From Diploptera punctata (Eukaryota > Arthropoda > Insecta > Blattodea > Blaberidae), in assembly GCA_030220185.1 (NCBI GenBank), contig JASPKZ010007432.1, positions 1,426,001 to 1,490,000 on the forward strand: a stretch of 64,000 nt of DNA, read 5' to 3'. Of this stretch, positions 1 through 64,000 are shown piece by piece. The notes under the pieces were generated by a model. That model saw only the letters and a list, made by a program, of their open reading frames with translations, searched no databases and had not been told where the DNA came from. The first letter of the stretch is position 1, and every line of letters begins with the position of its first letter. Made by a program: the position numbers and the translations under genes.

Positions 1-323
1 CTCTAGCAAGCTACATAGCTATTCGAAATAAAGACTTCTGAAATATTTCCGATAATTGAAACGCTCAGTAACAAAAATTCCCAATTGTTAATTAAATTAA
101 TACGGGGTGTAATGCGAATGTAATTAACAATACAATTAAATGATACTGATCAACGAGGTGCCAAAACTACAGCATACGCAAATGTTTTCTCCACAAAATG
201 TTATATAAAATAACTTCGGTAGAAAATGTTCAATTACATATTTGGTCTATGCCCCTCAATTTCAATTGTAATAAGAATGGAATATTTTGTTTTAAATTAG
301 TTAAAAAGCCTACAATTAAATAA
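1..323. other. no recognisable feature
   Basis: AT-rich sequence. I see no coding pattern, repeat end or RNA gene here. Confidence 0.5.
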
Positions 324-1240
324 CTCACTGGCACTATCGAATCCGTAAGGTTATGGCCGCGTGCACATAAACTCTCCACAATCCCTATCCTGAGCAAAAT
401 TTTCCAATCATCTCCTGTATAGTCTACTTCCCTCAAACCATGGTTAATGTTACTTTCTCATGTCATTTGATCTACCAACTGGGAGTTTTCCCTCTGGTCT
501 TCCTACAAGATTCCATGAACCTCTTTCATTACCCATTCATGCCTCATGACCTACTCATCGCAGTTTACGAAACTAACTATTCTTATTATATCTGGTTTTC
601 TATTAAGATCCTGTAGCTCATTGTTAGGGCGTATAGTCTTCTCCTTTCGCCTGTCTAATTATCTCTCTTTGGTCCAAAAATGTTCTTAAGGATTTTATTA
701 TAAATCTTTCCTCATCCCTTAAAGTCCATGTATCGCATCCATATAATAAAGTAAAGTGATCCCACAACAGACCCGGAGGCCCTTGGGATAGTAGGAGGTT
801 AAGGCTCCCACTTTTTCTAGACAATCGGCACTTTATGTCAGCCGGGTTGTCAGCCCTGCGTGACGGCCGCCTTTACCCCCAGAACAAGCGTCTGGTACTC
901 ATTTCCGTTAGAGGCTGAGTCGACCCCAGGGCCATAGTGCCGCCAGAGGGTTTGGGTCAGTTTAAAAATCCTGACCCCAACGGGACTTGAACCCTCCGGC
1001 TTGTAGCTCAGTGCCTTAACCACTACGCTACGGCGTGCCCCCCATCTATATAATACAACCTGGAAATAACATTTTTATATACTTTCACTTTACCTTTTTT
1101 TAGAAGTTGGGACGAGTCCTTAATGCATAAAAGCGTGTGTTTTCAGAATTGAGCCTATGTTGGATATGTTTGTGCATCTCATTCCTATTTGTAATTATTG
1201 GGAAAACCCTAGAATAATATTAAGCAAATTCATCGATATT
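324..1240 (-). mobile_element. RTE-type LINE, 3' fragment (interrupted)
   Basis: Read on the minus strand this matches the C-terminal part and 3' end of the better copy at 30638-33705. The REVDYTG.DWK stretch is readable near 360-436, and the terminal GCCAGTGAGT lies at the left edge. The match continues on the far side of SINE-1 (749-1042) to about 1240, into sequence just downstream of the reverse-transcriptase YADD region. Frames are broken throughout, so it is a dead 5'-truncated copy. Confidence 0.8.
749..1042 (-). mobile_element. SINE-1, tRNA-derived
   Basis: On the minus strand the head carries a Pol III A box (TAGCGTAGTGGTTAAGGC) and B box (GGGTTCAAGTCCC). The body follows and the 3' end is GTGGGATCACTTTAC. 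A 13-bp target duplication flanks it (CATCCATATAATA at 736-748, CATCTATATAATA at 1043-1055, one mismatch), inside the RTE fragment. The same family recurs at 16715, 40113, 48595 and 51905. Confidence 0.88.
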
Positions 1241-2360
1241 CTACTTTTAATTGAATTGTCTGGCCGTACACTGCAAATTCTAAATTAGATATAAGAGATG
1301 ATGGTTTATAGAAATGTAAGCCTATAATATTTAGAGAAAGTGAAAAGTTGACGTAAACCAGTTATTCGGAAACGTTGAGCAGATTTCGATACTAGGCTCT
1401 TAGCAATCGATCATCCAAAGGCAATAATGGCATGATGTTCGTCACTTTAAAAGCATTATTAACCCTTAAATTGACAAAACACAAATTTCGTCTGTTAGTT
1501 ATTTGAATGTGGCGGACCGCAGTGAAAACGGAATCTTGTATAACTGTTATTATTAGGTATATTGTAAAATTAGACACACATTTAAGTGGTTTATTTTTGT
1601 TCGTTTTCCTTTGATTTATTAATAATATTAAATTAATTGAACAACTGATGTATTCAAAAGGATACATTACGAATTTAAGGGTTAGAAGTATTTTATTTAG
1701 TTCTAGTTATTTATTAGCATGATGCATTCAATGCGTTATATCTATTTAATTAAATTTTGATATATCATTAAAAAAATTAATGTAATCAAGAGTTCTCAAT
1801 GAGTTTGGTATTCCTACGATCAATTATTCATATTTGGTCATGAGGATAAAAGGATGAGTTCAGGATACAAAAAAAAACTAATACATTGAATTTTATGTTT
1901 TAACGAAACTAGATTTCGAATTTGTCACCACTAGTAAAAATAAGCTTTATTCACGAGTTAAAAAAATAAAAAAAACGAAAAAGCTGAGGCTGCCCGCGGT
2001 CCACTGAACACCAAAGCTGAGTAAATTAAAACTAGCCAACGTGTTTGACAAGTGAACCGACCAATAATTCCGAAGCAGGTGAGCTGGCTGTGATAACGAC
2101 CAACCAATCACTAACTCCCGCTTAATGACGCAGTCAAAACAATGCCACCCATTGTTCCTCAAAAATCAATGTATCAAAATGAACATAACTCTTTTATAAA
2201 TGTATAAACTAGGTGTCACACAAACCAATCAGACTACTCGTATTTCCCGAGTGAAACGTAAATAAATCCACAAGCTCTTCTCTCCATATGATCAAATCTT
2301 GTTAGTACGATCACACCTGTTCTCCAAACGCAACTTGATCAATTTAATTCTTAGTATTTT
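1241..2360. other. unassigned sequence with several CCAAT motifs
   Basis: Mostly AT-rich. A slightly GC-richer stretch at 1980-2160 and its flank hold several ACCAATNA-like motifs (near 2062, 2100 and 2224). They could be promoter CCAAT boxes, but no transcription unit follows, so I make no functional call. Confidence 0.3.
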
Positions 2361-2361
2361 T

Positions 2362-2680
2362 AGATTGGAAATGACCGGCCTCATGGTTTTGTGGTATGAG
2401 CTTCTGAGTACAGTTCTTGAAGGCCCGGGTTTCATTCCCGCTCAGACCACATATTATTCATTAATGGAAATCATTCCTGTGGTCGCCCATAGTTTGGAAT
2501 TTGGGTTAAGTTTAGGTTCAAGGACTCTCCTTGGTACTTCATTATCACTTTCGCTCGTCATATCATCGAGCAACGTAACTCCGCCTTTTAGGCGTTCCAA
2601 CCTAAAAAGTACGTTTCAATTGCCTCAATGCCAGAAATGTAAGACAACGTGGAGTCATGAAAAAAAGGTTTGGTTACAAC
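2362..2680 (+). mobile_element. SINE-4, tRNA-derived
   Basis: The head has an A-box-like GGTTTTGTGGTATGAGCTT and a B-box-like GGGTTTCATTCCC. The body contains the family signature GTTTAGGTTCAAGGACTCTCC and a tail with CCGCCTTTTAGGCG and ATGCCAGAAATGTAAGACAA. The same order appears at 29145-29460 (minus), and pieces occur at 9290, 16040, 27440 and 47541. Translating it gives a 179-codon open frame that I regard as chance. Confidence 0.75.
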
Positions 2681-2704
2681 CTCCTTTGCTACAATTAAAA
2701 AAAA

Positions 2705-2775
2705 CTCTAAGCGCGACAGGCCTAGAGGGCCCTTGGCTGATCAGCCGGCTGCTGGCTTCACATCTTCTATACGAT
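2705..2775 (-). mobile_element. SINE-2 tail fragment
   Basis: The stretch GCGACAGGCCTAGAGGGCCC followed by GCCGGCTGCTGGC matches the 3' part of SINE-2 (6795-7131). The tRNA-derived head is missing. Confidence 0.65.
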
Positions 2776-4094
2776 ATTCCTCAATTTTCTCCCTTTCTTG
2801 TAATATTCCTGGTCAATTTTAAAACTCTCTCTCCATAAGTCTTAGGCCTTTTTAGTTTTGTATTAATATGGGATTTCAGTAACATTTCTAAAACTAATGT
2901 ATCCCATTTACATGTTATACGGAATTACTCTTCCAGGCCGTATATAGTTTACATATAATTTATTTGAATTCTTATTCACAGAAGTTCTAACATCTAACGC
3001 TGCATGGCGTTTAAGATCCTTGAGTGTATCCAGTAGACTTTTTATTTTGTGTCTAAAATGAATTTAATTTTTAGTTTCAATTATACTATTAAAGGGCACT
3101 GATAATGAATTTTGAACCCAGCATTTACCTTGACTAAGGAAAACCAGAAGAAAAAAAAAGTCAAATGCATACGACTGTCAAACGCAACTTCTAATGGCTA
3201 GATACACAGGGAGATCTTTTGGATATTGGTATTATTTTTATTACTATTATTATTAATAGTATTATTAATGGCGTAGCACACTGTTGAATCATAGCCTCTC
3301 CTTTGTTAGGAGCTACTACACAAAGTTAATTTTGACTATTTAACTCATGCCCCAAATGGGAGTCAATGACCAATCACGTTTCAATGATTTCTGTTTTACA
3401 ACCAATCAGAGTCGTGTTTCACGAAATATTTATCAGTGTTAGGATTATCATATATTAAACAAAGCTCCTCCTTTTTAATATTCTGAACAGGTCTGACCGT
3501 TATTTTGCAGTGACTGAGCCTATAACAAATACGGCTACCAGATTGTATATAATAGTGCTTACATGTCAACATTTGTAGCAATTGATTATACCACCAAAAA
3601 AAGAAACCACTGTTTGCACTTTCTTAAATGTATTTTTTCCCAGGTAATAATCGAGAAAAATATAATTGTCATATTTACATCATACGACATCAAAAATGAA
3701 TTAATATACAGATTGATGTGTTTCATTTTTTCTCCACTAGAGAGCATTCTTACAATATTGCGTTCCTTTGGCAATAAATAGTATGATCTGGTTGCAGTGA
3801 TAAACAAAAGAAGCAGTAGAAGCGTACCTATCGTTTCTCATTTGTTTTCAAACATCGCCGTTTACATTAAATATATAAATATTTTAAAATAACTATAGTT
3901 AAATAATGATTTGTGAGTAAACAGCTTAATTTTATTCGTTAAATAGTCCTAACAAATGCCACTCTTGATTTCCAAATTCTCTAGATAAATTCACTCCTCA
4001 CTTCATGAGTCGTGAATTTATCGATAATTTGGAAATCACTCGTGGCATTACTTATGATAATTACCTTATTTGCCAATATATGTAATGAATGGCC
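2776..4094. other. no recognisable gene; short (TTA)n run
   Basis: AT-rich sequence with an imperfect (ATT)n tract near 3230-3270. Overlapping short open frames at 3396-3807 lie on both strands over the same bases and resemble nothing I know. Confidence 0.45.
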
Positions 4095-4290
4095 TTTTTA
4101 TTCAGGCTTAAGGTCTTTTACAAACCTGAAAATCTTCAGACTAGGGACCAACGGCTTAAAGTCCGTATCGGAGGACTTGCTTCTTGGATTTTTACGTCCT
4201 AAAAAATCCATCGATCCTGGTTGCGTTTGAATCCGCCACCCTCGGGATCAAAGGCAAGGAGCATAACCACTAGTCCACCGCAGCCGACAT
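4095..4290 (-). mobile_element. SINE-5, tRNA-derived
   Basis: On the minus strand a tRNA-like head (GGTGGACTAGTGGTTATGC as A box, GGATTCAAACGC as a degenerate B box) is followed by GGATTTTTTAGGACG and a body ending in CTGAAGATTTTCAG. A second copy lies at 4557-4747 and a diverged one at 7260-7440. Confidence 0.7.
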
Positions 4291-4326
4291 TAAATATTAT
4301 AATTTGAAACAATTTTTGCTGGCAAT

Positions 4327-4533
4327 ATGCTTAAAAGATGGGAGTTTCCACATTATATGACAAGAATCAAAATCTACAACTTTCTTATTGGCCTTACGGC
4401 CTTTGCCATAGCTTGTCCGTTAAAAGTTTTTTTAACAACTCAATTTATTTACGTTTATTTCCCTATGCCATTACGTGATCAGTATATTGACCCAATGAGA
4501 CATTTTATAGGCATGGGTTATGAAGGAAGGTAA
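4327..4533 (+). other. unrecognised 68-codon open frame between two SINEs
   Basis: The frame runs from ATG to TAA in the gap between the two SINE-5 copies. It has a hydrophobic stretch (IGLTAFAIACPLKVFLT) that could span a membrane. I recognise no family and see no flanking splice signals or codon bias. Chance is the most likely explanation. Confidence 0.15.
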
Positions 4534-4556
4534 ATATTACTAAGATGCCTCTTTTT

Positions 4557-4747
4557 TTTCCAGACGTAATGTTCTTTTACGACCCTGAAAATCTTCAGAC
4601 TCGGGACCCAAGGCTAAAATATTTTCCCGGAGGACTTATTCCTTGGATTTTTCCATCCTAAAAAATCCATCTACTCTGGCCGGGTTTGAACCCGCGACCC
4701 TCGGGATTACCGCGAGGAACATAACCACTAGACAACCGCGCCCAACA
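4557..4747 (-). mobile_element. SINE-5, tRNA-derived
   Basis: Second copy of the family at 4095. On the minus strand the B box GGGTTTGAACCCG-like core is nearly ideal (GCGGGTTCAAACCC), the A box is TCTAGTGGTTATG, and the tail again ends in CTGAAGATTTTCAGG. Confidence 0.72.
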
Positions 4748-4865
4748 AAAAATCAACAATACGCAATGAAAAACATAAATAGCAATTACAAAATCAACCT
4801 AGGGCAAAACGTGTTCTTCGCTATGTTTAATTTGAGTGTTAAGAGTGAATTGGCTGGAGTGTAGG

Positions 4866-4925
4866 TTCGAAGTTGGTATTCGGGAGGTCCCGAGTTCAAA
4901 TCCCGGTGCCGTTCAACTTGAGTTT
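4866..4925 (+). mobile_element. SINE-like B-box fragment
   Basis: GAGGTCCCGAGTTCAAATCCC carries a Pol III B-box core with the right 5' context for a tRNA-derived head. The A box is degraded and no body follows. Confidence 0.4.
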
Positions 4926-5059
4926 TATATTTTTTGAACCGACAACTAGGTTGAAATTTCAATAACAGGGCTCATTTCATCATATTTACAATTTCTTACC
5001 ATTAAATATAAATAAAAGATACAAAGGATTGTAATAAATATATGTTAAAGACTTTTTAA

Positions 5060-5390
5060 ATAAGAATAGAGTTAAAAGAGAATTATGACGTGTGTGGGAT
5101 ATGCATAAATAGGATTCAATAACGTTAGTTTGAATATTTGTAGGTAGGAACTTAAAATAAAATACACGAGATCATAGACTAAACTCAGTTCAATAAAAGG
5201 GGCTCATTTGGTTACTGATAATAGTAAATATTAATAGCAGGGGTGTTAAAAGAGAATTTCGGCATGAGTATGATGTGCTTAATGCACCTAAATAGGATTC
5301 CATAATGGGATATTGAACATCTGTACAGACAGATTTTTGGTTTGAAGAAAATACAGGAGATAGCAGACGAAACCCAGTACGATAAGCAGC
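5060..5390. repeat. diverged tandem repeat, about 180-bp unit, two copies
   Basis: Both units share GTTAAAAGAGAATT, then AAATAGGATTC.ATAA, then a block with AGA.GAAAC.CAGT. The units start near 5067 and 5247. No coding potential or transposon ends are visible. Confidence 0.5.
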
Positions 5391-6790
5391 TATCTCTATG
5401 TCACGACAAGGAGTCTCGTGAAATGATCAAGATGACGTAGCAGAGATATAATAAACGTCTTGCCATGAAGCTATACCTGCATCATAATAACTATAGGTAT
5501 TAACGGTAAGGATCATGAAGCTCGTTTCAATTTTGACCATCGAGGTCTATGTCATAAGTGATGTAGGTAAATTTACGAAACGGGATCAACTTTTTTTACG
5601 TCATTAAACTCCATCGACCCAGCGAACGTGGAAACGCAATGCAATAATTTTACCAAGATAGAATAAAAATTACACAGAATCAATAAATACTCAAATACAG
5701 TCCGAACAAATAAAGAATGCAAGAAATGAAAAAAAAAAATCCTGATTTTTCATTAAAAGTTATTTTATTTTTAGCTCTACGGTCCGAAGAGAACCTTGCC
5801 TTCAGTCACCACAGTTTTCCAATTTCCAATATCCTTAATTTTCATTTTTCAGTTATTAATTCCAAATTTGCAATGTCCTTCTCACCGTCATCCATTCATT
5901 TTTCCTTTGTCTTCCTCGTTTCATTCTGGGGAATGAATATCAATTTTAAGTATTTCTATCTTACAATGGTACTATGTGACCACCACTATAGTTTTACTTG
6001 ACAAAATTCACAGCATTCTCTCCATCTACATATTTACTTATTTGATTTTATTTTCCACACCTCCTTTTAAAGACACCTCCTTTTAAAGATGAAAATAATT
6101 TTTGTATGCAGTTTTCACTGGCTACGTTTCTGCGTCATTAATCACCATGGAGCAAATAAGATTGAATAAATTAGAATTAGTTATTGAAGTAAATCAATTT
6201 TCCTTGATATTAGGCACCAGTACACTAGGGCTATAGTAAACCCTTTACTCGTGTTTGGTAAAAAGCTAGATGAAGGAACGAGATGAAATGGAAAAACCAA
6301 CATAGGTTTTTGTTATACAACAAGCATTGTTTCACAACCGCCAACTAAATGTCCGTGTAGTTTTCAATCAATGCTAAATAAGTCCACTCCCGCAAATCAA
6401 AACTGACAATATATCAAGTGCAATCTACGTAAAAAAATTGGTTTATAATATTAACTTGAATGTAATCCCTCGATTGCTCATAAAATATTACATTCATAGG
6501 ATTAACATAAGGGTTATTTAGTTTTTTTTTTTTACTTCCTGGAAGAATGGACTTGTCTGGATTTGACGCAACCTCTACAAATATTCTTCATAGGATTATC
6601 TCCCTATTTTTAAATTTTTTACTCCTTCATTGTGACGATTTATCAGAACTACAAGGAACCTCAGTTAAGATCACCCAAAATGCAGTGTGTAAACATCACT
6701 TATAACAACAAAACTAATAATACTTTTTAATCCTCCACAATTGGACAGAAAAGAAAGACAAAATCACTCATATACTAACGTTAGTATATA
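5391..6790. other. no recognisable feature
   Basis: AT-rich sequence. The longest open frame (5717-6001) is low-complexity and matches nothing I know. A short duplication of CACCTCCTTTTAAAGA lies at 6058-6090. Confidence 0.45.
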
Positions 6791-6794
6791 TAAC

Positions 6795-7131
6795 TCCATA
6801 AACTCCAAGTGCGACAGGCCTTGGAGGCCCTAGGCCTACCAGCCACTGCTGGCCTCACGTCCACACGTGTTACAGAGGTAGACGATCATAAGCCAGTGTA
6901 GGGGTGACATATGGTCAGCATGTCGGGTCCCCAGCCGTTGTAGCTGGTTTTCTCAACCTGGATTCGCTACTTATTGTAGCTACCCAGGTGTCTCATGATG
7001 CTGGGTGGGCACCGGTCCCATACTGGCCGAAATTCCATAAGAAAAAAATTTTCCCCCATGGGGACTCGAACCAGCGCAAGTCCCGTAGCTCTGCGCCAAG
7101 ACTTCTTGCCTTAACCACTCGGCTACGGCGC
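6795..7131 (-). mobile_element. SINE-2, tRNA-derived
   Basis: On the minus strand it begins CGCGCCGTAGCCGAGTGG (A box AGCCGAGTGGTTAAGGC) with B box GGTTCGAGTCCCC. The body reads GGAATTTCGGCCAGTATGGG and GCCCACCCAGCATCATGAG, and the end is AGGCCTGTCGCACTTGG. Other copies are at 20415, 27084 and 58825, with a fragment at 2705. The 5' end abuts an (AAAT)n/(AT)n tract. Confidence 0.85.
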
Positions 7132-7174
7132 GATATATAAATAAATAAATAAATATATATATATATATATATAT
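7132..7174. repeat. (AAAT)n then (AT)n microsatellite
   Basis: Simple repeat immediately next to the tRNA-like head of SINE-2. Confidence 0.9.
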
Positions 7175-7259
7175 TCGATCTTTAACAGCGAAAATAATTA
7201 GTGCCACAACTCAAATTTGGGCTTGCAAATGCAGATTTTGCTAAGGGGCCTTTTGTACC

Positions 7260-7440
7260 CTGAGGTTTTTAAGTATCGTACTTCTGTGATACAGAGCCCA
7301 CGGTTTTAGTTGTCCTCCAAAGAAATCCATTTTCAGGATTTTAACCCCCAAAAAATGCATCAACCCCCGCCAGGTTTCAGCCCCGAACCTAGGAACCAGA
7401 GGCGAGCAAAGTAACCGCATAGTCCATCAGGATCAGCTAA
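7260..7440 (-). mobile_element. SINE-5, strongly diverged
   Basis: On the minus strand, a degenerate head (GGACTATGCGGTTACTTTGC) and B-box area are followed by TTGGGGGTTAAAATCC and a body whose layout matches SINE-5. It is called by order of blocks rather than close identity. Confidence 0.45.
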
Positions 7441-8404
7441 CAAATACTAATATTCCCGTTAGTATTTTTTAATTCACTACGCTGTAAGTTTTTAACAAAA
7501 CCGTGCAAAGTCAAAAGGCAGCTATTCAGCCATGTGATGTAAAGCACTTCATTAAACTCGGAACGGATGGACACTTTACTAACAAGTCAGGTGTATACAA
7601 AATAATGCATCAAAAAGGGCACACGAGCAGAACCAATTGCACACACAAAACGAATATCAAAGCAACAACGTAAAAATAAATAATGCTCTCGCTTGGAAAA
7701 TAACCATGAAAAGTTCCTTCAAGTGGAAAAGAACACAGATTTGTATGAAAATGTGGGGCTGCGCATCGTCTGTTGGTGAACCGTAATGCTTACACCTCTG
7801 CACATTTCCTCTCACCCTTTTAAACTATCGACTTGGGTAACCAGAGCTTCGTTACCTTTACTGTTTAAATTTAAAAAAAAACTTTTTCTAAGTGAAGTTA
7901 CAGGGAAGAAAATATCTCCACTAATTACATAAACACCCATGACAAACGGATCGACCAAAACTAAAAATTTAAGCACATATTCAAATCCGAGTGTCGATCA
8001 TCATGTTGTCAAGGTGCATACAGAATTGGAATTTCATTATGTTCAATTTCACCATGGATCATATAATATTTTACTGAAATTGACATCAATTGCATTTTGT
8101 ACGAATACATGAAACCAAATAGGCACGAACAGGTTTCTGGTATACAACCAAATATGTTCAAGTATCTCAAAATAAAATGCTCAAAGCTGTTGAAGTGTTC
8201 TCAAAATAAAATGTAAGTGTAAAAACTCAAAAACTTATTGGAAGAATGTCACTTTGAATTTAATTATTAGCAGTCTTCCCATAATGAAAATTTAACGTAC
8301 TTAATGGAAAAAGAATATTTACAAATAATTGAACTCTTTGATTAAATAAAAAAGAAAAGAAAAATGCTTCGCAACTACATAACTGGAAAATAACAGTACT
8401 ATAC
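7441..8404. other. no recognisable feature
   Basis: AT-rich sequence with a small direct repeat (CTCAAAATAAAATG) near 8165 and 8202. No coding or mobile-element signal is recognised. Confidence 0.45.
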
Positions 8405-9140
8405 ATTTTAAATATGTTTTTTTAGAAAGTCGGGATGTATTGCATACCATGTATTTCCAGAATTGAGCCTTTGTTTCTTTGTGCACTCATTCCTGTTTCT
8501 AGGTATTGAATCCAATACTTCAAAACTTCCTTTGTCATTAACTGTACATTTCAATTATATCATGTATTACTATGTGACAACATATTTAGTTCCAACCCCG
8601 ATTTCTTAGAGTTTCTTAATAGGAAGTGCGTGTTGGTCCTTGGTATCACCTTATGATAATACATCAGCACATATTGTCAGTCCAACGAATCTGTGCCTCG
8701 GCAAATCATTTCTCTCCCTGCATTCCTATCTCTCCCTGCATTCCTATCTCTTTCCTGCTCTCCAGTGTTGTCAACTCAACTTCAACCTTGCATTATTATT
8801 CAAGAGCCATGACACTGGGGGGGGGGGGGAGTTTGGCAACATCCCTACTCGATGGCTGCTGTTTGACGTAGGGGGAGGGGAGTGCAGTGAAATGGCGTAT
8901 TGAGGTGTACTTTTCTAAGAACGATGTAGGGGCACAGATCCGTTAGTCCGAGTATACCAACAACTTACTAATACCATAGAGTTCCATACCTTCTTTATCC
9001 TCTAAAAATTCGATGGCATGCTCTAGCACAAAATGAATAGAAAAGGAGATCGTGCATACCCTTGCTTTAACCCATTGTGAACTTTAAAAGTATTTGAAAA
9101 CGTTTTTACCAACGCCCTAATCTTTGTGCCATTTAAATAA
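8405..9140 (-). mobile_element. RTE-type LINE, internal reverse-transcriptase fragment
   Basis: The minus strand aligns with the reverse-transcriptase part of the 30638-33705 LINE. HNGLKQG (motif before the catalytic aspartates) is readable near 9080, and ELYGISKLLVYSD near 8960 corresponds to the LNGINKLLVYADD stretch. A MITE splits it just before the catalytic YADD. Frames are broken. Confidence 0.75.
8678..8950. mobile_element. MITE-like element inside the RTE fragment
   Basis: Imperfect terminal inverted repeats: AGTCCAACGAATCTGTGCC at the left, and CGGACTAACGGATCTGTGCC at the right read on the other strand. The LINE match stops and resumes at these edges. Inside are a duplicated CTCTCCCTGCATTCCTATCT and a run of about 11-13 G. 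No transposase is present and the target duplication is unclear, so the superfamily is open. Confidence 0.55.
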
Positions 9141-9205
9141 GTACCTTTTATCAGTCTTCCTCAATTAGAAAACTGAGGAAGACTTATAAAAAAGGTACTT
9201 ATATT
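9137..9205. repeat. short perfect-stem hairpin
   Basis: AAGTACCTTTTATCAGTCTT is followed about 20 bases later by its near-complement ending in AAAAGGTACTTA. The stem is about 28 bp with a 6-base loop, at the edge of the RTE fragment. Confidence 0.7.
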
Positions 9206-9289
9206 ATCATTAAAAAAATTTTAATACATAACCTCAATTGTGATAACAATGAATGTTAAAAATATTGCAAGTCCAGAAAACTCCCTCTT

Positions 9290-9605
9290 AATTTAACCAG
9301 CCTAATGGGTTAGTGGGATTCGAAGTCCAGAATATTACCATATAACTTCTCCCTCATAATTTAACCAGCCTCGTGGGCTAGTTGTCAGAACTCCCGACTA
9401 CAGATCATGGAGTTCCGAGTTTGATTACATTTCAGACCAAATATTTAAAAAAAATATTCCCGTTGTGGTCCATTGTCTGGATTTTGACTAAGTTTAGGTC
9501 CTTACGATCCACTCCGCCTTCCAGACGCAACTTTAAATTCTGTTACAATTCCGCCATGCCAAGAGAAAGTACAATAAATGTCATTAAAAAAACCTGGTGG
9601 CATTG
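9290..9605 (+). mobile_element. SINE-4 copy with duplicated head start
   Basis: AATTTAACCAGCCT.GTGGG occurs twice (near 9291 and 9358). The second is followed by a degenerate B box (GAGTTTGATTACA) and by the SINE-4 tail (CCGCCTTCCAGACGC, then ATGCCAAGAGAAAGTACA). The first block looks like a second, truncated head. Confidence 0.6.
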
Positions 9606-10914
9606 ATAAAAACGTTTACTTTCCAATTCTATTACTCATCACAGAAAAAATAAGTTAATTTAATGTGCTTCTCAATAAAAAAACTAATTATTCGTTAGAT
9701 AAATCAAAAACTTCAGGCCAATAATTAACCCAAAACATTAGGATTATTTAGAATACTGTAACTCTTACTACATCAAGTTCTAAAACGATTACTTCGATTT
9801 TATATTTTGCGCGCCATGAGAGAAAATGAACTTATCGAAGTTTCGTTTCGTAAAAGTTTTGTGTGTGAACTCAGATCTACGGCCCTTTATTGTGTGTTAT
9901 CTCAAAACTTCAACAATAGTTTATGTCACAACTTAAAGAGAAAGAATTTTTCATCGTGTCCGTTTATCAATATGTTTCACTTTACAGTTTTAATAACTTT
10001 AAAATCATAATCGTTCCTAAATTCCAAAATGGATCTATACATAACATTCCCTAGTTTATTTTTATTTGTATCAGTATATTTCGTGTGTTCATTATGCCCC
10101 CTTGTAAAAGTGTCCTATCCACGTCTCACCCAATTCTCAAACTAAGTTTGCATGTTACGTTGGATATGCTAATTTTCTCAGGTACATAAATCCTCTAATC
10201 AAATTAAGCTACTGGATAAAAGCAACGAAATAATATTTTGGACATTTAGAGTGTCTCCAGTATGTTACATTAATAACTTTCTCTTACACGTTTACTCAAT
10301 TTTCCAAATAAAACGCGTATTGCGTCACACCTCTTATGTGGACTCTTCCTTAAATCTCAAAATGGTTAAAGTAATTTATAATATAAAACCTTCATCCTCA
10401 ATTTTGTTATTGAATATAAGTTAAATGCACTCGTACGAAGCTTTCACTGCATCACTGGCCGACCCTTCCTCCCATCAAATCAATAGCAGTCTGGCAGCCC
10501 GGGAGAGAAGGTTTCCACCAACCTGCACCTATCTTCTCAAGTAATTCCAATGCATTTCATAAAGCCTGACAAAATGATTAAATTGTGGTAGCATGTCACG
10601 TATGATATACCTAGTGCTAGAAATAGATTCTACAAAAGACAACTTCAATGGATGAGTGACATATCAAGAATGTTCATCTTCCCGTTCGTTACAAGCATTG
10701 TTCAAAATGCTTTTCACATCATGTGTGTTTCCCCAATAGAGAACCAACGTTCTCAACAGGAAGTCAATAACAAACTTTCAGTCGATATTTTACAAAAATC
10801 GTGTATTACGCATGACTGAAAATGTAGAGTAGTATTCTTCACAGAAATGAGATACAAGTCTATTCAATTGTAGTAACTACTAACACTTAATAATCATGTA
10901 CTGATTCACAGTAT
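9606..10914. other. no recognisable feature
   Basis: AT-rich sequence. A GC-richer patch near 10455-10540 has no recognisable coding or repeat identity. Confidence 0.4.
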
Positions 10915-11195
10915 TTAGAAAGAGAGAATTTTGAAGATTTTGATGAGAACTGGGATGAGGACATGGAACACGAATGGGGAATGAAAGAGAGGCGTAGAAA
11001 CTTCTTGTAGAAAAACCTGGGGGAAAGCGTCCAGTATATAGGCCAAAAATGATATACAGAATAACATTAACCACGATTTGAGAGAGATGAATTAACCGGG
11101 GAAGATCGGAAAACATTAACTCGGGATATGGATGTATGGATAGTTTGTCCTCGCGGCCACGATCCTCCGAGTTTGATAGCACCAGTGAATTAGTT
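10915..11195 (+). mobile_element. RTE-type LINE, 3' end fragment
   Basis: Matches the last ~230 bases of the RTE reading frame and 3' end: GGGGAATGAAAGAG, ACTTCTTGTAGAAAAACCTG, CCACGATTTGAGAGAGATGA and the terminal GCACCAGTGA. It has small indels and no open frame. Confidence 0.75.
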
Positions 11196-11509
11196 TATGC
11201 TGAAACTAGCAAGAATAGTCCCAAAATACTGAATAATGATTCGGATGAGTCGCCTGACCTGGGTTGAATTTTGTTAGCTATTACATATGTCCCCATAAAA
11301 TTAAACGAGGGAGAACCCTTAACCGGAGTTGTTGGGTCTTTTATGATACCAATGAAACTGGACACCCCTGATATTCTTTTAAAATCATTTTTTTTTTCGA
11401 AATCCTTTTATGTAGCTTTCCCTTTGTTTAATGTTAACCCTTAGCCATGGTCTGTAACCTGTAAGTACTGTTTTTTTAGCATATCCTTTGAAACAAACAT
11501 GAAACCTAT

Positions 11510-12040
11510 TATAGACATCACAGAATAGTGTTTAGAGATGACCAAACAATTATTTCGCATGTACCTAAAAAAGAAAAAGCTGCCATTATGCTAACATTCA
11601 CCATTCAGAATGCACTGATCCTGAGACATGCAAACCACAAATTATATTCGTATTTTTATAATAGTACGAAAGGCGGAGTAGATACCTTTGAACAAAACAT
11701 TTTTACATGTAGCACAAGCAGGCGAAGACGGAGATGGTCCCTTGGCTGTCTGCTATGCTATTCTGAACAAAACTGACGTCAATTGTTAAGTATTGCAAGC
11801 CTATTTCTCACTTTGAATTCCTGAAAACTTTAGGCCGACAATTTACAGAGCCAAACCTGAACGAAAAGACTTGTAAATGGTCGACTATCAAAATAACTTA
11901 GAATGATTGTTTCCAGGATTTTGAAGAAACCATTTCCGAAGACCAATCGAGGATGTAAAAGAAAACAGTGTGCATTGTGTCTTCGTTCAAAAGAAAAGAA
12001 AACGAACCAATATTGTGTTAGATGTGATAGACCATGTTGA
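11510..12040 (+). pseudogene. piggyBac-type transposase, C-terminal remnant
   Basis: The first frame (11528-11776) reads HVPKKEKAAIMLT, then FYNSTKGGVDTFEQ and RRRRRWSLGCL. This is the order of the conserved piggyBac C-terminal half: the KKNKAVLLLSS-like strand, FYN.TKGGVD with its catalytic aspartate, then the RRW block. About 180 bases downstream, NRGCKRKQCALCLRSKEKK and YCVRCDRPC give the cysteine-rich zinc-binding tail of this family. Stops and frameshifts separate the parts and the N-terminal half is absent, so it is dead. Confidence 0.72.
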
Positions 12041-13154
12041 TCAATTATGTGGAGAATTAGGAATATTCTATTATGAAAGAAAGTTTCTGTAAATTACATG
12101 GGGTTTTTTTTCAGTGTATTTTGAAATTTCAATGAAAAAATGTGTGTGAGCACAAAATCTGACAAATTAATGGTATAGATTTTCGTAGTAATTATTGTTC
12201 TATCTATCACTACACTTGTGCTATATCCTGTAATTTAGTGAATTTTCCTCCCCCAATGAATCCTTATTATGCCACAATCAGTTAGTTAAATAAACAAACT
12301 ATTTTATAATTCTATTTTTCACAATAAATACAAATACAACTGCATGTACTATCACATTTTCTGTTGGTATCATTATCGACCACAAAACTCCACTAACGGC
12401 ATACAAAACGCACAACTCCGGTTATGGGTTAACGATCAATGTTCCTATTATATTTACTATTCAATTAAAAATTATATCAGAATTCTCATTTATTTACAAA
12501 ATTCTAAAATAAATATATCAAAATTTGCTAGTCTTAACATTAAATAAAATCATGAATATAGACCACGAACTAGGCTCTAGAAAGTTACAAACGTTTGACT
12601 GAGCATTAAGGTAGTTCAAATGTCTTTCAATACAAATGCAATATGTACTATCAAAATATCCTTGATATAATATTAATTATACATTTTTTCATGAAATGAT
12701 AAAAACTATAATAAATGGGAAATATTTTTCATTTGTTTGCATTGTCAAAAGTTATTAGACATGGAAATAAAACAATTTATTAAGGATGATTAAGCCATAA
12801 CTTTATGCAGAATAATCTGTTTTCTAATTTCAAACAATCCAATTAGACATATGCAGCTTTACCAAAAGTTCCAGTAAAACATATCAATTTCTTGATAGGA
12901 CTATCTACATATCATTATACGAAACACCCCCAACAACATGCCTACAATTGTAATCAGAAACCTTAGTAACATAATTAAATATTTCTACCATAACTACAAT
13001 GGAAAAATACTTCCATACAATCACATTAATCATTCTTTAGTATAAAAAATGTCACTAAGTAAATTTTATAAACTAAACAAAATGCATATGAATCTTAACC
13101 ATCTCACAAAAAAGTAAGTAGATTAAAAAAACAACAGGATATTAATCCATTTGA
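12041..13154. other. no recognisable feature
   Basis: Very AT-rich; no repeat ends or coding pattern recognised. Confidence 0.45.
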
Positions 13155-13230
13155 TAATGTGAAAAGTTAATATATAATTATGGAATATTCACCTGAAAGG
13201 TCCGTCTCCTCAACTTAATTAATCATTTAA

Positions 13231-13266
13231 CTGTAGCGCTTTCAGGACTTGTCCCATCATCGGCAG
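13231..13266 (-). ncRNA. hammerhead-ribozyme-like fold (PLE)
   Basis: CTG (stem I), CCGATGA core (consensus CUGANGA, so one core change), stem II GGGAC-AA-GTCC, GAAA, a GCGC mini stem III, then UA and CAG closing stem I. Mirror of 13283-13318. Activity is doubtful because of the core change. Confidence 0.6.
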
Positions 13267-13282
13267 GATTCAGTTTTGAATC

Positions 13283-13318
13283 CTGCCGATGATGGGACAA
13301 GTCCCGAAAGAGCTACAG
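13283..13318 (+). ncRNA. hammerhead-ribozyme-like fold (PLE)
   Basis: CTG, CCGATGA, stem II GGGAC-AA-GTCCC (5 bp), GAAA, a weak stem III (GAGCT) and CAG returning to stem I. It has the same U-to-C core change as its mirror copy. Confidence 0.6.
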
Positions 13319-13440
13319 TTAAATGATTAATTAAGTTGAGGAGGCGGACCTTTCAGGTGAATATTCCATAATTATATATTAATTTTGAATAATACCTCAA
13401 CGGAACACATCATGAATATTATAAAGTTAATGTGAAAAGT

Positions 13441-13789
13441 GTAATATTTAAAAATTCTCTCTTTTAGCAGATTTATAACATGGGCAAGTCTTCAGTTATA
13501 AAATGAAAAATGTAATTATATGAAAGTTTATTTTAAATATTTATGGTCTTCCACTAGCAGCTGAAGTTCATTTTCTTACTACCATTGTAAACAATCAAAT
13601 GCCTGTAGAAGCAACTGTGAGTATCAAATTATTAAAAGAAAAATTGCAGCATAAAACTTGCAAATCTACAATTTTAATGCATATATATATTAATTAATCC
13701 CTTAATCTTTTAAATTGAAAACAAATTACCATTTTATTGTTAAAAATACTTGAAATGATTGTACATTGGAAAATATTAAAATTTCTATC
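13441..13789. other. no recognisable feature
   Basis: AT-rich spacer between two retroelement insertions. Confidence 0.45.
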
Positions 13790-13800
13790 TAATATAACAT

Positions 13801-13866
13801 GGCCCAGAAAGCCAAGGGTCCCGGGTTCGAGTCCCGGTCTAGGCGAAAATTTTTCTCCTTCAAATT
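13801..13866 (+). mobile_element. 5'-truncated copy of the tRNA-bearing retroposon
   Basis: Only the 3' half of the tRNA-like unit (from the anticodon arm: GAAAGCCAAGGGTCCC, then the B box GGGTTCGAGTCCC) and the trailer GAAAATTTTTCTCC are present. They sit between an exact 11-bp target duplication TAATATAACAT (13790-13800 and 13867-13877). It fixes the 3' end of the family just after CTC(C)TTCAAAT and shows 5' truncation as in target-primed reverse transcription. Confidence 0.85.
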
Positions 13867-13877
13867 TAATATAACAT

Positions 13878-15160
13878 ACTTGAACGATAAAGAATTTTTT
13901 TCCAATATATTATCAGACTCATGTTTGCACACTGAACCATATTAATTTGAGCTTAATGAAACTTAGCATATTATTTTTACACAGATTAACAGAACTGTAA
14001 CTGCTATGGTCAAATTAAAATCTTCAATCATTAGAAATGTGAAATGCTGGGAAAATCTTTTATGCATTCTTAATTTTAGGAATTTTAATGAGCCAAATTT
14101 CAATCTGTAACTTTTATTGTGTCAGCGCAGAAAACAATGAGTAAAACAATTTTGGCGTTCATTGGGAAACAGATCTTTGTGTGTAAAAAGTTAAGATTGC
14201 AATGTATAATTATTAGGCCTAAATGTTGAAATTAAAAATATATTTTATTCAAATTTATAGAATCTGAATAAAACAGATGCATACTGCTTATTGTTGATCT
14301 ATTACCTTGCATTATGCATTACATTTTTATGTTATGAAAGAAATAACACTCATTACTTTGTTGCAATCTTAACTTTTAATACAAAAATTCCTTTCCCTAG
14401 TGATCATTCTTTAAAATATAAAAAACCCTTCACATATCGAAGTTACAGATACACACTCTGCAGTGTGCGCTGTATTGTGAACATTTAAAAAACTACAATA
14501 TAGTGCTTACCTTTGATGTATGTCACATCCACACAACCAAACCTGTAGAGGGATATACAACGTACAACAGAAGAAGATCCCTGCACAACGGCCCATGCCC
14601 TCTATACTCACCTTAACACCACCTTCACTGCATGAAATTTAATGTGTTGTCACTATAAAACCTCAAATTATAAACTAATGATCCATCTTCAGAGAATTAT
14701 TATTTTTTTTTTTTAAGTCTATAATCTAAACCCCAGAGAATTTTCATAAATTTCTTTACAATTTTAATAGATTAGTATTATCTTTTTTAATTATGATGAA
14801 AAACAGATTCCTATGTGTACCTTTTGCTTCAAAATTAAATGCTTTTTACTAAATGTTTATTTTAGGGGCCCATAATTATAACACATTACAATAGCCCTGT
14901 ACCTATCTCCCTCCCCTAACACTGAAGTAATAGGTAAATACAATAATAGATTCCTTTAACACATACAAATCTGGAATGTAGGAGAATTTGGTTAGGTATA
15001 ATTTATTTAAATCAAGAGAAAACACATCAGTTCACTGCCAGCCAGGCTTAACTGGAATTTTGGAAAAGACCAACAAGCTAGGTATAATTTCACAGAACGG
15101 GGTCTGGACCGGACAATAATATATGAGAAAGAGGATTATTAAAAGGTCAACGTTCAGATC
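13878..15160. other. no recognisable feature
   Basis: AT-rich sequence, no mobile-element end or coding pattern recognised. Confidence 0.4.
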
Positions 15161-15376
15161 TTATATGGATTCTTTTCTCGCATACAAATGGGGATAGCAA
15201 AAAAAATATAAGAGGTGCGGTAGAAGGCTCAAACATGCCACGTTCGGTACGAGGAAGCCATTCAAGTGAGTATTCTGGTGGTGGTGTGATGGTGGTGGTA
15301 ATAATGGTGACTGTCCATTAGAGGGCATGGGTTGGTTGGAACCAGGAACTTGCTTCATACTAAATATGGCTTCCAT
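15161..15376 (-). other. possible protein-coding exon, Pro/His/Asn-rich
   Basis: The minus strand is open for 71 codons. Its first ~45 are of non-random composition: MKQVPGSNQPMPSNGQ, then SPLLPPPSHHHQNTHLNG. Such low-complexity sequence is typical of insect transcription or RNA-binding factors. A possible acceptor (CCATATTTAG) lies just inside the 5' end. The C-terminal third turns hydrophobic and may be intron read-through. There is no family match, and no neighbouring exon was found in the window. Confidence 0.25.
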
Positions 15377-16039
15377 AAAAACATGATTTCAAAATAATTT
15401 CTTCATTATACAGGATTTAAGCAATAAAATTTAACAAGAAATATTATTTTGAAATAATGTTTCTCAATTGAAATTTTATACTATACAATAATCTTTAAAT
15501 ACTGAATTAAAACTTAAATTTAAATTTCATTTCTGATCAAGTCACTAGATAATTACAGACATTCCTTCGCTCAACTATTTTTACTAGTTCAGTTTAATAA
15601 ATTATTCCCATTAAAATAAAATTTTTACAGGAAAAAATGTGGATTCTATAATTCATGAATTATGCATTCTTGAGGGAAGCGCAGAGGCTTCCCTAACCTA
15701 AATTGTTTCCACTGTTTCCCAATCGCACATAACCACCAAATTTTTTATCGAGGATGAAAAACTACAAATTTATTTGGCCATATTCTAAATTTTAGAATAT
15801 TTTACATACTGTAGAATATACACTCTGGCAAAGTAACAAGAAAAACAAAATTAGTTGAGACAGATGAAGTGAGAGCACTTTCTATCAAGAATAAGGTGGA
15901 GAAATTTTGCACCCGCCCTATATTCCCAGAGAAATAAAAAGGAATATTATGATGATATCAATGATGAATGTATAGCATAGTATGGTGAAACAAAAACAAT
16001 TTTTCCTATATTCTCCTAGCACATCATTACCATCGTTAT
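15377..16039. other. no recognisable feature
   Basis: AT-rich. A small hairpin (AGGGAAG, 8-base loop, CTTCCCT) lies near 15674. Confidence 0.4.
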
Positions 16040-16175
16040 CGCCTATCATATATATCATCTGGGCATCATAACTGTGCCTTCCAGGCGCCCCAGCCTCAGA
16101 AGTGGGTTACAATAATGCCATGCCAGGAGAGAATACCAGAACGTCGAATGACATGATGGTATTGAAAAAAAAAAC
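16040..16175 (+). mobile_element. SINE-4 tail fragment
   Basis: Contains the SINE-4 3' blocks CCTTCCAGGCGCCCCAGCCT, CAGAAGTGGGTTACAA and ATGCCAGGAGAGAATACCAG, ending in an A run. The tRNA-derived head is missing, as in a 5'-truncated insertion. Confidence 0.7.
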
Positions 16176-16714
16176 TATACACTGTAATAGACAAATGACA
16201 ACATAAATGGGAATTGTAGCACAAATGAGCACCATAATTTAAAAAAAAATTCTGAAGTGCAGAAGTTAACTAGTTACCTGAGGAATGTATACATGTAATT
16301 TTTGGTTAGAACTAAGAAAAACAGTGAAATAATAAATTAGTGGTTCAAATAGAAATAACCTAAAATACAAGATATAGACATTACAGTTCATGTAAAGATG
16401 ATTTATAGAATTGCCAATTTAGGAGAATGTTGGTTCATATCTGCTAGCCACAAGAGCATAGTCGCTATTGGTGTCGTCTTGAATTCAGCTGAGGCAGAGG
16501 ATCCAAAACTTAACATAACTTAAGTAATGTAACGTACTGAAAGCTAACCTAAGGTAACATTAGCCATGTTTAACAATGCACTAGTCAATGTTAATTGCTG
16601 AAATAATGTTCTCAAAAAAATCACGTGACTATGATTTTGGATATAGTATTAAACTACATTGGTAGATGTCACAAAAGCATGTAGGCTCTAAACAACATGA
16701 GATGTTATCAAATA
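16176..16714. other. no recognisable feature
   Basis: AT-rich. A patch near 16500-16580 is rich in AACCTAA/AACTTAA-like words but has no clear unit. Confidence 0.4.
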
Positions 16715-17012
16715 TATAAAGTAAAGTGATCCCACTACAGGTCTCGGGAGGCCCTTGGTGTAGTGGGAGGTTAAGGCTCCCACTTTTCTAGACAATCGGC
16801 ACTTGATGTCAGCTGGGTTGTCAGCCCTATGTGATGGCCGCCTTTACCAGAACAAGCGTCTGGTACTCATTTACATTAGAAGCTGAGTCGACCCCAAGGC
16901 CATAGTGCCGCCAAAAAGTTTTGGGTGTTTTAAAAATCCTGACTCCACCGGGACTCGAGCCCTCGACCTTCCAGCTTGTAGTGCAGTGCCTTAACTGCTA
17001 TGCTACGGCATG
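16715..17012 (-). mobile_element. SINE-1, tRNA-derived
   Basis: Full-length copy. The 3' end (AAAGTAAAGTGATCCCACTA on the plus strand) is at the left. The body has AGGCCCTTGG and GACAATCGGCACTTGATGTC. The head has B box GGGCTCGAGTCCC and a mutated A box (TAGCATAGCAGTTAAGGC). Confidence 0.85.
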
Positions 17013-17959
17013 AAGATAATAGGAATAAAAAGTTTGCAACCTGTGTACGATAGTTTGAAAATTTTAAGAATCTCCAACATTAGTGCAACCCAGTTCTGAT
17101 GTAATGATTAGTCATCCTTCATAAGTAAACATATTGCAAATCAGAGTTCTGGTACAGATGGGTATTACTGTTCCGTGTAGTAATTTTTTTAAGATTGAAA
17201 AAACCAAGATTCAGGCAGAGGTAAAGTACTTCAAAAACAAAAAAGGCAAATTAAAATCATGCTGATTTTCAGGGTACACTGGACAACTCTGCTCCTTCAT
17301 ACTCAACTGTTTGCCAAGTGAACCAACAAGTTCAAATTTGGTCAGAATAGCTTAAAAGATATCTACGTAATGGTCGGTCAACAAGCAATCACCACCACAA
17401 AAATGATTCCAAAAATGCACAAAACAGTCTTAGAGGAATGTGCCAATTGAAAGTACAAGAATGGGTATATAACATTTTGACAGGAATTGGACATGAAAAA
17501 ATTATCTACTAGGTAGGTTCCGATTCTTAACATAGGATTTAAACTGCCTCACAGAGCAAATGTCTTAATTTTTGGTCTATTTTCAGAAAAACGCGTAAGA
17601 TTTTTTGTTCTGGTTCATGACTAGGGCATGAATCCATTAATACACCCAGAGAAAAAACAGTCAATGCAATAAAAACATGCTGATTCTGAGTCACCGAAAG
17701 AAAGTTGGCTGAAAGGACTTATCAGTTTTTTCGGATGCAAAAGATTATCTATTCACTGGTCAAACAATTATGGGAGAATACTGCACTAACATCCTGGATC
17801 AACTATAGCAAAAGATAGTAAAAAAAAAGCCCAGGTTTAGCAAGGATGAGAGAGACTAGTCTTCAGTCAAAACAATATATAATCAATTAAGTTGGTGTTT
17901 ACTTGATGAAAATCCATATTTGTTAATTAAATAAAAATAAAACGTAGTTTTATTTGATT
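17013..17959. other. no recognisable feature
   Basis: AT-rich sequence without recognised features. Confidence 0.4.
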
Positions 17960-17973
17960 TTCATATGTATTAC

Positions 17974-18027
17974 ATAATTCAGTGACAGCTGTTTCGGTAC
18001 ACTGTACCTTCTTCAGACATGAATTAT
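17974..18027 (-). ncRNA. hammerhead ribozyme, well-preserved core and stems
   Basis: Minus strand, 5' to 3': ATAATTCA-T-GT (stem I), CTGAAGA (fits CUGANGA), stem II GGTACA/TGTACC, GAAA, stem III from the self-complementary ACAGCTGT, then the cleavage triplet GTC, then ACTGAATTAT. The last segment pairs with the first over 10 bp with one bulged T. Core and all three stems are intact by eye. PLEs are known to carry hammerheads at their ends; self-cleavage here is inferred. Confidence 0.8.
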
Positions 18028-18766
18028 ATAATAAATATGAAAATTAAAACAATATATGCCTGCACATGTATCGTCATGCAAAAATACATTAACTGAGATT
18101 CTTCAACAAGTTTCATGTTATATTTGGTTTCTTTTCTCTTTTGTTTTTTTTTTACGAGTTTATAATTTGTTCAATTAAAGCCATCATTTTTTGCAATGTT
18201 TTAAATATGTTTCCATTCGTTGGGTTTAATTTGAATTGCTTAGAGGTAGTTTTAGCAACCTATTTATTAAACTGTTGAATGTACTAATTTTTGTTGATTA
18301 GGATGTCTTGGAATTATTATGAATAGTAGACACATTGCTTGTAGGCTTTTGGTAAATGTTAATTTCAAGTTTTTTGTTATTGTTAGGTCCAAGTAGTTTA
18401 TTTTATGATTGATTTCTATTTCCTCAGTACATTCTATTTTTCTATGCATGTTAATTAATTCTAGCGAGAATTAGCTTCCTATTCTATTTTTGTTTTCATA
18501 AATGATGACATCATTGACATATCTTGTGATCAATTTGATATAAAAAGTATTTATTAATTACTCAAAATGCTAATTCTTCCAATTCTTGTAGAAATATTTC
18601 AGCTAAAATTCCGGATGTTACAGATCACATTGGGATTCATCATCTTGTACAAATAGTTCATTGTTAAATTGGAAATAATTTTGGGCAGTTATTGTTTTTG
18701 TGACTTTAATTGGTTTATATAGGTGTATCCAGATTACTGTTTGTTATATTTGAAGAGAAAAATTTT

Positions 18767-18840
18767 CGCCTAGACCGGGACTCGAACCCAGGACCCTTGG
18801 CTTTCCGGTCCAAGTGCTCTACCAACTGAGCTACCGAGGC
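18767..18840 (-). tRNA. tRNA-like unit (family 1)
   Basis: 74 bases with acceptor, D, anticodon and T arms, A box TAGCTCAGTTGG and B box GGTTCGAGTCC. The anticodon loop reads CCGGAAA with C in place of the universal U33, and the anticodon stem is one pair long. It is therefore tRNA-derived rather than a working tRNA. T-stem wobble (CTGGG). Confidence 0.7.
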
Positions 18841-19366
18841 GAGTTACGATCTAGATGCAAATTTTTCTCTTATGTACGTTGTAATTCCCTTGCGCCAAAT
18901 GCTTGAAACCATAGCTTCTATCTTTGCAAATGGCGGCTTCTTAGTTAAGAAGACATTTATTGGGAATTTAACACTACTTTATAGCCAGTAGGGCTTCTAT
19001 TGACGATTTTTATTATTAATTTAACACTTCTCATAGAAGGATAAATTATATTTATTGGGAATTTAACACTACTTTATGGCCAGTAGGGCTTCTATTGACG
19101 ATTTTTATTATTAATTTAACACTTCTCATAGAAGGATAAATTATATTCTCTTCAAATATAATTTATCCTTCTATGAGAAGTGTTAAATTAATAATAAAAA
19201 TCGTCAATAGAAGCCCTACTGGCTATAAAGTAGTGTTAAATTCCCAATAAATGTCTTCTTAACTAAGAAGCCGCCATTTGCAAAGATAGAAGCTATGGTT
19301 TCAAGCATTTGGCGCGAGGGAATTACAACGTACATAAGAGAAAAATTTGCATCTAGATCGTAACTC

Positions 19367-19407
19367 GCCTCGGTAGCTCAGTTGGTAGAGCACTTGGCCC
19401 GGAAAGC
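19367..19407 (+). pseudogene. truncated tRNA-like unit
   Basis: Starts GCCTCGGTAGCTCAGTTGG and stops after GGAAAGC, where AAG microhomology joins it to the leader of the next unit. Confidence 0.75.
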
Positions 19408-19438
19408 AAGAGAAAAATTTGCATCTAGATCGTAACTC

Positions 19439-19512
19439 GCCTCGGTAGCTCAGTTGGTAGAGCACTTGGCCCGGAAAGCCAAGGGTCCCGGGTTCGAGTC
19501 CCGGTCTAGGCG
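19439..19512 (+). tRNA. tRNA-like unit (family 1), complete
   Basis: GCCTCGG/TCTAGGC acceptor with one mismatch, GCTC/GAGC D stem, CCGGG/CCCGG T stem, TTCGAGT T loop and loop CCGGAAA. A TTTTT terminator follows 6 bases downstream. C33 argues against decoding function. Confidence 0.75.
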
Positions 19513-19804
19513 AAAATTTTTCTCTTCAAATATAATTTATCCTTCTATGAGAAGTGTTAAATTAATAATAAAAATTGTTTACTGTTTGTTAGTTTATGTT
19601 TCATTATGTTTAAGGTTTAATTGATTGGAATACTGGTATAAAAGTTTTTTCATGCCAAAAGTCAATTTTTGTATTAACTTACTAACTTAGGAGCAACTAT
19701 ATATATGTATGTGTGTGTGTGTGATTGCAGGAAAATAGTAGTGAAATAATGCATGTATAATTATCACCGACTATACTTGTCATACTTCAGGTCAGCATTA
19801 AGAC

Positions 19805-20096
19805 TATTCTATTCTATAGTGTTCTGCAGGTCTTTCACTGCAATCATAGCATTTTTATGCTATGCTTTGCAGCTTTACTAGGGAGTTATAGGTGTGGTAG
19901 TTTCCAGTTGCTTTCCACACCGGTGAAAGATGGTTGATGATTTTCAGGTACTATTGGGCCCTAGGTTTCTTAACATTCGTCTTACAGGTAAGGAAAACCC
20001 CTAAAAAAAACTTCACCCAGGAGCCTGTCCCGGCCAGGAATCGAACCCAGGTCGCTGCATGACAAGGTAGCACGCTACCTTAAGACCACAGCGGTG
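19805..20096 (-). mobile_element. SINE-3, tRNA-derived
   Basis: An exact 12-bp target duplication CAGCATTAAGAC flanks it (19793-19804, 20097-20108). On the minus strand the head is CACCGCTGTGGTCTTAAGG with B box GGGTTCGATTCC. The body has TTACCTGTAAGACGAATG and the element ends in a GC-richer unique part. The same head occurs at 47541-47913. Confidence 0.85.
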
Positions 20097-20112
20097 CAGC
20101 ATTAAGACAATA

Positions 20113-20414
20113 CATGTGGTCTATTTTCCAAGTTTTTCAATTAATGCACTACTTCAGCAGACCATATTATGTGACGCATCTATTTGTATTTTGTCCAGAA
20201 AGAAGAGCAATGCCAAGTATCAATTGCTTGTAGATCTATAGTGTAAAAATGTTACATGAGGAATGATGAAAAGAATAAAAATGTTTTAAGCCGGCAGAGT
20301 TAAGGTCACTAAACCAGCAAATATTAAATTTTGAACATATTACATTTTTAAAATACTATTAAAGTTAGTCTAAGCAATGGACGAATATAGCCTAAGGGAG
20401 AAGGCAAAACTCAT
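20113..20414. other. spacer with a short dispersed repeat
   Basis: GTGGTCTATTTTCCAAG to GCAGACCA (20116-20165) recurs at 58348-58384 in similar form. Nothing else is recognised. Confidence 0.4.
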
Positions 20415-20735
20415 GCTGACATCTCTAAAACTCTACGGCCTAGAAGGCCCTTGGCCTACCATCCAGCTGCTGGCCTCACCATTAATCACAGAGGTGGACA
20501 ATCATCTAGCCAGTATTAGGGTGATATGTTGTCAGCATATCGGTCCCCCAACCATTACAGCTGGTTCTCTCAACATGGTGCCACTAATTATTATAGCTAC
20601 TCAAATTCATTATGATGTTGGGTGGGCACCAGTCATATAATGGCCAAAATTCCATGAGGAAATTTCTTTTCCATGGGGATTGAAATCCCATAGTTCTGCA
20701 CTAAGGTATCTTACCTTAAACCACTCAGCTACGGT
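20415..20735 (-). mobile_element. SINE-2, tRNA-derived
   Basis: Full-length diverged copy: AGAAGGCCCTTGG at the 3' end, GTTGGGTGGGCACCAGTC in the body, and a head with GTAGCTGAGTGGTTTAAGG as A box and a mutated B box. Confidence 0.8.
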
Positions 20736-22140
20736 GCGGGACTCAATGTCAGAATCTAGTCTCACAAAAGCACCAAAGGGCAAACATGTCTCCATCAATG
20801 GACAGATTGCTATCTACAATATTACATTTATTCTTTTAACATATATACTATATGCAAAGGGTATGAAATTTAATTCCTGGAGTCTAGTGATTATAAATAT
20901 TGTACTCCATGTTTCTATGACCACATTTTTAATTATTTGAGCTATAGTCAGTTCAGTTATATCATGAAGTAGAGTGATTAGTACCTACTATAAATGCAAA
21001 GAACTATCTATCCAGTGCTGATCAAAAAATGTAATACAATTAGTTGCTCACACTTTCCAAACAAAAAAGTTTATATTTATGTACTTTTACTACCTTCTAC
21101 CTTCCGTCCCTCCCTCCCCACATAGAAAAAGGTAACAATGCCTCGAGGTGATGGTCACAGTTTCATACAGCTCACACACCATCTATTTGTTTTAATGATA
21201 GAATTCCTCAATGAACTGAACTAGTAAAAATATTCCTGTAAGAGTTCAACAAAGGGATCTCTTAATTATCTCTTCTATAAATTTAGTTTTATCTGAATGA
21301 CAAAGAGACATCACGGAAAAACTTCAGAATAAGTCACACACTCGATCATTTTCTAAGCTCTACAGAATTGCACTGTGCATGTAAGAACACTTAATGAAAC
21401 TTCTGCGAAATCGGTATAACAAACCTTTACAATAAATTCCCAATCAGGTTCATAAGGAATGGATACACCAACTTTTCCTTTTCTAACCTAACAAAATACA
21501 TTACATGCCTACCATTTAACAAACTAACCTAACAAAATACATTACACTATCATTTAACAAACTATAAACTTACTTGGTGCACACTAACTTGTCCCATTGG
21601 AACCTAACAAAATGAAGAGAATTTCTTAAAATGTTTTCAAATTAACTGCAAATGTTGGGAACACCAATTTCACAGATATGTCCTACCATCTGGCAGAAGT
21701 TTCATTAGTGTTCGCACATGTGCACTGAGATTGCGTAGAACTTAGAAAAAATCATTGAGAGATAAATATCACAACCTGCATAGATAGATATTTAATATAT
21801 GTAGAATATGTTTTAAGACTACAAAATGTTATTAAAAATGGAAAAACTATAGTACAATGGTGTCAATGTTGTATGGAGAAACCTATTCTGAAGTTGAGCC
21901 AGACATCACAACTACAAAGCCACTGGGCCAACCTGGTTCAGCAAACACAAGACAAGCTAGGTAATACAGGCAACTAAGGACAAAGATGAGGGGCAAGCAC
22001 AATAATTTATGAAGGGCACAGCTGCAGAATACAGGTAAGACAGTCTAATCATTGTGACTTGTTAGGCAGATTGGGAATGTTAGGTATTGAAATATTTGGT
22101 TAGGCACAGGAGAATACCTTATTTCTTCAAGTAGTCATAA
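20736..22140. other. no recognisable gene; short AACCTAACAAAATACATTACA tandem
   Basis: The only structure is a two-copy direct repeat (CTAACCTAACAAAATACATT) at 21486-21545. The remaining sequence is AT-rich and unassigned. Confidence 0.4.
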
Positions 22141-22193
22141 TTTGATAAAAATGAATTGAATCGTGAATTCTTCTTACCTTATACACGGTGATT

Positions 22194-23525
22194 ACAAATG
22201 ATTGGAGCGATTTCATGATTTTATTGTAGCGATCTTATTTGACATATCTTCACAGAACTTTAAAGTTATGTATAAAAACTCATAAGGTTTTTTTTGTTTT
22301 CTCTCGCAGCCGTGTTTCAGCTTTAAACCGAGAGAGCGCAGCAGTTATCAAAGATGGCGACAGGCGAGGAGAAAGCATATGCTGTGCTTGAATTTCATTC
22401 AACTCAATCTGTGATAACTGTGCAACGACACTTCAGAACAAAGTTCGAGAAAGATGCACCGAGTGCCAACTCCATTCGGCGATGGTATGCGCAATTTAAA
22501 GCTACAGGATGCCTCTGTAAAAGGAAATCAACGGGTCGTCCTTCAGTGAGTGAAGAAAAGGTTGAGAGTGTGCGGATGAGTTTCACACGTAGCCCACAGA
22601 AATCAACACGAAAAGCGAGCAGAGAGCTGAACATTCCACAACCGACCGTTTGGAAGATCTTGCGGAAAAGATTGAAGCATAAACCTTACCACTTGCAATT
22701 TCTACAAGCCCTTACGCCCATTGACAAAGTGAGTCGGTTTGAATTTTGTACACAAATGCAGCAGTTTATGGATGAGGATGTGTTTTTGTGAGAAACTTGT
22801 CTTCAGTGACGAAGCAACATTCTTTGTGAATGGCAAAGTGAACAAACACAATGTGCGAATCTGGGGCACAGAAAATCCCCGCGTTATTGTGCAGCACATT
22901 CGCGACTCCCCAAAAGTTAGTGTGTTCTGTGCGGTTTCTCAGTTCAAAGTTTATGGCCCTTTTTTCTTCTGCGAGCAGAACGTTACAGGACACGTGTACC
23001 TGGACATGCTGGAAAATTGGCTCATGCCGCAGCTGACGACCGACAGTGAGACCTTCATCTACCAGCAGGATGGTGCTCCACCACACTTCCATCACGATGT
23101 TCGTGAATTTTTAAACATGAGATTGCCAAACCGATGGATCGGTCGCAGTGGAGAGAATGATCAGAAATTGTTGTCATGGCCTCCACGCTCCCCCGATTTG
23201 ACGCCGTGCGATTTTTTTGTTTGGGGGTATGTGAAAGATTCAGTGTTTGTGCCTCCTTTACCAGTAGACTTACCAGAACTGCGAGCTCGCATAATCAATG
23301 CCTTTGAACAAATTAATAGGGACATGTTACGTCGAGTATGGGACGAACTTGATTACAGACTTGATATCTGCAGAATCACCAAGGGGGAGCATATGGAGCA
23401 CCTGTAACATCTCAAAAAAAACCTGGGAAGTTGCTCTATGTATCTGTAAAAGTTCGTGAAAATATGTCGAATACTACAGCTACCATAAAATCATGAAATC
23501 GCTCCAATCATTTGTAATCACCCTG
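22194..23525 (+). mobile_element. Tc1/mariner-superfamily transposon, nearly intact
   Basis: TA target duplication (22192-22193, 23526-23527). Terminal inverted repeats of 47 bp begin CACGGTGATTACAAATGATT (left) and CAGGGTGATTACAAATGATT (right, other strand) with two mismatches. A single transposase frame, broken once, lies inside. High end identity suggests recent insertion. Confidence 0.92.
22354..23407 (+). pseudogene. Tc1/mariner-type transposase, one frameshift
   Basis: About 350 residues in two overlapping frames (22354-22791 and 22739-23407), so one indel near 22785 is enough to explain the break. The N-terminal part has a helix-turn-helix ending RELNIPQPTVWKILRKRL and a GRPSV linker. 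The DDE/D core shows LVFSDEATFF (first Asp), YQQDGAPPHFH (second Asp) and WPPRSPDLTPCDFFVWGYVK (third Asp). There are 46 residues between the second and third Asp if the PCD aspartate is used (41 if the SPD one), longer than the DD34D of classical mariner. It belongs to the insect group with WPPRSPDLTP.DFFLWG.</thinking>. Confidence 0.88.
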
Positions 23526-23745
23526 TATATCCATATTATTTAATACAGAATTGTAGTATCAAGTGCAATCGCTCCCACCTTCAGCTGCTATCACAACTGT
23601 CCACTCTTCATCACGCCAGTCATCTTCTAAACTACCATCTAGGGTTGATTTGAAGAACTTTGTAATCAAATTTTGTTCATCCAGAAACTCAAAATTTGTG
23701 GATCTAAGATGGAAAAAGGGGTGAGGTAGGTTATATGCCAATCAC

Positions 23746-24560
23746 AATTCTACACTTACATTCTTATGCCACTGATGCACTAAACACTTGTAAACATGTT
23801 TTGTACTGTTTTAAACATTTTGCAACGATATTCAACCTTTCTTTACAATATTTTATATTTATATATTTACGTAAAACATGATCGTGGATACATTACTTGC
23901 TTGCTACTTTCCCATGTTGTTCCAACGTTGCCACCATTTGAAAATAATTTCAAACCATATTTAGTGTTAGTGTACGTAAAATTAGGGAAAAACTGCACTT
24001 TAACTAGCGAGAAATATTTTCAAAGTCCTATAGAACAACAGTGCGCATGCGCCAGAGTTTATAGAGCCACCGATAACCCACAATTGAGGCACATATCGAT
24101 TTTCATCCTCGATTACTATCCGTCACTATAAAATTTAAATGACCAATCTTTGCAATAAATCCCCAAATCTATGTTAAAAAATATATTAATAATATTGAAA
24201 TGACCAAACGTTTATTAAAAATGGGTGTACACTCACTTATCACTTCCTAATGCTGATCCAACTAGCAATAATCCAAAACAGCGATAGAAAAATCATAGAC
24301 TAAGTAATATACTCTGTGGAGAAAATAGCAGTCAGCATCACAATATTGTCTAACAGTGTCATAATATTGTGATTTGCATATTTAATTTAATACTTCAAAA
24401 TTGTCTAATAATGTTATAAACATTGTTTGAAAAAGTTTAAAATATTAAATAATGTTAGTAAATACAGAAGAAGAGCTATAGTTTACCACAATATAACTGA
24501 AAAATCAAGCGCTAGTAGAAGTGCAGTTGAGCCAAAATTAGTTTATATTTTATTAACTAG
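23746..24560. other. loop of the inverted repeat; NRF1-like palindrome
   Basis: AT-rich, with GCGCATGCGC at 24043-24052 inside GTGCGCATGCGCCA, an ideal NRF-1/Ewg-type motif. In this CpG-poor sequence it could mark a promoter. No clear gene follows in either direction. Confidence 0.3.
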
Positions 24561-24564
24561 TACG

Positions 24565-24712
24565 CATGTAAATTGTTTTGTTAGGTTAGGAAATGGGAAG
24601 TTGGTTTACGTCCATTTTTTTTAGCATTTGGGAATAAATAATATGCATGTAAATTGTTTTCTTTAGTTAGGAATGGCAAGTTAGTTTAAGTCCATTTTTT
24701 TTTCATTTGGGA
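24565..24712. repeat. tandem duplication, about 75-bp unit
   Basis: GCATGTAAATTGTTTT, then TAGTTTA.GTCCATTTTTTTT, then CATTTGGGAAT occur twice in direct order (units near 24564 and 24643). Confidence 0.75.
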
Positions 24713-25038
24713 ATCTATTCCCAAAGTTGGTACAATGTTGGTCATACTGATTTCACTTATATATCCTGCCAACCGCTGGATGTTACATATATCTTTCCGG
24801 GGTGACGTCATATAAATTCAGAAAAATCATCTTAGATCCATGTATTTTGAGTTTCCAGACAAACAAAATTTGATTACAAAGTTCTTCAAATCAACACTAG
24901 ATGGCAGTTTAGAAGATGACTGGCAAAGAATCGGTAGTTGTGATAGCAGCTGAAGATGTGAGCAATTGCTCTTGATACCGCAGTTCTGTATTAAATAACA
25001 TAGATATATATGAGAGAAGAATTCACGACTCAATTTAT

Positions 25039-25563
25039 GGATGTTTTCATTAAGCGCAGTGAGAATTTTTTTCTAAGTCCTAGGCAGATACCAAGTACAT
25101 GCACCAACAAATGCAAAGCGGTTTACTCTATGGAATATTGCGATGCAGCCAACATTATACATGCTATTTAACAAACCTAAAAGCTAACCTAATGCAATTT
25201 TTTAAGTACTCCAACCTGTGAAAGACCAACCTAAAGCTAACCTAACGTAATTTAAGCACTCTAATCTGTGAAAGAATGCAACACCCAAAAATAGATAGTA
25301 AGTTCTGAAATTCTAAAGTACATACTCTTATGTTGGCTGCATTGTTGTCATATAGAATATTCGTTAAAATCAATATGGCTGCCACATCATGTTATGTATA
25401 TAGTTAAATGTCATAGAAAAATGTTGAAATAATCGTTAAAAAAATTTAAAATTTATTGTAAATAGTGGAAAATAATTTTAAAATATAACCTGTTAGTGCA
25501 TGCACGTGGTATCTACCTGGGACTTAAAAAAAATTCTCACTGCGCTTAATGGAAACATCAGCC
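25039..25563. mobile_element. hAT-like MITE, 525 bp
   Basis: An 8-bp target duplication CAATTTAT (25031-25038, 25564-25571) flanks ends that are inverted for about 65 bp (GATGTTTTCATTAAGCGCAG and, on the other strand, GATGTTTCCATTAAGCGCAG). There is no coding capacity. The uninterrupted site is preserved in the opposite arm of the surrounding inverted repeat (near 22150-22165). An 8-bp duplication fits the hAT superfamily; the assignment rests on that alone. Confidence 0.8.
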
Positions 25564-25571
25564 CAATTTAT

Positions 25572-27072
25572 TTTTATTAAGGAAACCTCATAAAGCAAAA
25601 CTCCTAACATTAAAATGAGTCATAAATTGATCCTATTCAGCTGAAAAATTTCCTTACCTGTATTGTGCACTCGTTCCTTTACGAAGTCACTTATTAATAC
25701 TAGAGATGTTCTAAGCATATACCAGTTTTAGAACCCGTTAACACAAAACACTTATCCTAAGAAACAATAATAGTCTGGTATTCATCTAAATAATTAGCAT
25801 TACTATTTCAGCGAAAATGGGAACGAGAAACTATGCATTTAACTAACTAAATATTCCACTATTAAGATGCTAAAAACTCTACGTTTTACTATATTTACCA
25901 ATATTTCACATTTCTAATTAATGAATTGTGTCCCCATTTTTCTAATAAATTCTCAAGTCAATCACAAATTAAGTGGATACTTATAATGTATCAATACCCT
26001 ATTTCAAATTCAAATTGCCGACTCCACAAGTTCAAATTGTTTACAGAAGTAATACTTCAGAGCGAAGTTCATCCGGTACAAGGACCATGAACTTCGCATT
26101 ACAATTAACCAAGGGAAAACACGTGCATTTTGAAAGAAAAACAAAATTTCGAACCTCATAAAATAACACTTAAAAATACAATCAATGCACTAATTTTATA
26201 TCGTAATTTCAAATATCGAATTATAATTCTAATACTGTATTAACAATACGTACGCTACAAATAGAATTCTATTATGGCGTCCCATGGAGTCAGCTCTGAA
26301 CCGCAAATGACTTCGTTCAGGACATTTTTGTTAAATTCACATAAATGGTTGAGGAATAGTTATAAACATACCTTCAAACACTCAGGATATAAAACTGGCA
26401 GGTCCAGGAATACCGGGAATTGTTTCTGGGGTGTTCAGGTCACAAATGAAGGAACACTATGGAGTGGCAGCAGGCTGGCAGCGTTGTTCCAAGGACAAAG
26501 TAGCGAGCCGTTCCGGAAATGGGACATGCGACGCTCAAAATGGACGCCGGAAACTGTTTGTATATATCCGCGATTAATTTTATATTAAATATCATAAGTT
26601 TTTTCCAGTATGAAATCTTAACAAAGATTTTTTAAATAATACATATAACATAAACGTCATAGTTCCGTAAAATTGACATTTACATTATTTAATATATATC
26701 ATGGAATCTGGATCTATATTTTGAATAAACACATCAACAAAATCAAATACTAATTTTCTTCAGTATCATTATAACATTAGAAAAAATATTTAGAAATTAA
26801 TAACAAATTTTGATACCAAATTGTCCTTAGTGTAGTTAAATTAGAATGATAAATGTACTATAAATAATAAAGTATTTCATCTGATTTTGTCGAACACCTA
26901 CTATGATGGCTCTGTCGCATATATAACTAACTGTTCATAACTACCTTATTTTAATTTTGTTCAATGTTTCCTTAATTGTTAATATTTTCTTTAATATATT
27001 CACCTTTAAATATTGCTATGAAAACAAGAGATAATAATTAATTTATATTTACTGATACTTTTTATCATTCTT
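25572..27072. other. no recognisable feature; GC-richer open frame at 26274-26588
   Basis: The 104-codon open frame (MASHGVSSEPQ at the start) is somewhat GC-richer than its surroundings. It matches no family I know and has no splice context; chance cannot be excluded. The remainder is AT-rich. Confidence 0.3.
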
Positions 27073-27083
27073 AATCCTCAACT

Positions 27084-27438
27084 GTCCCGCGCCGTAGCCG
27101 AGCGGTTACGGTAGGAAGCCTTGGCGCAGAGCTATGGGACTTGCGCTGGTTCGAGTCTCCATGGGGGAAGAAATTTTCTCATGGTATTTCGGCCAGTATG
27201 GGACCGGTGCCCACCCAGCATCGTGAGGCAATTGGGTAGCTACAATAAGTAGCGGCTCCAGGTTGAGGAACCAGCTATAACGTGTGGGGGACTCGACATG
27301 CTCACCACATGTCACCCCTACACTGGCTGTTGATCATCTACCTCTGTGATTGACACATGTGGATGTGAAGGGCCAGCAGCCGGCTGGTAAAAGGGCAACC
27401 GCTGAAAAGTGGAAAGACCCTCAATCGGAAAAATCGGA
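27084..27438 (+). mobile_element. SINE-2 with a LINE-like 3' tail
   Basis: An 11-bp target duplication AATCCTCAACT (27073-27083, 27439-27449) is exact. The head is CCGCGCCGTAGCCGAGCGG with B box GGTTCGAGTCTCC. The body matches other SINE-2 copies up to GCCAGCAGCCGGCTGG. After that the usual AGGCCTGTCGC end is replaced by AAGGGCAACCGCTGAAAAG and TGGAAAG (27391-27416), which matches the 3' end of the LINE at 59150-59765. Confidence 0.85.
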
Positions 27439-27439
27439 A

Positions 27440-27540
27440 ATCCTCAACTCATGGACTAGGGTCAGCATTTCTGACCACAGTTCATGAGGTCCCGGGTTCG
27501 ATTCCCAGTCAAACTGTAGGATTTTTTCTTAAAGTGAATT
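27440..27540 (+). mobile_element. SINE-4 head fragment
   Basis: TCATGGACTAGGGTCAGCA as A box and GGTCCCGGGTTCGATTCCC as an ideal B box, then the SINE-4 sequence TGTAGGATTTTTTCTTAAAG; no body follows. Confidence 0.6.
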
Positions 27541-28433
27541 TTAAAAAATCCATTCCCTATATAAAACAAATTGGAGAGAGGACATGTTGCCACCCATATA
27601 GCTACTTGTATGTATAACAAGATCATTTATCTTCCAGATAGTGTTCAAAGAGTTACATGGTGGTCAGATACTTGAAGAGGATAAGATAACATTGGAATTT
27701 GCATGTCACAGCAATGTTTCTCACTATTATGCAAAATAAATAAGTGACCATAAATTTTGATTCAGTGGCCATAGTCACTGGCCATTAATCATGATCTTAC
27801 AGAGAAATAGAAAAAGAAGTTTGATGTTCCAATGTTAAAGATGTATGCATAAATTAAACAGAGGAATGGTGATTTGGCTTTTAAGGTGACAGATTTAAAT
27901 GGAAAACTTGCTTCAAATCACTTTAAAATTTCTTTCTCCTATACTGAAAATTACATTTTTGGACTTACACTCATATTACCACTCTCCATAGGTTTATTAG
28001 AAGACATATCATTCACTAATACATATATTTATATTGAACAAGGCAAAGATGACTTGGGTAATTATAAAGATGGAATTCAGGAACTATTTAGATCTTAGAG
28101 TTTCCTAAAATTTGTCTTACAGTGAGGAAATTTCCGAAAAATAGCTCATCAGGAAACTTATACCAAATGAGATCAAACTTGAACCTACTAAATGTCTGAA
28201 TAAAATAATAATATCCTAAATATGTACTTATTATCAACATCCAACTAACTGTCCTAAAAAACTACCAAATCAATATCCACTGATTGGATGATCCATTTAA
28301 TTCTCTTTTGTTTAAATTCTTATGTTCTTATACTTCTGTTGCTGAAATTAGGACACTTCATGAAATTATATTAAATAATTGTTTTAAATACACAAATTAA
28401 TTTTAATTTTAGTGAATATTATGACATGAAAAG
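27541..28433. other. no recognisable feature
   Basis: AT-rich; the 74-codon open frame at 27874 resembles no family. Confidence 0.4.
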
Positions 28434-28445
28434 TTCTTTCCTATA

Positions 28446-28688
28446 ATGATCTTGAAGATTTTTGGGCTGTAGGCTGTTGTTGTGAGGCTTGTAGTTCCCC
28501 GACGTTTCACCAGAGACTGCGTCTGGCATCCTCAAGAGTTGTCTCAAGACAACAACCCTTGAGGATGCCAGATGCAGTCTCTGCCAAAACGTTGGGGAAC
28601 TACAGGCCTCAAGACCACGGCCTACAGCCTGAAAATCTTCTTCAAGATCATCATAGCAACTCCGGCCATGAAAGTCTACGTCAATACA
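28446..28688 (+). mobile_element. PLE terminus, palindromic copy
   Basis: Arms of about 105 bp are inverted about a centre near 28545 (GATCTTGAAGATTTTTGGGC against its complement ending CTTCTTCAAGATC). A unique tail CCGGCCATGAAAGTCTACG follows on the right. An exact 12-bp target duplication TTCTTTCCTATA lies at 28434-28445 and 28689-28700. It has no coding sequence and belongs to a different PLE family from 13168-13427. Confidence 0.85.
28497..28537 (-). ncRNA. hammerhead-ribozyme-like fold, degenerate
   Basis: CTC, TTGAGGA (core, first base changed), stem II CCAGA/TCTGG, TGAAAC, GTC, GGG. The mirror copy is at 28556-28597 with GAAA changed to AAAA. Both cores are altered, so cleavage is doubtful. 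Confidence 0.5.
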
Positions 28689-28700
28689 TTCTTTCCTATA

Positions 28701-29144
28701 TTTAGAACTTTGGATTTAAATATAGAGATCATTTAATATTTACAAGCTTATGTTTCTGGTATATAATAAGCTACAAGTTATTATTTTTTTTATTAAATAT
28801 AATGTGATCATGAACTGAATTAGTGACTTATTTCTTTGCTTTTATCAGACTAGAAGAAATAAACTGCAATGCTGTGAACTGATTGAAGAGTGTTTTTCAA
28901 AAATAACCAATAAAATATTTTAATTTTAATCTCTTAATAAAAAATACAGAAGAAATTTTAAAATGATAGGATCCCAATTTTTACTCCATTATCCATAAGG
29001 TCATTGAATATGGAAAATGTTTCATTAATGAGTTGACATCTAGTTAAAATAACAAAACATGTATAATATGAAAACTATATATATTTTTTTAGAAGAAAGT
29101 TAATATACCCCACAGTATTTATTTGATCATGACCAGAACAATGG
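28701..29144. other. no recognisable feature
   Basis: AT-rich spacer. Confidence 0.4.
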
Positions 29145-29460
29145 AAAAAAAAAATATATCCAGTGCCACCTGGTTGTCTTATGACATTTCTGGCACTCTC
29201 TCCTACCACTGACAGAATTGTATTTCACTTCTGAGGTTAGGGTACCTGGAAGGCAGAGTTATGTTACCCCAATGATATGAGGGTATTAAATGATTTAACA
29301 AAGCACCAAAAGAATTCTTAAACCTAAACTAAATTCCAAACCATGGATGACCAAAGGAATAACCTTTAAGGAAAAATTCCTATGATTTGACCGGGAATTG
29401 AACTTGGGACCTCATAAATTATAATTAGAAGCTCTGACCACCAGATCATGAGGCTGGTCA
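29145..29460 (-). mobile_element. SINE-4, full length
   Basis: Minus strand: head GACCAGCCTCATGATCTGG with A box GGTGGTCAGAGCTT and B box AAGTTCAATTCCC. Body GGAATTTAGTTTAGGTTTAAG, then CTGCCTTCCAGGTACCCTAA, CAGAAGTG and GAGTGCCAGAAATGTCATAA, ending in a homopolymer run. Confidence 0.8.
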
Positions 29461-29740
29461 TGGAAAGAAACATCGAACAGCATATTTTTACCCTTCACCT
29501 AACATAACTGTGATCATGAAACTAAAATAGACAGATTACATACCTAAGTAGTAGGTCTAAAGTGCCATTATTTTTGTGATGTACCAAGAATACGTAGTCT
29601 GTGCAGCATTCTGGAAGCATATCATCAGTCAGTAAAGTCTCATGTACATAAACTTCAATTTAAGTGCACAGATTTCTCAAATTCAATTACAGAATAACTA
29701 GAATTATCACCTTAAAAATTCCTAAAATATTTTTTTTACT

Positions 29741-29875
29741 TAATATCTGTAGGAAATAACACTGTGAGGTTTCTTTTAATTATTATAAGTTAGTTACTTT
29801 GACTCACCTGCAGAATATAAAAAAAATATATGAGGTGAGTCAAAATAACTAACTTATAATAATCCTGAAATATGT
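29741..29875 (-). mobile_element. PLE terminus, minimal palindromic copy
   Basis: The tail GTAGGAAATAACACTGTGAGG (PLE 3' tail on the minus strand) is followed by ATTATAAGTTAGTTAC and ACTCACCT, which are inverted again at 29836-29867. A diverged target duplication around ATTCCTAAAATAT/ATCCTGAAATAT is possible. The ribozyme core is deleted. Confidence 0.6.
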
Positions 29876-29959
29876 TAGAAATGTGTGCTGTACAAGTGTC
29901 CTGTGTGTCTTCCAGCCATTCACATAACAATAGAAGAGAATATCTAAGTTTATAAATTA

Positions 29960-30325
29960 ACACATGATAAGATCAAAGGCTGCCAGGAGTATGGCACATT
30001 ATTCTACATAAGTAAATGGCCATACCCATCAGAAAAGTTAGCAACACTTGAAGTTGACAACAATAAAACATATATGTTCAGTACCGGTATCTATACTGAT
30101 GGAACTAAAATTTATGGATAAGTTGGGGGATCAGGTGTTATAATAAAGAACAACATCATGATTGACAATAACACTAACACAACAGATGTTCTAACAACTA
30201 GGCTGAACAAATTGCCATAGTTAAAGCATTAGAAAGCTTAAGCACAGTAACATATAGGATTAAGAAAGAACAATAGCTACATACACAGATAATATGGTTA
30301 CATTACAATTATTAAATAAATAATA
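29960..30325 (+). pseudogene. LINE ribonuclease H domain remnant
   Basis: IYTDGTKIYG (first catalytic Asp region), VIIKNN, then in another frame NNxAEQIAIVKAL (the glutamate helix) and IATYTDNMVTLQLL (TDS-like block) follow in the order of the RNase H domain of I/R1-type LINEs. Stops and frameshifts are frequent. No reverse transcriptase lies upstream. The RTE LINEs of this window lack such a domain, so this is another LINE clade. Confidence 0.65.
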
Positions 30326-30637
30326 GTTTTAAAAAACTAAAACAACAAGCTTTATTAGAAAACCGAACTAAGAAATGAAAAATAATTTTAATTTTCAACA
30401 CGTTTGGGATAAAATTAAAATGGTCAACAAAAAAATCATCTCCAACACATCTAGAATAAAACTAGAGTTATCTACAAAAAAAATAATATTACCATCAAAA
30501 GTGTGGGGTGCTCTTTATCAATTAATATATTTGATAATAAACAGGTATTGGTAAAAGTAAAGTCTCTAAGAAGAAAACATAAAAAGCACCCCACGCTTTT
30601 GATGGTAAAATTATTTTTTTTGTAGATAACTCTAGTT

Positions 30638-33600
30638 CCTCCATGGTATCTTCACCTTGTCGTGGTGGAGTGGCTCGCATGCTTAAATGATCCTGAGAGC
30701 TTAAATGATCCATTCGGTTCTCCGGGCGGGTACTACTTCAGGGAACCCATCCCAAAGGCTCAAACACAGGAACATGTTCTTAGGAACATGGAATGTTAGG
30801 ACTTAATACAATAGCGGGGCACTAGAGATATTAACGCGGGAATTAGATAAATCACCTTTGGATATAGTCGCTTTACAGGAAGTTAGGTGGCCAGGAGAAG
30901 GTAGTCAGGAATCAGGAAGCTTTGCATTATACTACGGGGGTGCAGAAAGACCTGCATTTGGAACGGGTTTATTAGTCAGAAGGAGGATCCTATCCGCTAT
31001 CCGAGATATTAAGTTTGTGAGTGATAGGATATCATACATAATTCTAAAGGGTAAACAACATGATTTTATAATTGTAAATGTACATGCCCCTACAGAAGAT
31101 AAAATGACAAGATTAAGGATGAGTTCTATGAAGAATTAGAATGCTTATTTGATAGCCTTTCACGATATCATATGAAAATTGTCTTAGGAGATTTTAATGC
31201 AAAAGTGGGGCAGGAAGATATATTCAAACCAACAATAGGCAAATTCAGTCTTCATGAAGATAGTATCAACAATGGGGTTAGATTAGTCACCTTCACCACA
31301 TCAAAGAATCTCATTGTTAAGAGCACAACATTTCAGCATAATGATATTCACAAATACACCTGGACATCTCCAGATGGCGAAACTCGGAACCAGATAGATC
31401 ATGTATTAGTGGACAGACGCTGGCACAGTAGCATCATCAATGTTAGATCAGTTAGAGGGACAGACTGCAATTTGGATCATCATCTGCTCAGGGTGAAAAT
31501 CAGACAACGGCTATCACTTATGAGAGGAACAAACGCTAAAGATGATTCTGTAAAATTTGAATTAAAAAACTTGAAAAATGATGAAATGCAGCAAGAATAC
31601 CAAATCAAAATTGCTAATAGATTTGAAGTACTGGAATCTTCAGATGACAATGTGGCAAACGAAGAAGAAACTGATATAAATAAAGAATGGGAGGCTATAA
31701 GAGATACTATTAAATTGTCAGCATCAGAAAGCGTTGGTTGTTTAAAAAAAGAGGCAAAACAAGAAATGGTTTGATGAGGAGTGTGCCGACATTGTAAAGA
31801 AAAGAAAGTTAGCAAAAATGAAATGGTTACACGAGCCAAATGAGGTAAATTTAGAGCAATTGGATAGTATTAGACGGGAAACCACCAAGTTACTAAAGAG
31901 TAAAAAGAGGTAATATTTGGGAGAGAAGATTAATGATCTTGAAATGAATGCAAAAAATAGGAACATTAGAGAATTATATCAGGGAATTAGTATAGAGAAG
32001 AAAGGGTTTCAGGCTAGAACAAACATAATTCGGAATGAAAATCGGGATATGATTGCAGATTCCAGGAGGATATTAAATAGATGGAAAAGTTACTTTAATC
32101 AGCTATTAAATGTACATACAGAACAGGACATTGAGGAAGATAACTTACAGACAGCAGAAATGCTAGTCGCAGAACCAAGTGCATTAGAGGTTGAAATGGC
32201 GATTGAAAAATTGAAGATGTATAAATCATCAGGTTCAGATGAGATCCCAGCAGAACTGATAAAATCAGGGGGAGAAAAATTGATGGACAAGATACACTGG
32301 TTGCTTAGTATGATTTGGGAAAAAGAAGCTCTTCCAGATGAATGGAAAGAATCAATTATCGTACCAATTTATAAGAAAGGAGATAAAACTGATTGCAACA
32401 ACTACAGGGGCATCTCATTACTTTCAACTACCTACAAAATTCTAACAAATATATTAGTAAGCAGACTTACTCCCTATATTGATGACATTCTAGGAGATCA
32501 TCAATGTGGATTTAGAAGAAACAGGTCTACAACAGATCAGATTTTTAGTATATGACAGATTTTAGAAAAGAAATGGGAATATAATGGTACTGTACATCAA
32601 CTATACATAGACTTCAAAAAAGCATATGATTCAATTAATAGGGAGAAGTTATATAGTATCCTGCTAGAGTTCGGAATTCCTAAAAAGTTAGTTAGATTTA
32701 TACGAATGTGTCTAAATGGCACAAAGTGTAGGGTGCATGTAGGCAAACAGTTTTCGGACAGTTTTGAAATTCAAAATGGGTTGAAGCAAGGAGATGCACT
32801 ATCTCCTCTACTATTTAATTTTGTACTAGAGCATGCCATTAAATCTTTAGAGAATGAGGAAGGCTTAAAACTCAATGGTATTAATAAGCTGTTAGTTTAT
32901 GCTGATGATGTAGTACTATTGGCCGATAGCGAGGAGATACTAAAGGACAACACACACACACTATTGAGTAACACTAAGAAATTAGGACTGGAAGTAAATA
33001 TCAATAAAACTAAATATATGGTCACACGCAGAAATACATTATATAATGGAAATGAACAGCTAATGACAAATGAGGGAAATTTTGAGGAAGTGGCTGAATT
33101 CAAATACCTAGGAACAATAATCACAAATAGGAATGAGATGCACAAAGAATTCTGGAAATGCATGCTATTATGTTTTGAAAGACTCTTGTTGTCCAACTCC
33201 TTTCAAAAAATGTTAAACTGAAAATATATAAAACTATTATTCTACCCGTTATATTATATGGGTGCAAAACATGGACCCTTACTTTAAGGGAGGAAATGAG
33301 ATTACAAGTATTTGAGAATAAAGTACTTAGGAAAATTTTTGGACCAAAGAGAGATGAACAGACATGTGAATGGAGAAGACTGCATAACAATGAACTACAT
33401 GGTCTTTATAGGAAGTCAGATATAATAAGAACAGTTAAGTCTCGTAGACTGCGATGGGCAGGACATGTTGCACGTATGGGGAATGAAAGACGTGCATGGA
33501 AGCTTCTTGTAGGAAAACCAGAGGGAAAACGCCCAGTTGGTAGACCAAGAATGAGGTGGGAGAATAACATTAACTATGATTTGAGAGAAGTAGATTATAC

Positions 33601-33705
33601 AGGGAATGATTGGAAAGCATTAGCTCAGGATATGGATGTATGGAGAGCTTACTTCCGCGCGGCCATGATCCTATGGGTTCGATAGTGCCAGTGAGTAAGT
33701 AAGTA
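30638..33705 (+). mobile_element. RTE-type LINE, best copy in the window
   Basis: An exact 14-bp target duplication AGATAACTCTAGTT (30624-30637, 33706-33719). The 5' untranslated part is shortened compared with the copy at 60882-61690. One reading frame follows (endonuclease, reverse transcriptase, C-terminal region), and the 3' end is GTGCCAGTGAGTAAGTAAGT, i.e. a short GTAA repeat instead of poly(A), as usual for RTE-clade LINEs. Confidence 0.93.
30790..33685 (+). pseudogene. RTE endonuclease-reverse transcriptase, broken frame
   Basis: The product would nick target DNA and copy its RNA there. The endonuclease (30790-31500) shows LQEVRWPGEG (catalytic Glu), VLGDFNAKVG, RNQIDHVLVDRRW and LDHHLL, the AP-endonuclease set. 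The reverse transcriptase (about 32160-33130) shows IPIYKKGDK-like IVPIYKKGDK, NYRGISLL, CGFRRNRSTTDQ, FKKAYDSI, GLKQGDALSP and the intact catalytic YADD. The C-terminal part has RRLRWAGHVARM, GRPRMRWE and DWKALAQD. Breaks: frameshifts near 31135, 31765 and 33200 and a TGA at 32553. It cannot act autonomously as sequenced. Confidence 0.92.
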
Positions 33706-33869
33706 AGATAACTCTAGTTTTATTCTAGATGTGTTGGAGATGATTTTTTTGTTGATCACTTTAATTTTATCCCAAGTGTGTTGGAAATTAAAATTATTTT
33801 TCATTTTTTAGTTAGATTTTCTAATAAAGCGTGTTGTTTTAGGTTTTTAAAATATTATTTATTTTTTAT

Positions 33870-35250
33870 TTTTGTTATAAGTGAGATTAATCCCAGTCAT
33901 AACGTAGCGTAAAAAGGGTCTTTATTTTTTAAATGACCTTTGGGCCAAGCGGTTGGCCTTGGTTTTGGTAGCTGAACATCACATTTGTATACAGAAACAC
34001 ATAAAACCACAAACAAAATTTATTTATTTAAATTATCAACAACACATAAAAAATATTGAAGCAAACACAGATTAAACCTTTTTAATAAAGAGATGAAATT
34101 CGCCATGTTGAATCGAGCCGAATAGATTAAAACTTGATAATACTCAGAGAGAGTACCATTAAAACAACTTTAGGTTATTAATCATTTTGTTTGACTCTTT
34201 GGTCTTCTTATGATAAAGCACATGTTAAAATAATAAGACTACTATTCTAAAGCTCATGATTCTCGTAATTGATAATAGTATTTAAAATGCATCTTACCCA
34301 TGGAGAGGCTGCACTCGTCCCCAGGAGGACCTGAAGCGGATGCTTTGGTCCTCCACTCCATTCTGATTTTTCCCTAAATTTTTAGAGTTTATCATAATTT
34401 TTACTTTCTCTATTCTTAAAATTCGTGGAAACCCTATTTTCATTACCCAATCTTATTAATATTCCTGGTTCTATCAGGGCCAAGTTGTATAAGATATTTT
34501 CCCACTTATATAATGTATTAGTTCAAAAGGCATAAATGTTTACTGGGTTATATAAGCTTTCGTAAGTGTGTCCCCATAATTTGAAGCTAGTGTTAGTCAA
34601 AAAGGTAAACTTGTTTACTGGGTTATATAAGCTTTCGTAAGTGTGTCCTCATAGTTTGAAAAACATATTGATATGAAATTACTTTTGGTCCAAGATATTC
34701 TATTTTATTATAATTTTCCCCAAATTTTTTATTAACCCATTCGCATCAGAAGACGAGGTACACTCGCCTAACTCTGCCTGTTATATATTTTGCAATATTT
34801 TGTACATCCCTTAGCAGGGTAACCTTTTGTTAACATTGATGAATAGTAGAGTAAAGTGTTTTTGCATTCACCTTTATTTGATATAAAATACCGTTATCTT
34901 TTGTTTGTTTTGAATGACTGAAATTAAGCAATATCATTTATGGTGACTTAAATTCGGTTTCTGGGGAAATGCACTGAACATTTAAACCTGAAGTGAATGG
35001 GTTAAAATATACCCTTGTATGAGCTCTGAGTGTGACTCCAATTCAGCATTATAAAGGTGATTATTTATTTCTTATCTTCTGGTATAATAACCAAGTATAT
35101 ATTGTATATGCTTTATAGGTTTTTTATATATTTTATTATTACTGCGGTTAGGCCCTGCCGTGATCGCAATACTTTTTTAGTTTGGTTTTCTAATAAAGTG
35201 TGTTGTTTTAGTTTTTTTAAGCTATTTTTTTTTATTTTTAGTTTAATTGA
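33870..35250 (+). repeat. dispersed repeat R-A, copy 1
   Basis: Long non-coding repeat sharing block order with 37318-38565: CCCAGTCATAACGTAGCGTA, GTTGGCCTTGGTTTTGGT, ACAACTTTAGGTTATTA, GAGGACC..GGTCCTCC, GGGCCAAGTTGTATAAGAT, TATATAAGCTTTCGTAAGTG and GGTTAGGCCCTGCC. A 76-bp unit (TTTACTGGGTTATATAAGC) is tandemly doubled at 34545-34660. TTTCTAATAAAG.GTGTTG flanks it on both sides (33818, 35185). Identity and function are unknown. Confidence 0.7.
34324..34354. other. conserved stem-loop in R-A
   Basis: GGAGGACC and GGTCCTCC form a perfect 8-bp stem around a 15-base loop. The stem is identical in the second R-A copy (37809-37839) although the loop differs. Confidence 0.45.
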
Positions 35251-35555
35251 TTGTCATAAACCGGAATCCCATGAAAATTTAATTGCTTACGATATTTTTA
35301 GTGTCTAGGCATGAATATAATTATATTTTTTAAAAAAATATTGTTATCTAACATTATTATAATATTTTTTAATATTTTAACATAGATAAATAGTTACAGT
35401 TAATTGTATTCTTCTCATATTTTTTGGATAAATTACAATGTGGTAAGTTTACAAAATTGTCATTAATGTCTTACAGAATAAGATAAAAATGTAAATATCT
35501 TTAAATTCGATACTATTGTAGTGTGAGCTAAAAGTAATACTCTTCCAAAAAAAAA
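35251..35555. other. no recognisable feature
   Basis: Very AT-rich spacer. Confidence 0.4.
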
Positions 35556-35648
35556 AAATCCTCCAGGCCGGATTTGAATCAGCGACCTATGGATTACTGA
35601 AATTATATACCACTACACCACTCTACCAAACTGAGCTACCAGAGGATA
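35556..35648 (-). mobile_element. tRNA-derived SINE head fragment
   Basis: Minus strand CCTCTGGTAGCTCAGTTTGG, a second A-box-like GTGTAGTGGTATA, then B box GATTCAAATCC and CTGGAGGATTTTTTT. The doubled A box and lack of foldable arms exclude a working tRNA; the T run resembles the SINE-5 junction. Confidence 0.5.
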
Positions 35649-35969
35649 TAATATTAATTTCTTACAATGATGGACTAAAAAGTCGATAAGTCCACAACCT
35701 ATTACATATTATATATTATTTATGAAATTATTGTATTGTCATTGGTCCTTTAGAAGTATACAAAGTTTCAAGTTGATCCAATGTTTTTAAGTGGGTGAAA
35801 ATCGTGTTGAAAGATTCTGTTACATAGATAGGTACAGGTCAAGCTAATATAAGGTGTGTAAAAATAACTCTAAACATGACATCTTCGTAAAAAAATGAGT
35901 ATAATAAGGAGACTCGGAAGAAAAAATTGATTATTGCATTCATTATAAACTCCGTTGAGGTGTTATTCA

Positions 35970-36600
35970 CAATTTAGAATTATCAAATAAAATTATATAC
36001 CTTTTTTGAACACTCACACCGGAAAAGGAAACATTGAAATTGGCGAACACATTAAAAAGAAGTGACAAAAACATAAAAATAGCATTTAAAATTAGTGACA
36101 AATTAAACAACATAATCAATAATAGCATTGAAGAAAATAACAAATTCAATAACAAGTTGTATATAAACTAACATGCAAAGACTGTAACAAATGTTATATC
36201 GGAAGAACCAGGAGAAGTTTTAACATCAGATATAAAGAACATTTCAAAGATTTTATTTATGCAAGAGATAAATTAAGCTTTGCAAAACATGTAATTCAGG
36301 CAGGGCACCGCATGCTAGATATTAATAATACACTATTATGCACAAAGATAATAATCCGAATAGAATTAACGTATTGGAGGAATTGGAAATATTTAAACAG
36401 ACCTACAGTGACCTGCTACTAAATGAGAACACACCCAGTACTTCAAACCCACTCTTTAAATTTATAATGGACCAGCCAGTCTTACATTTGAAACCAGTGG
36501 ATGCAGACATACTTCTGCTGAAGATGGGACTAGTCCCGGAAGACCTACAGTAACTTCATGTTTCAACGGTTGAGGAGATGGACCTAAAAGATATATAATT
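35970..36600 (+). mobile_element. PLE, 3' part with GIY-YIG endonuclease remnant
   Basis: Coding sequence is readable in two frames: LKLANTLKRSDKNIKIAFK, then YKLTCKDCNKCYIGRTRRSF and NIRYKEHF (GIY-YIG-type core with the CxxC pair typical of PLEs), then after a frameshift near 36344 a run to 36553. A hammerhead-like fold overlaps the end of the frame, and the 3' flank (TTGAGGAGATGGACCTAAAA) matches the palindrome at 13168-13427. It is 5'-truncated and the start is not resolved. Confidence 0.8.
36515..36550 (+). ncRNA. hammerhead-ribozyme-like fold, degenerate
   Basis: CTG, CTGAAGA, stem II GGGAC-TA-GTCCC, GGAA in place of GAAA, weak stem III, CTA and CAG returning to stem I. The same layout as 13283-13318 but with a different core change. 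Confidence 0.55.
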
Positions 36601-36727
36601 TTATGTTATAATTCTAAATTGTGGTTAATGCATTATAAGCTGAATGAAAGCTCTTTCTGGTAATGAACTGCAAATAAACTTTCAAAGCAGCAGCTCAAAA
36701 TGATGATGTTGAAATAGTATATTACAG

Positions 36728-37118
36728 AGCACCAAGATGCTTCTTCATTCAAGAACAGAAGAATGAAGTTATCAATAGATGGTAGATGGAATAGAAAAAC
36801 AAATCAAAAGTAAAGCATAATATTTCTTAGTTTTTTAATATTTTATGCTCATAGATTAAGTGATCCACAGGTAGAGCTCCTGATTACAAATCATATTGGA
36901 TTATCAGCAATTTGAATCAATGTAGATATGACTTTGTTTTTCCATGACCTGTTACCATCGCAGTGTACTCAGCTGTAATTTAAATTTTAAGTCTTAGTCA
37001 CTGCTTAATGAATGGGAAGGATGTTACTTTTGATATGTTGTTCTATTCCATCTTCCATCTATTGATAATTTCATTCTTCTGTTCTTGAATAAAGAAGCTT
37101 CTTGGTGCTAATCATAAA
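36728..37118. repeat. fold-back element enclosing a SINE-like segment
   Basis: Arms of about 80 bp: AGCACCAAGATGCTTCTTCA and its complement TAAAGAAGCTTCTTGGTGCT, with ATGGTAGATGGAATAGA against TCTATTCCATCTTCCAT further in. The loop (36850-37010) has degenerate Pol III boxes (ACAGGTAGAGCTC, CAATTTGAATC). No target duplication was recognised. Confidence 0.65.
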
Positions 37119-37808
37119 AGAGGAAAACAGGCACCAACTAAAGAAGAATTTATAAATAAGTTTTTTAAAACTTTTCACAAGATCTATTAAATCTATAGAT
37201 CATAAATTAATGAGTCATAACTATGAATAAATCTATAGACTTTAAAACAATTATGGTGTTGTTTTAGAAAGTTATTAATAATTCTGCAATTGTGTTACTA
37301 TGCTTATTTCCTAAGTTGTTTAATTTTTGTTATGATGGAAGTTAACCCCAGTCATATCGTAGCGTAAAATGGATCTCTATAGTTTAAGTGATCTTTGGCC
37401 CGAGCAGTTGGCCTTGGTTTTGGTGGGGTAACTTCACATATAAACATATTAAAACAAATATTAACTGTATTTATTTAAATAAAACAGAACACAAAGAGAA
37501 ATATTGACCAAAACATATAAAGCAAAGGGATTAAAGGTAGTTAAAAATCGCCATGTGGAAATGTGCCAATTAAATTAAAAAAGCTTGATAATACTTAATG
37601 GGAGAACCATTTAAAAACAACTTTAGGTTATTATTCTAAGTTATTTGACCCTTTGGTTTTCTCATGATAAAGTATATTCTTAATAATTATCCAAAATTAT
37701 TCTAGTTATTTTTCTTTAGAATCTATGACCATTTTAAAAAACATGAACTTTTTAGAGTGATGATAAATATATGTTTCTTACCCATGAAGAGGCTGCTCTC
37801 GTCCCCCA

Positions 37809-37839
37809 GGAGGACCTGGAGCGAATGCACTGGTCCTCC
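37809..37839. other. conserved stem-loop in R-A
   Basis: GGAGGACC/GGTCCTCC 8-bp stem, identical to that in copy 1. Confidence 0.45.
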
Positions 37840-38001
37840 ACACCGTTCTGTCTTACCTCCCAAAACTTAAGAGTTTATATATCCTAATTTTTACCTTTCT
37901 TTATTTTCAAAATTCGTGGAAACTCTATTTTCCTTACCCAATCTTTCATAATATTCCTAGCTCTCTCAGGGCCAAGTTGTATAAGATGTTTTCCCCTTAT
38001 A

Positions 38002-38123
38002 TAGGGTTTCCAGTATAAAACCGGACACTCTGCGGCTGGCAGAGTGAAATGCGGACGGGGAGAGAGCGCTGCCTGACGGGTGAAACCCCGTGAGGCGTGT
38101 CCGGTTTTATATTGGAAGCCCTG
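38002..38123. mobile_element. MITE, 122 bp, TA target
   Basis: Terminal inverted repeats TAGGGTTTCCAGTATAAAAC (left) and CAGGGCTTCCAATATAAAAC (right, other strand), continuing through CCGGACAC. It is flanked by TA. R-A copy 1 lacks it (TTATATAATG near 34504). Tc1/mariner-type by its TA target. Confidence 0.82.
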
Positions 38124-38380
38124 TATATAATGTGTTAGTCAAAAGAGCAAAGTTGTTTACTGGATTATATAAGCTTTCGTAAGTGTGTCCTCATAGTTTG
38201 AAAAATATATTGATGTGAAATCACTTCTAGTCTAAGATATTCTATTTTATTACAGTTTTTACCCTCGTTTTTTATTTATAAAACCCTTGTATGAACTTTG
38301 AGTGTAACTTCAATCAGCATATCAAAGGTGATTATTTATTCCCTATCTTCTGGTATAATAAACAAGTATATTGTGTATAT

Positions 38381-38483
38381 AATATTTAATTTTTTGAGGT
38401 TATTTTAATTATATTATTTTTGGTCTGGACATCTTACCTCAATATTAATATTGAGGTAAGATGTCCAGACCAAAAATAATATA
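38381..38483. mobile_element. PLE terminus, minimal palindrome of 103 bp
   Basis: An exact 13-bp target duplication ATATTGTGTATAT (38368-38380, 38484-38496). The inside is a near-perfect palindrome: TTTTTGGTCTGGACATCTTA, then ACCTCAATATTAATATTGAGGT at its centre. The sequence is the extreme end of the PLE family at 43569-45143. R-A copy 1 is uninterrupted at the corresponding position (near 35092). Confidence 0.85.
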
Positions 38484-38595
38484 ATATTGTGTATATGTTT
38501 TATCGGTTTTTTATATTATTTTTTTTATTATGGCAGTTAGGCCCAGCCACAACAATTTTATATAGGGGAAACATAAATTCATGTAAATATTTATT

Positions 38596-38950
38596 ATATT
38601 ATTTTTAGTCTGATCATCTTACCTCAATATTAATGTTGATTTGTTCTTGGATATGTTTCAAAACAATTCTGTTTTATCGTCAGCTTGTCCAGACTGGTTT
38701 GATTTATGTTGCACACCCTGGATGTCGATGTCAGCTCCATCCTGTGGTTGGCCAAAGAACTTCCAATCAAGGTCACACTCTGTCAGTATTTCAAAATTCA
38801 TAACTCTGTTTTTGTTCTTCTGAATATACATTTTTTCCCAAATAGCCAGCTCTTTTTATATTTTCTAACTGTTTTAATAATTAATAAGATGATCAGACTA
38901 AAAATAATATAATTAAATAACCTCAAAATATCACTTCCTAAAATTAAATA
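38596..38950 (+). mobile_element. PLE, palindrome-ended deletion copy
   Basis: An exact 13-bp target duplication GTAAATATTTATT (38583-38595, 38951-38963). The end of the GIY-YIG frame lies on the minus strand at 38700-38860 (MNFEILTE-like). A degenerate ribozyme fold lies at 38646-38690 (CTGACGA, AAAACA/TGTTTT, GAAAC, ATATC). The right arm retains only about 28 bp of the inverted end before the tail ACCTCAAAATATCACTTCC. Most of the second arm is deleted. Confidence 0.82.
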
Positions 38951-39506
38951 GTAAATATTTATTCCTGATATGTAGTATTTACTGTGGAGTGATGGAGCAT
39001 ACTGCTAATAAAAATAAACAAAAAATGGGGGGGTCATCATTTTCAAATCTTTTGTTATAAGGTAAGTGATTATTCTAACTGTAATTGAAGTTAAGAAATC
39101 CACATGCTTGAATTGATACGTTAGATACATGAGCCTTTACTGGCCACTGTATTAGCTGGCATGCACACTCTTGGCACATTACAAAAATAATGGTATTGTA
39201 TATATGGAATATTCCAGAAATATATAGTATAATCAAATTTACTTAAAAAAACCACAGGAAAAGCAACTTAATCCCTCAAAGTTGGTGCAATTATATGTCC
39301 GGCCATACCCTGTTGCAGGAGGAGTTTTCACAGGAATTTAAATCCAGCCCATGCATTGTGAGTATTCCAATAACACATCTGAGTACCGGTAATTTAAATG
39401 ATTTTGTGATTCATTTGTGGTGTATCCTTAATATAATATTTAATTCATTAAATTTAATATGGTTCTCACAAAACATCTCCGCATGTGTAGACTTATTGAT
39501 GATTGA

Positions 39507-39604
39507 AATTCATCAGAGAAAATTTTTTTGACAACTCACCTCATGTTCTCCGATGAATTTCAATGATTATACTTCATAAAGTTTATTTCCCAACATTAAC
39601 TTAA
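39507..39604 (+). mobile_element. PLE scrap, about 98 bp
   Basis: GAAATTCATCAGAGAA and TTCTCCGATGAATTTC form inverted arms, followed by the tail ATACTTCATAAAGTTTATTTCCC-type end. It is flanked by TATTGATGATTG and TACTGATGATTG. R-B copy 2 (near 48066) shows the uninterrupted site. Confidence 0.65.
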
Positions 39605-40112
39605 TATTACTGATGATTGTTGTGCCACAGTTGAAATAGGCCCTATATGTAAGTTTATCACATAAATAAAGCAGTGAATTGCAATAGGAATTCTTTGAAG
39701 AATTCAGAGAACTGCAACTACCTAAGGACACAATGAAATATTTTCACAAAAAGAAGGGTCTTAAAAAGGAAAAGGGACCAGAATGGGCTTGAGAAATTAG
39801 TTTGGTGTGATAAATCTTCAAAGCATAAACAGTTTGACACCTTGGGCAACAATAAGTGGATTTTTTCCCCTTTCAATGTTTATTACAAACGCATTGCTTT
39901 TATAGGTTGACCTACTTTCCTGTAGCGGCAATCTTCTCCAAATATGTCTTGTAATACTCTGGAAACATTATTTTAGGTCGTATGCCTTGAGAGAATTTTC
40001 TTTCTACACATTATCCCTGTTGTGCTAAAAGACTTTATCAAATCTAAATTTCAATTTGTCTTCCTTCTGGTTGCAAGGCGAAACCAATTGATGATTTGTG
40101 CCTATAATAACT

Positions 40113-40425
40113 TCACAGGAGGTGTGAATTTGAAAGATCAACATGCTACAAGCCAGAAGATTGAGGGTTTGAGTCCCGATGGGTCAGAATTTTTAAACTG
40201 AACCAAAACTTATGGCAGCACTGTAACCCCGGGGTTGACTCAGTCTCTAATAGAAATGAGTACCAGATGCTTGTTATGGGATAAAGACGGTCATCAGGCA
40301 GAGATAAGAACCTGGCTTACATCAAGTGCCGATTGTCTAGGAAAAGTGGGAGTCTTAATCTACTAATACCCCAAAGGGCTCCTAAGGTCTGTAGTGGGAC
40401 CACTTACCTTTTAGATACTGGGTGA
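40113..40425 (+). mobile_element. SINE-1, head damaged
   Basis: B box GGGTTTGAGTCCC, then TTTTTAAACTGAACC, GGGGTTGACTCAGTC, GTACCAGATGCTTGTTATGG, GCCGATTGTCTAGG and GTGGGACCACTTACCTTT. The A box is lost. It is present at the same point in R-B copy 2, so it inserted before the R-B copies separated. Confidence 0.82.
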
Positions 40426-40481
40426 ATAGTATACTACTCTTTCATAATGTAAGGATATCGTCAATTTAAATATTTTCCTTT

Positions 40482-40511
40482 GATATATATATATATATAT
40501 ATATATATATC
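40482..40511. repeat. (AT)n microsatellite
   Basis: About 14 AT units, absent from the other R-B copy where a short imperfect tract stands. Confidence 0.9.
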
Positions 40512-40786
40512 TGAAATTTATTATTGAGGTACTGTACTATTGCATAAATCAGAAATAACTTTTTTGGGCCTTTATATGTAGTGAATTTTGCATCATTGTT
40601 GTTAAAAATGAAGAAATTGGAAAATAGATTCAAATTGATAGACAATCTAATCTAAAAAAGAAGGCAGATTTATTTTTCTAAGTAATCCTTTATCAAGTTA
40701 TAAATATAAGAAAAATGCCAGAGGCTGCAAGAACGAAAGCAAATTTACGCACTAATATAAACTTTAAAGTCTCTTATTAAGTTATG

Positions 40787-41633
40787 TAGAAGGAAATAAC
40801 ACTATGAGGTTCTTTAATATTGTTTATTTTTAATTATTTCACTCACCTCATACTTCATAATGCATAGCAGACCCTGGGTTTCTTCACGTAATTTGTGACA
40901 TTGTCAATGCTGCGTCACGTTCACAACTGACGTCCAACGGCCTTCTATCCTGCAGACTGACCTCCGCGCCATCTGGTGGCCGACCGAAGAATTTCCAAAT
41001 CAGTCCTCTTTCTTTATAACCGGGTATTTCAAAATTCATAGTTGTATTTTCATTCTTGCATATGTAAATTTTTTCCCAAATTGTGAGCTCCTTCGGTTTT
41101 TCCAATTGTTTAAGTAATTTTGTTTTGGTTTCTATTCTATGTTTTTCTGACCAGGCATGTGCAGCTATTGCAGATTTTTCGGTTTCTCCATTTTTAACAT
41201 TTCTGAGGTGTTCTTTTAATCTTGTATTTAGATTCCTTTTTGTTTTTCCTATGTATATCTTTTCACAATCTTTACAATTAATTTGATAAATTCCCGATTT
41301 TTTGCAGTCTTCAATTTTTTCATTTTTGTTGGTTTTTATTAAATTACCTAAGCTGTAATCATTTTTCGGTGCTAATTTAATGTTGAATTTGTTGAAAATT
41401 TTTTGAAACTTGTCAAATACGAAAGGATGGTATGTGAACTTCTTGAATTTTTTGCCTATATTTTTATCTGTCTGAAGAGTACTTTCATTGATGACTTTTT
41501 GTTCTTTGAATTTATTTATTTTCTTGTGTATCATTTTCTTGTGAAAACCATTATCCTTAGCAATTTGTATGATGTGTTCTTTCTCTTTATTGTAATTTTC
41601 TTTAATATCATACCTAGGAATGGAGGGAAGGAA
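40787..41633 (-). mobile_element. PLE, 5'-truncated, GIY-YIG frame open
   Basis: The tail GAAGGAAATAACACTATGAGG lies at the left end and the element is 5'-truncated at the right. The flanks TATTAAGTTATG (40775-40786) and TCTTAAGATATG (41634-41645) may be a worn target duplication. It inserted into R-B copy 1. Unlike most PLEs here it is not palindromic. The ribozyme region near 40880-40900 is too worn to fold. Confidence 0.8.
40884..41534 (-). CDS. PLE GIY-YIG endonuclease domain, partial polyprotein
   Basis: 216 residues are open from an internal methionine; the frame continues open upstream to about 41638 (RYDIKENYNKEKEHIIQIAK), so the ATG is not a true start. The linker YHPFVFDKFQKIFNKFNIKL is followed by the nuclease core at about residues 78-115: SGIYQINCKDCEKIYIGKTK, R at KRNLNTRLKEH, then WEKIYICKNEN with the conserved Glu. 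In PLEs this domain follows the reverse transcriptase and cuts target DNA. The C-terminal RPPDGAEV precedes the 3' end. Without the reverse transcriptase it is a fossil fragment. Confidence 0.85.
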   Translation of the reverse strand: MIHKKINKFKEQKVINESTLQTDKNIGKKFKKFTYHPFVFDKFQKIFNKFNIKLAPKNDYSLGNLIKTNKNEKIEDCKKSGIYQINCKDCEKIYIGKTKRNLNTRLKEHLRNVKNGETEKSAIAAHAWSEKHRIETKTKLLKQLEKPKELTIWEKIYICKNENTTMNFEIPGYKERGLIWKFFGRPPDGAEVSLQDRRPLDVSCERDAALTMSQIT

Positions 41634-41645
41634 TCTTAAGATATG

Positions 41646-42062
41646 GAATGGAAAATTATTTTCTTAGAATTTATTTAAGTTCCTCTGTTTTGTTCCTATT
41701 TGTATTTATTGTAAGCTCTCATTCAATACAATTATTTTGCTGTTTATGGTATAAAATTAGAACAGGTACATAAAATACTTTCTTATAGTAATACATATTC
41801 ATTTTTAGCTATTATTTTGAAAAATGCATCATATCTAAGCAATTTCACTATTTAGTACCTATGACTTGTCTTAGTTTCAGATTCTGGAGGAAAAAAAATT
41901 ACTTATGAACATGTTTGCTATAATTATTTCTTAGGGAGTTACAAAAAATCAGCATATTTGAGTTATATGATCATGATAGCATATAAAATAAATTCCATTT
42001 ACATTCAAATTCATAGGAAAGAATACTAATTTTGGATGTATAAGCACATTACTTTTATTTAA
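41646..42062. other. no recognisable feature
   Basis: AT-rich spacer. Confidence 0.4.
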
Positions 42063-42144
42063 CTTCACAGGGAAAAAAATGCTATGAGGTTTAATTTAAG
42101 AATTAAATTAATGTTTTATTACCTCACCTCATATCCTTTTTCTT

Positions 42145-42183
42145 CTAGACTGCAGTTTCAGAGCTTATCTCTATCATCAGTAG
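42145..42183 (-). ncRNA. hammerhead ribozyme, consensus core
   Basis: Minus strand: CTA, CTGATGA, stem II AGAG-ATAAG-CTCT, GAAA, stem III CTGCAG (self-complementary ACTGCAGT), cleavage GTC, TAG. All invariant core bases are present, with a 3-bp stem I next to the core. The plus-strand mirror at 42322-42360 has G of GAAA changed to A. Confidence 0.78.
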
Positions 42184-42321
42184 CCTCTTGTCGACCAGTG
42201 TTATGTCATTTCTTGGTTGTTTTTCTTCTTCCTTCTATCGGTGGACTGATGAACCTCTGGATCACCAATAGAAGGAAGGAGAAAACTGCCAAGAAACGAC
42301 ATAACACCAGTCGATGAGAGG

Positions 42322-42360
42322 CTACTGATGATGGAGATAAGCTCCAAAACTGCAGTCTAG
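42322..42360 (+). ncRNA. hammerhead-ribozyme-like fold, one core change
   Basis: CTA, CTGATGA, stem II GGAG-ATAAG-CTCC, then AAAA where GAAA is required, CTGCAGTC, TAG. The stem II change is compensatory (GGAG/CTCC against AGAG/CTCT in the mirror copy). Confidence 0.65.
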
Positions 42361-42526
42361 AAGAAAAAGGATATGAGGTGAGGTAATAAAAACATTAATT
42401 TAATTCTTAGATAACATTTAAATTATTCAGTTACTGTTGCAATATATTATTTTTCCCACTGCAAGTATAATTTCATAAAATTCTGGATAAGGGACATACC
42501 AATTATTCAACTTTATGTGAACATAA

Positions 42527-43425
42527 GAGGGTGATTCCAAAAGTAATATCTGGTCTCGTTCTCCACATGAATAAGTGTTGGTAGCATCACTTTTTTTGTT
42601 CCACTGTTTAGCTGGGTTCAGTATATTGTGTGGTTGCATTCAACGTTTTCTCTAATTAAGATGGGTGTTTAAAGTGTTGCAACAATAGAAACTCTGCCAA
42701 GTATGAAGTACATGGAATAGTTTTTGTGGGCAAAAATATTGACAGTAGCAGCTATTCATGATGAGATTACTGCAGTGTATGGGGACATTATGAGTGACGG
42801 TGTTCGGATGTTGGGGTGTGAATTTCTAGATGGGCACACTAACATCCATGATGAAGAACAAAGAGACAGACTATCTGTTGTGAATGATGAACTAGTTGCA
42901 ATAGTGGATGAAATGGTAAGACAGAATCGCCGTTTCACAATTTTTTTTTGCAAATCAGTCGGACTGTTCTGTACAAAGTAATGACACAAAGTTTTACACT
43001 ATTGATAAGTTTTGTGCTTGTTGGGTGCTGAAAATTCTGTCTGAAGCTCAAAAACCAATAGGATGGGAGCAGCAAACCCTCTTCCAACAGATCCGATGGG
43101 AAGTGTTGATCATCCACCTTATTGTCCTGACTTGGTTCCGAGTGATTTCCACCTTTTCCCAAACATGAAGAAATGGCTTGGATCACAGCAGTTTCAAATG
43201 GATGAGGCACTCAAGGAGCTCAAGTAGAGTGTCAATGGAGGGCTATAGTCACAGGCAGCAGAGTTTTAGCTTGTGAAGCATTAAGACAAATGTTTGAATG
43301 TAAACGGAAATTATATTGAAAAAAAAACTGAAATGTATATCTTTCACTCATATGTAAGAACATTCCTACAACAGTTTTCAGAAAGAAACATACCAGAACT
43401 TCTTTCTGAATCATCCTCGTATAAA
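42527..43425 (+). mobile_element. mariner remnant with internal deletion
   Basis: Worn ends GAGGGTGATTCCAAAAG (left) and GAGGATGATTCAGAAAG (right, other strand). The N-terminal transposase is readable at 42724-42960 (AIHDEITAVYGD, LSVVNDELVAIVDEMVRQNR), then after a deletion of the central core the third catalytic block PPYCPDLVPSDFHLFPNMKK at 43115-43175. The first two catalytic aspartates are gone. Non-functional, and a different lineage from 49251-50529. Confidence 0.8.
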
Positions 43426-43620
43426 ACACCATACTGATATATTAATTTTTAATGATAATTCTTTAACAAATAATCAATGTCAGCTTATGGGTATAGCATT
43501 AAATAGATTATAATGAAATAAAAAAATCGCTTTATAAAGTTAATTGTAATTTATGCACATAGATTTAATTATATTATTTTTGGTCTGGACATCTTACCTC
43601 AATATTAATGTTGATTTGTT

Positions 43621-43666
43621 CTTGGACATGTTTCAAAACAATTCTCTGTTTTATCTTCAGCTTTCC
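43621..43666 (-). ncRNA. hammerhead-like fold (PLE), stem I weak
   Basis: CTGAAGA, stem II AAAACA/TGTTTT, GAAAC, self-complementary ACATGT, GTC. Core and stems II and III fit; I cannot extend stem I beyond one pair. An identical mirror fold is at 45005-45050. Confidence 0.6.
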
Positions 43667-43680
43667 CAGACTGGTTTTAT

Positions 43681-44283
43681 TTATGTTGCATTATGTTGCA
43701 CCACCTGGATGTCGATGTCAGCTCCATCCTGTGGTTGGCCAAAGAACCTCCAAACAAGGTCACCCTCCATCGGAATATCAAAATTCATAACTCTGTTTCT
43801 GTTCTTCTGAATATAAATTTTTTCCCAAATAGTCAGCTCGTTTGTATTTTCTAACTGTTTTAATAATTTAGTGTCTGAATTTATATTATGTTTTTCAGAC
43901 CAAACATGAGCAGCAACTGCAGATTTTTCAATTTCTCCATTTTTAATATTTCTTATGTGTTCTTTGGTTCTAATTTTTAGGTTTCTTTTTGTTTTCCCTA
44001 TATATATCTTTTCACAACCCATGCATTCAATTTGATATATTCCTGACTTTTTATTTTTATCAGTTTTTTCATTTTTGTTGGTTTTTATTAGTTTATTTAA
44101 ACTGTAGTTATTTTTTGGTGCTAATTTAATATTAAACTTCTCAAATATATTTTGAAATTTATTATGTACCCAGGGGTGATATGTGAATTTCCTATATTTT
44201 TTCATAGGTGGTTCTTCTTTTTCAAGATTACTTCTGTTTATCATTTTTTGTTTTTTATACTTTTCTATCCTTTTTTGTACCAT
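43681..44283 (-). CDS. PLE GIY-YIG endonuclease domain, left palindrome arm
   Basis: 200 residues, identical in sequence to the right-arm copy. Domain order: basic linker KRIEKYKKQK, FTYHPWVHNKFQNIFEKFNI, nuclease core SGIYQIECMGCEKIYIGKTK with KEHIRN, WEKIYIQKNRN with the conserved Glu, then MNFDIPMEGDLVWRFFGQPQ. The ATG is internal to the full PLE frame (compare 63059), so the reverse transcriptase is missing. Both arms being open with no differences points to recent origin. Confidence 0.88.
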   Translation of the reverse strand: MVQKRIEKYKKQKMINRSNLEKEEPPMKKYRKFTYHPWVHNKFQNIFEKFNIKLAPKNNYSLNKLIKTNKNEKTDKNKKSGIYQIECMGCEKIYIGKTKRNLKIRTKEHIRNIKNGEIEKSAVAAHVWSEKHNINSDTKLLKQLENTNELTIWEKIYIQKNRNRVMNFDIPMEGDLVWRFFGQPQDGADIDIQVVQHNAT

Positions 44284-44387
44284 TTTTTCATCAAACCCAT
44301 TTTCTCTTGCTACTTTGATTATGTGTTTTTTCTCATGAGAAAAAACACATAATCAAAGTAGCAAGAGAAAATGGGTTTGATGAAAAA

Positions 44388-44990
44388 ATGGTACAAAAAA
44401 GGATAGAAAAGTATAAAAAACAAAAAATGATAAACAGAAGTAATCTTGAAAAAGAAGAACCACCTATGAAAAAATATAGGAAATTCACATATCACCCCTG
44501 GGTACATAATAAATTTCAAAATATATTTGAGAAGTTTAATATTAAATTAGCACCAAAAAATAACTACAGTTTAAATAAACTAATAAAAACCAACAAAAAT
44601 GAAAAAACTGATAAAAATAAAAAGTCAGGAATATATCAAATTGAATGCATGGGTTGTGAAAAGATATATATAGGGAAAACAAAAAGAAACCTAAAAATTA
44701 GAACCAAAGAACACATAAGAAATATTAAAAATGGAGAAATTGAAAAATCTGCAGTTGCTGCTCATGTTTGGTCTGAAAAACATAATATAAATTCAGACAC
44801 TAAATTATTAAAACAGTTAGAAAATACAAACGAGCTGACTATTTGGGAAAAAATTTATATTCAGAAGAACAGAAACAGAGTTATGAATTTTGATATTCCG
44901 ATGGAGGGTGACCTTGTTTGGAGGTTCTTTGGCCAACCACAGGATGGAGCTGACATCGACATCCAGGTGGTGCAACATAATGCAACATAA
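44388..44990 (+). CDS. PLE GIY-YIG endonuclease domain, right palindrome arm
   Basis: Mirror of 43681-44283 with the same 200 residues. The frame continues open upstream (KKHIIKVARENGFDEK) to the palindrome centre. It ends TAA, followed by the ribozyme-like fold at 45005-45050 and the 3' tail. This arm has the sense orientation of the inserted element. Confidence 0.88.
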   Translation: MVQKRIEKYKKQKMINRSNLEKEEPPMKKYRKFTYHPWVHNKFQNIFEKFNIKLAPKNNYSLNKLIKTNKNEKTDKNKKSGIYQIECMGCEKIYIGKTKRNLKIRTKEHIRNIKNGEIEKSAVAAHVWSEKHNINSDTKLLKQLENTNELTIWEKIYIQKNRNRVMNFDIPMEGDLVWRFFGQPQDGADIDIQVVQHNAT

Positions 44991-45004
44991 ATAAAACCAG
45001 TCTG

Positions 45005-45050
45005 GGAAAGCTGAAGATAAAACAGAGAATTGTTTTGAAACATGTCCAAG
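45005..45050 (+). ncRNA. hammerhead-like fold (PLE), mirror copy
   Basis: Identical to the fold at 43621-43666 on the opposite strand; 15 bases after the stop codon of the right-arm frame. Confidence 0.6.
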
Positions 45051-45284
45051 AACAAATCAACATTAATATTGAGGTAAGATGTCCAGACCAAAAATAATAT
45101 AATTAAAATAACCTCAAAATATAACTTCCTAAAATTAAATATTACATAGATTTAAGTTTGAATTTTTTGATATTGAGATGATTATGTCACAAAATTTTGA
45201 ATAACAATTATTTAACTACACAATAGGAGAGTATTACAGAATATCTATAAATACTATTTTTATCAGAGTTATCACCATAATCAT

Positions 45285-45490
45285 CATTGCCATCACAGTC
45301 TCATGTGGGCCTTGGCTTTCTTCAGATCTCTATGCCAGTCTTTCCCGTTCAAATCCACAATTCTCCATTTCTTCAGAAATCTATACCAGTCTTTTCTGTT
45401 CAAATCCACAATTCTCCATTTCTTAACTCCCAATATCCTGATATTTATTGCACAAACCTCCCATCTTATTCTTGGTCTACCAATTTATCA
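45285..45490 (-). pseudogene. LINE C-terminal fragment with 17-codon duplication
   Basis: Minus strand: GRPRIRWEV, then a 17-residue unit KWRIVDLNRKDWYRFLK and its near copy KWRIVDLNGKDWHRDLK, then KAKAHMRL and a stop. This is the basic tail after the reverse transcriptase of many insect LINEs (GRPR.RW, ...DW...L..AKAH). The 51-bp duplication (45318-45368, 45369-45419) keeps the frame. Confidence 0.72.
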
Positions 45491-45667
45491 GAGTTTTATC
45501 CTATAATAATTTTAAATATTTGCATTCTGATTTAAAATCAAAAATAATAATTGGATAAAATTATCAATCTTTATTTAAAACTGTAAAATCAATTTATATT
45601 GTGCAGAATTTTCAAATTGTGAATTTAAAAATATGTAGGAAGAAATTTTGTTAAATTATTATCTCAA

Positions 45668-46621
45668 TCTAATATATAAAAATGAATTTTGTTTGTTTGT
45701 TGGTTTGTTTGTTTGTTCGTACTTTATGTGTACTTTATGATCCGATTGTGATGGGGCTTTTTGCAAAATGTTCAGGAGATTCCCAGGAAGAACATAGGTA
45801 TAAGAGAGTTTTGATGCTCAACTCCTACACCCTTAAAAATTGCCCTTTGTAATGGAAAACATGAAAAAAAGTAGCTCTTTGGACGCTTAAATGGCTTACG
45901 TTGCCTAAACCATAACAAATGCACAAAATTAATGTACACAGAATTGAATATCTCAAAAAGCTCTATAAAAAGTCCATGACAGCATATGTTTATCTCTTAT
46001 GGATAACTCGCAATAACCATTTTTGTCTTTCATTGATGCCAAGAAGATCGAGGCAAGTACGTACATTCCTGTGCAAGCATAGCAGCACATGGTGGGTATT
46101 CTTTTACAGATAACTCACAATAATGAATTTTGTTTTTTAGCTCATTTATGCCAAGAAGATCGAGATAAGTAGATTCCTGGGCAATACCGTGTAATCAGCA
46201 CGGGGAATCTTAAAATAATTACGATATACATTTATAATTATTTTTCATTTTACTTATTCAATTAATCATAAGAAGTACATTAATTTTTGTCTTTCAGCTC
46301 ATTTATGCCAAGAAGATCGGGATGAGTAGATTCCCGGACAACATTGGGTAAACAGTACGAGTTATCTAAAAATAATTACGAAATGAATGTTTCCTTTTAC
46401 TTATTTAACTAAACATAAAATACATTGATTTTCGTATTTCAGATCATTTATGTCAAGAAGATCGGGATAAGTAGATTCCCGGGCAATGCCAGGTAATCAG
46501 CACGAAGTATCTAAAAAATTTAGATTTATAAATATTTTATATTTTACTTATTCAACTAAACATAAAAGCACACTAATTTTCATTTATTTAGGCGTATCAG
46601 CGCACGCCGGGTATTATCTAG
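45668..46621 (+). mobile_element. non-autonomous Helitron
   Basis: Starts TCTAATATATAAAAATGA, ends ATTATCTAG (CTRR), and lies between A and T with no target duplication, as Helitrons do. The 3' hairpin GGCGT-ATCAGCGC-ACGCC is at 46591-46608, 10-13 bases before the end. No Rep/helicase coding sequence is present. Four internal blocks resemble its own terminus. Confidence 0.85.
46021..46530 (+). repeat. tandem blocks inside the Helitron, unit about 110-157 bp
   Basis: CCAAGAAGATCGGGATAAGT recurs near 46039, 46151, 46308 and 46453 (worn). It is usually followed by TAGATTCCCGGGCAATGCC and a GTAATCAGCACG-like stretch that resembles the Helitron's 3' end. Confidence 0.75.
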
Positions 46622-47190
46622 TATTAAATACAAAAATCAATATCATGATTAATTCTATTTATTAATGATTATTTGGTTTTTAGCATAATTATTCATGATG
46701 CCCTCAAAAAATTATTTTACTTATAAGTGAGAAAAAGGATTCTTTCACAGGGCAGCTGACACTTTCAGTTATAATAATCTTATGCTGGAAATATTAAGAT
46801 ACATATTTTTATAAATTACAGTTAAGTTTTATATGATCAAATAAAAAATGAACTGGTGTATAACTGGTTCTTATGATTCAAACTCTGATGTTAAAATGAG
46901 GTGGTATATTTTCTATCCAGTTATTGATATCTGAACCACTTTTATTGTACCATGTTGCTGAAATTCTTGCCTCTTTCAATGAAGAAATCAAACGGTTCAT
47001 AGAAGTTGTATTTAGTATATTTCCATAATGTTCTTGAATTTCCAAAAGCTGAAAAATAATTGTGAATGTAAATAAAATCACAGTAGTAACCAAACACATA
47101 TATTGCGATATAAGTGTGGTGAGATTTACGGGAATGAGAACTTTGAAAAGACGAGATTAAGCAATTTCTGAGTTTCTTTAACCCTTCAGA
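46622..47190. other. no recognisable feature
   Basis: AT-rich spacer with two overlapping short minus-strand open frames of no recognisable family. Confidence 0.4.
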
Positions 47191-47368
47191 GTGGATGGAG
47201 TTAAATGGCCGGCAATACTGCAATGGGGGGGGGGGGAGAACCATGGGTAATTAAACCCAGCCATTCAGTGCCAGTATTCCAATAACACATTTAAATGGAA
47301 ATATCTTGAGTAATAGTGAGTGGAGAACATATTTTAATCGACTCACCTCATACATTTTCAAACTTCTT

Positions 47369-47411
47369 TGATACCGACGGTTTCAGACAAAATCATGTCC
47401 TTCTTCAGTCA
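47369..47411 (-). ncRNA. hammerhead ribozyme-like fold, good core
   Basis: TGA, CTGAAGA, stem II GACA/TGTC, GAAA, stem III ACC-GTC-GGT, cleavage after TA, then TCA closing stem I with TGA. The mirror copy at 47419-47462 has a changed core (ATGAAGA). Confidence 0.68.
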
Positions 47412-47540
47412 TGGCTTCCACATGAAGAAGGACATGATTTTGTCTGAAACCATCGGTATGAAAGAAGTTTGAAAATGTATGAGGTGAGTGATTAAAATAT
47501 GTTCTCCACTCACTATTAATGATATAACCTCATAATGTTT

Positions 47541-47913
47541 TTTTTAAATGTCCCAGGTTTGTCTTTCGACATTCCTGGTCTCTCTCCTGGCATGGCATAC
47601 TTGTAACCCACTTCTGAGGTTGGGGCGCCTGGAAGACGGGGTTACATTGCCCCGATGATATGATGGGTGATGACGATGATGATAATGGTGTGCCAGGAGA
47701 GTCCCTAATCCTAAGCTTAACCTAAGATGAATATGAATGATGATGATTGCGATGGCCATATGATTTTGGGGACCGTTTGGGCCTTAAAGTTTTCCTGACA
47801 TTTGTCTTACAGGTGAGGAAAAACCCCGATAAAAACCTCACCCAGATTGGGGATCAAACCCGGGCCCGCTGCATGACAAGGCAGCACACTACCCCGAGAC
47901 CACAGCGGTGGAC
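47541..47913 (-). mobile_element. chimeric SINE: SINE-3 head, SINE-4 tail
   Basis: An exact 16-bp target duplication TAACCTCATAATGTTT (47525-47540, 47914-47929) inside the PLE tail. Minus strand: head CCACCGCTGTGGTCTCGGGG with B box GGGTTTGATCCCC and CACCTGTAAGACAAATG as in SINE-3. The second half has TAGGGACTCTCCTGGCACAC, GCGCCCCAACCTCAGAAGTG and GCCAGGAGAGAGACCAGGAA as in SINE-4. Confidence 0.85.
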
Positions 47914-48594
47914 TAACCTCATAATGTTTACTTCCCAATATTAATTTAAATATATCTTGAGTAATTTAAATGTTTTTGCAATTCGTTTATGGTGAAATTT
48001 TAATATAATATTTAATTAATTAAATTCGTTATGGTTCTCACGTAACAACTCTGCATGTGCAGACTTATTTATGATTGTTGTGCCACAGTTGAAGTAGGTA
48101 CTCTTTGTAAGTTTTTTACATAAGTAACACAGTGAATTGCACTAGGAATTCTTTGAAGAATTCAGAGAACCGTCTCTACCTAACAACACAACGAAATATT
48201 TACACAAAGAGAAGGGTCTTCAAAAAAAAAAAAAAAATGAACTTCAAAAATTGGTGTGATAAATCTTCAAAGCGTAAACCAGCTGTTTGACACTCGGGCA
48301 CCAATAAGTGTATTTTTTCCCCTTGTGTTTACTTTGTTCATGTTTATTACAAACACATTGCTTCTATGTGTTGACCTTCTTTCTTGTAGGGGGGGAGGCA
48401 GTCTTCTCCAAATGTGTCTTTCTAACACTTTGGAAACATTATTTTAGGTAGTGTGCCTTCAAAAAATTGTCTTTCTACACATGAGACCTGTTGTGCTAAA
48501 AGACCTTCATCAACCCTAAATTTCAATGTCTTTCTTCTGGTTTCCAAGGTGAAACCAGTTGATGATATATGACTATAATAGCTTCACCGGAGGT

Positions 48595-48885
48595 GTGGAC
48601 ATGAAAGATCAACATGCTACATGCCAAAAGATTGAGGGTTCGAGTCCTGGTGGATCAGGATTTTTAAACTGAACCAAACCTTCAGGAGGCACTGTGACCC
48701 CGGGGTTGACTCAGCCTCGAACTGAAATGAGTACCAGGTGCTTGTTATGGGCCGTCAGACAGAGATAAGTACCCGGCTTACATCAAGTACCGATAGTCTA
48801 GAAAAAGTGGGAGCCTTAACCTCCTAATATCCCAAGGAGTTCCTAAGGTCTGTAGTGGACCACTTTACCTTTTAGATACTGAGTG
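48595..48885 (+). mobile_element. SINE-1, head damaged
   Basis: Orthologous to 40113-40425 within R-B: the same flanking words (GATCAACATGCTACA) and the same missing A box; B box GGGTTCGAGTCCT. Confidence 0.82.
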
Positions 48886-49250
48886 AATGGTAGACTAACT
48901 ACGTTTCCATAATGTAAGGATATTTTCAATTGAAATATATATATGTATGAAATTTACTGTTGTCCTGTACTATAGCGTAAATCGGAAATAACTTTGTTGG
49001 GGCTTTATATGTACTGAATTTTGCGACATTATTACTAAAAATAGATTCAATTTGATAGACAAGCTAATCTACAAAAAAAAGGCAAATTTATTTTTCTAAG
49101 AAATCCTTTATCAAGTTATAAATATAAGAAAAATGTCTGAGACCGCAAGAATAAATGCAAATATAAAATTATTTTAGCTTGTAACTCAGGGTCGTCATTG
49201 ATTAATATATGCACTAATATAAACTTCGAAGTCTCTACATAAAATTTATA

Positions 49251-50529
49251 CGAGGGTCATACTGAAAGTCATGAGCAACATTTTTTTAAACAATCATAAT
49301 ATTTATTTTAGACAAACCAAGTACACCATGTTAATCTACACACCTTTGTGCTACTTTTCAACATAGTCTCCATTTCTTTGCACACATTTTATCCAGCGTT
49401 CTACAAGATTGAAAATTCCCTTATGATAGAAGTCCATTCCAGCTGCTCGAAGACACTGATGCACTGCTTTCCGAATATCGTCCAGCATCTCGTAGCATTG
49501 GCCTCTCATCTGCTCCTTCACAGAACTGAAAAGATGGTAGTCGGAGGATGCCAAATCGGGACTATAGGGAGGATGTGGAAGAGTTTCCCACCCAAATGTC
49601 CTGATCTTCTCCACAGTGGCATGAGCAGTGTGAGGACGTGCGTTATCATGTTGCAGAATGATCTTCCTTCCAGGGTGTTTGTCGTGCAATGCACGACGGA
49701 GCTTCACAAGTGTCTGGATATAGCGGGCAGCACTTATGGTTTGTCCAGGTTCAAGAAATTCAACCTTGCGCATCCCAGAAGACGCTACCCATAACTTTCC
49801 CAACAGATTGCACTGTCTTCGCTTTTTTCTTTGATGGCGAATTCAAGTGGTGCCATTTCAGGCTCGTAGCGATGAAACCAGCTTTCGTCACCTGTCAAAA
49901 TACTCGTCAAAAAATCATCACCTTCATTTCGAAATCTCTGAAGAAAGTTATGGGTGATGGTTCTTCTCTGAAGTTTGTGGTCTTCACTCAATAAACGTGG
50001 AACCCAACGGGCACTAACTTTTCGGTAACCTAAGCTGTGAATCATTTCTTGCACTGCACTGTGTCCTACTGCAAGTTTTGTAGCGATTTCATTCACTGTG
50101 ATACGCCTGTCGTCTCTAATGAAGGCATCAACTCTTTCCTTGTTGCAATCCGTGGAGGCAGAGCACGGGCGACCGCTACGAGGCTCATCTTTGATACTCG
50201 TGTTCCCATCTTTAAAATGTTTCACCCATCTCCTAACACTGCTGGCACCCATGCAGGCATATCCGTATGCACATTGAAGTCTTTGGTGAATATCAACAGC
50301 AGATTGTTCCTCTTTAACAAGGAATTCAATGACAGTGCGCTGTCGAAACGAAGCATTGATGTCTGCCATTTTGGAAACACTGCATATGGTCACATGATAG
50401 AAGCTATGACGCCACAAAAGGCAATGTTGTGGTATAAAGTCTGTAGATTACGATCCTGCAGTTGTTTTTGTTACATTGTTGAAATTTGAATTTTAACAAT
50501 GGGTTGCTCACGACTTTCAGTATAAACGG
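49251..50529 (-). mobile_element. mariner transposon
   Basis: Flanked by TA (49249-49250, 50530-50531). Terminal inverted repeats share TACTGAAAGTC.TGAGCAAC, with the outer 10 bases worn. One transposase frame occupies most of the 1.28 kb. It sits at the right end of R-B copy 2. Confidence 0.9.
49351..50369 (-). pseudogene. mariner transposase (DD34D), one frameshift
   Basis: Starts MADINASFRQRTVIEFLVK; I prefer this ATG to one 16 codons upstream because it matches the usual mariner length (about 340 residues). Helix-turn-helix regions lie within residues 1-110 (GASSVRRWVKHFKDG, GRPCS linker, AVQEMIHSLGYRKVSARWVP). The catalytic core shows ILTGDESWFHRYEPE, ILQHDNARPHTA and PPYSPDLASSDYHLFSS, with exactly 34 residues between second and third Asp. 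A single frame slip near 49790 divides it (50417-49785 and 49803-49351). Confidence 0.9.
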
Positions 50530-50858
50530 TAAATAGTTAATGTAAACACAAAGATCATAATAACAGTTTAAAGCAGTGCATGTAGCTAGCGTACACATCA
50601 CGTCGTTCCGCATTTGGTGAAGAATTCAACCTGCGTACATGTCATGTCGCTCCACGCTGACGGGTTAATACACTTATTATCACTCTTGAACTGCATACTT
50701 TTTTTCTTGCATGGTGGGTATTTTGCATCAACCGGCTATGTCGTATTATGTAAGTTTCAAGGAAATATGTTTAAAGTTTAAGTCAATCTTCACTGTTTTT
50801 ATTATTCATTTCATATATCTGAATAATGGATGAATTATATTTGAAGAGAAAAATTATA

Positions 50859-50931
50859 CGCTCAGACCGGGGCTTGAACCCAGGACCTTTTGCTCTCTAG
50901 GCAAATGCTCTACTGAACAAGCTATCAGAGC
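50859..50931 (-). tRNA. tRNA-like unit (family 2)
   Basis: Acceptor GCTCTGA/TCTGAGC with one mismatch, B box GGGTTCAAGCCCC, anticodon loop CTAGAGA. The D arm is damaged (GCTT). Confidence 0.6.
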
Positions 50932-51151
50932 AAGCTCCAATCTAAGTGCAAATTTTTCTCTTATATACGCTGTTAATTCCCATGCACCAAATGCCATGAA
51001 ACCTTTGCCTCCATCTTTATTAAGAAGACATTTAATTGGGAATTTTACATTACATTATAAAGGCAGTGAGTGCAGCTTCTTTTGATGTTTTTATTATTAA
51101 TTTCATTACATCTCAATGATGCATAAATTATATTCAAAGAGAAAAATTATA

Positions 51152-51224
51152 TGCTCAGACCATAGCTTGAACCCAGGACCTTTCACACTCTAGGCAAATT
51201 CTCTACTAATTGAGCTACCTGAGC
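51152..51224 (-). tRNA. tRNA-like unit (family 2), worn
   Basis: GCTCAGGTAGCTCAATTAGT start, loop CTAGAGT, B box GGGTTCAAGC. The T stem is broken by TATGG, so it is not functional. Confidence 0.6.
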
Positions 51225-51440
51225 AAGTTCCAATCTAAACACAAATTTTTCTCTTATATACGCTGTTAATTCCCGTGCACCAAATGCTATGAAATCTTTG
51301 CTTCTATCTTGCAAATGGTGACTTCTTTATTAAGAAGACATTTAATTGGGAAACAAAGGTTTTATAGCATTTGGCGCATGGGAATTAACAGCATATATAA
51401 GACATATATAAGAGAAAAATTTGTATTTAGATTGGAGCTT

Positions 51441-51512
51441 GCTCAGATAGCTCACTCACTAGAGCATTTGCCTAGAGTGCGAAAGGTCCTGGGTTTAAGC
51501 CCCAGTCTGAGC
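51441..51512 (+). tRNA. tRNA-like unit (family 2), best copy
   Basis: Perfect acceptor (GCTCAGA/TCTGAGC), D stem GCTC/GAGC, T stem CTGGG/CCCAG, and anticodon loop CTAGAGT with U33 and triplet AGA. The D loop ACTCACTA lacks the invariant GG, so normal tRNA folding is unlikely. Confidence 0.65.
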
Positions 51513-51545
51513 ATATAATTTTTCTCTTCGAATACAATCTTCACT

Positions 51546-51904
51546 ACTTATTGTAGTGGCAAACTAGCAATACTGGATATTGCAAGTTATTTTGCTTGTT
51601 TGATAGTTATGCATCAACAATCTAACAGCAGGAACATTTGGTGCTTAGCTGCATGATGCAAAATTTAGATTAGCATTTATGAAGATCTGGTTTCATAGCT
51701 GTTTGTTACAAAACATACAATCTTTGATAGGACTGATGACGTTTACATTTTTCTTTAATAATGAAGTTATATTTAAAGGTTTGGCGCTAAAATTATGCAT
51801 ACACTTACTTCATGAGCCAATGCAGCAGGTGGCATCAAAATCTCATTTTTTTAATCGCTTTAAGCCAGTTGATGCATAACATCATCCAATTGTATTATAT
51901 TCTA
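51546..51904. other. no recognisable feature
   Basis: AT-rich spacer. Confidence 0.4.
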
Positions 51905-52205
51905 GTAAAGTAAAGTGATCCCACTACAGGTCTCAGGAGGCCCTTGGGGTAATAGGAGATTAAGGCTCCCTCCTCTTTAGACTATTGGCACAAGATGTCA
52001 GCCAGGTTGTCAACGCTGTGTGACGGCCAGTTTCACCCCCAGAAAAAGAATCTGGTACTTATTTCCATTACAGGTTGAGTCGATCCCAGGGCCATGGTGC
52101 TGCCAGAAGATTTAGGTTAGTTTAAAAATCTTGATCCCACCGGAACTCAAACTCCGACCTTATGGCTTGTAGCATATTGCCTTAAACTATGCTACCATGC
52201 TACCA
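51905..52205 (-). mobile_element. SINE-1, diverged
   Basis: 3' end GTAAAGTAAAGTGATCCCAC at the left, body GGCCCTTGGGGTAATAGGAG, and a head with a worn B box (GAGTTTGAGTTCCG) and A box. Confidence 0.8.
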
Positions 52206-52389
52206 ATTATATTTCAGCTAAAATGTTATATATTTTTTTGTTACAATTGGTACTGAAATTTGGACCATGGCAAAAATAGTTCAAAGTGGAATTTAAGCAA
52301 ATGAAATGAAATGTTTTAGGAGTATTCAAAATAAGATAAAAAAGAACAAAGTTAGAAATTAAGTTTTTAGGGAATCAATGGGAGAATAA

Positions 52390-52560
52390 AAATTGACAGA
52401 AGTGATAAGGAAAATTATTAAAATGTTCAGACATAAAAGAATGGAGGAGGGAAAATGCCAAGGAAATCTATGGAGAAACAAAATGTAAGGCAAAGAAAAT
52501 CTAGGAAACTCAGAACCAGATTGCTGGAAAAAGCTAAAATGAATCTACAAAATAAGGGTT
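52390..52560 (+). pseudogene. LINE C-terminal fragment
   Basis: FRHKRMEEGKMPRKSMEKQN and RKLRTRLLEKAKMNL follow the pattern of the basic region after LINE reverse transcriptases (GHIKRMEEGR.P....GRPRTRWLD). It is short, worn and without ends. Confidence 0.5.
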
Positions 52561-53457
52561 TTTTTATTATATAAAACTTTCCTCATTAGAGGATTGCCAC
52601 AAGGACAAAGTGATACAGACAATTAATTTTCGAAATTGATGAAATACATTTTGTAAGTACCATTAAAAAATGTCAAATTGTAATTGAAGTATATTCTATA
52701 AAGTAGAAATTTTGTAAAGATGGTTTCTTAAAATTGAAATTGATCCTCTAATGGCAGCGATGGCAATTTTAGAAAGATACACTCTGTTCAAATCTAAGAA
52801 ATTCCAAAATTTAGCTAAGAATCCTGGTATAGTAACTCTTGCCCTGATCATCAATCCTGTGACAGTTATACTATCTAATTGTATTTATCTTTGTAATAGT
52901 CAACTGTTGGCTCATATATGACTTTCTATCAGATTCAATTTCCTCAGGTTGGCCACTATGAGTCTCAAAATGGATTGTGGGATCTAATATCATACCAATT
53001 TTAGAAGATGGTCTAAATGCAATAATATCAATTTGTCTTTAACTTTATTTAACTTTTATAGGAATTATCACTATGAGGTTTAATTTCACCATCAATTTGT
53101 CTATTACTCCCATTAGTGGCCACACCATGAACTTCCTCATAAACTGTGTATCCATAATTGAGAACAAATCCAGAAAGTGCAAGTGTGAAAAGATAGAAAT
53201 TTGAGGTATGTTCACAGATGACTAACACATAAGAGAAAATGTGTGATGATGGTGATGATGTCTTAAAAACTATGATTGAAATAAATAATACTCACTTTTT
53301 CAAAATAATTATATGTCTTCATCTTAGACAGTAACATATTCAAAAGATCTAAATCACATGTAGAAGGCAATGAAGATGATCTGGAAATAATAATAATATC
53401 TACAGTAATTAAATAAAATGGTTGTATGAAAAATCTGTCAGTGAAAGTTGATTATGT
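52561..53457. other. unassigned; short PLE tail remnant at 53040-53085
   Basis: AACTTTTATAGGAATTATCA followed by CTATGAGGTTTAAT matches the 3' tail (minus) of the PLE ending at 56243. No arm or coding part adjoins it. The rest is AT-rich. Confidence 0.45.
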
Positions 53458-53540
53458 AAATACAATACAAACATGATGTTTTTATTATTGATTTAACATT
53501 TCACACTGAAAGATAAATTATATTTGAAGAGAAAAATGTT

Positions 53541-53614
53541 CGCCTAGACCGAGACTTGAACCAGGGACCTTTGGTTTGCCGGGCCAAATGCTCTACCAAC
53601 TGAGCTACCAAGGC
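53541..53614 (-). tRNA. tRNA-like unit (family 1)
   Basis: GCCTTGGTAGCTCAGTTGG start, B box mutated (GGTTCAAGTCTC), same CCGG-type anticodon loop region. Confidence 0.65.
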
Positions 53615-53845
53615 GAGTTACGATCTAGACGCAAATTTTTCTCTTATATACATTGTAATTCCCTCTCGCCAAATACTTTTGAAACCATTGCTTCTATCTT
53701 TGCAAATGGCGGCTTCTTAGTTAAGAAGACATTTATTGAGAATTTAACATTACTTTATAAAGCTACTAAGGCTTCTAATGATGTCTTTATTATTGATTTA
53801 ACATTTCTCACTGAAAGATAAATTATATTTGAAGAGAAAAATTTT

Positions 53846-53919
53846 TGCCTAGACCGAGACTCGAACCCAGGACCTTTGGCTTGCCGGGCCAAATGCTCTA
53901 CCAACTGAGCTACTGAGGT
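53846..53919 (-). tRNA. tRNA-like unit (family 1)
   Basis: ACCTCAGTAGCTCAGTTGG start, B box GGGTTCGAGTCTC. Acceptor stem pairing is worn. Confidence 0.65.
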
Positions 53920-54192
53920 GAGTTGCGATCTAGATGCAAATTTTTCTCTTATATACATTGTAATTCCCTCTCGCCAAATGCTTTTGAAACCATTGCTTCT
54001 ATCTTTGCAAATGGCAGCTTCTTAGTTAAGAAGACATTTATTGGGAATTTAACATTACTTTATAAAGCTAGTAAGGCTTCTAATGATGTTTTTATTATTG
54101 ATTGCAAAGATAGAAGCAATGGTTTCAAAAGCATTTGGCAAGAGGGAATTACAACGTATATAAGAGAAAAATTTGCATCTAGGTCGCAACTC

Positions 54193-54266
54193 GCCTCGGT
54201 AGCTCAGTTGGTAGAGCATTTGGCCTGGCAAGCCAAAGGTCCCGGGTTCGAGTCTTGGTCTAGGTG
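54193..54266 (+). tRNA. tRNA-like unit (family 1)
   Basis: GCCTCGGTAGCTCAGTTGG start, loop CCTGGCA region, B box GGGTTCGAGTCTT. TTTTT terminator in the trailer. Confidence 0.68.
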
Positions 54267-54342
54267 AAAATTTTTCTCTTCAAATACAATACAAACATGT
54301 TAAAATCAAATGTTTCCTACCTCTCCTCATACAAATCTTCTA

Positions 54343-54388
54343 AGTAGATCGCGATTTCGAGACAATTAATGGTCTCATCTTCAGTACT
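54343..54388 (-). ncRNA. hammerhead ribozyme-like fold, core intact
   Basis: AGTA, CTGAAGA, stem II GAGAC/GTCTC with an 8-base loop, GAAA, self-complementary TCGCGA stem III, cleavage ATC, then TACT pairing with AGTA. The plus-strand mirror (56114-56157) has CTGAACA and AAAA, so it is probably dead. Confidence 0.72.
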
Positions 54389-54622
54389 ATTTTGGCGACT
54401 GATGTTATGTTGATCGGAAGAAACTCTTCTTCTTCCCTCTGTTGGTGGACCGATGAACCTCTGGATCAGGTCAGAATTTGTAGGAAAATCTGAGTTCATA
54501 AGTTTTCCTTTGTTTTTCTGAATGTGGATTTTTTCCCAAACTGAGTTCCTTTTAATGATGTTTTTATTATTAATTTAACATTTCTCAATGAAAGATAAAT
54601 TAAATTTGAAGAGAAAAATTCT

Positions 54623-54696
54623 CGCCTAGACCGGGACTCGAACCCGGGACCCTTGGCTTTCCGGGCCAAGTGCTCTACCAACTGAGCTACCGAGGC
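54623..54696 (-). tRNA. tRNA-like unit (family 1)
   Basis: Matches the complete unit at 19439: all four arms, loop CCGGAAA with C33. Confidence 0.72.
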
Positions 54697-54926
54697 GAGT
54701 TACGATCTAGACGCAAATTTTTCTCTTATATACGTTGTAATTCCCTATCGCCAAATGCTTTTGAAACCATTGTTTCTATCTTTGCAAATGGCGGCTTCTT
54801 AGTTAAGAAGACATTTATTGGAAATTTAACATTACTTTAAAAGCCAGGAAGGCCTCTAATGATGTTTTTATTATTAATTTAACATTTCTCAATGAAAGAT
54901 AAATTAAATTTGAAGAGAAAAATTCT

Positions 54927-55000
54927 CGCCTAGACCGGGACTCGAACCCGGGACCCTTGGCTTTCCGGGCCAAGTGCTCTACCAACTGAGCTACCGAGGC
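54927..55000 (-). tRNA. tRNA-like unit (family 1)
   Basis: Identical by eye to 54623-54696, exactly 304 bases further on. Confidence 0.72.
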
Positions 55001-55140
55001 GAGTTACGATCTAGACGCAAATTTTTCTCTTATATACGTTGTAATTCCCTATCGCCAAATGCTTTTGAAACCATTGTTTCTATCTTTGCAAATGGCGGCT
55101 TCTTAGTTAAGAAGACATTTATTGGAAATTTAACATTACT

Positions 55141-55166
55141 CCCGGGTTCGAGTCCCGGTCTAGGCG
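55141..55166 (+). pseudogene. truncated tRNA-like unit at the palindrome centre
   Basis: Begins at CCCGGGTTCGAGTCCCGG, so only the T arm and acceptor 3' strand are present; it marks the inversion point. Confidence 0.75.
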
Positions 55167-55396
55167 AGAATTTTTCTCTTCAAATTTAATTTATCTTTCA
55201 TTGAGAAATGTTAAATTAATAATAAAAACATCATTAGAGGCCTTACTGGCTTTTAAAGTAATGTTAAATTTCCAATAAATGTCTTCTTAACTAAGAAGCC
55301 GCCATTTGCAAAGATAGAAACAATGGTTTCAAAAGCATTTGGCGATAGGGAATTACAACGTATATAAGAGAAAAATTTGCGTCTAGATCGTAACTC

Positions 55397-55470
55397 GCCT
55401 CGGTAGCTCAGTTGGTAGAGCACTTGGCCCGGAAAGCCAAGGGTCCCGGGTTCGAGTCCCGGTCTAGGCG
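55397..55470 (+). tRNA. tRNA-like unit (family 1)
   Basis: Complete, same sequence as 19439-19512. TATATAAG lies about 36 bases upstream and TTTTT 6-8 bases downstream. Confidence 0.72.
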
Positions 55471-55700
55471 AGAATTTTTCTCTTCAAATTTAATTTATCT
55501 TTCATTGAGAAATGTTAAATTAATAATAAAAACATCATTAGAGGCCTTACTGGCTTTTAAAGTAATGTTAAATTTCCAATAAATGTCTTCTTAACTAAGA
55601 AGCCGCCATTTGCAAAGATAGAAACAATGGTTTCAAAAGCATTTGGCGATAGGGAATTACAACGTATATAAGAGAAAAATTTGCGTCTAGATCGTAACTC

Positions 55701-55774
55701 GCCTCGGTAGCTCAGTTGGTAGAGCACTTGGCCCGGAAAGCCAAGGGTCCCGGGTTCGAGTCCCGGTCTAGGCG
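55701..55774 (+). tRNA. tRNA-like unit (family 1), 3'-terminal
   Basis: Complete. The element ends 20 bases later at CTCTTCAAATT, the family 3' end. Confidence 0.72.
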
Positions 55775-56255
55775 AGAATTTTTCTCTTCAAATTTGAGTT
55801 ACTTTTGTTTATCCAATTGTTTAATTAGACTGGCTTTTGATTCAATTAAATGTTTTTTTGGACCAAGCATGAGCAGCTACTGCTGACTTTTCCACTTCTC
55901 CATTTTTGACATTTCTAAGATGTTCTTTCATCCTTGTTTTCAAATTTCTTTTTGTTTTTCCAATATAAATTTTGTCACAATCCCTGCATTTGATCTGATA
56001 AATTCCTGATTTGTTTTTTCTTCAATTCTGACCTGATCCAGAGGTTCATCGGTCCACCAACAGAGGGAAGAAGAAGAGTTTCTTCCAATCGACATAACAT
56101 CAGTCGCCAAAATAGTACTGAACATGAGACCATTATAGTCTCAAAATCGCGATCTACTTAGAAGATTTGCTTGAGGAGAGGTAGGAAACATTTTATTTTA
56201 ACATAAATTAAACCTCATAGTGATTAATTCCTGTAAAAGTTAAACAACACAAACA

Positions 56256-57427
56256 ATTGTCCTTTTTTTTATGTTATATTTTAAATTAACATTTTCCAGA
56301 ATTGGATATAGTTTTATTTTAGAAAGAAAAATTGCCCTCTTCTTTGAGACAAACTTAACAATAAGAAATTGGCTATTATTGGTTTTATAGTCTTATACTC
56401 TAATCATTATTGTCACTGTATGTGAAGGTGTCTATGAAAATTCACCATAAGGAGGCAAATATCAGTTTTCTGTTTTTTACTGTAAAGGAAAGAGGAGAAA
56501 ATGCTAAACATAAAAAAAAGTGTTTCTAGGACAATAATTAAATTTTTTATTGAATTTTTAAAACCGTACCTTTAAAATATAGGCTATCCGCTTTTAAAGT
56601 GATCTTCGTCAAAACAAACCATATGACCTGGTTGCTTTTCATTGGTTATGGACACCAACGTATGGTATAGAAGCAATAAGTATGCAAAAAAAATAGTTCC
56701 CTTCATTAAATTAAAAATATGTCCTCCGAATAAACTTATTCTTCGTGAAAGAAAATAATAATATTCAAAACATAAAAAAAATATTCTAAAATATACCTAA
56801 TCAATAATTACAACTTAAAATAGTTTATTACATATGTATAATGTAATTGAGTCATGCGTCAGTATATTCTGATGCAACAAAATGGCTGAAGGCATCGAGT
56901 TTTCTGTTTGTGTGTCATCATCTAATTTTTAAAAACACAAGTCTTGCAAATATTTGACTAGTGGTAAAAAAAAGTTATTTTAAATGTATTTCACAAGTTC
57001 AGTGAAAAATTTCATGAACTTTCTTGCAATCTACACCTTCAATGAACACATGTCTTATATACTTCACATGTGCTCTCTGTCAATTTGACAGTAATTGTGG
57101 CGTGAATGGTGGAAGGATACAATTGGCATTTGTTTATGTTAGGATCACTCTAAGAGCAGATAAGGTATAGTCATTTTGAGTAAGGCTCGAATCTATGAAC
57201 GCATTAGACCATAAAAGTCATTCTCTGTCTGTACTCTGCTGAGAAAGTTGCATCCAAATACATTTTTGCATACTCAAAAATCTGTTCATGCGATAATAAT
57301 TGTTGAAATTCCTAAGCTACCTGGTGAGGTGACTTAGCAGAGAAACGAATCGTGAGCAACCTGATGGGAACCGATGGTAACCGATGTACTTTGAAACCTT
57401 GCCACGTACCTTGCTGCTTTATCCAAG
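56256..57427. other. no recognisable feature
   Basis: AT-rich, unassigned. Confidence 0.4.
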
Positions 57428-57604
57428 ATGTATGACCTTGAAGACTTCGATCATGTTTTCGGTATATGTGGAGAAGAGGAATTTGATAGAGTCTACCAAA
57501 GAATTCAACTGGAAGAACAGGAGAATCGGCATAGTATTGCACAATGCAGACGTCGTTGTATATGGTATTATTTGCGGGATGCAAGCGTAAATGCATTCCT
57601 CTAG
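57428..57604 (+). other. unrecognised 58-codon open frame
   Basis: MYDLEDFDHVFGICGEEEFD, then RVYQRIQLEEQENRHSIAQC: acidic then basic composition and sensible codon use give it a protein-like look. The opposite strand is open for 124 codons over the same bases, so one of the two is a shadow. It could be a transposase or host exon fragment; no family is recognised. Confidence 0.22.
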
Positions 57605-57836
57605 TAGACAAAAATAATGGAAGTGGTTTTATCACTGAGAATTCTGGGTAATTTCTTGCCAATGTTACGAAAACGACGACTTTCATGCATAACCAGTTAG
57701 TGGGTAGCTAATTTGATCTTTGCACTTGCTCACGGAAAGTCAGCTCACCAGTGATCAGAAGTAATTTGAGTAGAGACTAATGTATTTGCATGCGGCCCTA
57801 AATTGCTTTAAAAAGTTGAATTTACAAAATATCAAA

Positions 57837-57867
<31 letters not shown>

Positions 57868-58559
57868 CTGTCTCACAGTCAAGATTCAAATTGAACTATT
57901 GTTCTACTGATGAGGATGATATAATGAATTGCATTTGATACATACGTTACATTTCTATGGTCCAAACGCTGCAGGAGGAAGTTGAGACAAATATTATGTG
58001 ATACAGAACTTTCTGCTAAAACACTAGCAATCTTGGACCAGTCTTTTGATGTCAAGTTGAAGCTGTTATGAAATACATCATTCAGAATTCTGAAATAAAT
58101 AATATATTGAAGTATTATTTACTATAATTTAAAATTAATAATAATTTTTAGTTACTTTTGACAATAATTTGAAATTAATTACACTTTTTAGTTACTTTTC
58201 GCCAAAAAAGCATTCTGTTTTTTCTATGATTTCTACACTTCTAAAGTTTAATGATATTAACAAATACATTTGTTGTGTTTTCTAATGCCACCCACTGCAT
58301 TTTTTTGCTTCAGGTTCTGTGCTGGATGGATATATACCATTAATGTGGTCTATTTTCAATTTATGCACTACTTTGGCAGACCACTCAACTTATGTAGGCT
58401 ACTGTGGAGTGATTTGCAATTTAATGAAGGAATCTGATGCACAACATAGCAATTAAAAATTGTACACACAACTCTTCCTGGCTCTGAAATTGAAAATTAA
58501 TTAAATTAAATTAATTTTATAATAAAATTTTCAAATCACTGGGCATCATTGTCGTTGTC
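57605..58559. other. no recognisable gene; (AT)n at 57838-57862
   Basis: Holds a microsatellite and, at 58348-58384, the short dispersed repeat also seen at 20116. No other signal. Confidence 0.45.
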
Positions 58560-58822
58560 ATCATCATCATCATTATTATTATTATTATTATTATTAGCTG
58601 ACCACGGACCACTCAAATGACATCTATACGAAAACAAGTGAAACTAAATTAGTATGGTAATTCTTCTGTAGGGGGAGAGCACCTAAATCTCTGCTAAGGG
58701 AAACATGGGCTTACAAGATACAAGAGGATTATTATTATTATTATTATGGAACAGGCAACTAATGCCTAACCCAGGAAGTGAAGAAGAAGGTTATTATTAT
58801 TATTATTATTATTCAATAGGCT
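58560..58822. repeat. (ATT)n tracts between short fragments
   Basis: ATT tracts at about 58570-58597, 58728-58747 and 58793-58813 alternate with two unrelated stretches (GCTGACCACGGACCACTCAA and GGAACAGGCAACTAATGCCT). They could be the ends of ATT-tailed retroelements; the stretches themselves are not identified. Confidence 0.5.
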
Positions 58823-58824
58823 AG

Positions 58825-59120
58825 TAGGCCTTTGGAATATAAGCCGTGTGCTGGCCTTACATCCACATGTTAATAATAGAGATGATCATTCAGTCTGTAT
58901 AGAGGTAACATGTGGTTGGCATGTTGTATTCCCCAGCTGTTATAGGTGGTTTTCTCAACTTGTACCACTGCTTACTGTAGCTATCCAAGTTCTTCATGAT
59001 GTTGGGTGAGCACCGAAATTCCATGAGAAAATTTCTTCCCCATGGGAACTCAAACCAGTGCAAGTCTCATAGCTCTCAGTGGTACATCAAGGCTTACACC
59101 ACTTGGCATGGCAAAGAACT
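58825..59120 (-). mobile_element. SINE-2 with ATT tail
   Basis: Body TGATGTTGGGTGAGCACC and head blocks match SINE-2, and the 3' end is joined to an (ATT)n tract on its left. A and B boxes are worn. Confidence 0.75.
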
Positions 59121-59149
59121 ATTATTGTTATTATTATTATTGAAATTCA

Positions 59150-59765
59150 GAAGACCTACAAATAAATAATATGATAATTAAACGTGTTGAAGAATTTAAA
59201 TATCATGGATAAATCTGGTACTCGTGAAAAATATATTATTAACAGAGTAAATTGTGCAAGGAAGGTGATTAGATCCCTGAATGGTCTTTTATGGAATAGA
59301 AATTTGACCAGAAAAACAATAAGTGAGATTATACAGATAATAATAGAAAGTATACTCACATATGGATCAGAAAGCTGGACAATAAATGAAAGGATGCAGA
59401 AAAGAATTTTGGCAACAGAAATGGATGGATTATGGAGAAGTATGAGAATATTCAGGCTACAACATATTCGCAATACATATATCAGACAAGAAATGGATGC
59501 ACAAGAAACTGTTATCGAAAGGATAACAAAGAGAGCTTTACAGTGGTATGGACATGTACAACGGATGTTGGAAGACCAGTGGCCTAAACAGGTGTTAGAT
59601 TGGATAGTACCAGGCAGAAGGAAGAGGGGGAGAAGTAGAAGAACATGGTATGAGGGAATATATGATGCCATGATGAAGAGGAGTATGGAAGAGGGACAAT
59701 GGGAAGAAAGGAATCTCTGGAAAGCAGGAATCAAGGGCGAACTGCTGTAAAGTGGAAAGCCTATA
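59150..59765 (+). mobile_element. LINE, 5'-truncated, C-terminal frame open
   Basis: Begins in VEEFKYHG, then is open from 59184 to 59750: RKVIRSLNGLLW, ESILTYGSESWTIN, QWYGHVQRMLEDQWP, GRRKRGRSRRTW, EEGQWEERNLWK. This is the region after the reverse transcriptase of insect LINEs (HVQRM, RRRGR blocks). The 3' end AAGGGCGAACTGCTGTAAAG and TGGAAAG precedes ATT repeats. The lineage is separate from the RTE copies. Confidence 0.8.
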
Positions 59766-60304
59766 TTAGGAATTATTATTATCATTATTCTTCCTGAAAA
59801 TTTAGTAGTAGTAGTAGTAGTAGTAGTAGTAATAGTTTAATGCTCTGATTCTTGGATTTCAGCCATTCATTGTCTAATATCCCAGAAATATTTATATTTT
59901 TGAAAATGTATACTATATAATAATAAATAAGTATTAAGTTTTGGTATTTTAGTACTTCTATTAAAAATATTATTTTACAAGTTGGAACAAAGTTGCTTCC
60001 ATTACTTGAAATTATTTTAATTTATGGTATCCTGTACACCAAAAAAAATGTAGCAAGAATTAAAATAATCTACTCATAAATTAAGGATATTTACCTTTCA
60101 GCAGTCGGTGCATATTCAGGGCACTTTCCTAGATTCTTTATATATATTTTCTTCTCTTCATATGATTTATTGTTCAAAAATGTTAAAAATGTATTAAATT
60201 CCTCTAGCCAGTTTGTAGATGTGCTCCTTAAGAATTCTGGGCAAGCAATATGTGATCTGAAAATAGATGAGACTATTAACATTAAAGAATATTTATATGC
60301 AAGG
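59766..60304. other. no recognisable gene; (GTA)n at 59803-59831
   Basis: A trinucleotide repeat in otherwise AT-rich sequence. Confidence 0.5.
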
Positions 60305-60320
60305 AAGCCATATTTACTAT

Positions 60321-60798
60321 GAAATATAATAGGAAGTAACATTATGAGGTTCTACTTAATAAATAAGTCGACTCTGCCGCCATCTTACTTAATATTTTGT
60401 CATTTCTTGTAAGACATGTTTCAGAGCATCTCTGCTCAATCTTTAGTTTGTACAGACTGATTATCTTTAAGTTGTTGGCCCTGCTCCCTCTTTTTTGTGG
60501 TCCAAAGAATTTGCGTATTAAATTTCTCTCCCCAATAATTTCAAAATTCATGATTCTTTCCTTGTTCTTCTGTATGTAGATTTTTTCCCTTATGGTGAGT
60601 TCCTTTGTGTTTTCTGATTTACCAGTAATAATTTGGTATTTACATCTATTTTATGTTTTTCTGACCAAATGTGAGCAGCTACGGCAGATTTTTCTACTTC
60701 TCCTTTTTCTTTACATTTCTTATATGTTCATTAGAACATGTCTTACAAGAAATGACAAAATATGAGGTAAGATGAGAGCAGACTTATCTTATCTATTA
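60321..60798 (-). mobile_element. PLE, inverted-end deletion copy
   Basis: Target duplication AAGCCATATTTACTAT (60305-60320) and AAGCCATCTTTACTAT (60799-60814), one mismatch in 16. Tail ATAGGAAGTAACATTATGAGG at the left, ribozyme fold, then the end of the GIY-YIG frame on minus (60342-60551, MNFEIIGERNLIRKFFGPQK) with upstream parts in other frames to 60720. Finally an inverted 40-bp piece of the end (AACATGTCTTACAAGAAATG) at 60733-60772. Confidence 0.82.
60405..60454 (-). ncRNA. hammerhead-like fold (PLE)
   Basis: CTGT..AAA, CTAAAGA (one core change from CUGANGA), stem II GAGCA/TGCTC, GAAA, ACATGT stem III, GTC, then TTACAAG, which re-pairs with the 5' strand through a small internal loop. 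Confidence 0.58.
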
Positions 60799-60881
60799 AA
60801 GCCATCTTTACTATCCCAGACAATTAAAAAAAGTAATTTTTCCTAATGAAGTTATCACCATATAAAAATTTTAACTAAATA

Positions 60882-61690
60882 CCTACTCACTGGCACAATC
60901 GAACCCATAGGTTCATGGCCACACAGACATAAGCTCTCCATACACCCCTATCCTGAGCTAATGCTTTCCTATCATTCCCTGTATAACCTACTTCCCTCAA
61001 ATCATAGTTAATCTTATTCTCCCACCTCATTCTTGGTCTACCAACTGGGCATTTTCCCTCTGGTTTTCCTACAAGAAGCTTCCATGCAACTCTTTCATTC
61101 CCCATATGTGCCACATGTCCTGCCCATCACAGTCTACAAGACTTAACTGTTCTTATTATATCTGGCTTCCTATAAAGACCATGTAATTCATTGTTATGTG
61201 GTCTTCTCCATTCACCCATAGTATAATGCAAAGCTTCCTGATTCCTGACTACCTTCTCCTGGCCACCTAACTTCCTGCAAAACGATTATACCCAAGGGTG
61301 ATTTTTCTAATTCCCGCGTTAATATCTTTAGTGCTCCGCTATTGCATAAAGTCCTAACATTCCATGTTCCTAGGATCATGTCCCTGTGTTTGAGCCTTTG
61401 GCATGGGTTCCCTGAATTAGTCCCCGCCCAGAGATCCAAATGGGGGACTATTTGACCTCTGGAAAATTTTACCCCAGTGGAACCCATGTCCGCATTTCTT
61501 GATGGTTGTACTTTTACGGTGAAAGATTGTCACTCTTTCGACCAAGGTACTTTTTTTGTCTGGCTTATCACCTTCAACCAGTCCGGCATGGGTAACCCTA
61601 TCGGCAGCAAAGCTACCGCCAGCATAGCTCTCGGGATCATTTAAGCACGCAAGCCACTCCACCACAACAAGGTAAAGATACCATGGAGGG
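60882..61690 (-). mobile_element. RTE LINE, internally deleted copy
   Basis: Full 5' region (CCATGGTATCTTTACCTTG at the right, minus sense) and endonuclease start (LGTWNVRTLCNSGALKIL, LQEVRWPGEGSQESGSFALY) are joined near 61216 directly to the 3' part (EWRR.HNNELHGLYRK onward) and the terminal GTGCCAGTGAG. About 2.4 kb is missing. Flanks AAAAATTTTAACTAAATA and AAAAATTTTTAAATAAATA form the likely target duplication, so the deleted form itself was copied into place. Confidence 0.85.
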
Positions 61691-61709
61691 AAAAATTTTT
61701 AAATAAATA

Positions 61710-62182
61710 ATGCATTAAAATGAAAAATTAATATACAAATAAAACATATATATTTTGTAAATACAACATTTCAGTTGATATTATGAATATAGCAAAATAA
61801 ATAAATAAATGAATAAAAAATGTGTTGCCTCCAAAATTTTTCCACCCTGGGCCATCCCCATGGTTGGTCCACGTTTGAATACAGCCTGGATATATGGGAC
61901 AATTTCTATTGTTGTTAATAGCAACTGGAATGTTGTAGCTTCAGAAGGCCAAATAGATAAATAGAGAGTGATTTTTTCTTCTATCATGAAGAAATTACTA
62001 GAAAAAAATTATGTTGAAATAAATAGATTAAATTAAATCTTCTGATATGATTAAACCAATCAAAAACTCATTATCATAGGGAGCTGGAATCAATGGTAAT
62101 GATGAATACTTGATATGATGCCATATTGAGAATATGAATAAAAGTGTGACATAACTGAAACAACACTGAAAAAGAAATGAAC
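61710..62182. other. no recognisable feature
   Basis: AT-rich spacer. Confidence 0.4.
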
Positions 62183-62241
62183 AATACCATTGTTAAGATA
62201 AATTAAAATGTTTCATACCTCTCCTCATAATTGATCTTCTA

Positions 62242-62286
62242 AGTAGATCACGATTTCGGGTTCATGGCAAACCCATCTTTAGTATT
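62242..62286 (-). ncRNA. hammerhead-like fold (PLE)
   Basis: AATA, CTAAAGA (core change), stem II GGGTT/AACCC, GAAA, TCGTGA stem III, ATC, TACT. The plus-strand partner at 62539-62583 keeps AGTA-CTGAAGA and GAAA but has a mispaired stem II. Confidence 0.58.
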
Positions 62287-62538
62287 ATTTTAATGGAGAA
62301 GTGGAAAAGTCAGCAGTAGCTGCTCATGCTTGGTCCAAAAAACATCTAATTGAATCAAAAGTTAGTCTAATTAAGCAAATAGATAAACATAAGGAACTCA
62401 CGGTTTGGGAAAAAATCCACATTCAGAAAAACAAAGAAAAACTTATGAACTTCGAAATTCCCGCAAATTCTGATCGGTCCACCAATAGAGGGAAGAAGAA
62501 GTAATTCTTCCGATCGATATAACATCAGTCAGAAAAAT

Positions 62539-62583
62539 AGTACTGAAGATGCGTTTGTCATGAGCCCGAAATCACAATCTACT
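62539..62583 (+). ncRNA. hammerhead-like fold (PLE), worn stem II
   Basis: AGTA, CTGAAGA, GAAA and closing TACT are all present; stem II (GCGTT.../...GAGCCC) no longer pairs well. Confidence 0.5.
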
Positions 62584-62683
62584 TAGAAGGTTAATTATGA
62601 GGAGAGATATGAAACATTTTAATTTATCTTAAATTAAACCTCACAGTGATTTATTTCTATAAAAGTTGGAAATACCATTGTTA

Positions 62684-63050
62684 TCAACATGGGTAAATTG
62701 TAAGAATTTAATAAAAATTTGAAGACACCTTAATTAATCAAATTAAATTTTTTAATTCAGATTTTTATTATGGGAATATGGTGTGTGATCTGACAAAATG
62801 TTTGTCTAATATCATATTTTGAGAATTAACCCTATATATGCAGTGAGCTGATTAGGTTGACTCTGATGCTTTTGTCCATACCTGCCAGATAAATACTTAA
62901 ACTACTAGCAAAGCCGATCATATCGACGGATGCGATTTAAATCTCTGATATAAAAGATTTTACCAGTGGCATGCAGAGGATTAAGTTGGCCTATGAGCCT
63001 AATACTGGTAAAACTGCACGTGACCCTAAATGGTAATTAAATAAATTCTG
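62684..63050. other. no recognisable feature
   Basis: AT-rich spacer before the PLE at the window edge. Confidence 0.4.
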
Positions 63051-64000
63051 GTATAATAATGCAAATAAACAAACAAATACCTTTTTTGGATCTTAAATTG
63101 GTCAGAAACAAAGAAAAAAGAAAAATTGAATTCAAGATTCATAGGAAAGAAACTCATACGGAAAATTTTATAAAATCAACAGGGTTCAATCCAATTGGAC
63201 ATAAATTAGCAGCATTTAATAGTTTAACTCATAGATTGGTAAACTTACCCTTAAACGAAGAAGATTTCAAACATGAGAAAAAACACATAATCAAAGTAGC
63301 AAGAGAAAATGGGTTTCATGAAAAAATGGTACATAAAAGGATAGAAAAGTATAAAAAACAAAAAATGATAAACAGAAGTAATCTTGAAAAAGAAGAACCA
63401 CCTATGAAAAAATATAGGAAATTCACATATCACCCCTGGGTACATAATAAATTTCAAAATATATTTGAGAAGTTTAATATTAAATTAGCACCAAAAAATA
63501 ACTACAGTTTAAATAAACTAATAAAAACCAACAAAATGAAAAAAACTGATAAAAATAAAAGTCAGGAATATATCAAATTGAATGCATGGGTTGTGAAAAG
63601 ATATATATAGGGAAAACAAAAGAAACCTAACAATTAGAACCAAAGAACACATAAGAAATATTAAAAATGGAGAAATTGAAAAATCTGCAGTTGCTGCTCA
63701 TGTTTGGTCTGAAAAACATAATATAAATTCAGACACTAAATTATTAAAACAGTTAGAAAATACAAAAGAGCTGACTATTTGGGAAAAAATTTATATTCAG
63801 AAAAACAGAAACAGAGTTATGAATTTTGATATTCCGATGGAGGGTGACCTTGTTTGGAGGTTCTTTGGCCAACCACAGGATGGAGCTGACATCGACATCC
63901 AGGTGGTGCAACATAATGCAACATAAATAAAACCAGTCTGGGAAAGCTGACGATAAAACAGAATTGTTTTGAAACATGTCCAAGAACAAATCAACATTAA
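63051..64000 (+). mobile_element. PLE, reverse-transcriptase end plus GIY-YIG, runs off the window
   Basis: The same family as the palindrome at 43569-45143 but uninverted. It is the best source in the window for the upstream frame, and it ends with a hammerhead-like fold (63941-63985: CTGACGA, AAAACA/TGTTTT, GAAAC, ATGTC). The right end lies beyond the window. Confidence 0.85.
63059..63925 (+). pseudogene. PLE reverse transcriptase C-terminus and GIY-YIG endonuclease, frameshifted
   Basis: Open from 63059 to 63610: PFLDLKLVRNKEKRKIEFKI (end of the PLE reverse transcriptase), HKLAAFNSLTHRLVNLPL (thumb), KKHIIKVARENGF, YHPWVHNKFQNIFEKFNI. Compared with 44388-44990 it has lost single A residues in A runs near 63537, 63560 and 63620, which shifts the frame within the nuclease core (GIY part and YIGKTK part). 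The rest (AAHVWSEKHN, WEKIYIQKNRN) is readable to the TAA at 63924. Confidence 0.85.

Follow-up and report, generated by a model that had tools for sequence, protein, structure and literature searches.

Five insertions with tRNA-like sequences in the window

The window, the 64-kb stretch of DNA analysed here as a whole (C6898:1426001-1490000), carries five insertions of a tRNA-bearing repeat unit (Table 1). Its host is most probably the cockroach Diploptera punctata, to which the protein relatives of named origin belong, one of them 100% identical over 22% of the query. Four of them, loci A–D, had been recognised in a preliminary description as inverted tRNA-like units enclosed by target duplications, and this shared plan was borne out at each locus, with end positions shifted by 0–2 bp. 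Locus E, a truncated monomer with a duplication of its own, adds to these four. ARAGORN made 10 tRNA calls in the window and Rfam made 11, every one of them within A–D. The interior of locus A contains tandem duplications of 95 bp and 72 bp. At locus C, the identity between the flanks extends to 18 bp if an AAAT microhomology is counted. Locus D sits inside a copy of a Penelope-like element (PLE), and a paralogous empty site lies at 62391–62400, where the flanks of D are joined in a related PLE copy.

Other repeats are present in the window. Inverted repeats lacking tRNA units, with 81–95% identity between arms, lie at 13163–13386, 28438–28659, 42094–42412 and 47311–47518. By eye, we also noted mariner-like open frames at 22327–23404 (+) and 49354–50447 (-), and a broken non-LTR retrotransposon with endonuclease-like and RT-like frames at 30807–33682 (+), with related pieces at 60873–61698.

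Table 1 Insertions and their parts in the window (site 1 and tail are the two kinds of 3′ end)
Feature	Position	Strand	Details
Locus A, palindromic insertion	18747..19578	both arms	left end site 1 (CTTCAAAT), right end tail
Locus A target duplication, 13 bp	18734-18746 (left), 19579-19591 (right)	+	TTACTGTTTGTTA
Locus A tRNA-like unit, left arm	18766..18841	-	ARAGORN/Rfam
Locus A tRNA-like unit, right arm	19438..19513	+	ARAGORN/Rfam
Locus B, older palindromic insertion	50795..51534	both arms	left end tail, right end site 1
Locus B target duplication, 11 bp	50784-50794, 51535-51545		
Locus B tRNA-like unit	50858..50932	-	
Locus B tRNA-like unit	51441-51513	+	by Rfam
Locus C, palindromic insertion	53476..54285	both arms	left end tail, right end site 1
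Locus C target duplication, 14 bp net	53462-53475, 54286-54299		ACAATACAAACATG
Locus C tRNA-like unit	53540..53615	-	ARAGORN/Rfam
Locus C tRNA-like unit	53847-53918	-	ARAGORN/Rfam
Locus C tRNA-like unit	54192-54267	+	ARAGORN/Rfam
Locus D, palindrome of near-identical units	54554..55794	both arms	left end tail, right end site 1
Locus D target duplication, 12 bp	54542-54553, 55795-55806		one mismatch
Locus D reference 304-bp unit, sense	55490..55793	+	identical to 55186-55489; first letters TTAATTTATC, last CTTCAAAT
Locus D tRNA-like unit	55700..55775	+	in reference unit
Locus D tRNA-like unit	55396-55471	+	
Locus D tRNA-like unit	54926-55001	-	
Locus D tRNA-like unit	54622-54697	-	
Locus D tail	54554..54603	-	~50 nt beyond site 1, hairpin-forming
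Locus E, 66-bp 5′-truncated monomer	13801..13866	+	5′ limit within tRNA, 3′ end CTTCAAAT
Locus E target duplication, 11 bp	13790-13800, 13867-13877		TAATATAACAT
PLE1 palindrome of two 3′ halves	43567..45142		site 1 left, tail right; 12-bp duplication ACATAGATTTAA; GIY-YIG domain coded in both arms
Short PLE1 palindrome	38387..38485		tail left, site 1 right; 13-bp duplication
PLE1 palindrome	38587..38940		site 1 left, tail right; 13-bp duplication

Structure and abundance of the unit

We mapped the unit with BLAST in the window and in 10 other loci of the assembly (L-numbers denote loci outside the window). From 5′ to 3′, the reference unit consists of the tail hairpin, a body, TATATAAG, the tRNA-like sequence, TTTTT and CTTCAAAT, and the next unit adjoins directly; the tRNA-like part lies close to the 3′ terminus of the unit, as first described. 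Non-coding units of ~304 bp stand head-to-tail in D and in L026–L029, and no open reading frame of the unit reaches 150 aa. Most of the mapped insertions are inverted arrays. At palindromic loci the antisense units are on the left and the sense units on the right, so that the 3′ ends face outward. These 3′ ends are mainly of two kinds: site 1, which is CTTCAAAT(A/T), and the tail, which continues for ~43–55 nt more, through AATAATAAAAACATC. The palindrome end placed about 65 bp beyond a tRNA-like unit in the preliminary description corresponds to CTTCAAAT plus this tail. The inner (5′) ends of the arms vary, and arm length ranges from ~15 bp to several kb. By eye, inner ends seem to be frequent at unit positions ~237–272; this is the tRNA's 3′ half, and RT might have stalled there on a folded or modified tRNA.

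Individual insertions hold from <1 to ~18 units. The longest array, with ~18 units in ~6.2 kb, lies on contig C8103 (L041 7809 to L028 5014) and is flanked by a 12-bp duplication; it is interrupted by 552 bp unlike the unit (L028 3322–3873), which had no match in the local set searched. Strongly shortened copies include E, with 66 bp, the ~80-bp palindrome L066, from which the tRNA is gone, and L073, with ~120 bp. Single-arm copies are few (E; L039 7499–8078). A different tRNA-like sequence followed by AAATTTTTCTCTT was seen by eye at L035 ~4785–4865 and is perhaps a distant relative of the unit family.

The density in the window is five insertions (A–E) per 64 kb. In a sample of twelve 3-kb stretches, five contained copies, representing ~6 insertions, some of them short or diverged; the stretches were placed by hand at round-number positions on 8 contigs already known to carry copies, which may bias the count upward. 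Scaled to the 3,123,318,691 bp of the assembly searched, this sample suggests ~5 x 10^5 copies genome-wide (Poisson range ~2 x 10^5 to 1.1 x 10^6). DNA searches of the assembly returned at least 11 candidates with the unit, common words being skipped, and at least 38 with the tail, of which 20 were examined. Copies are ~70% to 99% alike (99.5% between L026 and D), indicating a family that is both old and young.

Target duplications flank many of the insertions

We assembled a set of 25 insertions, hand-picked from the unit map, with boundaries and end types taken from the BLAST maps rather than fixed beforehand; copies that were cut by a stretch end, fragmentary, single-arm or complex stayed outside it. 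Duplications were scored as length minus 3 per mismatch, and the control paired each left flank with the right flanks of other insertions. A score of at least 11 was reached by 16 of the 25 insertions, compared with 3 of 600 mismatched pairs, and a score of at least 9 by 18 of 25, compared with 11 of 600; locus D scores 9. Scores below 9 were obtained for L032, L041b, L052a, L052b, L044, L039a and L039b. None of nine fragmentary, single-arm or complex copies (L037 6779–7282 among them) reached 9. In a further set, two of three distinct palindromes had a 12-bp duplication (L063, L066) and the third had one of 9 bp; L064, a second copy of the L063 locus (638/638 aligned bases identical), was counted with it once, and L061, which scored 4 and is possibly cut by the stretch end, was left out of the three. 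The 18 clear duplications are 11–16 bp long, nine of them 12 bp, and have an A+T content of 77%, compared with 66% in the window plus 36 kb. A preference for insertion at PLE ends, which we had gained as an impression by eye, was dropped (2/25 compared with 0.73 expected, P = 0.17).

These data bear on the idea that the palindromes are artefacts of assembly or missed adapters, or that the loci are ordinary clustered tRNA genes. The units of the long arrays L027 and L028 do differ by indel-type changes, and L063 and L064 resemble one locus assembled twice. However, the copies have distinct flanks with duplications, the same plan recurs at many loci and down to the minimal palindrome of L066, and the arms have diverged at old loci (identity between arms is 84% at B, 92% at C and 98% at A). 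Both the target duplications and the locus-to-locus differences in arm age argue against tRNA gene arrays and read artefacts, and we regard this explanation as extremely improbable. The preliminary description had named tRNA gene arrays lacking duplications, and palindromes vanishing in long reads, as outcomes that would overturn its reading; duplications were found, and the differing arm ages speak for real palindromes as far as the assembled sequence goes.

Most palindromes combine two different 3′ ends

One end at site 1 and the other with a tail is the arrangement in all 17 palindromes whose duplication scores at least 11 (15 in the 25-insertion set, plus L063 and L066). Under random choice of the site on each side, the probability of this outcome would be at most 0.5^17. 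Among all two-armed copies that we classified, whatever their duplication, 23 of 27 are mixed-ended: 20 of the 23 palindromes in the set of 25, and each of the three further distinct loci. The exceptions are L044, with site 1 at both ends, L052a, with a short tail, L039a, which stops at unit position 82, and L037 6779–7282, with a tail on the left and a right end at about unit position 237. No clear duplication accompanies any of these four.

Long inverted repeats bounded by target duplications would also be expected of a MITE or a fold-back DNA transposon, whose termini are inverted. The asymmetric ends contradict this, the duplication length varies, the arms span ~15 bp to several kb and a truncated monomer exists, so such an origin is scarcely credible.

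The combination of target duplications, fixed 3′ ends and variable 5′ truncation instead agrees with the original designation of the loci as a retroposon. It would in part also fit an ordinary tRNA-derived SINE moved by one-sided, target-primed reverse transcription of a LINE, with palindromes produced by twin priming or later nested insertions: there is a tRNA-like part with A/B-box-like sequences, the 3′ end is fixed, 5′ ends are truncated, duplications are 11–16 bp long, and an A-rich stretch of 20 bp precedes the duplication in L026. However, twin priming yields adjacent, not duplicated, segments, and here both arms repeat the same sequence, 3′ ends outward, within one pair of duplications. 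Moreover, 3′ ends fall at two sites, both of which are used in the same insertion, and single duplications enclose whole palindromes, the ~6.2-kb array included. We therefore consider mobilisation by a LINE very unlikely.

Penelope-like elements share the insertion plan

One PLE family of the window, PLE1, is a tandem unit of 2690 bp (spacing 2688–2690 bp) with RVT_1 and GIY-YIG matches. The 684-aa frame of one copy scored 48.4 bits for RVT_1 (cut-off 29.6) and 21.3 bits for GIY-YIG, slightly below the cut-off of 22.6; two of three shorter PLE frames of the window passed the GIY-YIG cut-off and the third had no match. A first look genome-wide gave 222,554 PLE1 candidates, and the 150 that we scored match the window frame at 97–100% identity; many of them have long open frames and tandem copies. 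PLE1 is extremely abundant and partly young. All seven PLE1 insertions that we analysed were read as mixed-ended, and five of the seven have a duplication scoring at least 11 (12–16 bp), compared with none of 42 mismatched pairs. With some boundaries still wrong, the two families taken together and 4 subtracted per mismatch, 15 of 32 insertions had reached 11 or more, compared with 4 of 992 mismatched pairs.

A stem resembling TATGAGGT/ACCTCATA is common to several PLE families; behind it runs a tail that stops at about TTCCTAAAA, and together they are perhaps an RT start signal. The stem occurs at 29747, 40787, 53056 and 60327 of the window and in L027, L030, L034, L036–L038, L040, L041, L045 and L047. 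It was not seen by eye in the tRNA-bearing unit, and a profile of 24 local PLE tails, which covers a small part of the 3.1-Gb genome, found no match among 38 units. A hammerhead core is present in PLE1 and in one PLE2 copy and absent from a second PLE2 stretch; it was found in none of 38 copies of the tRNA-bearing unit. The Rfam hammerhead models gave no match in the stretches searched, PLE1 included.

The insertion plan of the tRNA-bearing units (tandem units, inverted arms, one tail end and short duplications) matches the published PLE signature, as set out below, which argues for a PLE-type mode of insertion. We conclude that A–E probably belong to a SINE-like retroposon that is non-autonomous and is moved by machinery of the Penelope type. 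The preliminary description did not recognise the family and contrasted it with usual SINEs: the plan is indeed not that of a standard SINE, and it fits the PLE plan, which a PLE family displays in the same window. The palindromic layout, noted there as foreign to usual SINEs, is likewise best explained by the type of machinery, since the plan is that of PLEs.

A closer relationship is also conceivable, in which the unit is the pseudo-LTR (pLTR) of an autonomous PLE that carries a tRNA-like sequence and A–D are solo-pLTR derivatives. The tandem, inverted and tailed plan equals that of PLE1, and pLTRs can be trans-mobilised without an ORF, as described in the cited part of PMC3846280. In L035, a unit (2343–3061) lies ~180 bp beyond an old PLE frame (1311–2161, +) and is oriented like it, with another unit at 15–198, and in L036 a PLE tail at 9438 passes directly into a unit body. 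Read by eye, however, both L035 and L036 appear to hold separate old insertions, all decayed; among the mapped units, drawn from a minute fraction of the genome, we saw none that flanks an intact PLE frame; and the intact PLE examined, PLE1, has other ends. We judge this relationship unlikely. A PLE fragment also lies inside a tRNA unit of L035, with an apparent duplication GAAAATTTTTCT at 187–198 and 385–396, seen by eye.

Folding of the tRNA-like part and the tail

Our alignments comprised 31 of 59 distinct tRNA-like regions and, for the tail, 24 of 52 distinct windows together with one taken from D. We excluded noisy units from the long arrays, near-duplicates and three tRNA copies that had internal deletions, and left the D-arm unscored because it aligned poorly. 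Pairing reaches 91.1% in the acceptor, anticodon and T stems, where 10 of 17 pairs show two-sided changes and 46 cells are two-sided, compared with 15.1 +/- 5.2 in shuffled alignments, which ignore relatedness, and at most 6 in slid versions, which preserve it. Since the tRNA stems covary across subfamilies, we conclude that the fold is kept at the RNA level. For the tail hairpin, pairing is 86.4% and 15 cells are two-sided, compared with 6.4 shuffled and at most 3 slid; its covariation is weaker, with 3 two-sided pairs, a number reached by 226 of 500 shuffles.

ARAGORN names Ser or Ala from the anticodon (GGA, AGA, GGC). Because the anticodon differs among subfamilies, decoding is unlikely to be a conserved property of the tRNA-like part. 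By eye, and against the general consensus, this part contains A/B-box-like sequences, and most likely it would serve as an internal Pol III-type promoter and as a folded RNA recognised by the machinery or by host proteins. A point against the proposed reading is that a T5 run follows each tRNA-like sequence before site 1 and should stop Pol III there, short of a template that would reach site 1 and the tail. Multi-unit copies retain the tRNA-like part, indicating that it is not excised by tRNA processing before copying. The whole unit folds at -99 kcal/mol (z -6.9). In the predicted structure of lowest energy, the 3′ part of the tRNA and the sequence preceding the tRNA pair with each other to form one long hairpin. 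The tRNA-like fold and the long hairpin are therefore possible competing folds.

A proposed mechanism of mobilisation

In the mechanism that we propose, RNA of one or more units would be bound by a PLE-type RT/nuclease, which would cleave an AT-rich target on both strands, leaving a 3′ stagger of ~12 nt. Each target 3′ end would then act as primer for reverse transcription at an internal position of the RNA: one would start ahead of the hairpin, at site 1, and the other past it, at site 2. Joining of the two 5′-truncated cDNAs in the middle of the insertion would give the palindrome, and fill-in the target duplication. Multi-unit templates could arise by template jumps, by Pol II read-through or from a circular template.

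Lacking a long frame, the unit could at most be a non-autonomous PLE member. We did not class it as an autonomous PLE because it has no ORF, as a retrozyme because it has no hammerhead, or as a standard SINE because its 3′ plan differs. No autonomous partner with the 3′ ends of the unit was found, searches with the unit and the tail returning just more units; a pattern scan of viral contigs, a set that may omit records from this genome, gave 0 matches.

A more specific scenario, which we offer tentatively, is that the tRNA-like module replaced the hammerhead of a retrozyme-like element, that a Penelope-type RT raised the product to 10^5 to 10^6 copies, and that the two strands start with an obligate asymmetry around the hairpin. 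If true, this asymmetry would show unequal roles of the two enzyme subunits.

Comparison with known systems

The open-access literature examined (titles and abstract openings, most subscription papers being beyond reach) contained no tRNA-bearing element of PLE type, and we infer within these bounds that the variant is new, as the preliminary description had supposed of the family. The tRNA-bearing units resemble tRNA-derived SINEs such as those of Blattella germanica (PMC9191728) in being non-coding and interspersed with a tRNA-like region. The SINEs described there differ in that they terminate in short tandem repeats or poly(A), and the cited part of that paper mentions no palindromic plan. 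In the general SINE plan the tRNA is 5′ and the 3′ tail is A-rich or shared with a LINE, whereas here the tRNA lies just before site 1 and the ends are site 1 and the tail.

Like metazoan (non-LTR) retrozymes, the units are small, non-coding and tandem (PMC7761336, PMC7229834). According to the parts of these sources cited here, retrozymes have units of 150–300 bp and circular RNAs of 170–400 nt, have been called SINE-like (PMC7761336), and have PLEs/Terminons named as their likely helpers (PMC7761336, PMC7229834). Retrozymes are, however, defined by a self-cleaving hammerhead and make circular RNA; our units keep a tRNA-like fold in place of a hammerhead core. A tRNA-based type would join the SINE-like elements proposed to use Penelope machinery, of which hammerhead retrozymes are an example. 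Short non-autonomous Penelope elements of Heliconius are likewise of non-autonomous PLE type; the cited part of the report on them (PMC6685494) describes neither their structure nor a tRNA part. Mobile tRNA-like units can also inflate tRNA gene counts in such genomes.

With PLEs the units share tandem arrangement, inverted copies, one tail end, 5′ truncation, two putative RT start sites bounding the tail and short duplications. Unlike PLEs, they have neither reading frame nor hammerhead core, carry a tRNA-like module instead and have no detectable sequence in common with local PLE tails. To our knowledge, PLE integration is largely unsolved. A small, abundant element whose insertions document the two start sites, the two strands and the cut in the target offers a natural record that lends itself to counting on a large scale. 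According to the cited part of PMC3846280, one of the inverted pLTRs carries a tail in the PLE plan, pLTRs serve in trans-mobilisation and duplications are 8–10 bp long; the cited part of PMC11167929 describes a PLE protein that cuts and extends both strands, with RT starting at two internal sites that bound the tail. In the in vitro experiments reported there, the start site did not differ between the strands, whereas the tRNA-bearing units follow a rule of one end of each kind, which can now be tested in vitro.
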